Below are positions 1 through 64,000 of a stretch of 64,000 nt of DNA, piece by piece. The position numbers and the translations under genes were made by a program. Position 1 is the stretch's first letter; every line of letters starts with the position of its first letter. This DNA comes from Antedon mediterranea. Its lineage: Eukaryota > Echinodermata > Crinoidea > Comatulida > Antedonidae. The stretch lies in contig NC_092678.1 of the NCBI RefSeq assembly GCF_964355755.1, positions 24,842,365 to 24,906,364 of the forward strand. Direction: 5' to 3'. The notes under the pieces were generated by a model. The model was not told the DNA's origin. It worked only from the letters and a program-made list of their open reading frames with translations, and did no database searches.

Positions 1-194
1 AAAATCTATTTTTGAGATATCTGTACCAATTAATCAAAATTTAAGTTTTTATAGTTTCCTTGGAAATCTTGCATTTGTTTCAAGAAATCAAAACGTGCTG
101 ATGGACTAATAAGTCTCAACAATCATACAAAATATTTTTATTTCTTAAAAATCGAAAAAGTATGTTGGCAATTACAAGATATTTAATGTACACA

Positions 195-217
195 ATATAT
201 ATATATATATATATATT
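195..217. repeat. AT dinucleotide microsatellite
   Basis: A pure AT run of about 11 units. It lies directly beside a repeat shared with 44990-45095. Confidence 0.8.
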
Positions 218-315
218 GATTTAGCTTTTCACTTTTTTTTGTATCTCCATTGAGATCCAGCAGCTGATACCCACAGCATTGTCATTTTTTTCATTAATTT
301 GCCTTTGGATTTATA
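215..315 (+). repeat. Interspersed repeat shared with 44990-45095
   Basis: The text around GAGATCCAGC, TGATACCCACAGCATTGTC and the following TTGCCTTT is nearly identical at about 44990-45095 in the same orientation. I do not recognise the family. Confidence 0.6.
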
Positions 316-1074
316 TATGTTTTTATTTATTTGACACGGTCAAGGGGTTGCGAGAGAACTAAGTGCTATAAGACGTAGCTCTGTCCGAAATCCATAATGT
401 ACTCTTTAACAAATTATTTTGACTTCGTTCAAATGCTGGGTATGATTACAACAAAATAATATCTTTCTTTGAAATTTGGATGAAAAAATAACCTTTTTAT
501 GTATGTTATCTTCTTTTAATTGCTTTGTCTTTGTCCTGCATATGCTTGCTCTTCCAAGCTGTCACCTGCGATGTTTGTTACATTCTTATGTTTTTTTATT
601 TGAAATAAAGGATGATATTAGTACATGTATATTCAATGTTACTTTCAAAATTGAGATGAGTAAATGTTCCGATTTCCGGGAGTGACACCAAAATGTCATT
701 CCTAAAGTCTTTTTGGTGACCATGCAATAAATAACAGTATAGAAACAGAGGCCAAGCAACCTGACCCTCCCCTTAATTTTTAATTCTGTTTAATTTGTAT
801 TTCCTCAAACTGTCACATAATATTACTGTCTGTTTTATTTATTAAGTACGGTATCATGTTGCTGTGAATACTGTATTGGAAATGTTGTATTCATTTTTTT
901 AAATGTAAAAGTCAGTAGCTTAGATTTGGACGTGGCTATCCTATTACTGCAGCCACATGTACGCAAGTATGTACGCATAAGATGAGTCACACTTTCGAAC
1001 AATCTGCCATAAATGGAACAAACATTGCAAGTTTTTTTTTAAAACTACAAACTTGTTTGACCATATTATTTCTT

Positions 1075-1213
1075 CCATGGTTTGACAAAGAAAGTGTGTG
1101 CAAATATGGTGGTGATGTGCCCAAATATGGTTGTGATATGACATCATCATGTCCATATATGGGCACATCACATTTTTTTGTCACATAAAGTTTGATAGTG
1201 TAGACAGAGCCTT
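1075..1213. mobile_element. MITE family A, copy 1 (5' truncated)
   Basis: The core (TGTGCCCAAATATGG, ATGACATCATCATGTCC, GGGCACATCACA) and the right terminal repeat (AGTTTGATAGTGTAGACAGAG) match eight other copies in the window. The left terminal repeat is missing or decayed. Confidence 0.75.
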
Positions 1214-2029
1214 AAAGATGAGTGGCAGAATCTTGAACTCACTGATAAATAAATGAGTTAATTTGGCATTTCACCTCGGACAAATTACATCATCGTCTGC
1301 CTGAATTGGTTGTCGCTGAACCATGATAGAATTACAGAATATTGTCATTTCAAATAATTTACAGGTGAAAGGAGGTAGAACGGCACTTCCTGCCTCACAG
1401 GTGTCTAAAGGAATGCTACTAGAAAGTAGGTTACCAACTTAGGACCCTACTAAGTAGGTTACCAACTTAGGACCGTACTAAGTAGGTTGCAGTACGGACT
1501 TACATGCATCCTGAATAAAATTAACGAATAAATGATGACTATCACTGTGGAGAAAATATAGTTTTTAGTAAAATTAATTAAAAAAATAAACAACTAAAAA
1601 TAATCAAGTTAAATGGGACTAAGACGTGCCTTCCTTCTGAATAAGATGCCAAGACAAAATTTGTGTAATATATGAGCTACTGTATCTGGGTGTCCTTTGG
1701 ACAGTCTGGTCTCATTGGTCTAAAATTCTCAAAAAGTTTGAAGTCTGGACACTGACCAGTAATAACATTATAACTGAGCTCAAAACTTACTGGACCACAG
1801 CCAGGTACCTCAACCCCTGCAGGGTCTGAGAAACAGGTTATGCACCTGGGGTAATCAACTTATCTAGGTCTAAGTAAGTACAAAGGTGTTAGACTACATT
1901 GGCAAACCTTTGGTCAGGTGAAAGGATATATTATAAATGATAATATATAAAGGACAAGAAAAGGAACGGCATGGTATGTCCTGGAAGTGACACTGATGAT
2001 ACTAAACCATTCCAACTTTTAGAAGTATA

Positions 2030-2930
2030 ACATACATGTAGGCCTACATTATCAAAGCAAAATTAAACACTGGAAATAGAGTGTTAGTTAACTAATTAAA
2101 ACGGAGCTTCCTAATTTAGGAATTCTGGCACAAGACTAAAGAGGATCCATCACCAAGACAAAAGAAGAAATGCATGGTATCTTCATGGAAAAACAGTACA
2201 AAACATTGCAACATTTAGAAGTAAAACACATGTACATTATCAAAGCAGAATAAACCAGTGCAAAGAGAGTGTTAGTTAGAACACACACTAATTGAAACGG
2301 AGCTTCCTAATTTAGGAAGTTATACCACTCACTATGTAAAATTGATGGATCTGTTGATATTTTGTTTGATTCCCTTGCTTGTTTCCGTCACAAGGTTTTG
2401 TCTAATGTCAGTAATATTTAAATGTTGTCTTGTTATCTGTTGATTTTTGCTTGTATATAATATGTTATATTTTAAGACTTTCCACCCTGTTAATGGTGAT
2501 GTTTGGTCACTGTAGGGTGATGATGAAATAAAATAAAAAATAAAATAAATTTAGGAATTGGCACGACACTAAAGAGAATCCATCACCAAGACAAAAGAGG
2601 AAATACACGGTATTTTCATGGAAAAAACACTAGAAAACATTGCAGCACATGTACATTTTCAAATCGGAATTAACCAGTGCAAAGAGAGTGTTAGTTAGAA
2701 CACACACTAATTAAAACGGAGCTTCCTAATTTAGGAATTGGCACGACACTAATAATAAAGAGAATCCATCACCAAGACAAAAGAGGAAACACACGGTATT
2801 TTCATGGAAAACACACTAGAAAACACTGCAACACATGTACATTATCAAATCAGAATTAACAAGTGCAAAGAGAGTGTTAGTTAGAACACACACTAATTGA
2901 AGTAGAGCTTCCTAAACTTAGGAATTCTGG
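2030..2930. repeat. Imperfect ~180-bp repeat cluster
   Basis: Blocks beginning near GGAGCTTCCTAATTTAGGA recur at about 2103, 2300, 2717 and 2907. Each is followed by CCATCACCAAGACAAAAGA and a segment ending in AGAGAGTGTTAGTTAGAACA. The array is interrupted by a retroposon at 2319-2548. Confidence 0.75.
2319..2548 (+). mobile_element. Retroposon 3'-end insertion with target-site duplication
   Basis: This 230-bp sequence lies inside the 180-bp repeat cluster and is flanked on both sides by ATTTAGGAA (2310-2318 and 2549-2557). It ends in an AAATA/AAATAAA tail after TGATGATG. Flanking direct repeats plus an A-rich tail are the hallmark of target-primed reverse transcription. The body is probably a LINE 3' UTR or a SINE; the family is not identified. 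Confidence 0.75.
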
Positions 2931-3724
2931 CAGTAAACTAAAAAGAATAATTATTTATTTAGGATGTAACCATTCATGATCCAAGATGGAAAAAAAACGG
3001 AAATTGTTATGAATAATGCAATTTTTTTTGCACAATTTGACAGGTTAGTTTTCCACTGCACAGCTTTTATCATTTACAAATTAAACCAAATTTATGCTTT
3101 TAATAAATTCAGTAATTTAATAATGTCTGAGTACAATTTCTTATCAAAACTTGCATATGTCTTAAAATACAAGAGATTTTTCTCAAGGGGTGGAGTGGAT
3201 GTCAAGGGGATTGATGAATGAATAATGTTATAAACATATTCAACATTGATAGCACATCAGGAAACTGATCACATATGCCCAATTATATCATGTGAATATA
3301 AATAAATGTTAGTTTGAAGGAGGAAATGTGCATGGTAATGTGTTATCAATGTAGATATGTTGAATTCTGTCCCTTATATATGTCACTTTCTCTGGGTTGA
3401 TACCAAAAGTTTTCAATTTATGATTTTAATGCTCTGTCCAATATTATTTTGTGTGGTCTGTCAATTTTGATTCTGATAGCGTGTGAAAGTAAATTTATCT
3501 TCAATCAAGAGCATGGCTGTAAAAGGACAGAGTGGATACAAACAAGCGGAGATGTTTAAACAGTACTTAGAATAGAGTAGTTGTGCAGTTTGGCAGGTAA
3601 AACTTAGCTGGGTAGTATTCATTTTATGGAACCTCATCCACATCTTCCTACCACAACAACATCCAGTTAAAAAAGTACCAAAATTAAGAGAGAATTTACA
3701 ATAATTATGAAAACCTTAACTTAC

Positions 3725-6700
3725 TGGTATGTGCATTGTAGAAGCAATCATGTGATCATTGGAAGTGATCATGTGATCGGTGGAAGTGATCATGTGATCA
3801 GAAGCCGGGTCCGAGCAAGATGAGTGACTGGTTGGACTCTGAATAAAGAGTGCACTAGAGGATGTCAAAGTCATCGATGACGGGATTACTTCGTAAGTGT
3901 GGTAGGTGAGGGCGGTCAAATCATCATCGCCAGTTGCTATCGTTGGCGGGTCACAGTTACCATCTGTAAAGACAAAATAGGAAATAGCATATTAGTAAAA
4001 ACAAGTGTTTTAAATGAAAACTTGTGTTCAACATGTTATTGAACATTTATTTTTAAAAGTTTTGATGTTTCCTTTCCTAATTAAAAAAATTGGTTGGAAT
4101 AATATTAATGTTGAAAATATACAAATTACTATACTATGTTCAATTTTTTCAATTCATCGACATTTTTATTCCATAATCAAAATAAAAACATATACAAATA
4201 CAATACAAATAATAAGATAATGGAATGGGATACAAAATAAGCACAAGTGCTTTAAGCATGTAACCCTAACAAAAAGATCAAACAATTAGTACAAACAAAA
4301 AGAACAAACCAAAATAACATAATGTGATTTACTTAACTTAAATATTTCTATTGTTATAATATTGCTTTAATCTCTGTTTAAACAAACTTAAAGTGGGGGA
4401 TTGTTTTATATAGTCTGTTAAATTGTTCCAAATATGTGTTCCTTGGTAGGAAATACATTGCTGTCCGACTTTGGTGCGTTTTAGTTGTGGACAGTAGTTT
4501 GACCTGTTTCTAGTTGAGTAATTATGGAATGAGGCAGATGTACTAAATAAGTTATTAAATGATTCAGGTAATAGATTATGTTTATATTGATACATAAATA
4601 TAGCAGTGTGTTTCGTATAAAGGTCAAAAATATTTAATGTTTGGGTTGAAATAAAAAGTGGATGAGAAGGATGCATAAAATGAACATGACAAATATTTCT
4701 AAGTGCTTTTTTCTGGAGAATATGTATACGGTTTAAGTTTGTAGCAGAAGTAGCACCCCATACTGTGATAGCATACGTTATTCTAGGTAATATAAGTGCA
4801 TTGTATACCGTTAACAAGATTTTACTTGATAACATAGACTTCACTTTGTTTAAGACACCAATTATTCTAGAAATACTGTTTGCTACCTCATTTACATGAA
4901 AATTAAACGATAAAGTTTCATCCAGAAATAAGCCTAGAAATTTAACTTCAGTAGCTTTTACTATACATTCATTTCCCATCCTCAATTCTAGTGAGGTAGT
5001 GTCAGCTGACTTATTTCTAGCCTTAAATATAACATATTTTGATTTGTTTACATTTAGCGTTAATTTGTTAGCAATAAACCAGTCCGAAAGTATAGATAAC
5101 TCCTGGTTCATTGTATCAAAAGCTTGAGTAATATCATTGTGACTATAAAACACATTTGTGTCATCTGCATACATAATCATGTCTACATGGTTACATGCTA
5201 GACTAATATCATTAATGAATATAAGAAATAATAATGGACCCAATATGGATCCCTGAGGAACTCCAGTGTTTACTGTCATTTTACTAGATGCAGTATTAAC
5301 AATAAATGTGTATTGTAGTCTTTTTTTAAGATAGTTTGAGAACCAGTTTAGCGGAACTCCTCTTATACCATAAAATCTTAACTTATCTAATAATACATCA
5401 TGATCGATTGTATCAAACGCTTTTGATAAATCAAGGAAAACTCCTAGTGTGAACTCTTTATTCTCAATAGCGTTTGTGATTTTTTCAATCGATTGTATTA
5501 AAGCATGACTAGTTGAATGGTGTTGTCTAAATCCATACTGTGTTTTACTCAGTACGTTATATTTTGAGAGGTAACAAATCGTTTGATCATACACAATCCT
5601 CTCAAATATTTTGGAAAAAAAAAGGTAAAATGGAAATAGGCCGATAATTATTTATATCGGAGATGTCACCATTCTTAAATACCGGGATAACTTTAGCAAT
5701 TTTTATATCAGCCGGGACACAGCCCGATGATAATGACGTATTAATAATATGCAATAAAGGTTTTAAAATAAACGGGGAAGCAGATTTTATGAGTTGGGCA
5801 CTTATACCATCATGGCCAGGAGAAGTATTCTTTGTGTTTTTAATATAGTGGTTAAGTTCATGTTCAGTAACAGGCTTAAAAAACATTGAAGAGGTAAAAT
5901 TTCCCTTTAAGAAAGTTCTGTGGGTGATTTCTTCATTTTGAGATTCATGCCTAAATTTATTATTTAGTTTTTCTCCAATATTAATAAAAAAAGAGTTGAA
6001 TGCATCAGCTTTCTCATCATTATGAGAGAAAGTCTCAGTACCCAATTTTATTTTTGTAGGCAAATTGGTAGTCTTTTTCCTACCCATTATATCATTTAGG
6101 ATTGTCCACGTTTTTTTAATATCTTGTTTATTTCGTTCAAACTGGACCATATAATATTCTTTTTTCCGATTTCTAATAGTAGTGGTTAACTTGTTTCTAA
6201 AATGTATGTACGTACTTTTATTAGTAGTGGTGTTATTTTGTTTGTACTTTTTATATAATTTATGTTTTTGAGAGATAGCTCTGGCAATTTCAGCTGTGAT
6301 CCAAGGAGATTTTAACTTGTTCGCCTTATTTCTAATTCGTTTTAAAGGGAAACAATTATCAATTGTTTTATTTAAAGTGTTTGTAAAATTTTGATAAGCA
6401 ACATTCGCATTATTTGAGAATAGCACATCATTCCACTGATTACTTTGTAATTCTTGCAAAAAATACTCCGTTTGTTGAGGAGAGTATTGTCGTTTATATA
6501 CAAATCGAGGATATTGCTTATTATGTTTTTCCAAAGTATCTACACAGAATATTGGGAAGTGATCAGAAATATCAGTAATAAGTATTCCACTTTTAAGGGA
6601 CGTAGTAAAAGAATCGATGTTGCAATAAATGTTATCAATTATTGAAGCACAATTATTGGATATTCTAGTAGGACTTTTTATGATTGGCTGAAATGACTGA

Positions 6701-9700
6701 GAAAATATTGTGTCTAAGTGTGATTGGATAGTGTTGTCGGTAGATTGTTGGAGTAAGTTTATGTTATAGTCTCCCACAAGGTAAGCTTTCTTTTTTTCTA
6801 GATTAATCATTTGCATTACACATGTTAATTCATCATCAAACTTTTGCAAGGAACGTGAGGGTGGTCTATAAACTATACCACAAATAACATTATTTCCTGA
6901 TTCTAACTCAATCTCAATAAAAATAGTCTCTGCTTCAGTCATACAAGATGACAGATCATTTCTAATAATATATGTTAGTTTGTTGGTAACATAGAACGCT
7001 ACCCCACCACCTCTCTTATCTTTCCTATCATTGTGAATCAAACTGTAGCCTGGTAACTGGTATAGATTAATATTATCTTTTTCGGTTAACCAGGTTTCAC
7101 TGAAGGCAATGACGGAGAAGGCATGTACGAGTGAGTCTAAATAGTTTGAGATTAAGTCAAACTTATTAACAACACTACGACAGTTTAGTCCAAATATAGA
7201 AAAGTTTGATGATAAATTAGAATGTTCAAGTGAAGAAATTAAGTTATCTTCGTTAAAATATTCTGTGCTCACATTTACATTATCAAAAAGGTCACATTCA
7301 AACATTTAAATTAGACAGAAAAGGAAATGACAAATGAATAAAATTGAGCAAGCTGCTTACAGCAGAGAATAGTTAACACTATATAGCCTAAGTTAACAAG
7401 TATGTACAATAAATTACAATATATACAATGTAATATGAATTGTTTTATCATGACATACCAACAACAACTAAACGACAGGCAGTGAAACAATAATGATGAT
7501 CATGGACGCCAATTAAATATTTGGTTAACTTAAAAGATGTTGATCAATCTAACTCACCGATGTACAGAATGTATTATTATGGCAAGTTATCGTTACTCAC
7601 TGGTAAGTCAAACATCGCCGGTAAACAGCTACGTTGAAACGGTCTAGAACATGATGTCTCAATAACGGCGCTCACTTATTAATCACATCAGCCACTTAAT
7701 GTTGTTATAATTTGTCATTATACATCACTAGTAAAGTACGGATAGTATAACTTAAATACATTTAGTTGTGTTGTGTTTCATTAAAACGATGTGTTTAACG
7801 TTTACGAGTTTGATCAACCCAGTAACTCATCGATGAATGTAGTAACTTAACCTCAACAGTATTTTAACCTAACAATGAAACACTGTGATAACTTCTTACA
7901 GTTATTTTTCACTATTGGTTTGTTGAAAATAAATTATTTCATCGTGAGGTGGTTTTCCAAATGATCGTAAAATCAAAACGGTACTGGGTATGATCACCTA
8001 GCGTTCTTTTCACCAACTAACCATCCATTGGATTACCATACAACTACATTATTTTATTTTTAAAATTTTATTTTATTCAATCAAAACCAACAGCGATAAT
8101 TACTGCCACTAACAGGTTTGATACAAACAAAGCCAGGACTGTTTAAAGCACCTTGATTGGTCCTAACATTGATCAAGTGCTTCTATTATCCAGTGCCCAA
8201 CTTGACCAGAGGAAAAGCATTGCCAACTGCAGGCTTGTGGCAAAATTAAAGATAATAAATATATTTTGTTCTTTTTTTTATGAGGGTAGGATGTGCCAGA
8301 GAAGCACCACGTCAACACAATACAAATCGCAGACTGACACAACAGACTGACAAGAGCATCACATGTATGGAACGCCTCCTCTGCCTTCAGTTCACATTTA
8401 TCATGCAGTACACACCAATGGTCATGCAGTACACACCAATGGTCATGCAGTACACACCAATGGTCATGCAGTACACACCAATCGTCATGCAGTACACACC
8501 AAACATCATGCAGTACACACCAATCGTCATGCAGTACACACCAAACATCATGCAGTACACACCAATTGTCATGCAGTCAAATATTGCGTAATTTATACCG
8601 CCACCTATCGACAAAATCGAATATCACGTGACGTCTATTAGACGGCTGTAAAACTAAGGCCATCGACTCTAAGATTTATTTTATGCTTGACATACTGTAC
8701 TTATTTTAACCGCTACACATCTTTGTGAATGCTCTGTTTTTTATATATATACAATAATTTATTATGCGAGACACAGGCGCGGCTAGGAGGCCATTGCAAT
8801 TATTGAATTCCATAAAATAAGAAGAGAAAAAGAAATAAATAGTCTTAGTTTTACAACCGTCTAATAAACGTCATGTGGTATTCGATTTTGTCGATAGGTG
8901 GCGGTATAAATTACGCAATATTTGACTGCATGATGATTGGTGTGTACTGCATGACGATTGGTGTGTACTGCATGACGATTGGTGTGTACTGCATGACCAT
9001 TGGTGTGTACTGCATGACGATTGGTGTGTACTGCATGACAATTGGTGTGTACTGCATGACGTTTGGTGTGTACTGCATGATGTTTGGTGTGTACTGCATG
9101 ACGATTGGTGTGTACTGCATGATGTTTGGTGTGTACTGCATGACGATTGGTGTGTACTGCATGACCATTGGTGTGTACTGCATGACGATTGGTGTGTACT
9201 GCATGATAAATGTGAACTGAAGGCAGAGGAGGCGTTCCATACACATGGACCTATAAAAAGTTATATGTCCATACTTGTGAAGGTCAAATGCAACGGTTAT
9301 CTCAAAAGGTTAGGACTGGTTTGGTTAACTTGACTTTAATATTAAAGTATTACGATAGAAGTAAAATCAATTAAAATTGTGGCAACAAGATTATCTAAAT
9401 TGCTATTTTTGTCACGGTTGAACAATGTTAAAAGAAGTTGTATCACGGTACAAATAACTTTATAAATTCAGTATACAATGGCATATGCACCAACAAAAAC
9501 TAAAAGGCTCTGCACAGTATTGAGTTCACAATATCTTACAACATGAGAAAAAGAGAATTCAGGAAAAACTTCCTAAAGTCAAAGTTTACTGAACAATTAT
9601 TCAGAATTATGAAAATCAAGAAATATGTGTTATTGATTTAGTATTATAATTTGGAATAGATCCAGTTTGTGCTTAAGCAGTCGTTAAGTCTAGCTGACTT

Positions 9701-12700
9701 AACAGTCATTATGATTTATTTAATCAAATTTAAATTGATTTTGAATTTAAAGAGATTTGCACAATTTATACCAAAGAAATAGTTAACTAGTTATAAATGA
9801 AACCAAAGAAACATTTTTGTTTGAATCATTGATTAAAGATTAAGTTCCTGTTTCTGCTGCAAAAAAATAACCGGTTAATAACCGTGTGAATAAATTAACC
9901 CAAATTTCTTAGGAGCAGAAACAGGACATTGCATTTTGGGTACAGTTTCCGTCAACCACCCACTGATTTAAACTGATTTAGGAGCAGAAATACAGGACAT
10001 TGCATTTTGGGTACAGTTTCCGTCAACCACCCACTGATTTAAACTGATTTAGGAGCAGAAACAGGACATTGCATTTTGGGTACGGCTAAGGATTTCCGTC
10101 AACCACCCACTGATTTAAACTGTGATTTAGGAGCAGAAATGCAAAAATTATATTTTAAATCTATATTGAAATAAATGGTTTATTCGGTCCTATGAAGCAG
10201 AAACAGATACTAATAGTAACATGTAGGCAACTGCGGAGGATACTTTAAATGTGTACATCTTTGAGGGCCTGAAGAATAAGATTGTCTCTTTGCCTTCTCC
10301 TTTTCTTTTATTACACTATTATGTCCTCTAGCTTTAATTTATAGAAGATGATTTGTTTGATTTCAATTACAGTGAAACTTACTATGATGAGTAGAGATAA
10401 ACAGGTTTAAAAAGTACATTATTGGCACACACTAAAAAACTTGGCTTTTGAAAGCACCCTGTACTTACCAAAATTAGGGCTACAATTTAATGGGTGACGA
10501 GAGCTAAATACAAGACGGAAACTTAAGTAAGAAACTTGACTGTAGGATGGGTGGAGCAAGGACATCATAAAAATCAACACATAATATAACAAAAACAGGT
10601 TTAAGTCTCTTGATGTGTGATCTATAGTAAGGCCGGGGTTCAATAGGCCTATGTGTACATTTTGTGTAAAGATAAACACATAATATACATTTATTCTTTA
10701 TGCTATAGGTAAAATGTAATTATCTATCTTTGTGATTTAATCAAAACCATTATAACACATGTTGAACTTTGTCTAAAAATGTAAAAAAAAAGCTTAATCT
10801 TACAGGTATAAAATAAAGAATAAAGAAAAGAATTTTTTTAGTCACTGTCATTGAATAAACTAAATCAAATATTAATAAACTAAAAGTTGCTGAGTGTATG
10901 TGAAGCATTTTAACCTGTCTGACCCAATGAAGGAGAAATAGCTTATTAATGTCATTTTCCGCCATCGCGCATTAATGCTAATCACATCACTGGTACAAGA
11001 TGACTCAAGATGTAAATCATCAAAATATCAACATTATGTTAATTTATTAAATAACTAGATTGCTTGTTTTTATATCAATAAACAAGATAATACAGACAGT
11101 GAGCAAGACATATCTGCTGCTGCTTATGCCACTCAGCAAAATTCTATCATAAATGTGTCTATTTTGAGAGCCGTTTACTAAAGCTCTGTCTACACTATCA
11201 AACTTTATGTGACAAAAAAATGTGATGTGCCCATATATGGACATGTCATATCACTACCATATTTGGGCATTAATGCTGCCATATTTGGGCACATCACATT
11301 TTTTTGTCAATCTAGTTTGATAGTGTAAACAGAGCTTTATACCTGCTGCTATTGGATTTTTATATGTACTGTATACAATGGAACCCTTATTAAGCCTGTG
11401 TTTCCACTAGACGAATTTGCGCGATTCAGAACGTCAGCTTATAGGCATGCGATGTTACCATCTTATATGTTTGCCATACAGTATTATAAGGATATATAGT
11501 GAGTCTACATAGGATTTTTTTGGAGTTTATAACCAACTTTTTGCATACCCAACGCTATGTTTCTCTAATTATCCTCAACCTATTTTGTTGACCAAACATT
11601 ATAGTTTACAGAAAGTAATATTGGCAAGCTAAATACAAAATAAAAAATAAACTGTCAATTTAGAGTCCTTGACCATCTAGCGATATAATCAGATTTGATA
11701 ATTAACTTATTAAAGATGGCTAAAGTAATAATTACTGACCAAAGCCTTAAACTTGAACCAAACACTTTGGCTTATAGTCACCAATTGATATGACAATACC
11801 ACATTTCTGATAAAGTGAATGGCCTTCCTTTTTATAAAATTCGACAACGTATTGAAAAATAAAAACGATGGGTGAAACACACTGAAAAAGCAACTGACCG
11901 TGAAATGGCAGAAATAAATTTGTGCTAATTATCAATTTTGTGCGTGTCCTTTATTCATTATGAGTATCTTTAAATAGCCAATGAGTGATGTAATAGTTCA
12001 CACACAAAAAAAACTTATTCTTCAGAATTTACAATATTCCACCAAAATTGAAGACATTTTTCATCTATTGTGAGAATGTTGGAAAGTTGGGATGTGCTTT
12101 CTAAATGACTTGACACAATTGTGGTGCATTTCTGGTCCGGGCAAGACCAACGACACACAGACACACACAGATGTCAAAATCAAAAGTACACTAATATCAA
12201 TAACTTAATAACTATATAGATTGTGAAAGACATCCTTTATCTATTTGAAACATAATTGGGATGGAACGCATTAAAGTATTTTAGAGAATTACCACAAGAA
12301 ATGTCAGATCATTAATAGCTACATGTAGGTTAATCCCGGACATATATGTTACAATATAACTATTCCCAATATTAATACTATTTCTTTTTTAAATAAAAAA
12401 AAATTGCTATCCTTGAACGCTAACATTCGATGGGAAATAATTAATTTAGAACGATTAATCACGGGATGTTGGGGGGAAGAAATGCAATGGTGTTTGTCTC
12501 TATCAACGAGGTAAATGAACAAATTTCAGTCGTAAAATATCGAGAGTAAAATCGGTGTTAACAGGTGTCAAGGGCTGTACAAGTGAAGGGAAAAAAAGAA
12601 AGCGGGGGTAAGCGGGGGTAAGCGGGGGTAAGCGGGGGTAAGCCCAGTGGTAAATTAATTTTGAAATTTGTTGACAGAATGTTGTGCACATTGTAAGCAA

Positions 12701-15700
12701 AGATTATATGAATAATTGACCTTAAAAATACTACAAAGTGTAAGAAACATTACAAGCTGATAAAAGAAGGTAATATATAATGAGGATTAAAGTGATCTTA
12801 TTGGTTCGTTGTTTATCTTATGAAGTAAAGTAGTAGTAGTATTGAAGGTTATTAGGTGGTAATATAGGGTGGGTAGTAACCATCATCTGGAAGAAGATAA
12901 ATACTAGTATTGAGGGTTATTAGGTGGTAATATAGGCTGGGTAGTAACCATCATCTGGAAGAAGATAAATACTAGTATTGAGGGTTATTAGGTGGTAATA
13001 TAGGCTGGGTAGTAACCATCATCTGGAAGAAGATAAATACTAGTATTGAGGGTTATTAGGTGGTAATATAGGCTGGGTAGTAACCATCATCTGGAAGAAG
13101 ATAAATACTAGTATTGAGGGTTATTAGGTGGTAATATAGGCTGGGTAGTAACCATCATCTGGAAGAAGATAAATACTAGTATTGAGGGTTATTAGGTGGT
13201 AATATAGGGTGGGTAGTAACCATCATCTGGAAGAAGATAAATACTAGTATTGAGGGTTATTAGGTGGTAATATAGGCTGGGTAGTAACCATCATCTGGAA
13301 GAAGATAAATACTAGTATTGAGGGTTATTAGGTGGTAATATAGGGTGGGTAGTAACCATCATCTGGAAGAAGATAAATACTAGTATTGAGGGTTATTAGG
13401 TGGTAATATAGGCTGGGTAGTAACCATCATCTGGAAGAAGATAAATACTAGTATTGAGGGTTATTAGGTGGTAATATAGGGTGGGTAGTAACCATCATCT
13501 GGAAGAAGATAAATACTAGTATTGAGGGTTATTAGGTGGTAATATAGGGTGGGTAGTAACCATCATCTGGAAGAAGATAAATACTAGTATTCAGGGTTAT
13601 TAGGTGGTAATATAGGGTGGGTAGTAACCATCATCTGGAAGAAGATAAATACTAGTATTGAGGGTTATTAGGTGGTAATATAGGGTGGGTAGTAACCATC
13701 ATCTGGAAGAAGATAAATACTAGTATTGAGGGTTATCAGGTGGTAATATAGGGTGGGTAGTAACCATCATCTGGAAGAAGATAAATACTAGTATTCAGGG
13801 TTATTAGGTGGTAATATAGGGTGGGTAGTAACCATCATCTGGAAGAAGATAAATACTAGTATTCAGGGTTATTAGGTGGTAATATAGGGTGGGTAGTAAC
13901 CATCATCTGGAAGAAGATAAATACTAGTATTGAGGGTTATTAGGTGGTAATATAGGCTGGGTAGTAACCATCATCTGGAAGAAGATAAACACGTTTAAGT
14001 GGGCCAATTTTGGCATCTTTTTAGTAGGATGTATATTTTATTATTACATACTTCAAATGGGAAATCTACTTTAATTGAGGTGCTCATTTAAAAAGAAATA
14101 AATATTGTTTGTGAGATGGAAGTGGACACCATAAGCACTGTATTTTAATGTTATTTTGATTCCCACGTATAAAAAGGTGAAAACTGTATTATCATTATTA
14201 TTATATATTGTTAGTTTTTCATTTATCTGGTTTTGTATATCTCAGAGCAAACATATAAATAATAAATGGAAGTAATTTTCCATTTATGAATGAATGAATA
14301 TGCAACCATACTACAGATAAATACTTATCAAAAACATAATTAATAATTTTTTTGAAGCATAGAATTTGTAAACCAGATGTTGAACATTCTGAAGAGAAGA
14401 TTATAAGCATGTTCGACTTTTAAAATAGCAGCGACTCCGCAGTCTGCCGCCCACGTCTCACTTTCCCAAAGGAAATGTACAATTTGAACTTTGTAAAACA
14501 CAAAATCTAGGAAATTTAGTTGTGATGTGATTGATGTAAGGAAGGAGTGTATGTCAAAGACATGACCAATCGTTACAAAAATAATTAACATGCTATGTGA
14601 CTGAGACGCACATTTAAACGGAACACATGAATTAGGAATCATTTCGTCATTTAATTTAATACATTGCATCATATTATATAATTAATTGAATATTTGCAAA
14701 CTCATTGACATTTGGAAAAGTTTAAAAGTATAAATTAACCATCTCTTTCAGATATTTGTGCAACATACATAGAATCAGAAAACACAAAAAGAGAAGTCAT
14801 ACTAATTTAGTCATTGTCATCAAACACTTCTCATCTCAGTCACTCTTGGGTTGTTTGGTTCCAGAAATTATGGCACAATATTCCGAATTGACCAGACTAT
14901 TAAGGCCAATTTACACAGACAAGCAGTACCAGTAAGCATTGTATGGTATCCATCCCATCCACTCAGCATTGTATGGTATAATATGTAAGGAATAATATAG
15001 ATTATCGCTTGTCTGTGTAAATTGGCCTTTAGGAGAGTCTACTGTACTACCAGCAAAATATTTTTGAAAACTTTTTTTTCTATAGGAAGAGCGGTAAACC
15101 ATGATGTAGCTTGTCCCATGTAGAGTCTGTATCTTGAGCGGAAACTGCCCATCCACTCCGCATTATATCTTCATAAGGAATAACATCGATTATATTACTG
15201 TTACCGCTCGTCTGTGTAAATTAGCCTGTAGCAGAGTCACTGTACTACCAGTTAGTATCATTGTGTCCTTATTTTATTTTTTTACTTTTTTTTCTACAGG
15301 TCTAATAACCCGTCTACATCCTCAAACACAAACTTCCTTTTGCTTTCAAGTGACATGAAATTATGGGAAGACTAACAGACGATTCATTAGTTTATTGGAA
15401 ATTAACTATCTCTAATCACTTCTCACCAACAGTTTCAGCAGAAAATAGGAAAATCTTGACATTTTAACTGAAATAAACCAATGAAGCACACTCTACATAC
15501 AGGTTTCTCTAGCTAATTGGTTCAGTCAAATAGTTCAGCAGAGCTTTTCAGTCCTAAAGCTGTCTACACTATCAAACTAGTTTGACAAAAAACAGTGTGA
15601 TGTGCCCAAATATTGTAGTGATATGCCCAAATATGGTAGTGATACGACATCATCATGTCTATATACGGGTACATTTTTTTTTCACATTTTTTTATCACAT

Positions 15701-18700
15701 ACAGTTTGGTATGACAGAGCTTTACTACTAATTATGTAGCCTAAACCAAAGTTTAAAAAACAGTGAATTTTACTGAGAAATAATTGCCTTCCTCAGAATC
15801 ACCACAGATTATCATCAACATAACATTTGATAACAGAAAACCAATCAAAAAATACACATTGATTAAAACAAATTGGCTGCTGAACCCTATAATTATGTAA
15901 CTCCCAATCAAAGTTACAATGAGCCCACAGGGAAATAATGTCACAATTTACATTTATCATCAAAAAAGACATCGGAGTCACAAAACCTGTGCCAATAGAA
16001 ACAAATTGTAAGATGAATAATGATAAAGAATTTCATAGGGAAATTAGCAATACCAAGTGCTAGGGTTTAAGGCTGATGACAATGCAGCTAGCGGTGACAT
16101 ACTGATACAGCAGCTACTAGGACGCCTATAACAGAGATCTAAAAAGCCAGTTAAATGTGAGGAGGGTCTATATCTAAAAAGGATGTGGGCAATGATGATA
16201 CTAATATAAAAGTACAGAAATAAACTAAAACAAAAACTATACTAAAAACAAAACAAAAAATAACCTTAGAAATTACATTTTCGGAAATATTGGAGATTTT
16301 TAAATAATCCTGTAGACTTTCAAAACTTGAAAACAAAAACTATGAAAAAAAAACACACAATGTATTTTATACTTGTTTACGTCTGTTTTACAATTTTTAT
16401 TTTATCTCTATCTAGGGAGAAAAGAAAAGAATTAATATGCGCTTGGCAAGGAATGTTATAATTCCTTTACAGCTTAAAAATTTAAAAATGTGACGTTAAA
16501 AAGTAAACAAAATTCAATTCATGGTGGGCAAATACTTGATTCGAACACAACTCTACGATAGAAGACACGTCTTATGAAATATTAAATCATTTATTAATTA
16601 TTTTATGTCTTATTTCCAAATCGACGAAGTGTAAACACTTCAAAGAAAAAGGAAATGATAAAATACATGCACACATGATCAGCGCTTAAAAGATTATTTC
16701 TATAATTATTTTAATCATTTATAATATAGTTGTGACGATTATAAACAAGTAAAGTCTAATACTATCATCATCAAATCTTATTAAATTCAAGGCCATAACA
16801 CAACTAGTTTAAAATTGATGAACTCAGAAAAGTGCACTTAATTTATCAATGTTAATGCAAGTTTTATTTATTATTTGCCAGCTAATTCATCTTTTGTAAA
16901 ATAGTTATGGACAATATGATAAACACTGGCCACTACAAATTGAACATTCTCATGGGGTTTACACATGCAATGGGGCTTGAGGCCAAATTTAAATCAGGCT
17001 TTAATAAGCAGTCACAAGGCCTAGGGCAGAGCTGAACTTGAGAAGCAACATTAAAAGTTAAAAGATGTTATTACCATCATGAGGCATAGAATTATAAATA
17101 AATATATGTCATTAGCAATGTTGTACATTTGATATAGAACTTTATACCAAAGTCACAATGTGCTTAAAAAAAGTCAGCAACCTGGTAACCAACTTAAGCT
17201 CTGTCTACACTATCAAACTAGTTTGACAAGAAAAGCATCACATGTTTTTGTCACGAAGATTGATAATGAGCACAACTTACCTTGATTTGTCATTTGAATA
17301 GGTAGTTGTAACGTGAAACTTTTTCCTATAAGATCCGACATCTTAATTTGTGTTGGTAGGCCGTGTATGGCCTCTATATTGGCATTCATTGATGGGTCAT
17401 TCCGAGGTCTTGTTCCATACGCAACTTCTCCTGACTTTAGTCTGGTCAATATTTCTATAATAAAATTGTATTAAGAAATCAGTAAATGTAAATTCTTAAA
17501 TAAATCAGTTGTACACAAAGAAAATAGAGGTTTAGAGATTTGACTATTATACAGAGAGACCAAGGTTCCACTCAGCTGTAAAAGAGTGGTTGAAGAAATT
17601 CAATTCAATTCATTCCGGATTAAACAATACAAACAATAAGACATACATCACACACGCTAGACCCAGGGGACTCCAACAGCAAACTCAATCACTTGAAGAT
17701 AAGGCAGCATTGAAAGGAACAGGCCACCCTAACACATAATGCTGCAAACTCAATCACTTGAAGATAAGGCGGCGTTGAAAGGAACAGGCCACCCTAACAC
17801 ATAATGCTGCAAACTCAATCACTTGAAGATAAGGCGGCGTTGAAAGAACAGGCCACCCTAACACATAATGCTGCAAACTCAATCACTTGAAGATAAGGCG
17901 GCGTTGAAAGAACAGGCCACCCTAACACATAATGCTGCAAACTCAATCACTTGAAGATAAGGCGGCATTGAAAGGAACAGGCCACCCTAACACATAATGC
18001 TGCAAACTCAATCACTTGAAGATAAGGCGGCGTTGAAAGGAACAGGCCACCCTAACACATAATGCTGCAAACACAATCACTTGAAGATAAGGCGGCGTTG
18101 AAAGGAACAGGCCACCCTAACACATAATGCTGCAAACACAATCACTTGAAGATAAGGCGGCGTTGAAAGGAACAGGCCACCCTAACACATAATGCTGCAA
18201 ACACAATCACTTGAAGATAAGGTGGCGTTGAAAGGAACAGGCCACCCTAACACATAATGCTGCAAACACAATCACTTGAAGATAAGGCGGCGTTGAAAGG
18301 AACAGGCCACCCTAACACATAATGCTGCAAACACAATCACTTGAAGATAAGGCGGCGTTGAAAGGAACAGGCCACCCTAACACATAATGCTGCAAACTCA
18401 ATCACTTGAAGATAAGGCGGCGTTGAAAGGAACAGGCCACCCTAACACATAATGCTGCAAACACAATCACTTGAAGATAAGGCGGCATTGAAAGGAACAG
18501 GCCACCCTAACACATAATGCTGCAAACACAATCACTTGAAGATAAGGCGGCGTTGAAAGGAACAGGCCACCCTAACACATAATGCTGCAAACACAATCAC
18601 TTGAAGATAAGGCGGCGTTGAAAGGAACAGGCCACCCTAACACATAATGCTGCAAACTCAATCACTTGAAGATAAGGCGGCATTGAAAGGAACAGGCCAC

Positions 18701-21700
18701 CCTAACACATAATGCTGCAAACTCAATCACTTGAAGATAGGCGGCGTTGAAAGGAACAGGCCACCCTAACACATAATGCTGCAAACTCAATCACTTGAAG
18801 ATAGGCGGCGTTGAAAGGAACAGGCCACCCTAACACATAATGCTGCAAACACAATCACTTGAAGATAAGGCGGCGTTGAAAGGAACAGGCCACCCTAACA
18901 CATAATGCTGCAAACACAATCACTTGAAGATAAGGCGGCATTGAAAGGAACAGGCCACCCTAACACATAATGCTGCAAACACAATCACTTGAAGATAAGG
19001 CGGCGTTGAAAGGAACAGGCCACCCTAACACATAATGCTGCAAACTCAATCACTTGAAGATAAGGCGGTGTTGAAAGGAACAGGCCACCCTAACACATAA
19101 TGCTGCAAACTCAATCACTTGAAGATAAGGCGGCGTTGAAAGGAACAGGTCACCCTAACACATAATGCTGCAAACACAATCACTTGAAGATAAGGCGGCA
19201 TTGAAAGGAACAGGCCACCCTAACACATAATGCTGCAAACACAATCACTTGAAGATAAGGCGGCGTTGAAAGGAACAGGCCACCCTAACACATAATGCTG
19301 CAAACTCAATCACTTGAAGATAAGGCGGCATTGAAAGGAACAGGCCACCCTAACACATAATGCTGCAAACTCAATCACTTGAAGATAAGGCGGCGTTGAA
19401 AGGAACAGGCCACCCTAACACATAATGCTGCAAACACTATCACTTGAAGATAAAGCGGCGTTGAAAGGAACAGGCCACCCTAACACATAATGCTGCAAAC
19501 TCAATCACTTGAAGATAAGGCGGCATTGAAAGGAACAGGCCACCCTAACACATAATGCTGCAAACTCAATCACTTGAAGATAGGCGGCGTTGAAAGGAAC
19601 AGGCCACCCTAACACATAATGCTGCAAACACAATCACTTGAAGATAAGGCGGCGATGAAAGGAACAGGCCACCCTAACACATAATGCTGCAAACACAATC
19701 ACTTGAAGATAAGGCGGCGTTGAAAGGAACAGGCCACCCTAACACATAATGCTGCAAACTCAATCACTTGAAGATAAGGCGGTGTTGAAAGGAACAGGCC
19801 ACCCTAACACATAATGCTGCAAACTCAATCACTTGAAGATAAGGCGGCGTTGAAAGGAACAGGTCACCCTAACACATAATGCTGCAAACACAATCACTAG
19901 AAGATAAGGCGGCGTTGAAAGGAACAGGCCACCCTAACACATAATGCTGCAAACTCAATCACTTGAAGATAAGGCGGCGTTGAAAGGAACAGGCCACCCT
20001 AACACATAATGCTGCAAACTCAATCACTTGAAGATAAGGCGGCATTGAAAGGAACAGGCCACCCTAACACATAATGCTGCAAACACAATCACTTGAAGAT
20101 AAGGCGGCGTTGAAAGGAACCGGCCACCCTAACACATAATGCTGCAAACTCAATCACTTGAAGATAAGGCGGCATTGAAAGGAACAGGCCACCCTAACAC
20201 ATAATGCTGCAAACTCAATCACTTGAAGATAAGGCGGCGTTGAAAGGAACAGGCCACCCTAACACATAATGCTGCAAACACAATCACTTAAAGATAAGGC
20301 GGCGTTGAAAGGAACAGGCCACCCTAACACATAATGCTGCAAACTCAATCACTTGAAGATAAGGCGGCATTGAAAGGAACAGGCCACCCTAACACATAAT
20401 GCTGCAAACTCAATCACTTGAAGATAGGCGGCGTTGAAAGGAACAGGCCACCCTAACACATAATGCTGCAAACACAATCACTTGAAGATAAGGCGGCATT
20501 GAAAGGAACAGGCCACCCTAACACATAATGCTGCAAACACAATCACTTGAAGATAAGGCGGCGTTGAAAGGAACAGGCCACCCTAACACATAATGCTGCA
20601 AACTCAATCACTTGAAGATAAGGCGGTGTTGAAAGGAACAGGCCACCCTAACACATAATGCTGCAAACTCAATCACTTGAAGATAAGGCGGCGTTGAAAG
20701 GAACAGGTCACCCTAACACATAATGCTGCAAACACAATCACTAGAAGATAAGGCGGCGTTGAAAGGAACAGGCCACCCTAACACATAATGCTGCAAACTC
20801 AATCACTTGAAGATAAGGCGGCATTGAAAGGAACAGGCCACCCTAACACATAATGCTGCAAACTCAATCACTTGAAGATAAGACGGCGTTGAATAGAACA
20901 GGCCATCCTAACACATAATGCTGCAAACTCAATCACTTGAAGATAAGGCGGCATTGAAAGGAACAGGCCATCCTAACACATAATGCTGCAAACTCAATCA
21001 CTTGAAGATAAGGCGGCATTGAAAGGAACAGGCCACCCTAACATATAATGCTGCAAACTCAATCACTTGAAGATAAGGCAGCGTTGAAAGGAACAGGCCA
21101 CCCTAACACATAATGCTGCAAACACAATCACTTGAAGATAAGGCGGCATTGAAAGGAACAGGCCACCCTAACACATAATGCTGCAAACTCAATCACTTGA
21201 AGATAAGGCGGCATTGAAAGGAACAGGCCACCCCTAAAGGCCCATTTACACTAGGACGATAACGATCGACGATAAATAGACAAATGTGCATTTTTCATAC
21301 ATAAAACAAAAGAAATATAAAAACTTTTCATTGTAGAACTATAGAATAACCTTCTATGCTTCCTTTGATGAAAATGATATTTTCACACGTCCAATCAAAT
21401 GACGTCATGATTAGTAAGAGCAATAATATCCTGACAATACAACGATTTTATTGTTTTTATTTATCATGACGTCATTTGATTGGAATTTTAAAAATATTAT
21501 TTTTATCAAAGACAGCATAAATGATTATCCTATAGTTCTAGAACGAAAACCTTTATAATTTATTTTGTTTTATGTAAAAAAAAATGCATGTTTATATATT
21601 TATCGTCCATCGTTATCGTCCTAGTGTAAATGGGCCTTAACACATAATGCCGAGGCTTAGAATAATGAGCTCCTAATCCTACTAGCTCGTTTCCCATGTT

Positions 21701-24700
21701 CAGAATGAATACTGGATTCACTCTACACAAAGAAAGTGTGGCATTTACCTTGAAACAAAAGAGTGTTGTGGTTGGGCACATGTCTTTTGAGTGACCACCA
21801 TTTAGCTCGTAACCATTGAGGTGAACGCACACTTCTCCATCCCTGAGCTAGGTCATCCCAGTTTATTGCACCTTCACTTGTTTCTTCTGTTGAAACTAAC
21901 CTATAATATTTATACAATAACTCATTTATTCTCATCCTCTCTTTAAAGAATATAACTTCCTACCATCATCAATCTGACTTAGATCCCACCATACACGAAC
22001 TAAGTCCCAAAGTCCACATCACTTTATTTTAAAAACAGCTTTAACAGACAGATGATTTAACTATTTTATTTCATATACGTTTGCTGTAAACTGAGATCTC
22101 AGTTTACACCTCACTAACATATTCATAAAATAGTGATCAAACTTCAACTTACAGGTAAGTCTCGTTTAATCTTCCTATTTATGTATATATATTTGTTGTA
22201 TATATTTCAAATGTAATACAGAAATGTACAGAAAGGAATTTCAAATTTATTGTATGTTATTCAATTAGCAATTAGATTTTCTAGAAATAAATAAAATCTC
22301 GTACTTTTCAATCAATTTGTCATCATCTTCTTTCAACCAGTATGTTCCACCCGTTTTTTTCCAGTTTAAATAATTCAGCCATTTTGTCCGACATTGTTTC
22401 TCCGACCTTGTTCCAACCTGCTGTGCGACCTGGTTCCATGACACACCTGTAGTGACACTTGACCCCGGCACAGCGCCGGTCAGGTCATAAACAGACTCGG
22501 CCAATAGTTGTTCTTCATCTGGACTCCATTTTCCTAGAATTGTGTAAAAACATATTCTCATTCTAAAGCTATGTCTACATTATCAAACTTTATGTGATAA
22601 AAAAATGTGTGATGTGCCCATATATGGACATGATGATGTCATATCTCTACCATATTTTGCATATCACTACCATATTTGGATACATCACACTTTTTTTCTG
22701 AAACTAGTTTGATAGTGTAGACAGAGCTTAATAGTAAACAATAAGATTACAGAATAATTGACTGTTTATTATTAAAAATAAATAATGAAAGAAATTTCAA
22801 AGGAGAGATTGAGGACTCTTGACGGTAGATATATACCTTGATGTGAGCATGGTTTTAAAAGTCTAAATTTGTCCTTAACTGATGACGCACTACGACCCAT
22901 CTCAGTTCCAATGGACGCCCAATCATTGCCGTACTGCTCATGAAGACTGAAAGACAACAGATATAAAGTGAATATAAAATAATCCATGCATTTCCAAAAA
23001 CTTTATTATTTTGTTGTTTTTGTTTAATGTAATATTGGTTTTATTCAATCAGTGATTGTATTCTTTTGTATGTTAAAGAAAAAACAAACAAAACAAATGT
23101 AGTATTAATAGTAAAAGATGAATAAGAGTTAATTTATTGTGGTTTCTAGTGACAATTTCCTTGAATCTAAACTTTAAAAAAAATATGGAACACACGTTTG
23201 ATTTTAAGGTAAGTTAAACTTACTGTTTTTTATGGATATGAAGTGCAAAATAAAGAGAAATTGATAAATTGAATGATAGTCATTTCTTCCATCTATGATG
23301 ATACTTCTATAAGCATTTACTTACTCTTTTAGCCTTTCAATATCTTCTACACTGTACCTAGTAAAGACACAAGTATAAAAGATGACTTTCCATTGAAACT
23401 AAGTTTTATTGCTTATATTATTGGGCAACTACTATATGTTAACTCTCTTGTAACCAATTTTGGCCAATGATATGCCTACAGTATTATTGTAGTTTTCAGT
23501 GGTCCAGCATATTACAAGACAAATTATAAATATAACATTCCTACAATTGCACCCTCTGAAAATCAGAAACTCTCCAAAAACATAATTTTTTTTTAAAACC
23601 AATAGATGCACTGATTATGTTTAAACAACATAAAACCAACTCTCCTCTCATTATTTGAAGTCAGTTTTATATTACATAATTTTATTAATAATCCCAAATT
23701 GGATAATACAAAATGTGCAAATAGTTATTTTATGTCATGGCAGTAAGTCAAATAGGTTAGAAATACAACATTATTTCCATGTCACTTACTTGCCCATGTG
23801 GTTTTTAGTGTCATACATTCGTATTATCTTGCGATAGACTGCAAATAGAGGGCGGTTCAGTCCTTTTGCGATAAACCGATAGAATCCTTTACGTTCATCT
23901 TTCTTCATACAAAATATGACCTCTTGAGGATTAGTTAGATTCTCAATCTGAAAACAGAATTCATTTTTATAAAATGTTAGAGAAATAAGAAAAAAAAAGA
24001 AACAATGTCTTTGTTTGATTCCCTGTTACTACATGTGCACTTCAAGCCAAAACCATAGTATCACCAAAAGAATCTCCTATACCCCAGGGAAAAATTTCAT
24101 TTGAAAATTTTGTTTAGCAAAATTGCTATCAAACTGATTTTTTAGTCAAGAAACATAGTTTTGTATTGTATTTTTTGCTACACAATTGTAGAAATGTGTA
24201 GCAAAAAGGTTGTTTTGTATAGCTTTTTGCTATGCTACACTGGCGAAATTATTCCCTGATACCCATAATTAAGATGGACTTAAAACTGGAGGTTAAGTAC
24301 ACTTAATGTGCACTTAACAGAACCCAGTGAATATTTTGGTGTACTGGTCAATTTAAGCCCCTGTCACTAATGGAAACCACAAGTATGTCTCAATGGGATG
24401 AAAAGTAACGTATTTATTCTCATAATATAATTATAAGCTATACCTGAATGTATTCTGCTATATTTTTTTTCAATATGTCAATTTCATCTTTAGACCATAC
24501 ACCTTGTTTCCAGTTATGACCTGAAAAATATATTATATTATTATTATTATCATTTTTTAAATACATTGAATATACAGTTGCATTTCCTATAGAATGCAAT
24601 GGAAATTCTGTATATTATTTTACAGAATTCAAATTGAGGGCTCACTATACAATATTCTGATTACAACATAGAGGCATAGGTCCAGTGTACACATCTGCCT

Positions 24701-27700
24701 CATGTGCACTTTAAATAACCTAGTACATCTTTTGAGACGAGTAGGGGGTTACCCCGGTGTACTAATACATCACAGCCACTGATCATAACTGGGCCCTCTG
24801 GTGGGAGACCAGTCTTTGACTGAAGAGGTCACCCAGTATATTCTGATTACAACATAGAGGCATAGGTCCAGTGTACACATCTGCCTCATGTGCACTTTAA
24901 ATAACCTAGTACATCTTTTGAGACGAGTAGGGGGTTACCCCGGTGTACTAATACATCACAGCCACTGATCATAACTGGGCCCTCTGGTGGGAGACCAGTC
25001 TTTGACTGAAGAGGTCACCCAGTATATTCTGATTACAACATAGAGGCATAGGTCCAGTGTACACATCTGCCTCATGTGCACTTTAAATAACCTAGTACAT
25101 CTTTTGAGATGAGTAGGGGGTTACCCCGGTGTACTAATACATCACAGCCACTGATCATAACTGGGCCCTCTGGTGGGAGACCAGTCTTTGACTGAAGAGG
25201 TCACCCAGTATATTCTGATTACAACATAGAGGCATAGGTCCAGTGTACACATCTGCCTCATGTGCACTTTAAAGAACCTAGTACATCTTTTGAGACGAGT
25301 AGTAGGGGGTTACCCCGGTGTACTAATACATCACAGCCACTGATCATAACTGGGCCCTCTGGTGGGAGACCAGTCTTTGACTGAAGAGGTCACCCAGTAT
25401 ATTCTGATTACAACATAGAGGCATAGGTCCAGTGTACACATCTGCCTCATGTGCACTTTAAAGAACCTAGTACATCTTTTGAGACGAGTAGGGGGTTACC
25501 CCGGTGTACTAATACATCACAGCCACTGATCATAACTGGGCCCTCTGGTGGGAGACCAGTCTTTGACTGAAGAGGTCACCCAGTATATTCTGATTACAAC
25601 ATAGAGGCATAGGTCAAGTGTACACATCTGCCTCATGTGCACTTTAAAGAACCTAGTACATCTTTTGAGACGAGTAGGGGGTTACCCCGGTGTACTAGTA
25701 CACACAAACAAACATTGGTAATCAGCAAACTTTTATAGTAGTTGTCTATCAAGGGGGACACCTTTGGACTCAACAGAAAAGGGGGACACCTTTGGACTCA
25801 ACAGAAAAGGGGGACACCTTTGGAATCAACAGAAAAGGGGGACACCTTTGGACTCAACAGAAAAGGGTGACAACTTTGGACTCAACAGAAAAGGAGGACA
25901 CCTTTGGACTCAACAGAAAAGGGGGACACCTTTGGACTCAACAGAAAAGGGGGACACCTTTGGACTCAACAGAAAAGGGGGACACCTTTGGACTCAACAG
26001 AAAAGGGTGACCCTGCTCAAAAGAGTTTGTTCGTAGTTGTAAAATATACTGTTCCTTATTCTAAGGTAAAGTTTCCCTTAGGAAGTTGTCCTAAAAAGGA
26101 GTGTCCCACAATGCACAGTAACTTTAATTAGGAGAATGTTTGTCTTACCTTGTTCAGTTAAATTGTCTTTGCTTTGCTTTGATGTGAACCAGGATTGAGT
26201 TATAGGATCAAAAGTTTTATTTCTTGTGAACGCATTCTGAGATGACAAAAACTTTTAAGTGAAATACAACAGATGTCATGATATTATGTAAAAAAATCTT
26301 ACTGTATGTACTTATGATCTAATGATAGTAACAGACGATACAACTGACCTCATCGTGAGAAAACTGTGGAAGTGTATTGGCTAAGCTAACTGCTGCTGAT
26401 GCGCCTTCTAATTCATTATCTGGTGAAAAAAAAAATAGTTATCTTTAATTTAATTCCCGTCAATTTTCTATCATTATTAACACGGACCAGAATAAAAAAG
26501 GCATTTTCTGAAGTTGTACCTCAAATAAAAAAAATAGAACACAGAGAAAAACATAAGCAATGTTGATATCAACAAACAATAAAAGCACTCAGAAACTGAG
26601 TGAAGTACTTGGCAAAATATATCAGGGAAAACTTTATTCGGAGAGAAAGGAATCACTACTTAATATTAATGTTAAATGAGAAAACATCTCATTGGAAGAT
26701 ACAGGAAGGTTATATTCTAGTTCAATAAGCTATTTCAAAACTTTAATTTTAATTCAAAACTAAATCTAATTAATGCTCAATGATTAAAACTTCTTTTATC
26801 TTGTTTCAAAATCTCAATTATTTATGTTTTAACCTTTAAATGTGCTTACTTTAATTGTGTTAATTTGATTTTGATAATTTTAGGTTTAATTTTATATTTT
26901 CTTTTGTCCATTTATATACTGTATTTTGTTTACATTTATGTAGTTAAGAACTGAACCACTTTGGAAATCAGTACATTGTAATGAAAGTGTATTTCAGAAT
27001 AAAGAAAGATTAAATAAATAAATAAATAAAATTTGTGGCATGAGCAATATATCAATTTTCCTGAAAATCAGGTATGTTCTGTAAGTATATAACTATGTAC
27101 ACCGACATTTTAAGAATGCTAACTTAAAAACTGCTACCATGCTAACAAACTAAGCAAGTAATATACTTAGCAAAATTCTATTTTTCCAAGTACTAATTGA
27201 CAAACCTTGTACGTCATGAAGGCTTCCAACTGTGATGTTCTGATCTGCAACGTGAATAACTTTGGCCTTTTTTATCATAAAGTTATTGATTATTGAATTA
27301 TCTTTTCGTTTGTAGTCATTTAATACACCTGAAATTAAAGTAAGATGAAATATATATGAACAATAAAAATTGGTGGAAAAAAGCTTAATTTATATAATTT
27401 ATCGTGCCTATAAACTAACGCCCGTATTCTTAAACCGGACTTTAGTCGTAGTTCGAAGTTCAACTTGAAAAAGTCGTAGTTCGAGCTATTACTTCAAATT
27501 CGATTAAAAAACGAAGTAGTCGAAGTTTGCAGTTCGACTTTATGAAGTCGAGCTTTTAGTCGAGTTGCACACGTCTGGGTAACAAAGGCTATACATTGGC
27601 CAATGACAAGAGAGTATTTGAGGAGCAGACGAAATTTTGCGCATTGATATCACTTTCCATTTTCTTACAACACTTTTTACGCATCAGGACTATACATGAA

Positions 27701-28844
27701 AAATAATTGTAATCGTTAATTATTAGAACAAGATCAGTATTAATCTAACAGTGAAGTACTTTTGATTAACAACAAACAAAATCTTTAAAATATATTTAGG
27801 AACCATGGCGGTACGGTAACTTTTATATTTTCTAGACCCCCAACAAAGTATGATCGCGACGAACCACGCACTTCATAGCGTGACAAGAAAGCGCTAGGCC
27901 CCCTAAACATTCCATCGCGTGGTGAATTTCCGCATCTGCCATTGTCGCTATGGCTTGACGTAGTTCAAGTCGGACTTGCGCGAAGAAAATAATGTAATTT
28001 GTATACAGTTGTAAATAAAGAGGATTTTTATTATTATAACATATACCAATGTATATTTAATTAAGCTAATATAAAAATAGATATTTCATTCTTCAATTTC
28101 TGGCCAATATAACAACTCAATGACTGTTACGTTTTTCATAAACATCGTTTAAAAACCATTTAGTCGACCATTTAGCCTGCCCCTTCCAGGACTAAAAAAA
28201 TCGATCAAAATCCGTCTCGATTTAGTCGAGGTTGGCCTGAATTAGTCGCGATTTAGTTGAAGTTCGGTTTATGAATTAAAATGACGTCATTTTTTTAGTT
28301 TTAGCTCGAACTACGACTAAAGTCCGGTTTAAGAATACGGGCGTATGACCATTTGAGGCTTTGAGAGTGGAGCTGAAAGCTGAGTTACAACCCTGGCATT
28401 AGGTACCTGGGGACATCCATATAAGCTTAAGTTCAAACGTTTATGTCTTAATCTTAAGGAGGGACACATTTTCCAGGAGAGTTATTCTGTTAAGTGTTAA
28501 AACTGTTATGGAATGCCCTGTCTGTGGATGTTTTTTCATGTTCTACTATCAACTCATTTAAGCAAAGCTTAGTGAAGTTTTCGCTATATATTGAGAGTGA
28601 CTTTATTTCTATAAGGGGCTTAGCCTCAGTCCCGTAGAAAGGGTATGGGAAACAAGTAAGGATTGAACCCTGGACCTTGGGATTGGCAGGCAATACCTTC
28701 ATCAGAGTTATCCATTGGTACAAATAGATATTGTACTGAATTATCATTCTCTCTAGTTCCAGGTAGATGGTCACATGTCAAATCCAATGGTACAACCGTT
28801 TCAGCTGATGTGGTTAGTGATTCTTTTTCCATGCATCTCTCCAT
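3725..28844 (-). CDS. DMTF1: DMTF1-like Myb-domain transcription factor (3' end missing)
   Basis: Twelve coding exons, read right to left: 28697-28844, 27206-27328, 26349-26419, 26149-26236, 24444-24520, 23790-23947, 23325-23357 (33 nt), 22837-22946, 22305-22533, 21749-21900, 17281-17454 and 3725-3963. All have GT-AG borders and phases agree, giving 534 codons without a stop. Residues about 145-390 are a run of Myb/SANT repeats, with signature stretches [52 protein letters not shown] and RSPQWLRAKWW. These match the DNA-binding core of vertebrate DMTF1 (DMP1), a cyclin-D-binding nuclear activator acting on the ARF-p53 axis in mammals. A downstream segment (LQLPIQMTNQ) also fits DMTF1. The start is the first ATG after the exon-2 acceptor. 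The last exon carries a Ser/Thr-rich part with repeated SDHMITST-like units. About 200 C-terminal residues expected from the human protein (about 760 aa) are absent, presumably past the left edge. Introns hold most of the region's satellites, including one of 13.3 kb. Confidence 0.93.
4150..7320 (-). mobile_element. Non-LTR retrotransposon (CR1/Jockey-like)
   Basis: This is the element carrying the broken endonuclease-RT ORF. The 3' UTR runs left of 4338 for roughly 190 bp, to about 4150, with no clear poly-A or short repeat tail. The 5' edge is uncertain: 7306-8050 is gene-free and could be the element's 5' UTR. No flanking duplication could be assigned. Confidence 0.75.
4338..7305 (-). pseudogene. 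LINE endonuclease-reverse transcriptase ORF, split by one frameshift
   Basis: Two abutting minus-strand reading frames form one non-LTR retrotransposon protein. The upstream part (7305-5602, 567 aa) has an apurinic-type endonuclease domain (motifs NCRSVVNKFD, FSETWL, RGGGVAFYV, GDYNINLL, ITDISDHFPI) and the start of the reverse transcriptase (SPGHDGISAQLIK, NNYRPISILP). The downstream part (5594-4338, 418 aa) continues the polymerase with YGFRQHHST, LDLSKAFDTIDH, GVPQGSILGPLLFLIFIND and the catalytic MYADDT. They are separated only by a nine-A run at 5615-5623; eight would keep one frame through LPFF-S-KIFERI. The domain order and motifs suggest the CR1/Jockey assemblage. No separate nucleic-acid-binding ORF1 was found. 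It lies in the 13-kb DMTF1 intron, in the same orientation as that gene. Confidence 0.92.
8362..9246. mobile_element. Foldback-like element: inverted arms of a 21-bp repeat
   Basis: The left arm (8362-8659) and right arm (8844-9246) are reverse complements. Each contains an outer unique part (GGAACGCCTCCTCTGCCTTC), a run of a 21-bp unit containing CATGCAGTACACACCAA (about 8 copies left, about 13 right) and an inner unique part ending near TATTAGACGGCTGTAAAACT. The spacer 8660-8843 is unrelated. Long inverted repeats made of internal tandem repeats are the architecture of foldback (FB/Galileo-like) DNA transposons. No transposase is present and no clear target-site duplication was found. Six-frame openness of the repeats is a consequence of the 21-bp period, not coding. 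Confidence 0.75.
9912..10136. repeat. ~70-bp tandem repeat, three copies
   Basis: GGAGCAGAAA recurs at 9912, 9981, 10052 and 10130. The intervening unit contains GGACATTGCATTTTGGGTAC and GTCAACCACCCACTGATTT. The third unit is slightly longer. Confidence 0.85.
11181..11337. mobile_element. MITE family A, copy 2 (complete)
   Basis: A 157-bp element with terminal inverted repeats AAGCTCTGTCTACACTATC and its complement, flanked by TA on both sides. It has no coding capacity. TA target sites suggest mobilisation by a Tc1/mariner-type transposase, although a 3-bp TWA target cannot be excluded for some copies. Confidence 0.85.
12601..12640 (+). repeat. Four perfect 10-bp repeats with G5 runs (G-quadruplex motif)
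   Basis: Four exact copies of AGCGGGGGTA give four G5 tracts separated by 5-nt loops on the plus strand, which is the template strand for DMTF1 transcription. This satisfies the usual G-quadruplex sequence rule. Confidence 0.85.
12838..13989. repeat. 68-bp minisatellite, ~17 copies
   Basis: The unit contains GAGGGTTATTAGGTGGTAA, GGGTAGTAACCATCATC and GAAGAAGATAAATACTAGT. Copies are nearly identical. The main variants alternate GGGTGGGT/GGCTGGGT and TTGAGGG/TTCAGGG. It lies in the large DMTF1 intron. High uniformity implies recent expansion. Confidence 0.95.
14903..15028. mobile_element. MITE with AGGCCAATTTACACAGAC ends and TTA target duplication
   Basis: A 126-bp element with near-perfect terminal inverted repeats, flanked on each side by TTA, which is typical of PIF/Harbinger insertions (TWA). 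A degenerate relative with one similar end lies at about 15126-15232. Confidence 0.75.
15557..15722. mobile_element. MITE family A, copy 3
   Basis: Flanked by TA (15555-15556 and 15723-15724). The core has two copies of a CCCAAATAT-type segment and a poly-T stretch. The terminal repeats are slightly diverged from copy 2. Confidence 0.8.
17196..17265. mobile_element. MITE family A, copy 4 (internally deleted)
   Basis: An intact left end (AAGCTCTGTCTACACTATC, then AACTAGTTTGACAAG) joins directly to a decayed right end (TTTTTGTCACGAAGATTGATA). It ends about 10 nt from the splice donor of the DMTF1 exon 17281-17454. Confidence 0.7.
17677..21650. repeat. 65-bp minisatellite, ~55 copies, interrupted by a MITE
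   Basis: The unit contains CATAATGCTGCAAACTCAAT, CACTTGAAGATAAGGCGGCG and GGAACAGGCCACCCTAACA. Variable positions (ACTCAA/ACACAA, GGCGTT/GGCATT, GATAGG deletions) recur in blocks, showing duplication of multi-unit segments. The main array ends at about 21237, where a MITE is inserted; a residual unit resumes at 21638. It fills nearly all of the DMTF1 intron between exons 17281-17454 and 21749-21900. Confidence 0.96.
21238..21637. mobile_element. 400-bp palindromic MITE (PIF/Harbinger-type, TAA duplication)
   Basis: The ends are AGGCCCATTTACACTAGGAC and its complement, flanked by TAA at 21235-21237 and 21638-21640. The interior is also largely palindromic around CAATCAAATGACGTCATGA. It split a unit of the 65-bp minisatellite, so it is younger than that part of the array. 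Confidence 0.85.
22566..22729. mobile_element. MITE family A, copy 5
   Basis: Complete element with both terminal repeats, about 30 nt intronic of the acceptor of the DMTF1 exon 22305-22533. The left end is diverged (AAGCTATGTCTACATTATC). Confidence 0.8.
24654..25700 (+). repeat. 186-bp tandem array derived from a SINE body, ~5.6 copies
   Basis: Units start at 24654, 24840, 25026, 25212, 25401 and 25587, a 186-bp period with one 189-bp unit. Each contains GGTCCAGTGTACACATCTGC, GTGCACTTTAAA, GTAGGGGGTTACCCCGGTGT and ACAGCCACTGATCATAACTG. The same text occurs singly in SINE copies at 50286-50455 and, in part, at 49455-49610 and 62530-62690. The array therefore arose by tandem amplification of a SINE body inside a DMTF1 intron. 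Confidence 0.9.
25753..26012 (+). repeat. 28-bp minisatellite, ~9 copies
   Basis: The unit contains GGGGGACACCTTTGGACTCA followed by ACAGAAAA. It lies 50 bp past the 186-bp array in the same DMTF1 intron. The period is not a multiple of three, so overlapping frames stay open with a repeating 28-codon pattern; I do not consider this coding. Confidence 0.92.
26870..27030 (+). mobile_element. Probable retroposon 3' end with (AAAT)n tail
   Basis: An AT-rich segment ends in AATAAAG followed by about five AAAT units at 27013-27030, resembling a LINE 3' end. The 5' limit and target duplication are not determined. Confidence 0.4.
27418..28344. mobile_element. 927-bp element with long terminal inverted repeats
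   Basis: The ends read ACGCCCGTATTCTTAAACCG, then GACTTTAGTCGTAGTTCGA, and the exact complement occurs at 28295-28344. Inner subterminal text (CGAACTACGACTAAAGTC, GTCGAGCTTTTAGTCGAG) repeats the same motif in both orientations. No transposase is visible; a short open frame on the minus strand around 27800-27950 is unremarkable. It lies in the DMTF1 intron between the first two coding exons. Confidence 0.8.
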
Positions 28845-29663
28845 CTTTTACCTGAAAAGATGATAGTCAATTGGACTGCAATTTTAGTATTGTGAAAATG
28901 AAAAAAATCTCTACCACCAATAATGTTTGACATACAAATCATACGTATTAATTACTTCTGAAGACGCATCAAAGCATATTGATCGAAACATCGATAAACA
29001 TTTCATTTCGGAACTAATATACTGTACGTGGTGTACACCGCAAACTTTATATTATTATTAATTATTATATCAAGTTCAAGTTCAAATTTATTCACATATA
29101 TATCAATATTACTTATTTATTAATATAATTTTACACAAACGATTAAAAGCCAAATTGTTTTCTTTAAAAATAATCTATTCATTGTTATAATTGTCTTTGT
29201 TACATTAGTCTGGCCAGTATGTATCCTAGATAATGCAGCTACTAACTATCTGATTCGGTGCCTAGGCCTACTTATAATAATACACTCACTGTACACGCAC
29301 TGCAATGTCTCTTCCTAGGCCCCTAGACTAGGCCTTTATTATATACATTTTATATTGGCGATAATAATAATGCGCTTTAGAGAACCTAATAATTTCTCCT
29401 AGCTAGGCTAAGTAAGTCAGTGCTGTCTGACAACAGCGCAGACGATACACACTCACATGTTGTGTTTGTTTGTTTATCGTACGGGTTCTTTTTTAGAGAA
29501 CCGGCCCAGGGGCTAGCAATAGTGGCTGTAAAAAGTACCAGGATGTTCGATTCCCAAAATCATAGATGCCTAAAAATACAGCCTCTAAATGAATACATAT
29601 TTCAGATGAAAACACTTATAGTAATAAAACATATTTTGAATAAAATGATACAAAATAACTCAC

Positions 29664-29745
29664 TTTTATCAGTCTAGTTCGTAAGAAAAAATGACTTTGT
29701 TCTTCGCACTGCTGGAAAATGACGGTAAACTAAAGAGGGCGTCAT
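29664..29745 (-). other. DMTF1: Probable 5' UTR exon of the DMTF1-like gene
   Basis: The minus strand has a good donor (AAAA|GTGAGT at 29658-29663) 0.8 kb upstream of the exon with the first ATG, whose acceptor would otherwise have no partner. The exon's 5' limit and promoter are not determined. Its upstream region (29.75-30.37 kb) is the spacer to the CUB gene and holds only a MITE fragment. Confidence 0.45.
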
Positions 29746-30199
29746 TTATTTATATATTTATACATTTATAATTAATTGATTTATTTTTATACAATCTATT
29801 CAAACATCAATTATTCGATCTATAGGTTATAACTAATCGATAATCTGTGTTATATATTAATGAAAGATATAGTGCAATCAAGTAATTAACCGAACTAGCT
29901 GCTATTGGTTTCTTTACAATCACTTCGTTCACTCTGTCCATTATATTATATATTATTATTATATAGGGGGCCTATGTTCTTGTGAGTTTTTAAAATTGGT
30001 ATTGTTTCGTGTTTTAAATATTGCAATTATGAGGTTATTTTAGACAGGCAATGTTATTTTCTCCTTGTGGGAACGAATAAAGATTGTGCTTGATACTTCA
30101 TACTTCTATTATTTGGATCTTTGGTTTATTACATACTATAATATCTATGGTTATAACATAGACGGAAAGATTACATATCTTTTACTAATATTATAGTAC

Positions 30200-30318
30200 T
30201 ACCAAGTCAGTGTGGTTCCACCTGAAAGCAATGCAAGTCGTAAACGCACCGCAAAGGTGATTCTACCAATCACGAGACGATTCGAACTGCATTGCGTTCG
30301 TCCCAGTGGGAACTAAGC
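30200..30318. mobile_element. MITE family B fragment
   Basis: GTTCCACCTGAAAGCAATGC and CCCAGTGGGAACTAAGCTTA resemble the inverted ends of the family at 47396-47616. The interior has the same organisation around a CCAATCAC core. It is diverged and without clear target duplication. Confidence 0.5.
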
Positions 30319-30378
30319 TTAGAGACTTTCGTATAACATTTAAAGCAATCAAGAGAAGCATGTTTTTGTGTAGACATT

Positions 30379-30384
30379 TTTATT
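30379..30384 (-). terminator. Polyadenylation signal of the CUB gene
   Basis: AATAAA on the minus strand, 22 nt past the stop codon at 30406-30408. The short spacing implies a very compact 3' UTR. Confidence 0.65.
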
Positions 30385-30405
30385 TCATTATCTTATAATT
30401 ACAAA

Positions 30406-33400
30406 TTAACAGAAATAACCCCAACATGATTGTTTATTACCAAATCCAAATATACTACTAGGTCTTTTCGTTGTTTGCAACGTCGCTGGTGGTGGTCGGT
30501 TCAATGTAATTCGCCAGGGTGTCGTAACCAGTCGTGGTGTCGTAACCAGTCGTGGTGTCGTAACCCGTCGTGGTGTCGTAACGCGTCGCGGTGTCGTAAC
30601 GCGTCGCGGTGTCGTAACGCGTTGCGGTTTCGTAACTGGAAGTATCTCCACGTTCTCAAATGCTGCATACGTTCCGTAATATCCAGTTCTCGCCAGAATT
30701 TCGTCACTTTTGAATAATAATGTTACTTGGTTGCTGTCAGACTTCCATATGAAAGGCGCGTCGAGAGAGCCACACAGAGGTTCACTACTTCTTCCCGTTA
30801 CGTCATCGAAGATCTAGAATAGAAGATTTGAATCAATATTTTATTCGTTATGACCTTTGCAATTCATTATCATAAATTGTTCAATTGCGGGTGTTATTGT
30901 GTGTATTTGTATATTCAACTTTCAGACGAACTGTCCATGTAGATACTGTAACGGAGCCAACAGGAGACCACTCCTTAGAATTCAAATTCAAATTATTTTT
31001 TTTGGCAACAAAGTAAACATTATACTGGGTTTAAGTTTAAGATCTAAAATTATTGGGATTAAAACAAGGATTATGAATTACGCAGAAAACATAAGTTGCG
31101 TCTTTACATTATCTTGCTTTACTGAACCACCTTGAACCAAGCTGCCTGGTAATTCATTAATACAAATAAATATGTTAACACGCTAAAGAATATAAACTAT
31201 ATACCGCTGTCATGTTCACCTGTGCGTGCTATTGTTATCTAAATTATTTGTATGATTTATTTATTTTTTATTTTTAAATGCGCCTTGAGCACTCTGGAGT
31301 GGTATGTGCGCTATAAAAATCTTATTACTATTATTATTATTATTATTATAAATTATGAGATCGTTCAGGAATACAGTTACGGTTACGTAAATACATACGA
31401 ATCATTATAGAGATTCTTACAGAGACAATAAAAACGCATTATGTAACAATCATCAACAAAATCATAAAGAGAGGACCAAGAAGTATCTGTTGACATAGTG
31501 CCTCTCCATTTAAAATCCAGCAATATAATATTTACCTGTACTGAATCCCATTCACATAGCTTGTAGTTTTCTATATCCATAAAGCGTATTGTAATGACTA
31601 TGTGCGTGTTTTTCTTCGTCTCTATGACCGTTCGGCACAACGCGTTGTTAGGATAATAAAGCGGAAAGTTCGGACTATGTATTATGCCATAGCTTTCCGT
31701 CAATCTTCTGGCTTCCAGGTCGCAGTGAGGAGGCAATGTTGCCGAAACTGAAAGATAATGAAATAAAATATTTAAAAAATACGGACAAAACAGAAACATC
31801 TACAGCAGTCGTAATTGAATTGTGAGCAGCCGAGCAGCGGCAACATGACATTTCGCTTACCAATGGTCGGTGTGTTAGGTGGTGGCGCTATCGATGTATA
31901 CATGGCTTTGAATCCACGATACGTGTTACTGCCATCTGAATGGAAATGAATAACCACGTGATTCGCAGTGATGAATATATATTGTTCGAGTTGTCCACAT
32001 AGTTTGAGATCGTGTGACGTATACGTCAGCTGTAAAAAAACAGATTTATTTTACTCAATGTACGGACAACTTACGCATTTTCCTCCCGGAAACACGCCAA
32101 TAGATAAATATCTATAGAGCGCGCGCCTTCATTTTTTAAAGCTTGTTCCCACTAGGACGCAACGCAAGGACGTAGGCCTACGCGCAAAACACTAGTGATT
32201 TGACCACACAAGCAATGGATTATATTCGAACAATGTCATTGGGTAGAATTTTTATGATGATTATTTTCACACGTACCTGAACAAAGTCTGAACACAAGTT
32301 TAATAGCGATGGTTCCAATTCAAAATCTAAAAATTCGATCCTTAGAACTTTCTGTTCATTTGGGTTCAAACTGATTGTGTAAACGCAGTCTAAATTGTTG
32401 TCGTAGTTTGATGGATAGTCCGGCGTTGAGAACATGCCGACTGGACCTCCCAAAGTTCTTGAACAATTCACTACAATGGAAATAGAAAATTCATTGTACA
32501 ATTTTATGAAACAGCATAATATTTGAATGAAAATAAAGATAGAAAAATAAAAACATTAGGCTAAACTTGAGAAATTAAACATGGAAGCATGGGATAGTTT
32601 AACAGAATCCATTAAATGTTTTGAGGCAATGGCATTATAACGAGGTTTATCATAATTCTTCTTCATTGCATGATGTAATTTACCTTGTGGAGCTTCTATA
32701 AGATGAGTCTTGTATGTGGCTAGAAATCCTGTCTTTGTTACAATGTGATCAGTGTACAATCGGACCACTGCATTGTTTGTTGTCGAGTTCCATTTAATTA
32801 CATTGTGTTTACCGCAGTAACGTTGGCTTGTTCCTTCACCCGTAGGCCTACTTGAAAGCTGCAAAAATATTTGATTGTCATTTTTAATAAAATATGTACA
32901 GAAGTATGTATGAAAAGAGTATGCATATATTAGCTAGCTCGTTTAAAGATGTATTGTCCCTTTGACTAATTCCAACAACATTGGAAAAAAAAGGATTTCG
33001 TATCCTAATCATAGTATCATAATAGTTATTATAATAGTCATTTAACTGAAATACAGACGTTTTTTGTTAAAAAAATAACTTTAACTGCCAGTCAAAGTTT
33101 TTGATCAAAATATATCTCATAATGCACTGCGCTTGTTTGGCTACTCAGTATGCATAATTATAAAACTTCCTCGCGATCAAACACCTTCTCAACCGTGACG
33201 AGTTGTACAATCCTAATTAGCATATGCATACTCGACGTGGTTTTAAATCTTTGTTTACCTTCGCTCACGACGATTTTCCAGACGAAATGTAATCAAACTA
33301 ATTTACCTGTTAATTACGTAAACTTGTTTTTGGCTCGAATTTAAAGTAAATAACTTTAATATTACATTAATATGGCCAATTTAAATTTAGACTATTTTTA

Positions 33401-36400
33401 CCTTCATTTTTTGTGTTTCAAGGGTCAATACATCTTTAAGGCTCTGTCTACACTAGACATATTTTGACAAAAGACAAAAAGACAAAAATGTGCCAAATAT
33501 GGTAGTGATAATTATGCTTAATGGTAGTAATACGACATGTCACATAAAGTTTGATAGTGTAGACAGACTACCTCAACATAGTCGTTGGTGCAATGCGGAC
33601 TCTCTTCCAACTCAAACTTTTGAAATGTCACTTGTATAATGTGATGAGGGTCTACGATAATCGTGTATTCGCAGTCTAGGTTGTTTGGATACTTTGCCGG
33701 GAAGCTCGGTGAATGGAATGTGCCGGATTCATCAACGAGTGTGACGTCACAATCTGGGAAAAGAACCAATACATTATTTGAAATAACGCAGTGCAGCGTT
33801 TCATTCTACTTACTATAATGTTTATCGCAAATAGCGTGCGCGACGCATGGTGGGAAGGATTTGGGACCAAACGTCACGACGCGTACGTACGTTGTTTGTA
33901 CGTACGCGTCGGGACATTTGCTCCTAAACCCTTCCCATCATGCATCGTGCAATCACATTCCTCGCGAAATCAAGCTACTTGCGATAAACCTTATGTAAGG
34001 AGTATGTTATAATCTTATACAAGGAGTAGGCCTATGTCATAATCTTATGCAAGGAATATGTCATAATCTTATGCAAGGAGTATGTCATAATCTTATGCAA
34101 GGCGTATGTTATTATCTGATGCAAGAAGACTTACATGACACTCTGTCTAACGCATGCATCTTGTACGTTGCATTGAATCCGTTGAACGCATGCGTACTGT
34201 CCGTGACAAACGTTATGTTTACTTCGTTACTCTCAGATTCCCAAATCAAATTCTGATGTTGTCCACAAATGATGCTCGTTTTACCGGTCCCGACATCCTC
34301 AACCTTAACATGTAAAAAGAAGTTGTTTTATGGTGTAAGAATGTATGCATGTGCACGGTAGATTGAATTCCGCACAAACGTACATCTGTACGCGCGCGTT
34401 AATCGTGTCGTTAACTGGTTTATTCTAATCCTACCTTGACGTAATCTCTTTCACAAGGCGTTTGTAACTCCACATTAAAGAAAATGAAGTCAATAACTAT
34501 GTTTTCACCAACTTTGCCTTTGATGAAATAGAAGCACAACTGGTTGTTTTCATAAAGAGGCAGTCCTTGTGCAATGTTTGGCGATTGAATGACTCCGTTT
34601 GGTCCAAGGTGAGTTTTATTACAATCTACAAAGAAATGAATAATAATAATGCACAGCTCTCAAAACCTTTATGCCCAATGACTTACGACTGATTGTACGT
34701 TGAAATAAAATACGTTTTTTACATGTAGTGTAAACGTGCCTTTCAATGAATGTGTGCGATGCCGGCCAGGTAACCAGCAGTGACTACAATACGTTTCTTT
34801 TTTCAAACTTACATGTAGTGTAAACGGGCCTCTCTAGGAATGTGTACGATGCTAGATAACCAGTGTGAGCAATGCTGTAATCCGTGTGTAAGCGAAGCAG
34901 TAAAGAGTTCCCTTCAGATGTCCAGGAGAATGGCTCATGTCGACTACAAATACGTTCGGAATGGTCGTATTGAAAGACTGTGGACGTGTCGGTTACCTAA
35001 AATGAGACATGAAACGAATGATGAGCATATTCGTGAATCCAGTTGACGTGAAAAATACTATGTAAGCTAATGTATCGTAATTACATTTAAGAAGTCGTGT
35101 AGACATCCCATTGCCGTGGTCTGTTCAAGCCAAAACGTTGTAAACACAACTTGAATTCGGGAGTTGGATTTAACTTGAATGATCATGTCGCATTCGTCGT
35201 CATTGCGGTAGTTAGCTGGGTAGTTTGTGGTCTCTAACTCGTTGTTGCTACCAGATAACAGCACTTTATTGCATTCTGTAACAAAAAAACATCGTAAACA
35301 TCGTTTTTAAAATGTTATTCCACTCGGACGCCGCAATGCTAGGAGTCGCGCAATGCAACCGGGTTTACCAATCATAAGAATCATGGCGTTTCGTGATTGA
35401 TCAAATTACTTGGGTTGCTCGTATATTCTCGCTTTGCACGCGTGCGTCCCTGTGGGAACCAAGTCTTAAGCTCTGTCTACACTATCAAACTAGTTTGATG
35501 TGATGTGCCCAAATATGGTAGTGATATGACCTGTCCATTTTCTGTCACATAAAGTTGGATAGTGTAGACAACATTTTTGTGACGACAAAATGTGAGTGCC
35601 CATACGGACATGATGACTTTACCGGATGGTGGTGCTTTTAAAACCGATGTATATTCGACTTTGGTAGCGTGCTCATCCCTGAGAATATCAACGATAACCT
35701 CGTTACTGTCCGATATCCAGGACATCAATCCATTAAAGAATTCACAATCTATGTAGCTGCGACGTGTCGTTGAGTCCGTTATCTGTTTAGGAAAACAAAA
35801 GTTAGAATGCCATGGTTTTTTACACAAAGGACTAGTTACATTACTTGCCCAACCGGCGTTCCATAGGAAAACACTATAATACAGCAATGGGCACACTTAC
35901 GGTAATGCCGTCATCGACGCAGTCATGTTTCTCCTCAATGGTATGGAAGTAATTTAACACCAGGCGATAGTTCGGCAAAGTGCGTATAACTAGTTGATAC
36001 GTGTTTGTCCCATCCACAGATATTTCACCACTTTCTTCCTCCAACAAAACTATACAAGAAAATTTAAAAATATAATATACAGTACATAAAAATGTCTGAA
36101 CAGGTTATTAAATAGGCCACAAGTCACGTTAAATAGGCCGACAAGTCACGTTAAATAGGCCGACCAAGTCACGTTAAATAGGCCGACCAAGTCACGTTAA
36201 ATAGGCCGACCAAGTCACGTTAAATAGGCAGACCAAGTCACGTTAAATAGGCAGACCAAGTCACGTTAAATAGGCCGACCAAGTCACGTTACCTCGGATT
36301 CGATCTGATCTTGTAAGCAACTGCCAGTGTGCCAACATACGGGGTATTTTATCCTTACTGGCGAACACGCGTATAATCAATTCGTTGGTATCTGCCGTCC

Positions 36401-39400
36401 ATGAGAATGAGTGCGAGATTTCGCAGTAAGTGTCCGTTCGTTGAGTTGCAAGATCGGATACCTATAAAAAAAATGCATTATGATTAACATGTGAAGGTTC
36501 TTTATTACCACTTTTTAAAGTTTTTCCTAGTGACTTTCACAGTGGGCCGCGTCACTCTAAGCGCAGTCATTGTGCGCACGCTCAGATATGACGCAGAAGA
36601 CCTCTACATACCTGAATGCCACTATCGGAACAATTAAACACCTCATCGAATTCATCCACGGTTAATGTTATCCTGTTTGACGGGTTTGTATAAATGTAGA
36701 AAAAACATTCAACGTGCTTGGCATCTTTCACGGTGAAATCTGGTATTTCAATGTCTGTAACTTCGTATAGTCTTATGTAACAATCTGAAATTACAATTAT
36801 GTTATTTTATTATCGGTTATTCCTTTTCTTCAAATACATTTTAATATACCAAAGTCATTTTACTAACCCCTGACAAGCGGTCGTTGTATATGTCTAAACT
36901 GGGCTTTAAAACCAGTCGCTCCTGTGGTTTTTCGTCCACTACGGATAGTAACCGACACCTCATTGGCATCCGACGTCCAAGAGAAAAGTAACTGAAGTCC
37001 ACAAAACGAGTCCATACGACCGGTCCCTAGGTCTTTAACCTCAACATGGTCTTCTTCACACGGCTGGACATCAAAATCTGTGAAGTTTAGTGACACGAGG
37101 TTACCGGGCTCTGAATGAACTATGTAGCGGCATTCGGCGTTGGTGGAGTATGGAAGCGGGAAGTTTGGCGATTTTATGATTCCTGTTTGTTGGATGATTC
37201 GATGATCACAACCTGGAATATAATTTAGTAAACATGTTATTACAGACGTCGGTAAACATGTTATTACAGACGTCAGTAGCTTCATTTGTAGACCAAGAGT
37301 ATTAGAGCCTATTCATTTTAAATGGTTACCTTCAACACGTGAAAGCGAGAGATAAGCGGCTCTGAACACATTGTAGGTTGGAAAGGTGTTAATACGGAAC
37401 GTGATTGCGACAAGGTTTTGGTCAGATGTCCAGGTAAATAAATCGAATTCACCGCAGTATACATTCGTTCGACCAGTTGTTAGATCTTTGATCTTCAAGA
37501 AAGAGAAAAGTTCATTAATAACATCTATAATTGTTTTATGTTAACAAACTATCTTTGCTAAACTTACCTCCAAGAACTGTTCATCTGTACACGTAATTGT
37601 TTGGCGATTTCTATCTTGTTTTTCTCCAATCAAAAAGTCGGTGAATGTAACGAGAACACTATTTTCTGGAGCGATTTGGACGTAAATCGTACAGTCCTTT
37701 CCAATAATGTCGTCACGATTGTGTTCCAAAGACGAAATAGTTCCTTTACCGGATGTTAAGAATTGATTGAACACTGAAACAAACAAGCACAGGAATAATT
37801 ACTGTCGTTTTCATTTCATTTTCTGACTGCGGGAATATTGTGACCCATTTCCCTATTAAATTTTCTATTTAGTTGAACAAACGCCAAAGATCAGCCGACT
37901 TACCAGATACTTTTGGTCGTGGAATAAAACGGTAGGTCGCTTGAACTTTCGCAACCGATTTTGTATTTATTCTGAAATCCATAGAAATTTCATTCGATTC
38001 ACTTAACCAGGAAAACTCCCACAATGTTGAACAGAACTTGTCTTGTCGCTTTGTCGTCACGTCTTGGATCTGCAAAAGAAAAGTTAGAAAACGTAATATA
38101 CTTTGCCTATGCATCGTTTTTAGAGAAGCATGCATCCGGGTTCCGTTGACAAGAGTCTCCAAGTATTATTTTGGAACCTCCTCTCATAGTTTACGGTTGT
38201 TGTGTGCAAGTGAGATTGGTTCAATACGACCAGAACAAAGAGTGAAAAGGTCGTTAAAATCTAAAATCAAATATAAACCACCTCTCACAAATGACTGAAA
38301 ACCAGGGAATAGGGCCTGATACGACTAATTAAAAATAATGCATTGGATAAACAAACATGTTCTTACAGTGATTGAGTGTTCCGAGCAAACACCTCTCTCC
38401 ATTGTCAGTGTATGGAACGTCAACAGGATATGTTCGTGTGGAGAGCTACGTATAACAACGTTACAATGACTGTTGTCGCGTTGCTTGGAGAATGGCCAGC
38501 TAATAGAACCAGATGGTTCAGTTAACAGAAGTTGACATCCTGAAAAGATGAAAAACTGTCAGTAAGTGGATACCACTACTAACTAACATTAACACTAACT
38601 AACAAAACACTAGTTATAGTTCATTGGTTAATTAAACTAACACTAACAAAACATTAGTTATAGTTACTTCATTGGTTAATTATGGATTACCTTTCTCTGG
38701 TCTTGGTATTGTCTCATAATCAACAATAAATGACACTGATGAGATCTCATTTTCATCGCGGATGAAGATTGCAAGTTCGTTGCCGGAACTAGTCCAGGAA
38801 AACTGACTCAAATGACCAGTGTACCTCCCTTTGCGGCTTTCTCCGTCCACGATGTCGTAAATCTGTTGATGAAAACATTGGTATATTTTATTTCGATTTC
38901 AACTCAATGTGTTTTATATTCTGGAAATGTAAATGTAAACACTTTACCTCTACGTAATCTTTATCGGAATCCAAGTCCGATACGGCAAAGCTGACGAATT
39001 TCAATCTTATTTTCTCGTCTGGGTCGGCATGAATGACGATCAGGCAATCGGATCCTTCAATCGGTGGCCAGTCGGGATTCACCGGTAACTGAATGCGTTC
39101 AGATTTTTCAGTCAGATATCTACTACATTCTGTTGAAATAAATAAAGTGTACGCAAATGTGTCCTACACGCACTACTCGTGCGCGCACGACGCAGATGCA
39201 CGGGCTTCATAATGCGTAATGGCCGGTGATCTTACCCGTGTTTTCCGGTGTTCTGATTGGTCGCTGTATTATTGTAAAAACTGCCTTGAATCCGATCTGT
39301 TGATTTTTATCGTTTGTTTTAAATTCAAGTGATACTTCATTTGAATCTGACGTCACTGAAAACGGTAACTTCGATCCACATATTCTGTCAGAAAATAGTC

Positions 39401-42400
39401 CACTCGTTCCACTCTTGAACTGTTTTAAATATAAATATCACAAAATTGTCGAAAAAATACCTAGATATAGGGAATAATAAATATGAAATGGCAACTATGG
39501 AACGCTCATTGTGTCTAGAGTTACCTGTATAAAATCGGTCACACAACCTTCCGAACTTTCCAGCTCAAATTCTTCAAAATTAAACACTACATATCGGTCT
39601 GGTGACTCGCGTAAAGTAATCGTACATGATGTATCGGACGGGTAATCGGACGGATAGTTCAATGACGTCAAGATGAAAGATGAATCGTCTCTACGAGTTA
39701 TGGTCATGCAGTCTGTGAAATATAAAACGAAATAAAGATAAGACAAAGTTATAAATAAGTACTACCACCATATACATTTTTTGAAGTTCACATTTATTTA
39801 GCCAAGAACAAAAGCAGCAGTTATTAAAAGACTTAACACAAACCTCTGCCAACAAAGATAAGTACCAAACATGACTAACAAACTAAGTATACATACTAAG
39901 TATACATACTTTACCTGGAGGGGGTATTCTTGGCACCGACTTAGCAATAAGTTTTACACCAGTATAATCAAGCAAGTGATCTGTTTTGAAAGTCATGAGG
40001 ATTTCGTTGCTGTCTGACGTCCAAGAAAAGTTGTGGTAACTACCGCAAAGATGAGAAAACCTATTCGTTGCAAGATCCCGGATCTAAATTAAAATGTAGA
40101 TCAAACGATTAGTCAAAAGCCAAGTCATTAAGTGATTAGCAAAACTAGAAATACTATGTAGGCCTCTACGTATGAATTATGACGGGCGGTTGTCGCTCAG
40201 GATAGATACACATTCTACGTGGAACAAGCTACGCGGTTTGCTTACCATTAGGCCTACCTCTCGTCTGTGTAAATTAAAAAAAAAGAGGGTTTTGTTAACC
40301 TGACAGAAATCATTCAAACACATTTCACCACGTTCGGTTTTTCTTGGAGGTTGCATGACAAATTCCGAGACATTCAGTGTTATCACGTGATCAAGTCGAG
40401 TGTGTAAGATGTATATACAGTCCAAGTTGCTAGGATACGGTTGTGGAAAGTTGGGTGTATGCAGTTCTATGCCACTTGGTGGAAAAGCCAGTAGTAGATG
40501 ACTGCAACCTGCGAAATAAAGGTAAACAAGGTTACTTTAAACGGTACTGATTGGCACTGCTGTCATCTCTAAAGCCCCGTCTACACTATCAAACTAGTTG
40601 GACAAGGAAAAGTGTGATGTGTCCAAGTATGGTGGTGATATTCCCAAATATTCCCATGTCCATATTTGCATATCATATTTTTTTGTCAAATAAAGTTTCA
40701 TAGTGTAGACAGAGCTTAATTATTCCCAGGCGCCCACCCCCGCACCACATATCACGTGACCTCTTTACTTACTTCTGTTAGCATCGCGTTCATTCACTTC
40801 GTATTTGAAATCTACAATGTTTCTTTCGTCGTTGTGGAAATGTACAACTATTGCGTTAGATTCAGAAGTCCACGCAATTTTGCTGTGTTCTCTACATATG
40901 CTTTCCGTTCGTCCCGTTAGTAAATCTTTTATCTAGAAATGATAAAACTCAATCTGAATAGATGAAAAAAAAAACTGTAGGCCTACACACTGTACACGCA
41001 ATAACGTGCGTTTATCTTGTATACTTAATAGTAGTTTAAATAGTAATGTACCTTTAAAGACCATTCGCAGTTTTGAATATTAAGGTCTGTAAACGCAAGT
41101 GTAACGCGTTTATCTGGTTTGGCCAGTATCACTATCTCGCACTTGTTTCCTTCTGAGTATGTGTTGCTATGTCTGCCTCTGTTTGCGTACATTCCGGTGT
41201 CCTCAATAAAAACCCGATTGCACTCTTTAAAAAAAAAGTTTTGTTATTAAATGTTGGGAGTTGTATGGTAGGCCTAGGTCACGCCTATTACACGCATATT
41301 ACACGCCTAGGTCACGCCTATTACACGCCTATTACACGCCTAGGTCACGTTCTGATGTAAAATTCAAATAAAAGTACCATAGTTTGGTGGTTTGTCGACT
41401 GTAAAATAGGTGGCGTTAAACCGGTTGAAGACTTTACTGGATAAGGCGTCCATTATCACAGTTACCTCGTTTGAGTCGCTCAACCACACGAAAGGATGAA
41501 ACGTCCCACAATATCGATCATGGCGGTTGGTTTGGATGTCACGAATCTGAAATATAACAAGGTTTTACTATTAGGCCTGTAATATGTAGGTAGACCAGGG
41601 GCGGATTGCTATAAGCGGTCTATAACCGGTGTTAGCGCTTAGCCGGCTATAATTCGTGACGTAGCAAGTAGTCTTATATTATAGACCATTGCTATACCGC
41701 GGTCTTTAAAATTAAAGCCTACTCGAAGGAGTCTTAAAACAGTCTTAAACCTCTCTTGTTGTTGCTTTTACGTATTATTATCGTCAAAGATAACCAATTG
41801 AACGAGTTTTAAGTGTTAAATCAAATAATAACGGTGATTTTATTCTTATATAGGCCTAGAATAGATTTTCTCGTGTATAAATGTACGTACTGTTATGATT
41901 TGTGAATTGAACAAGCGTGACGAACATTACCTTATTTGGTATTCTACGCGCAAAGTACGTCTCAATTTGTTACTTTACGTGGTCTTATTTAAGACTGTTT
42001 TATAGCAATGGTCTATCAGGAGTGGCTTTAATAAGACCGTCTATCTGATAAAGCCGGCTTTAATCCACCCCAGGATTTACCATGTTATGATGGGATATGT
42101 CCTTAATATAATTTTCGAGACACCAAGTTGTGGTTTCAATTTCTAAATGCATTGTACACGTAGTGAGTAGTGACGAATTATATTTATTTATTCAGTGAAA
42201 CATAAATATAACAAGGGAGCACTGAGGAGTTGTATCTCCAACATCCGGCAAACAATACAAGCAAAATAAAATAAAGAATTACAAAAATACGTCATACCTC
42301 TACGTAATTATTGCCGTCGTCACACGCATTGGTTCCTTCAAGAGTGAAATTGTTAAACGTCATCAAAATCCGTTTACCGGTTGGCACCCGAACCTTCACT

Positions 42401-42891
42401 TGACATTCGGTAAAATCCACCGATTTCCTCGGCCAATTCGGAGATGTTATGCAACCAGTTTCGCGTTCGAGAATTCGGTCACAATTCGGAGGAATGATGA
42501 CTACACTGCCACCTTGTCGTTGTTCAAACTTCTAAAAATATCCATAAATAGTTATCTTTAAGTTTCAATAGACCTATACTTTAATACTATAATTATCTAT
42601 TCATTTAGGTTTAAATTCCTAAGAGACTTTCAATTTTTTTGTCGTGCAAAAAATGTTCTCAACTACGACGTATATGCAAGAAATCGTTGCACATTCCATG
42701 CGACACCTCCTAAATGGATGCGTGCCACGTACATACAGTAATAGGCTACACTTATATTATTTATTTACGATTGCAGCATCTCAGCTAAGTACTTTGATAT
42801 TATGTATATTGTAACATACCTTAGGTTTAGCAGTTGCACTAAGGCATAGCACACCGAGGAGGAACAGCACTGCATTCCACGTGACTCCCAT
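30406..42891 (-). CDS. Secreted protein with 15 tandem CUB domains and a Thr/Pro/Arg tail
   Basis: Thirty exons: 42820-42891, 42298-42531, 41378-41546, 41052-41224, 40773-40932, 40300-40508, 39915-40083, 39525-39712, 39236-39419, 38948-39129, 38691-38862, 38367-38539, 37904-38069, 37568-37773, 37330-37492, 36868-37212, 36612-36784, 36293-36461, 35901-36049, 35623-35782, 35085-35275, 34813-34996, 34435-34625, 34135-34303, 33572-33753, 32684-32858, 32277-32470, 31861-32029, 31536-31747, 30406-30813. Phases agree throughout, giving 1896 aa. Exon 1 is a signal peptide (MGVTWNAVLFLLGVLCLSATA). Fifteen CUB domains follow with no EGF, LDLa or protease domain. Each spans two exons split in phase 0 and bounded in phase 1, except CUB8, which is one exon (36868-37212). 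Typical motifs are SPNFPxxYP, DYVEV and WTSDSNEV. Most domains have the four CUB cysteines; CUB5 lacks C3 and C4, CUB10 lacks C1 and C2, CUB7 lacks C1. The tail has about six VTTPRR units and ends in CWGYFC. I see no membrane anchor. Cubilin-like matrix or ligand-binding roles are possible; the function is unknown. Confidence 0.93.
30515..30640 (-). repeat. 18-bp coding repeat (VTTPRR) in the CUB gene tail
   Basis: About seven copies of an 18-bp unit encode six-residue units VTTPRR/VTTPRL in the last exon. They form a basic, threonine-rich, likely O-glycosylated tail after CUB15. The frame is maintained because the unit is a multiple of three. Openness of the opposite strand here is a shadow. 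Confidence 0.9.
31262..31352 (+). mobile_element. Retroposon 3' end with (ATT)n tail
   Basis: GCGCCTTGAGCACTCTGGAG, TATGTGCGCTATAAAAA and a TTATTA microsatellite tail form a characteristic LINE-type 3' end. It lies in the last intron of the CUB gene. Confidence 0.6.
32139..32197. mobile_element. MITE family B end fragment
   Basis: AGCTTGTTCCCACTAGGACG followed by CAACGCAAGGACGTAGG matches one end of the family at 47396-47616. It lies in a CUB gene intron. Confidence 0.55.
33438..33569. mobile_element. MITE family A, copy 6, abutting a splice donor
   Basis: AAGGCTCTGTCTACACTA at the left and AAAGTTTGATAGTGTAGACA at the right. The right terminus lies within the first few intronic bases after the CUB exon 33572-33753, so the minus-strand donor reads GTAG followed at once by MITE terminal sequence. 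Confidence 0.8.
33821..33988. mobile_element. Near-perfect 168-bp palindrome (MITE-like hairpin)
   Basis: The outer ends are TTTATCGCAAATAG and CTACTTGCGATAAA, and the middle is GACGCGTACGTACG against CGTACGTACGCGTC with a 4-6 nt loop. Intermediate parts (GCATGGTGGGAAGGATTTGG and its complement-like partner) pair with few mismatches. It is an intronic, non-coding element in the CUB gene. Confidence 0.8.
33992..34125. repeat. 24-bp tandem repeat, ~5 copies, beside a splice donor
   Basis: Copies of a unit containing CATAATCTTATGCAAGGAGT. The array begins about 8 nt inside the intron after the CUB exon 34135-34303. Confidence 0.85.
34723..34783 (-). pseudogene. Intronic duplicate of the 3' part of CUB exon 34813-34996
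   Basis: About 60 bp (ACATGTAGTGTAAACG, AATGTGTGCGATGC, TAACCAG on the plus strand) repeats the tail of the adjacent exon with its donor. A TTGTAG acceptor-like site stands directly before it on the minus strand. It is a partial exon duplication about 30 nt into the intron; use as an alternative exon is unproven. Confidence 0.55.
35316..35467. mobile_element. MITE family B, diverged copy
   Basis: TTCCACTCGGACGCCGCAAT at the left and CCCTGTGGGAACCAAGTCTT at the right, around a CCAATCATAAG/CGTGATTGATC inner inverted repeat. It is immediately followed by a family A MITE. Confidence 0.55.
35468..35617. mobile_element. MITE family A, copy 7 plus fragment, beside a splice donor
   Basis: A complete short copy (35468-35572, both terminal repeats present) is followed by an inner fragment (GTGCCCATACGGACATGATG). 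The fragment stops about 5 nt inside the intron after the CUB exon 35623-35782. Confidence 0.75.
36112..36292. repeat. 22-bp minisatellite starting at a splice donor
   Basis: About eight copies of AATAGGCCGACCAAGTCACGTT. The copy touching the exon reads GTCACGTTAC, so the donor GTAACG of CUB exon 36293-36461 is itself part of the first repeat unit. Confidence 0.9.
40572..40717. mobile_element. MITE family A, copy 8
   Basis: Complete element with ends AAGCCCCGTCTACACTATC and TAGTGTAGACAGAGCTT, in a CUB gene intron. Confidence 0.8.
41270..41352. repeat. Short tandem repeat (GGTCACGCCTATTACACGC)
   Basis: Alternating TAGGTCACGCC and ATTACACGCC units, about 25 nt from the donor of the CUB exon 41378-41546. 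Confidence 0.8.
41595..42074. mobile_element. 480-bp inverted-repeat element in a CUB gene intron
   Basis: CCAGGGGCGGATTGCTATAA at the left pairs with a right end ending TTTAATCCACCCCAGG. Inner motifs (AAGCGGTCTAT, AGACCATTGCTAT, ATAGCAATGGTCTATC) repeat in both orientations. No coding capacity was seen; the family is not identified. Confidence 0.6.
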
Positions 42892-42954
42892 GACGCGCAG
42901 TCTGACACTGCTTACAGCGAACTTACAAAAGAAACGACTTCCATGTCAACGTGC

Positions 42955-42962
42955 CTTTTATA
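42955..42962 (-). promoter_or_regulatory. TATA box of the CUB gene
   Basis: TATAAAAG on the minus strand, about 64 nt upstream of the ATG at 42891. It predicts a transcription start near 42925-42930 and a leader of about 35 nt. A TATA box in an otherwise AT-rich genome is weak evidence alone, but spacing and context fit. Confidence 0.65.
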
Positions 42963-42978
42963 CTCATCTGTAACTCTC

Positions 42979-43002
42979 ATTTGCATAATGTGATCAACCA
43001 AT
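42979..43002 (-). promoter_or_regulatory. Octamer and CCAAT motifs upstream of the CUB gene
   Basis: ATGCAAAT (minus strand, 42979-42986) matches the POU-factor octamer, and CCAAT stands at 42998-43002. They lie 17-47 bp upstream of the TATA box, an arrangement expected of a regulated promoter. No expression inference is possible from sequence. Confidence 0.45.
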
Positions 43003-43074
43003 CAGATTTAGCTTTCATTTATATATTTGAATAAAGGGAAAATAACGAATATGATACATGGATAGTCGTAAAGG

Positions 43075-43810
43075 ACGGTCGGACATTTTATTTACCTCCG
43101 CCAAGGAGGTATATGTAACCGGTAGCGTGTGTTTGTTTGTTTTTTTTGTTAGCAGGATTACTCAAAAAGTAATTACAAGATCTTTACCAATGAATATGAT
43201 GAAATGAATATACAGATAGATATGTGGTCAAGGACCATTCCATTAAATTTTGGGACTATTTTCCCAATTCTGGACCACTTTTTAGTATACTTTTCAGACC
43301 TGCTAGTGTTAAAAGATAGGAGAGAATTTTTCAAAAGCCGGCGAGCATTCTTAAAGTAACAAGTATACTGAAATTGCAGTCTTAAAGTAACAAGTATACT
43401 GAAATTAAATTTTCTCGAGAACTACATGTCCAAACAACTTCATTTTTGTACAAGAGGCAAGAATTATAATTTTTGAATTGTAATTTTAAAACATAATTTG
43501 ATTTAATGTGCACTTTTTTAATGCCAGCAGTTTAAAAAACCTATTTCCTTTTCAAATTCACTCGTTTGATTTTCGCGTTGCTGTTCTATTGTTAGTCAAC
43601 TGAAGCTATTGTTAATTGAAAGGCTTGTTACATAACCATTACCCCAAACTCGCATACACATGCTTGTAGTGAAATTAGCCTAAATCTCAAACAGCATTAA
43701 GACACACACAAATATATATATATATATTTTTTTTTTACCGGAGAAATCTTATGTAGGAGAATTTTACAGTAGGCGGAGGTATGCACTCTCGGAGTGGCTT
43801 TCTAGTTTTG
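43075..43810. mobile_element. Interspersed element with CCTCCGCCAAGGAGGT-type ends
   Basis: The left end reads TTTACCTCCGCCAAGGAGGT, the right part AGGCGGAGGTATGCACTCTC and GGCTTTCTAGTT. Inside are GCAGGATTACTCAAAAAGTA and an unrelated AT-rich tract. It resembles a widespread invertebrate repeat; I cannot name it and see no intact gene. A 30-bp direct duplication (TCTTAAAGTAACAAGTATAC) is at 43350-43410. Confidence 0.5.
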
Positions 43811-44224
43811 TTAGGAAACCTTTTTCAAAAAACGAAACTGGGTTATTTTTAACAAAAACGTAACGTAAGACACAGTCACGTGCCACATTTACGTATTAAC
43901 GTACAGCAATTTTTTATAAACATGACTTAAAACTTGCTTCTATCATTCCATCGGATCAATTTGTTAAAATTTCCATTAAAATCTACCAATCAATCGTAAT
44001 CATATAGCACGCATGCCTCGAACGAGCGTGATTAAGCTTGCTTCGTCTGTTATTCCCTATGCAAACGAACATTGCTGATTAATTTTGACAATGAGCCTTT
44101 TGTTACTTAGGTATGTGAACTCAACCAATCCAAGTCTTGAAATTTCAGAACTTATTGTAAGAAATATAATAATATGAAGGGCTAGTGTTGCCCGAAAGCT
44201 CTGCTAACTTTTCTGGCTGTTTTT

Positions 44225-44955
44225 AGTCGCGTGGAAGCGACTCTATAGTTCACTATGTCGGTCGGTCGGTCTGTCGGTCTGTCGGTCCGGTATCACTATG
44301 CGTTTTATCGCTTTCTGACCTTATCTTGATATCAGTTTAATCTAGCTAGGTCAATTTTTCACAGTATATTCCTTATGGCCAGGAATCAATGTGGTTATGT
44401 TTTCACGGTGCGCAATACAAAATTACGCGGTCTACGCACGATTTAACGAAATCACGTTTGTAATCATATCTTCACAACCATGAATCACAATTAAATAAAA
44501 TTTGGTACTCATAAATTTCAGGGCATAAATCATCATAGGGCAATACAATTACGTGCGTAGCGCATGTAACGCATGCGTACGCGCGCTTAAAATTTTCAAA
44601 ATTTATTTTCGATGAAATAAGAGTACGTTTCAGGCAATTTTAAGCGTTTACAAAATTGCCATGAGTGCGCATATTTTTGCGCGTTAATGTTATTGCGCAC
44701 TCTTTATGCCCGATTTCTGTTTTCTTGACTTACTTTTCAACTCGAAATTACGTTATACGAGCACGTCAAAAGTGACAGGCTACGCACGTGTAAATTAAAA
44801 TATAAATGTTTTTAAACATTTCAACATTTTTAAACATGTTCAGTAATTTCGGTCAGTATAGTTCACTATGTTGGTCGGTCGGTCTGTCTGTCGGTCTGTC
44901 TGTCGGTCTGTCGGTCTGTCTGTCGGTCCGGTATCACTATGCATTGTAGCACGCG
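44225..44955. repeat. Element with GTCGGTCTGTCGGTC tracts at both ends
   Basis: ATAGTTCACTATG followed by (GTCGGTCT)n and GGTCCGGTATCACTATGC occurs at 44250-44302 and again at 44855-44942. The outer sequence GTCGCGTGGAAGCGAC at the left and GCACGCGACTTA at the right suggest one repeat family. No gene was seen between them. Confidence 0.6.
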
Positions 44956-44989
44956 ACTTAATGGCTGTTGGCCTTGTTTACTTTATCGT

Positions 44990-45095
44990 TTTGATTTAGC
45001 TTTTCGCTTTTTTTTCAATATCTCAATTGAGATCCAGCCACTGATACCCACAGCATTGTCATTTTTTCAGTAAGTTGCCTTTCGATTAATATATA
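44990..45095 (+). repeat. Copy of the repeat at 215-315
   Basis: Same text (GATTTAGCTTTTC, GAGATCCAGC, TGATACCCACAGCATTGTC) in the same orientation. Confidence 0.6.
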
Positions 45096-45144
45096 TATAT
45101 ACATATATAATATAAACACTTTTTAAAAAACTTTGAAATTATTT

Positions 45145-45790
45145 TATTTTTTACATTAAGACAGATGTATCGCATCGGCATCTTTACACACATTTCTATT
45201 TATTTGTTCCTAATTTTCTGACATAACTCAGGTGTTCCTAAAATTGAGGGCACCAAACATAAACTTTAGGAAATCGAAAGGAGGCAGATAAGCCAAAAAA
45301 AAAAAAATTATGGTGTGCTCCCTCTAGCACGGTAAGGGGGGTACCACAGCATCAGATGCTTTGATGTTATTGCCTCATGATGTGTGGTGGAAAGAGGGAC
45401 GTTTAAATCTGTGAACCACAAACACAGAAGCTCGCATAGCCATCGACAGGCAGGGGTTTGAACCAACGATAATCGTGTTCTACGACGCTCTACCGACTGA
45501 GCTAGCTATTTGGCCCTCTGGTTTAAATCAACGTTAAAACTAGATTCGTTTCTTCAAAATGACGTCATGCAAATTTATGACGTAACGATTAGAATGACGT
45601 AATATGAAGCACGTATAAGAATACTATTGTCACCCTTCATTATTCATGTATTTTGTGGCATAACGGATAGTGCTTTATTAACTATCGTTTGAAATCTACT
45701 AGCTAGGGTTCGAATCTCTATGGATTTCTTTTTTTTTAATTATAAAATGTTTTTTATTTTATTTCGAAAAAGAGATATTTAGAAAGTCAA
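45145..45790. repeat. Composite repeat, copy 1, with two opposed tRNA-like modules
   Basis: Paralogous to 46490-47215 over its length. It contains a minus-strand tRNA-like stretch at about 45440-45515 (AGCTCAGTCGGTAGAGC A-box part, GGTTCAAACCCC B box) and a plus-strand one at about 45655-45720 (TGGCATAACGGATAGT, GGGTTCGAATCTC). Anticodon arms are not convincing, so these are pol III promoter relics rather than tRNA genes. Confidence 0.7.
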
Positions 45791-46489
45791 GTTAATTTAA
45801 TAGGCAGGGGCTGGTCCTGAAAACTTATAATCTCATCTCAGTCCCCAACCTCATGCAACAAAAAACAAAAACAAAGTATTTTTAAAAATATTTATCATCA
45901 CACTTGGGATAGACGAAAAACAAAGAATAAAATGACCTGGATAGGGGAAAACTCTCTTTAAATTCCTATCCATCCCCGGTCCCCGCTAACGACCGAGAAA
46001 CCATGTTTTGAAATAATATATTAAAGCTCCAAGGGCAAGAGAGCACTGCATAACGTATTCAAAATATATATTTTTTTCATGAAACAGATATTTCGTTACC
46101 AATTTAGCGATAAAGGCACAATAATACAAACACTAGGTGACGTTAAGTTAAAATAATATTAGAATTAGTACAGTACAATATATGAGGCCATCTTCTAATG
46201 TAAAATATTAACCGAGTAAAATTAAACAGTGTGGCGTGTTTACCGCGAATGACAAACCGTCCCATTACAACTGCACAATCTCATTTGCATAACAACGCAC
46301 AGCATACCAAGCCGTGTCGTACAACTATACGATGAGATATTAATTTTCTTCTAAACACGTAACGAAGAGAATTCTCAATTATGATGATAATTTATACGTA
46401 CGTCTAAAAATATAGAATAATACACTAGAAAAAAACTTAAACTTTTCTGAATTATTTTTTACAATAAATAAAGAGAATACACTATACCA

Positions 46490-47215
46490 GACAAGGCGTA
46501 GGCATATTTACACATTTCTATTTATTTGTTCCTAATTTCCTGACAAAACTCATGTGTTCTTGTGAAATTGAGGGCGCCAAACATAAAATTTACGAGATCG
46601 AAAGGAGGCGATAAGGCCCCCCCCCCCCCCCAAAAAAAATAAATAAAAAAATGTTGGTGTGCTCCCTTGCCTCTAGCACGGTAAGGCCCTCTCACAGCCT
46701 TGGGTCACGACATCAGATGCTTTGATGTTATTGCCTCATAATGCCGTGGTGGAATAGGGGACGTTTAAATCTGTGAACCCCAAACACAGAAGCTCGCATA
46801 GCTTTAACTCTTTTCCACCGAGACCGGCATGGGGTTTGAACCCATGATAATCGTGTTCCACGACGCTCTACCAACTGAGCTATCCGGCCCTCTGGTTTAT
46901 AGACATGTTAATACGAGTTTTTTCCCTCAAAATGAAGCTCATGAATATGCATATTTAGGACGTAACGATTAGAATGACGTAATATGAAGCGCGTATATAA
47001 CAATATACTATTGTCACCCTTCATTACTCGTGTACATTGTGGCATAACGGGTAGTACTCTAGTAACTATCCTTTGATTTCTCTCAGCTCTATTACCTGGG
47101 GTTCGAATCTCTACAAAATTTTTTATTTTTTAAAAAATATATATAAAATGTTTTTCTTTTATTTCGAAAGAGAGATATTTAGAGATTCAAGTTAATTTAG
47201 GATAGACAGGAGATG
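46490..47215. repeat. Composite repeat, copy 2, with two opposed tRNA-like modules
   Basis: Same order as the copy 1.3 kb to the left. The minus-strand module (46810-46892) is better preserved: GATAGCTCAGTTGGTAGAGC, ATGGGTTCAAACCCCAT and a short acceptor-like stem. The anticodon loop lacks U33. The plus-strand module is at about 47037-47112. Confidence 0.7.
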
Positions 47216-47395
47216 GTCCTCGAGACTTATATTCTTTCCATATTTCTAAGTTCAATTTCCGGGCACCTAGCAACTCTATTTTTTCAAAATTATTAGCTCG
47301 ACCAAATCATGGTGGGCTGGTCCTGTAGACTTATAATTTCGTTTCATATATCAATGTATACGTTTCTTTTAACTAAATCTTATCACCTTTTGTTA

Positions 47396-47616
47396 AGCTT
47401 GGTTCCCACTAGAACGTAACGTAAGGACGTAAACGCAACGCAAGCGTTTTAATCAATGACAAGCGAAGTTATAGACCGTTAGCAATCACAAGCGAATAAA
47501 CCATCGCTTGTGATTGGTCAATTCACTTGCGTTGCGTTACGTCCTTGTGTTGCGTCGCTAGTGGGAACCACGCTTGCGTTACGTCCTTGTGTTGCGTCGC
47601 TAGTGGGAACCACGCT
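47396..47616. mobile_element. MITE family B, complete copy with TTA duplication
   Basis: Ends AGCTTGGTTCCCACTAG and CTAGTGGGAACCACGCT, flanked by TTA on both sides (PIF/Harbinger-type target). Inner inverted repeats AACGCAAG/CTTGCGTT surround CAATCACAAGCG. The right end is duplicated in tandem (about 41 bp). Confidence 0.85.
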
Positions 47617-47793
47617 TTAATGATGATTGTTTATGTTTATGCCTTTTTTTGTTGGAAATAAAGTAAAGTATAATTTCCGGGGATCTGGCAGCTCTATTTT
47701 TCAACTTCTCATCTCAGCCCCAACCATGATAGAGCTGAGGTGATCCTATATATTTTGTTTCATATTTCAACAAATCATGTCGTAACATCATAA

Positions 47794-47971
47794 AGCGTGG
47801 TTCCCACTAGCGACGCAACGCAAGGACGTAACGCAACGCAAGTGAATTGACCAATCACAAGCGATGCGTATTCGCTTGTGATTGCTAACTGTCTATAACT
47901 TCGCTTGTCATTGGTTAAAACGCTTGCGTTGCATTTACGTCCTTGCGTTACGTTCTAGTGGGAACCAAGCT
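47794..47971. mobile_element. MITE family B, second copy (inverted orientation)
   Basis: 178 bp, the reverse complement of the copy 180 bp to the left, with the same ends. Flanks are TAA and TTA. The pair would form a long stem between the two copies. Confidence 0.85.
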
Positions 47972-49146
47972 TTAGGAAACAAACCAAGATAATCTTTTGT
48001 AAAATGTAAATGTGAGGACGCAACGTTGTTTAAGCTTGTATTGGTTCTCACTAGGATCACAGTCAATAAAAACTTTCTATTTCCGAATTCTGATTGTTGC
48101 TCATTTTTTGACATCACACAAAATTAGTGTACTTTTGTCCACGCTTTCGTTTCGCATAAATTTGGCTAATGGAAAATAGACTTTAGGGGTAAATATACAT
48201 AGGGTGAAAATCTCTTTTTAGTCATGTTGACGATCGCGTTCAAACAATGCTAATAATACGCACGCACGCAGCACGCACTTTTAATATTCAAACATAGTAA
48301 ACAAAACAATTTAAATTCAAGCATTTTATGCCATATTTATTCTAATTTTAAACAATAATTTCATATATGTTATTACATAACTACAAAATTTACTTTGGCA
48401 AAATGTGCATAACAAAGCAACACATAAAATTCAATAAACGTGTTTACTGAAATATTCTACAAAAGGTACTCAAAAGGAATGTAAGTATATTTAAAATATT
48501 TGTAAACTGTTTTCTAATAAAAAACGTGGAATGTATAATATATGCTTTTTATGTATTCAGTTGTTTGATTTGGAATTTTAAATATTAAGTTATTACTTAT
48601 ATTATACTTAAATATAGTGATTTTTAATCGTTCTATTTTTATTTTTCAGTGGAAATTAAGACCCTATATTTAGTTAAATGGAAAGGCTTCTAGAAAAGGT
48701 AGATATTACAACAGATGCCTAACACCATCACAAAAACAATCAAAATAGTTCACCAACATCAGGACAAAATGTTCCTCAATGAGTGGCCAATAAATTGCTT
48801 TTCTCTAACAGATAATTTCTCTACCATATTATTTTTTTATTATTGCAGTATATACTTTAATCTAAAGGTGAATATTTACATTTACATGATTACACTCCAA
48901 GAGGTATTTCATCATATACATCAAATACATATTTTTAACTCATTCTTATAATTAGTATAACCAATTTCCCACTAAAACTAATATAAATATAATATAAAAT
49001 GGTAACAAATTCCAAAAAAAGAAAAAACAGGACTTCTGAAAGCTGTGAGATTATTTGTGCATCTCCTGGATCCAGAAAACAATAGAAACAATGATTTATA
49101 AGCCGACATAACAACTTAAAATACCATTAAAACATTGCGCCAAATC
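47972..49146. other. Spacer and MFSD5 3' UTR region
   Basis: AT-rich sequence with no recognised gene. The part nearest 49147 is MFSD5 3' UTR on the minus strand, but I could not settle a polyadenylation signal. Confidence 0.4.
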
Positions 49147-52100
49147 TCAGCACAATTGTTCTTTTTCTGGGTGTCCTTCAGGTGGTTCATCCGTAAGAGG
49201 CACAACCCCCTTGGATTCTGCCAACTTGCTTTGATTCTTATAATAACCAGAGGAAACGCTTCTGTAAAATAATTAAATCATATTTGTCAAATACACAGAA
49301 ATAAAATTTGAAACATAACAATAAGTACAAACAGTTATGTATAACAAATTTTATTATTTACAGTGAGGGCATAACCTCAAGTATATCTACAGTGAAACCT
49401 ATCCTTTGGGCCATATTCAGTCTACAATATCGTCATGGATTTGAGAATCACTCTTAGTGGTGGAACAAGTTTTCTCGAATAAGGACTACAAAGCGTAGGT
49501 CCAGTGTACACAGTTTGTACTTTAAAGATCTAAGTTTAAATAGTGCAGTTGGCCAGTGAACTGGCTTAAAAAAAGCTCCTGTGTCAGAGGAATTACAACC
49601 TACCTACAACTTAGCTTTGGAATTTTGGTATATTATATTTTAAGATGGTATATTCATTGCTTGTGAAACTGGGTGAGTGGGAACACAGGCTTTAAGTCAT
49701 AGTGATTAGGTTCGCTTTTGTGTCCCATGCCAGCTCACTCAGTTGGTTCTATTGTTAACTGGGTGAGTGGGGAACACAGGCTTTAAGTCATAGTGATTAG
49801 GTTCGCTTTTGTGTCCCATGCCAGCTCACTCAGTTGGTTCTATTGTTTTTTTTGTATGTCGTGATTTTCATGTATTTTATATTTGGCAATAAAAGAATAA
49901 GAATAAGAATACTATAGGACAGTGAATAATTTACTCCTTGGCCATGTGCCTAAAGACTTATAATAGACGAAACGAAACAAATAAATTGAAAGAAGGGCAA
50001 TATCATATGTTTATGGCCAATCGTGATTCAGGAGACAAAAGGCGCCAAAAGTGACCCTATGCTACGTTCTACTGTCTGTAATAATGTGTACTTACTTATA
50101 CAATAAGCATTGTGTAAGGAATGCTACAAATAGAAAAACACAGCAGCTTTTAAAGATGGCCGCCATTGTCAAATCCTGTAGCAGTATCACTATCACCAAC
50201 AGATTTAATGGAATCCTATAGAAGTTCATGATTGTTGCACGAGCTGAAATAGAATAGCATTTGGTTACAACATTTTAGATACAGCTTATTTCTATGTATT
50301 GTGAAGGTAGGTCCAGTGTACACATCTAGCTCATGTGCACTTTAAAGAACCTAGTACATCTAGTAGGGGGTTTCCGCTAGTACATCACAGCCACTGATCA
50401 TAAATGTCTTTGACTGAAGAGGTCATTCAGTATAAATAAATAATAAATAAAATAAAAATCGTCATCACTTACCCTCTTCTGGGAGATATCTTTTACGCAT
50501 CTCCATTAGGGCTGGCCAGAAAATACCAATACACATTTCAAACACAAGAAACCCAGTGTAAACAGCAGGTTGTTGCTAACCAAAATATTAAACAAATTAA
50601 TTAAAAGCAAGATTTTTAGTATGCAACATTCATTCAGTTTCTATTTTAGAACTAAAAATTGCAAATTTTCCAACCGAACAAGCCAGTAAAAAAGCCTACT
50701 CTAAGACGACCACAGTAGACACTTACCTCTGGCCTAAATATTGGAACGGCCAATCCCACCATTGCAACAAGAAGCACGACACGCATGAACGACTCGACAG
50801 AGAAAACTTTGTTTAAAAGTTTGAAAATTGATGATCCTATCATGACTGCCACCTTAAAAAAACATTTACAGTTTTATTTATTTATGAATCCTATGAAATC
50901 AATCCATCAAAATCAGTCAATTAAAATCAAAATTAATCAATCAATCAAAATCAGTCAAACAAATCCAAATGTTTTACCATAAAGCTGGCGAAAATCCATC
51001 CATGAGGAATTAATGGTTTATCCATATCAATATTTAATTTTGACTGGGTCAATTCTAGGGCTGGAGTCCACTCAAGAACGAAAGTATACATGGCCCCTTC
51101 AAACAGTGACTGTACTAGGCCTAGGTACAATATAACAGGGTCTAACAAACAAATACAAAACACACGTAGTAGATATAAATAGTAATAATATTAATTTTAT
51201 TACAAATTACAGAAAAAAAGGACATTTATACATTATTTTTTGGAGAAAATAAATTAACTATAGTAGTAGACCTAGAATAAAAATGTAAGCACAGAGAAAA
51301 CTCAACCAAGCGCCCAAGATTGGTTTATAAAACTATTAGTATATCAGCTTGCTTGGGCAAAAAAAAATGCTTTTAACAGCAAATTCAAGTGTTTATTACG
51401 AATATATACTGCTGCTTACCATTTCGAATTGATGAGAAAGCTGATGAAAATGAAGTCATAACATTAGCTGAAGAGTCTCCATAATTCTCAGTCCATGACG
51501 TGATGATGACAATTATTAAAATGATAAGTACGACAAGAGACACATCAAAAGGCGCTCTGCAAAAATAACGATGTTGAAGTTATAATACTCATATAGCATG
51601 CTGTAATAATACAACATACATACTGTAATGACCCAGTGGTCTAATGGTATGGCATATAAAGCAACAAAGTTTAGGTTCAAATCTTGTTAATTACCCACCA
51701 AAGTTAGCGGTAACTGTGCTTATGAAGCAAACATACTTGGTAAAAGCATAAACTAACTCTTAAGCTTGGTTTGCTTTAGGACGCAACACAATTTGACCAA
51801 TCACAACACAACGGATCATCCACTCTGTCGCCTGTGATTGGTCAACTCACTGCGCTACATTGTTGTGTTGTTACTTACACCATGCCATACATGTCTGAGA
51901 AACACTGAGCAACAACACCAGATATGATGGCTACCAGAGAGTTGCCTAAAGTTTGTAGGGCAAAGATTGAAGTAAGATGCTCGTCAGGAAAACCACGCTT
52001 AAAAAGAAACAGCAGGAGTGGTTACCAAGAAACGAGCAAGTGAGGTGAGTGAAGCATATGAGCAAAAAATATAATCTACATGTGGAGGGGTAAAAGTGGA

Positions 52101-54955
52101 TATAGAGAATAGGAGCTTTCTATTGCAACGGCCTACTGTATGCCTTAGCCTGGACGCATTATTTGCTTTCCTATCCAATTAAGCCAGAAATCATGAATAA
52201 TTCATTAGAATAATTATGACATAATATGGCACATTATAGAGGGTGCTATATAAGTATGCAGAGAGAGAAATAATTTGTGTAAACAGCGGTCGCCAACAGA
52301 AATGTTTGGTCTAGTGGTAAAAGGCTTTAACCTATTACGCTGGAGCCCTAGGTTCAAGGTCTTTCAAGAACATGTTTTTTTTAATAGTTAAGAGAGATTA
52401 TTTTAATAGAGGGTTAGGTTTAGTATATTTAGGAAGCAGATCAGCTATCTTTCAATTCTTTGTAATAGAAAATAATTAAGGTTTCTGCCTTAATTGGATA
52501 GGAAAAAAAATGCTGCCTGGACATAGGATGGTCAAAAGAGTGTCAAGGAATTAACAAGTTCATAAGTCATAGGTCAGGGCATTACTCTGTGTCACCTCAA
52601 AAGAGTACAATCATGGCACATTTTACGCATCATGACTTTCAATTCACTGTGCATATGTTCGGTGAAACAGTTTAGTAATACTGTACTAACATACCTTTTT
52701 GTGCTCACAGACAAGCCACGCCTCAAACGCACTAAACAATAACGATGTAGCAACTCCTCCCAGAAGCCGGCCGACCATTAATATGTAGAAATCAGCAAAA
52801 TGTTTGGTGATACAGGACAAGCCATACAGGATGCAGTACAAAATGCAATTGTTTCTTCTTCCACTATAAACAATAAACAGATAATGATTGTAAAGCCTGG
52901 TTTCCTGTCGACGTTATTAGACGTTATCGTTAAAAATAATCGGCGATCTTCTACGTAAACATTAACATTTTAACGATTTACAGGAAAAGGTACTCGCTAT
53001 CGTTATCATTTCAACTTAATCGTTTTCAAACGATCGTCGTTGAACTATCAACGAAGATAGCGTCGAATACGTCGACAGGAAAACAGGCTTAAAGCTACAA
53101 TCAGTTCTTTTTTGTACCTATCAAACCCCATGTGTTTACCGAAATTATTAAAACAAAAATAAACAAATAAATACCTGCCCTAGTTACTGTACAGAATATG
53201 CTCTATTTATGACTTTATGTTATCAGTCTTTCTAGACTGATATATTTTTATATTTTTATTTTTATATTTTTGTTGACAAATTACAATAAAAACACAAAAC
53301 ACTCAAATTATGTTAATTATCTGAACAAGTTAATCTTAGGTTTACAATAAAAAATAAAATGTGTACAAACAAAAAAATACAGATTAAATTCTTCTCATTT
53401 GCAAAACAGATTAGAGATATCATAATATGCACACAAAGTAAATAAAATATAAAAACACCTGTTATTATACAATGTACTGTATAAAGAGCAGCAGATGTTT
53501 TGTTATCTCCCAGATGCATCCATATGTATGTAACTTATTACAGTTTTATGGCATGATATAGTAAATTGATTTAAACATGCAAGATATACTGAAAAAAGAG
53601 CAGCCTGACTGTTTGAAAAAGACATTAGGATATTAATTAAGTTCTTGACTTCAGAATACTGTATGATTGTATCATGGACATATAAATAGGTCCATGATTG
53701 TAATGTAATATAATTTGTGGGAGATTTTGCTGTATTAAAGACTCTACTCGCTTGGTTGATTGAATATCACAGTTGTTTATTCAATAATACGTTATAATAC
53801 ACAATAATTATAAAGAAACAGTGATGCTGGACCTTTCTGGGGCAAATTGGTGAACTCAATTGAATTGCAATAAAATGATTTTTATAAATCTATATCATTA
53901 CATTACAGTCATTTGGAGTCTTTTGTCAGACTTCAACAATTCCTCCTCTGTTGTTTCCTAATTAACTGGTATTTAAAAAAATTGATAATTGTTTGGCTAC
54001 TGCGAAGAAGATTTGTGTCAGAGAGCCAAGTTAATTGGTCAGATGGTAGGCCCCTCTGACCCAGTTGTACTGTGTCCTCAGTAGTACAGTCAATTATGTC
54101 AGAGGAGCCAAGTTAATTGGTCAGATGGTAAAGCCCCTCTTGTCCCAGTTGTACTGTGTCCTCAGTAGTACAGTCAATTATGTCAGAGGAGCCAAGTTAA
54201 TTGGTCAGATGGTAGGCCCCTCTGACCCAGTTGTACTGTGTCCTCAGTAGTACAGTCAATTATGTCAGAGGAGACAATACTTACTATTTATCTGCGAATG
54301 AACCAACAAACGTTCCAAATAACATACTAGCACCAAAGCCTGCCACAAATAGCTGCTGGATTTGGAAAGTTGTCATCTCATACTTAGCATAAAGCGCATA
54401 CATGTATGGGCCCTGTAGCCAATCAGCAACTGGAATTTGATAATAATAATAATAATAATAATAATAATATGATGATGATATATTAATGATATGATGATGG
54501 TATATGGTGATGATATGATAATGATATGATGATGATGATGATATGATGATAATGATGATAATGATGATAATGATGATATATGATGATGATATGATGATGA
54601 TGATATGATATATGATGATGATATATGATGTAATATAATGATATAATGATGATGATATGACAATGATTATATATGTCTGATGATATGATATGATAATGAC
54701 TCATTTCAGCCACTTTGGAATGTATAGTATTATAATTTATTACATACAGGTATTAAAAATATTTTAAATATACATAATACAATTGATTGATTAAAAATAA
54801 AATGAAGGCATACCCATTGCAAGTAGATAAACCGGCAGATATGTCCATTGAAATGTTTTAAAGGCTACATCTCCAGATACTGGTACAATAGAGTGTGAAA
54901 ATAAATGTAAAAGCAATCCGACAACGCAGAGGGCTATAGCTGTGTAGATGAACAT
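49147..54955 (-). CDS. MFSD5: MFSD5-like major facilitator (molybdate-anion transporter)
   Basis: Ten coding exons: 54814-54955, 54285-54429, 52695-52863, 51879-51997, 51420-51556, 50978-51141, 50727-50852, 50473-50575, 50096-50243 and 49147-49261. GT-AG borders and phases agree, giving 455 aa against about 450 for human MFSD5. Diagnostic stretches are ADWLQGPYMYALYAKY, FVAGFGASMLFGTFVGSFAD followed by KYGRR (MFS loop 2-3 motif), VGRLLGGVATSLLFSAFEAW and NFYRIPLNLL. The protein should be a 12-helix plasma-membrane carrier; animal MFSD5 and its algal homologue MOT2 import molybdate. The start is the first ATG of exon 2 (MFIYTAIALCVVGLLLHLF, helix 1); the upstream exon is non-coding. Introns contain SINE pieces, tRNA-like relics, a MITE and an 82-bp tandem repeat. 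The C-terminal tail is hydrophilic, as in the family. Confidence 0.95.
49455..49910 (+). mobile_element. SINE body with tandem-duplicated insert and (AATAAG)n end
   Basis: GGTGGAACAAG, TAAGGACTA, GGTCCAGTGTACACAG and ACTTTAAAGA match the SINE at 62404-62757. A 90-bp segment (ACTGGGTGAGTGG to GTTGGTTCTATTG) is duplicated at 49669 and 49759. The region ends in GAATAAGAATAAGAAT. Confidence 0.65.
50286..50455 (+). mobile_element. SINE 3' body with AAATA tail (single copy of the 186-bp unit)
   Basis: GGTCCAGTGTACACATCTAG, GTGCACTTTAAAGAACC, ACAGCCACTGATCATAA and TTTGACTGAAGAGGTCA are the same sequence as the 186-bp array unit at 24.6-25.7 kb, here present once and followed by an AAATAAATAA tail. 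It lies in an MFSD5 intron. Confidence 0.8.
51633..51705 (+). repeat. tRNA-like relic
   Basis: CAGTGGTCTAATGGTATGG resembles an A box and GGTTCAAATC a B box, 45 nt apart, with a possible short acceptor stem. No credible anticodon arm. It is probably a SINE head. Confidence 0.4.
51768..51895. mobile_element. MITE family B, diverged fragment
   Basis: TTAAGCTTGGTTTGCTTTAG, GGACGCAACAC and the CCAATCACAAC/GTGATTGGTC inner inverted repeat match the family. The right end is lost near the MFSD5 exon 51879-51997. Confidence 0.5.
52306..52370 (+). repeat. tRNA-like relic
   Basis: TGGTCTAGTGGTAAAAGGC and GGTTCAAGGTC have A- and B-box character and spacing. It lies in an MFSD5 intron and is probably SINE-derived. 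Confidence 0.35.
52894..53089. mobile_element. MITE with AGCCTGGTTTCCTGTCGACG ends and TAA duplication
   Basis: 196 bp, terminal inverted repeats, flanked on both sides by TAA (PIF/Harbinger-type target). The inner part has paired AACGATAG and CTATCGTT motifs. It lies in an MFSD5 intron. Confidence 0.8.
54017..54275. repeat. 82-bp tandem repeat, three copies, beside a splice donor
   Basis: Units start at 54017, 54098 and 54182, each with GTCAGAGGAGCCAAGTTAAT and GTCCTCAGTAGTACAGTCAA. The last partial unit ends a few nt from the donor (54279-54284) of MFSD5 exon 54285-54429. Confidence 0.9.
54437..54690. repeat. ATA/ATG microsatellite
   Basis: Irregular AAT, GATGAT and GATATGAT repeats just past the acceptor of the MFSD5 exon. 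Histidine/serine/isoleucine reading frames here are artefacts. Confidence 0.9.
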
Positions 54956-55249
54956 CTTGGATTCAGGTCGTCTTATTCTAGTCTTAAAACAACAAACAAA
55001 AGAATTATACGTAGATAATAATTCCTTGACTTAATAATATAATAAGTTTTATTTAGGCTGTTCACAGAAATGATCGGGACATTCATCAAATTGGCCCAGT
55101 TTTTAAAACGTTTTTTTTAAAGCCTGATATTAATATTTGCTGAGCGGAAGAGTTCAATATAAGTTAGTAGCCTACTACTTAAATACTATAGTAGAATAGA
55201 AGGTCTACACCGTGGTTACACTACCTACCTAGTACTACACTAGGGCCTA

Positions 55250-55520
55250 CACAGTAGTAGTAGTAGCCTAGGCCTAGGCCTAGAGATAGTTGCAGCAGTA
55301 TTACCGTAGAAATAGGGCGTAGGCCTAGGTAGAGTAGTATTACTAGCTAGCTAGGCCTATTTTATAGTAGCAGGGCCTTAAATAAACAGGCTCTAGCCTA
55401 GTAGGCCTAACAGAGCCATATATAGAGCTCTATATAATAATGGCTCTGAGGCCTAACTAGCTAGGCCGCCCTCAGTCTAGCTAGCTAGACTAGGCTAGGG
55501 TGTAGGCCTAGGCCCTTAAA
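55250..55520. repeat. TAGGCCTA/CTAGCTAG-rich tract
   Basis: Dense palindromic TAGGCCTAGG and CTAGCTAG words just inside the first MFSD5 intron, adjacent to the 5' UTR exon. Confidence 0.6.
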
Positions 55521-55543
55521 ACAATAATGTAATGTGCACTTAC

Positions 55544-55610
55544 ATTTATTGATGAAACAGTCACAAAACTCGGCTTCTATAAAATGTTTACGTTTACTAC
55601 GCCTCACCTA
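55544..55610 (-). other. MFSD5: Probable non-coding first exon of MFSD5
   Basis: A minus-strand donor (AAT|GTAAGT at 55538-55543) precedes the coding exon 54814-54955 by 0.6 kb. The exon has no ATG in frame with the protein. Its 5' limit is not determined. Confidence 0.5.
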
Positions 55611-55689
55611 CGTACAAGACATACAAGCATTATTATATTAATTTAATGAAGCGCAACCTATTTATATAAAATTATATTATTTATGTATG

Positions 55690-56360
55690 GTGCCGCCGGT
55701 CGGTGTGTAAATGTTATTCTCATCAGAGAGAGATACGGGAACCATAAAGATAGTGGAGTAGTTATAGAGGGGGTAGTTGTGTTTTTTGCTGCTATCATAA
55801 AATTATTGTTGAAAATCAACTAATATTTGTTTAAAAACTACTTACTGTATTAAGAATTTAATGAATAATAAATAAAAGATGTATACATGGGGAAATAGAT
55901 TATTCATTTGCTATCGGATACAGGAACTATTTGAACTGGTTTACCAACACAGCAGGGTTGGAGGGGGTTTTTTTGGCCTTAAAAATTGTCGAAATCAACT
56001 TTTGTTCATTTTATAATTTTTGTTTTTTTTATTACCGTAATCTTAGTTTAAAAGCAATAAGTGGTCTATCCGTGAGGCAGTGCTAGAATACACTAGTTCA
56101 ATAAATATCTCATGAATAAATAAAAGGTACGTGTGTCTTATGGAAATAATCAGTTCCGCTATGAGACAATCGGTACAAAACAATCGACTACCGATAGGGG
56201 GGGTAGTTGTGTTTTTTGTTGCCGTCATACATTATCGAAAATCATATGCCGTACTAAATTATTAATGTACTGTAAAGTATTGAAAAGCAGTGAGTGGTCT
56301 ACTCACGAAAGGAGACGCCAGAAAATAATTATTCAGTTTTATAACTCCAAACTAAACAAA
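55690..56360. repeat. Degenerate ~430-bp tandem duplication upstream of MFSD5
   Basis: GGGGGTAGTTGTGTTTTTTG, then a TCATA segment and GAAAATCA, occurs at 55768 and 56197. A diverged intermediate is at about 55960. AAAAGCA(A/G)T(A/G)AGTGGTCTA recurs at 56050 and 56285. No gene was seen. Confidence 0.55.
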
Positions 56361-56914
56361 TAAACATAAACAATAATTGTTGAAGTAAGCATTTCTTCAT
56401 GACGTTTATTTTTCACACAGAATACCGAGAACAGGTTGAAATATTTCTACAACAATCTAACGAGGCAATACGTTGCCAGAAAAATTACAGATTCTTCCTG
56501 TAAATATTGCCCCACTCAAGAGTATTTTGTTAAAACCCTACTGATGGATATCGACGGAATGAGAAATGATCTGTAAACCAAAATATATTGGTTATAAATT
56601 ATTAAACATTAATATCGCTACATATGCTCAACAGTATTATATCTATAAACCAGTTGCCTACTGAAAATCAACATATTTGAATCAACGTGTTATAAATCTA
56701 CTTCCAAAACTACGTATATTCCTATATTAAATGACAAAATATAAAAATAATAAAAGCAATAACAGGATCTAGATCGGAACCTAGTGATAGTAAATTGGTA
56801 TCCACATTTACTGTAGTGCATACATAGGCTTACCTTAATTTTCTGTACAAAAAAGCAGTATGTAATAATAGTAAGATAGTTTTTAAATAACCACCAACAT
56901 GCTTACATACAGTA

Positions 56915-57036
56915 AGCTGTCTACACTATTAAGTTTTAAAGAAAAATGTGCCCAAATATGGTAGAGATATGACATCATATTCATATATGGGCACATTTTG
57001 TGTCGCATATAAAGTTTGATAGTGTGGACAGAGCTT
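56915..57036. mobile_element. MITE family A, copy 9
   Basis: A short copy, flanked by TA at both ends (56913-56914 and 57037-57038), with both terminal repeats (AGCTGTCTACACTAT and GATAGTGTGGACAGAGCTT). Confidence 0.8.
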
Positions 57037-57667
57037 TAGGTTAGAATATATAATAAAAGATTCAAAGAGAAACAAATACAGTCATTTCAAGGGTCTTGTG
57101 AAGGATAATTTGAAAAATTAATACACTCGTAAATTCCTAATTTCCAGAATTTATATTTTCTATGCACAAAGTGTAAATAGGAGAAGAATATGAGAGAAAA
57201 TAATTGTAATTTGAACACCAATAACACTTTCTGGAAAGAGTGCAGAATGTCAAAATCACAATTGTATAGAATTCTAAAAAGAATATATTGCCAAATAAGC
57301 ACTATAGATACTATTATTGATTTGCATCAACTTACAACAATAAAAAAAATGTTTATCACATTTGTATATATTCAACAGTGCATAATTATGGAATTATATG
57401 GCTTTAACAAACATTTGTCTGGTTAACAAATATTAAATACAAAGACAGCTGGGTGGATAAAATGATACTTGCTCTAGAGGAAACATTTCACAAGAGATGA
57501 TAATGATTACAATGTTCTCTACATAAAGGTTAATCCAGATTATAACCATTGCTTCCAAATATTATTCCTTTTAGCTGAATTATACGCAGTTTACATGTAC
57601 TACAAGAAATGATATGTCTCCTAGTAACGCAAAGCTATGAATAAGAGACAATAATTAGCATCTAGGA

Positions 57668-57800
57668 GTAGGTGGTTGCCATGTCCCAAGACCTACAGTA
57701 GTATTGTATATACACCATCCCCGGTGAACAAGTGGACTAGGTGGTTGCCATGTCTTAAGACCTAGTAGTATTGTATATACATTATCCCCGGTGAAGAAGC
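57668..57800. repeat. 70-bp tandem duplication downstream of the GTPase gene
   Basis: AGGTGGTTGCCATGTC, AGACCTA, AGTATTGTATATACA and ATCCCCGGTGAA occur twice, 70 bp apart, probably inside the 3' UTR. Confidence 0.85.
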
Positions 57801-57977
57801 CTTCATACAAAGTTCAGACCAGCAGCCTTCAATGGTCCCATAGCATGTGGGATGACGTGCACATGGAAAAAAATATACACAAAGAGGTCATGGCAACAAC
57901 AACAACGTATAAGGAATAAAACCTTAGCGCTTTGTGTGTTGGATAAAATTAAAAAATTACAGAGCACTTGAAACTGA

Positions 57978-60631
<2,654 letters not shown>

Positions 60632-60672
60632 TTAATCTTCTCTATTCCTAACATATTACCATGATATATTAC

Positions 60673-60730
60673 CTGTCTAAATCTTTCCTAACAGAAACGC
60701 AATACTTGTTCATGTTTCCAGAGGTCTAGA
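60673..60730 (-). other. RHOA: 5' exon of the RHOA-like gene (UTR, or N-terminal extension)
   Basis: The donor (GACAG|GTAATA on the minus strand) pairs with the acceptor at 60513-60515. The exon contains an ATG at 60711-60713 with A at -3; after splicing it is in frame with the normal start 17 codons later, with no stop between. The transcription start is unknown. Confidence 0.6.
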
Positions 60731-61852
60731 GCGAACTTTATTATTTATGATAATTTACTGCTTTGTTTAACTGGGTTTGCATTCCCTTAATCCATCTGTG
60801 TAGTGACTTAGCACGCATCCCTCTTTTTAAGTGCATAAATTATTTTACTCATCACTAACTAAATCTAACCACTGTAAATTGCAATTACTCTATGGTAAGT
60901 ATTTTATAATTTATCATACAATTACTAGGGCGCCTAATCCTGCGCCACGAGCATCCATCCGATTGTTGATACTGGTGCGCAATAAATGACAGAATTTTTT
61001 TCCAAATAGAACAGAATATGATGATCATCATTTCACCATGCTGGTTTAAGGCTTCTAATTTAATTCCATGTTTTTGTTTTGTATTTCGTGTAAAAATCTG
61101 CAAATAGCAAGTCGATTTTTGGAATGACCACTTCCAGGTCAATGAAACTAGTTTTTTTAAGTTTGATTAAAAATTAAATAACATAATAAATAATAAATTA
61201 CATGTTAATGATTAAAAATCCAATAAACCATCATAGAAGGGTCATTCCATCTCAGATCACCCAATGAGTTAAACCCTACCTCTTCCAATTTTGATGAAAT
61301 TTGGTATATGGGTGATTCATAGCAATTAAAGCCAAAATTTCAAATTTTAACTTTATCGGACCAACGGTTTTCGAGATATCGCAATTTCAATTTTCGGTTT
61401 TTACGCAAAAAAGGGCGCATCCGCCACGTTTCAAAGAGCTGTATCTCGGGAACTATAGGTTCGATTTTAAAAGCAAAGGTATTTTTGTAAAGGGGAGACC
61501 ATAAGGAATCTAAATATACTAATTGTGTGTGTTTTATGTTAATTTTAATTTGAATAAAACTTTGACATATATTTTGACCTTGAAATTGACCCTGTGGAAC
61601 ACGCCCGATTTGTTGGTGACTATCACGAAAAATGTAGCCCTATGTGTCAACTACAACATATAAAAAAATTGGAGGGGTTTTTTTCTTTGTTTCCATGAAA
61701 TTACAATTTGAAGTTGACATACCTCTTCCTTTTAGTGTATTTTTGGTGTATGTCCATGCATTACTTCAATGTCAATTTGATGTATTCCAAAAATAATTTT
61801 ATTTACAAACTAAATATAAATATTATAATGTTAAATTGTCTATGTCTGGCCT

Positions 61853-63131
61853 TTACTCCTTGTCATCTGGCCAATTCAAACAGTATTTAGAAATGTTGTG
61901 GCGATCATTTTGGGAAATACTGTAATTCCTAGTCGAAGAGGATTTTATAAACGGAGAGGCTATAATACAATGTATATTTGATTCAGAAATCCAACAACAG
62001 TCTTCTTTGGACGGCCAATAAAAGGTTTTCGCTGGCCCATGAGGATGCATAAATTTAATTTGATAATCCCCAAACTCTTCTGAGACATCCACAACCAAAA
62101 CAATCCATGGGACACCATCATAACTACAGCACACAAAATTCTGAAGTCTAATAATGGTGGGTTGTGTATCAGCAACAATTTCATTTTCATCACTGAAAGA
62201 TTCTTGAATCACTACCACATCCGGAGGGTTTATCTGGGTACTAAGTTTGTAGACCTGCATCTGTGCCAGAGAAACGGGAACAATGATATTGTAATGTACC
62301 CTTGATGGTCTGGGCGAGGTTGAATCTCGGCTTTATTTTTTTTTCCACAGTAGATACCTCATCTATTCCCACATGAAAAATGTTGATGCCTGGAATGTCC
62401 ATATGAGTGAGTCATATGGCCGAGCGCTTAAGGCAGGGGCGCCGTTTACTGTACCTAAAGAGCCAACAACAACATCGGCAAGGGTTCGAGGCCGACTCGC
62501 TCCTAGTTCTGGTGGTGGAACAAGTCTTCTCGGATAAGGACTATAAACCGTAGGTCCAGTGTACACAGTTATAACCTGTGTGTACTTTAAAGAACCCAGT
62601 TCATTATTCGAAAAAGAGTAGGGGGTTACCCCGGTCAACTGGTTCACACAATAGCCCCTGTATCAGGGGGATTACCACCTATCTGATAGGACAGTGATTA
62701 ATTAACTATTGGTAATCCTTGGCCACATTGCCTAAAGACATAAAATAAAAATAAAAAATTACACAGTAGTCGAACATACTAAGAGATGTGAGAATATGAC
62801 ATTCAGTCAAACGCTGATAAGCTTCTCTTAGTGACAAGCCTCTTAACTGTTCCACCTATGCCATCACAATCACATGCACTCTTGCCATGTGATGTAGCGA
62901 AAAAATTCCACTCGGCGCCGCGTCTAAACCAAAATCTTCCTGGTGGTGGCAAAGGTTAATAAAGTTATATTTGTTTTTGTATTGGCCGCCACATCCATCT
63001 GTGAAATACTGAACTTTTTTCATGGTTGGTAGTTTTGTTTTTAAATAGGGGATGACAACCTTTAAAAAGGCATATACAGTAACTGTTGTATGTTCTCTGC
63101 AATCACTTATTATGCATATGTTAATGTGCAT
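61853..63131 (-). pseudogene. Decayed transposase-like gene of the 2.58-kb element
   Basis: Minus-strand pieces form the C-terminal half of one protein. They contain QYFTDGCGGQYKNKYNFINL (63015-62950), then, after a frameshift near 62905, FFATSHGK and DGIGGTVKRLV. A SINE interrupts it at 62404-62757; the next part has FHVGIDEV and RFNLAQTIKGT (62390-62280), then a second frameshift and the last domain (62260-61853, WIVLVVDV, YWPSKEDCCW). The acidic TDG..QYKN and HGK..DG.GG..K motifs suggest a nuclease/transposase fold, and this protein family recurs in invertebrate genomes. A TGTGAT duplication gives CDCDG. The N-terminal half is missing. I cannot name the superfamily. Confidence 0.7.
62404..62757 (+). 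mobile_element. Full-length SINE with tRNA-Ser/Leu-like head
   Basis: The head has an A box (TGGCCGAGCGCTTAAGGC), a long variable arm, a B box (GGGTTCGAGGCC) and near-complementary acceptor strands GAGTGAGTC/GACTCGCTC. The body (GGTGGAACAAG, GGTCCAGTGTACACAG, GAGTAGGGGGTTACCCCGGT) matches the copies at 49455 and 50286 and the 186-bp array. It ends in an A-rich tail (AAATAAAAATAAAAAA). It is inserted in the transposase pseudogene. Confidence 0.85.
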
Positions 63132-63825
63132 AATAACATAGTAAGGACACTAAACTATGTGTCAAAATTGATTTGAAAAGTATGTGAGTTACCCAGTATT
63201 TCTCATATCAAAATATATCTACTGTTTAAGTGGGCCTGATGAGAAAGCGTAACAATAAGACACCTTAACAGTTAGTGTTCACACTGTGTATAAGTATAAC
63301 AACACCAACAATACACTGAAAGGAAGAGGTATGTCAACTTCAAATTGTAATTTCATGGAAACAAAGAAAAAAACCCCTCCAATTTTTTTATATGTTGTAG
63401 TTGACACGTAGGGCTACATTTTTCGTGATAGTCACCAACAAATCGGGCGTGTTCCACAGGGTCAATTTCAAGGTCAAAATATATGTCAAAGTTTTATTCA
63501 ACTTAAAATTAACATAAAACACACACAATTAGAATATTTAGATTCCTTATGGTCTCCCCTTTACAAAAATACCTTTGCTTTTAAAATCGAACCTATAGTT
63601 CCCGAGATACAGCTCTTTGAAACGTGGTGGCCGCGCCCTTTTTTGCGTAAAAACCGAAAATTGAAATTGCGATATCTCGAAAACCGTTGGTCCGATAAAG
63701 TTAAAATTTGAAATTTTGGCTTTAATTGCTATGAATCACCCATATACCAAATTTCATCAAAATTGGAAGAGGTAGGGTTTAAAATTCCATTTTTTTTGGG
63801 TGAACTGAGATGGAATGACCCAGAA

Positions 63826-64000
63826 AATGTATTAATAAAATTCTTCCTCAACAGTGTGTGATATTTAATGGATAGAAATCAGACAACCAAATGATATAAT
63901 TTTGTGTATTTTAATTCTTTTTATGAAAATGCAGGTGGAATGTTACATGTAATGTAGGTTGTCGCTGATAATATGGAATGACAAATTAGTTAAAGTCCTC
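63826..64000. other. Right edge, nothing recognised
   Basis: AT-rich, no exon or repeat recognised. Confidence 0.4.

What the first reader, a model, noticed from the sequence alone, without database searches (positions are those of the whole stretch)
30406..42891. A 15-CUB secreted protein made only of CUB modules
The reconstructed 1896-aa protein has a signal peptide, 15 consecutive CUB domains and a short basic Thr-rich tail, with no EGF, LDLa, protease or membrane segment. Cubilin, the best known long-CUB protein, has EGF repeats before its CUB domains. Fourteen of 15 domains are encoded by exactly two exons, split in phase 0 and bordered in phase 1, a clear record of module duplication. 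I do not know a described protein with this architecture.
Basis: partly seen in the sequence, partly recalled or inferred. Interest (0 to 1): 0.75.

Follow-up and report, generated by a model that had tools for sequence, protein, structure and literature searches.

The report
Fifteen-CUB secreted protein with calcium head
A probable echinoderm gene makes a large secreted protein built almost only from fifteen CUB modules; five sister genes keep the same fifteen in the same order, and only the last five modules keep the calcium site that CUB proteins use to grip partners, so it looks like a long arm with a calcium-dependent binding head.

Summary
On the minus strand, 42891-30406, 30 exons give an uninterrupted 1896-aa protein: signal peptide, 15 CUB domains, short Thr/Arg-rich tail; no EGF, protease or membrane segment was found. 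It is not a lone oddity. The same genome holds at least five more genes on C7 with the same 15 domains in the same order, about 61% (P1-P4) and 47.5% (P5) identical; four have clean reading frames and one (P2) a shifted splice site. The architecture is therefore old and maintained; the tail is not conserved. In all six genes domains 11-15 keep the Tyr-Glu-Asp-Asp calcium tetrad (30 of 30), and none of 40 domains 1-10 tested keeps it. The two-exon, phase-0 CUB module also occurs in the genome's cubilin-type gene, so it is not peculiar to this one. Best explanation: a secreted, multivalent, Ca2+-dependent binding protein with a Ca-free ten-CUB arm and a five-CUB head. Function, expression and occurrence in other species are untested. 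My capped searches of an open-licence paper library showed no description. Verdict: real; a new variant of a known kind; moderate interest.

The parts
42955..42962 (-). TATAAAAG, possible TATA box 63 bases before the ATG
   Evidence: position checked; consensus only, not tested
42820..42891 (-). exon 1: start codon and signal peptide (MGVTWNAVLFLLGVLCLSATAKPK)
   Evidence: matching exon ending AKPK in P1-P4; hydropathy
41378..42531 (-). CUB 1 (exons 2-3); carries a conserved fifth Cys
40773..41224 (-). CUB 2 (exons 4-5), least conserved domain between window and P1 and P5
39915..40508 (-). CUB 3 (exons 6-7)
39236..39712 (-). CUB 4 (exons 8-9), sister of CUB 3 in the tree
38691..39129 (-). CUB 5 (exons 10-11); second cysteine pair lost in all six genes yet highly conserved
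37904..38539 (-). CUB 6 (exons 12-13)
37330..37773 (-). CUB 7 (exons 14-15); three Cys, first Cys position lost in all six genes
36868..37212 (-). CUB 8 in a single exon (exon 16); single also in P1-P4, two exons in P5, so an intron was most likely lost
   Evidence: CUB fold by model and Foldseek
36293..36784 (-). CUB 9 (exons 17-18)
35623..36049 (-). CUB 10 (exons 19-20), degenerate, two Cys
34813..35275 (-). CUB 11 (exons 21-22), YEDD calcium tetrad
34135..34625 (-). CUB 12 (exons 23-24), YEDD calcium tetrad
32684..33753 (-). CUB 13 (exons 25-26), YEDD calcium tetrad; one exon in P1-P4
31861..32470 (-). CUB 14 (exons 27-28), YEDD calcium tetrad
30637..31747 (-). CUB 15 (exon 29 and first part of exon 30), YEDD calcium tetrad
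30406..30636 (-). 76-aa Thr/Arg-rich tail with repeated RVTTPR, ending CWGYFC, and stop codon; not conserved in sister genes
30379..30384 (-). AATAAA, possible poly(A) signal about 21 bases after the stop
   Evidence: position checked; consensus only

Best explanation
A secreted protein of the extracellular space that binds partners through calcium at several points at once. Domains 11-15 each carry the Tyr-Glu-Asp-Asp calcium site and together form a five-site binding head. Domains 1-10 lack that site but are kept by selection, and serve as an arm or scaffold that sets reach and may hold subunits together (domain 1 has a spare Cys and domain 7 an unpaired Cys in all six genes). Shown here: the gene, its layout, its sister genes, selection on the protein, the tetrad pattern, the odd cysteines. 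Inferred: secretion, calcium binding, multipoint ligand binding, the arm role and any disulphide link. Not known: ligand and tissue.
For: Signal peptide and no other strongly hydrophobic segment. Same 15-domain order in five sister genes. pN 0.248 against pS 0.816 for window-P1 and 0.356 against 0.821 for window-P5. YEDD in D11-D15 of all six genes, 30 of 30; in 0 of 40 domains D1-D10 of W, P1, P4, P5. A 12-CUB relative on C7 has YEDD in 6 of 12 domains, five of them among its last six (several of its pieces are cut short). Papers, passages seen: calcium-binding CUBs use Tyr-Glu-Asp-Asp and bind by multipoint attachment through several CUBs (PMC10850435); the calcium loops form the ligand site in ligand-bound tandem CUB structures (PMC8051872). 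Odd cysteines of D1 and D7 conserved.
Against: No expression, binding or localisation data exist here. Calcium sites are read from sequence only. Domains 1-10 could bind partners without calcium, as ADAMTS13 CUBs do (PMC8051872 passages), so 'arm' is a guess. W_D10 matched three of the four positions (SEDD), though it lacks the Tyr and the first disulphide. The YEDD motif is not confined to this family: 4 of 5 cubilin CUBs tested have it, so the head is ordinary and only the split is distinctive. Odd cysteine counts also occur in D3 of W and P5 but not of P1, so not every odd Cys is fixed. In P5 a hydrophobic window of 1.90 in domain 10 is a weak sign against a freely soluble P5. Only one genome was available.
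Confidence: 0.5

Rival explanations
1. A free recognition factor of coelomic fluid or of the egg or sperm surface: immune or gamete recognition, diversified by the C7 tandem array.
For: Secreted and multivalent by sequence; four near-identical tandem copies on C7 (98-99% identical); the genome has a bindin-type match. A starfish proteome paper lists an unspecified 'CUB' protein with a secretory phenotype in coelomic epithelium (PMC13409769, passages); whether it is related is unknown.
Against: Low dN/dS among the copies (0.20-0.45 in the five of six pairs computed), no sign of the fast change expected of arms-race proteins; no expression data.
Confidence: 0.2
2. A structural or adhesive building block (matrix, mucus, glue) in which the CUB array is a mechanical chain and the tail is a glycosylated or cross-linking end.
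For: Long repetitive secreted chain; Thr-Pro repeat tail ending in two Cys; odd cysteines.
Against: The tail is absent or different in the sister genes; a sea-star footprint protein paper names CUB in its text only for an astacin-like protein, besides a legend and a reference (PMC9382459, three passages).
Confidence: 0.15
3. A cubilin-like endocytic receptor subunit held at the membrane by amnionless.
For: Cubilin is the nearest solved structure by sequence (3kq4_B, E 1.1e-45); a mid-CUB phase-0 intron is shared; amnionless-family matches exist in the genome.
Against: Cubilin docks through its N-terminal region, before the EGF repeats (PMC8710305 passages); this protein has only about 19 residues between the likely end of the signal peptide and the first CUB Cys, and no EGF. 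A separate cubilin-type gene exists.
Confidence: 0.1
4. A model artefact: several genes or a decayed gene read as one.
Against: Five collinear genes with the same first and last domains; intact frame and GT-AG introns; introns of at most 751 bases here and at most 1735 in the sisters, while neighbouring C7 genes stand 4 to 9 kb apart (coordinates); purifying selection.
Confidence: 0.03

Closest known systems
Cubilin (CUBN)
   Same: Long tandem CUB array; best solved-structure match by sequence; calcium tetrads; a phase-0 intron in the middle of many CUBs of this genome's cubilin-type gene.
   Different: Cubilin has a 110-residue N-terminal region, 8 EGF repeats and 27 CUBs (PMC8710305 passages); here no EGF, a very short N-terminus, 15 CUBs of which ten lack the tetrad, and a Trp in the 'FxWTSDSNEV' strand in 13 of 15 domains where none of the five cubilin CUBs tested has it.
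M02D8.5-type CUB proteins (Pfam PF23062, PF23061)
   Same: Pfam models for CUBs of a CUB array; the third-CUB model matches at 2.7e-19.
   Different: Their full architecture was not examined (recalled as a smaller nematode CUB protein); none of the six papers listed holds that name.
Calcium-binding CUB modules of C1s, MASP, tolloid and neuropilin
   Same: Same fold (domain 8 model) and tetrad in D11-D15.
   Different: Those proteins join CUBs to EGF, protease, sushi or coagulation-factor domains (recalled); here CUB only.
Q gene, C7:25471420-25485638, same genome
   Same: CUB pieces and no EGF pattern in the 22 kb examined, Trp motif; its first domain groups with CUB 1 (96/68) and its fourth with CUB 11 (96/90).
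   Different: 12 CUB pairs found; not modelled, ends unknown.

Membership tests
CUB domain proteins | Pfam CUB profile over the cut-off | tested here: met
   617.3 bits against cut-off 21.4, 13 stretches
CUB domain proteins | CUB beta-sandwich fold | tested here: met
   one of 15 domains tested: D8 model pLDDT 77.5, pTM 0.70; the 50 Foldseek matches shown are proteins with CUB domains, for some entries by recall
Cubilin | EGF repeats before the CUB array | tested here: not met
   no EGF family; in the six gene models the signal-peptide exon joins the CUB 1 exon in frame with no exon between
Cubilin | N-terminal region of about 110 residues for trimer and amnionless binding | tested here: not met
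   about 19 residues before the first CUB Cys if the signal peptide ends at residue 21; length of the cubilin region from PMC8710305 passages
Cubilin | 27 CUB domains | tested here: not met
   15
Cubilin | membrane docking through amnionless | not testable with these tools
   amnionless family matches exist on C10; binding not testable
Calcium-binding CUB (cbCUB) | Tyr-Glu-Asp-Asp motif in domains 11-15 | tested here: met
   six genes, 30 of 30
Calcium-binding CUB (cbCUB) | Tyr-Glu-Asp-Asp motif in domains 1-10 | tested here: not met
   0 of 40 domains in W, P1, P4, P5; P2 and P3 not tested for these domains
Calcium-binding CUB (cbCUB) | bound calcium | not testable with these tools
   needs protein
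Tolloid/astacin or MASP/C1r/C1s proteases | protease domain | tested here: not met
   no protease family
Spermadhesins | a single small CUB domain (recalled) | tested here: not met
   15 CUBs

The most novel reading that the evidence does not exclude
A family of secreted CUB-only proteins, perhaps proper to echinoderms, in which a fixed 15-CUB chain has been divided into a ten-CUB calcium-free arm and a five-CUB calcium-switched head, joined into larger assemblies through conserved odd cysteines in domains 1 and 7: a class of calcium-gated extracellular linker not described so far, derived from cubilin-type exon modules.
Probability: 0.25. Interest if true: 0.55.

Novelty: new variant of a known kind. 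Interest (0 to 1): 0.4.

Why it matters
CUB domains are usually mixed with proteases, EGF or receptor parts, which hides what the CUBs do alone. A gene family made almost only of CUBs, with order, number and calcium sites kept over a long time, gives a clean natural test of which CUBs bind through calcium and which act as spacer. It also suggests that the exon-pair module of cubilin-type genes was reused as a stand-alone secreted protein.

Tried and rejected
Rejected: lone gene or artefact (five collinear genes); degenerate N-terminal domains as decay (D1, D5 and D7 are among the most conserved domains, 0.74, 0.70 and 0.76 identity window-P1); the tail as a defining part; module duplication as recent.

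Paper searches for this architecture showed no description in what they listed; several lists were capped (10 of 196: 6 of 1,261: 20 of 227, mostly about cubes). Subscription papers and protein databases were not searched. Alignment A3 was misaligned and dropped for A4. pS is near saturation, so no dN/dS ratio is given for window against P1 or P5. Of the sister pairs P1-P4, five of six were computed (P2-P4 not). Rows left out: P2 and P3 in the and 67 tables, and P2, P3 and P4 in the tree; P2 and P3 were checked for D11-D15. The intron test on the cubilin-type gene used 16 of 26 first-half pieces, chosen because they end near the place of the intron here; of the other ten, five end earlier and five run past it (counted), so that gene uses more than one intron layout. 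One search was given residues 1-1821 of 1896 and scored 26 of 303 candidates; one search scored 150 of 521. So counts of sister genes are lower bounds.
Full report
What is there. The minus strand of the window from 42891 to 30406 was rebuilt exon by exon. Thirty exons with GT-AG introns give 1896 aa without a stop: a signal peptide, 15 CUB domains and a 76-aa tail. A TATA-like site lies 63 bases before the ATG and an AATAAA about 21 bases after the stop (positions). Pfam finds CUB at E 2.5e-189 with 13 stretches passing alone, and the three other families listed up to E 1 are CUB-type. The best solved structure by sequence is cubilin, E 1.1e-45. Domain 8, the only domain in a single exon, was folded from the window's own letters (pLDDT 77.5, pTM 0.70); the 50 Foldseek matches shown are CUB-bearing proteins (some by recall) such as neuropilin, MASP, C1r, TSG-6 and cubilin. 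The other 14 domains were not folded.

It is one of a family. The protein (residues 1-1821) searched against its own genome of 354 Mb in 18 contigs matched its own exons and a collinear series on C7. Exon-by-exon mapping gave four genes, P1-P4, with exons 2 to 30 in order, and a more distant gene, P5, beside them. Gene models: P1 1844, P3 1844 and P4 1853 aa in 29 exons, P5 1847 aa in 31 exons, all without internal stops. In P5 two weak exons (domains 2 and 10) were placed by eye from splice sites and alignment. P2 has an extra base at the start of its exon 6, so it may be broken or use another splice site. Each has a signal-peptide-like first exon. Identity of the window protein is 60.6-60.7% to P1-P4 and 47.5% to P5; P1-P4 are 98-99% alike. 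Substitutions fit a protein under selection: pN 0.248 against pS 0.816 for window-P1, 0.356 against 0.821 for window-P5 (pS near saturation), and dN/dS 0.20-0.45 in the five pairs computed among the recent copies. This is the strongest evidence that the 15-domain reading frame is one real gene. No RNA data were available.

Age of the array. In a tree of 64 domains (window, P1, P5, the Q and R genes and five cubilin CUBs), 13 of 15 positions form a clade of the window, P1 and P5 domains, 12 of them with strong support; positions 13 and 14 join only window and P1. The tool warns of few columns for so many rows. So the array was most likely complete before these genes parted. Within the array only domains 3 and 4 are well supported as sisters (96/94). 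Domain 8 has two exons in P5 and one here and in P1-P4, so an intron was most likely lost; P1-P4 have also fused the two exons of domain 13.

Relation to cubilin. The genome has a separate cubilin-type gene on C2: 42 CUB pieces between 20384313 and 20483689, and one EGF pattern just 5' of them at 20484078-20484281 (the gene was not modelled). Of 26 first-half CUB pieces there, 16 end near the place of the intron in our gene (count); in 13 of these 16 the best donor is in phase 0. The other ten end elsewhere. A tolloid-type gene (CUB and EGF pieces) is on C6. A further relative on C7, 25471420-25485638, has 12 CUB pairs and no EGF pattern in the stretch examined; its first domain groups with domain 1 (96/68) and its fourth with domain 11 (96/90). 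Amnionless-family matches exist on C10.

The main new pattern. Calcium-binding CUBs carry Tyr-Glu-Asp-Asp (PMC10850435, passages). All of domains 11-15 have it in all six genes, 30 of 30. None of 40 domains 1-10 in the window gene, P1, P4 and P5 has it; P2 and P3 were not tested for these. W_D10 reads SEDD and scored as complete when only E-D-D was asked, but it lacks the Tyr and the first disulphide. For the window gene alone, five of five against none or one of ten has P 0.0003 or 0.002 by Fisher's test; the genes are related, so they are not independent trials. The first ten domains are not decaying: domains 1, 5 and 7 are among the best conserved (0.74, 0.70, 0.76 window-P1), while domain 2 is the least (0.40). 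Fixed oddities: domain 5 lacks its second cysteine pair, domain 7 lacks its first Cys (three in all), and domain 1 has an extra one. Domain 3 has five cysteines in W and P5 but four in P1, so some odd cysteines vary.

How it most likely works. In ligand-bound tandem CUB structures the calcium loops form the ligand site (PMC8051872, passages), and binding usually uses several CUBs at once (PMC10850435, passages). By inference, domains 11-15 form a five-site, calcium-dependent binding head and domains 1-10 an arm or scaffold, possibly linked to other chains through the odd cysteines. Signal peptide and lack of another hydrophobic stretch in this protein argue for a free secreted protein; P5 has one window of 1.90 inside domain 10. 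Ligand and tissue are unknown. A cubilin-like receptor role is less likely because the N-terminal region and EGF repeats that cubilin has (PMC8710305, passages) are absent.

Tail. The 76-aa tail is a local feature: an 18-bp repeat, absent or different in the sister genes. I give it no role.

Organism. A bindin domain match (E 2.3e-28) suggests, by recall of where bindin occurs, an echinoderm of the sea-urchin or sea-star kind. No name was given and none is claimed. Whether the family occurs in other species could not be tested.

Novelty. Nine paper searches (lists partly capped) showed no CUB-only protein of this kind in the open-licence library. Protein databases were out of reach, and records named 'cubilin-like' there may well hold orthologues (recall). 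I rate it a new variant of a known kind.

Noticed in passing
window 4338-7305 (-): LINE-type retroelement: an endonuclease reading frame (PF03372) followed by a reverse transcriptase frame (PF00078).
   Followed up: partly
window 17679-21233; 12837-13989; 24652-25706: Large tandem repeats: 65 bp x 54.8, 68 bp x 17.0, and 186 bp x 5.7.
   Followed up: no
window 36108-36291: 23-bp repeat x 8.1, nearly all inside the intron between exons 18 and 19 of the CUB gene.
   Followed up: no
window 54287-54700 (-): Part of an MFS_5 type transporter (PF05631, E 4.4e-18), so another gene lies about 11 kb 5' of the CUB gene.
   Followed up: no
C7:5894791-5958074: Four near-identical 15-CUB genes, 9-10 kb each, starting 17-18 kb apart; exon 21 ends in what looks like a GC donor in all four.
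   Followed up: partly
C7:5886544-5888257 (P5, domains 13 and 14): P5 domain 14 is the best match of window domain 13 outside its own position (95.9 bits): possible gene conversion or re-duplication in P5.
   Followed up: no
C6:24192878-24236352: Eight CUB matches with the same score, 59.4 bits, spaced about 5-9 kb: another tandem CUB array.
   Followed up: no
C10:22667615-22671970: Four CUB matches inside one uninterrupted 2120-aa open frame, so a multi-CUB gene with few or no introns there.
   Followed up: no
C7:9374554-9376431: A two-CUB stretch with an 'FHWTS' motif in its first CUB; further CUB hits at C7:9427869-9453867 suggest copies.
   Followed up: no
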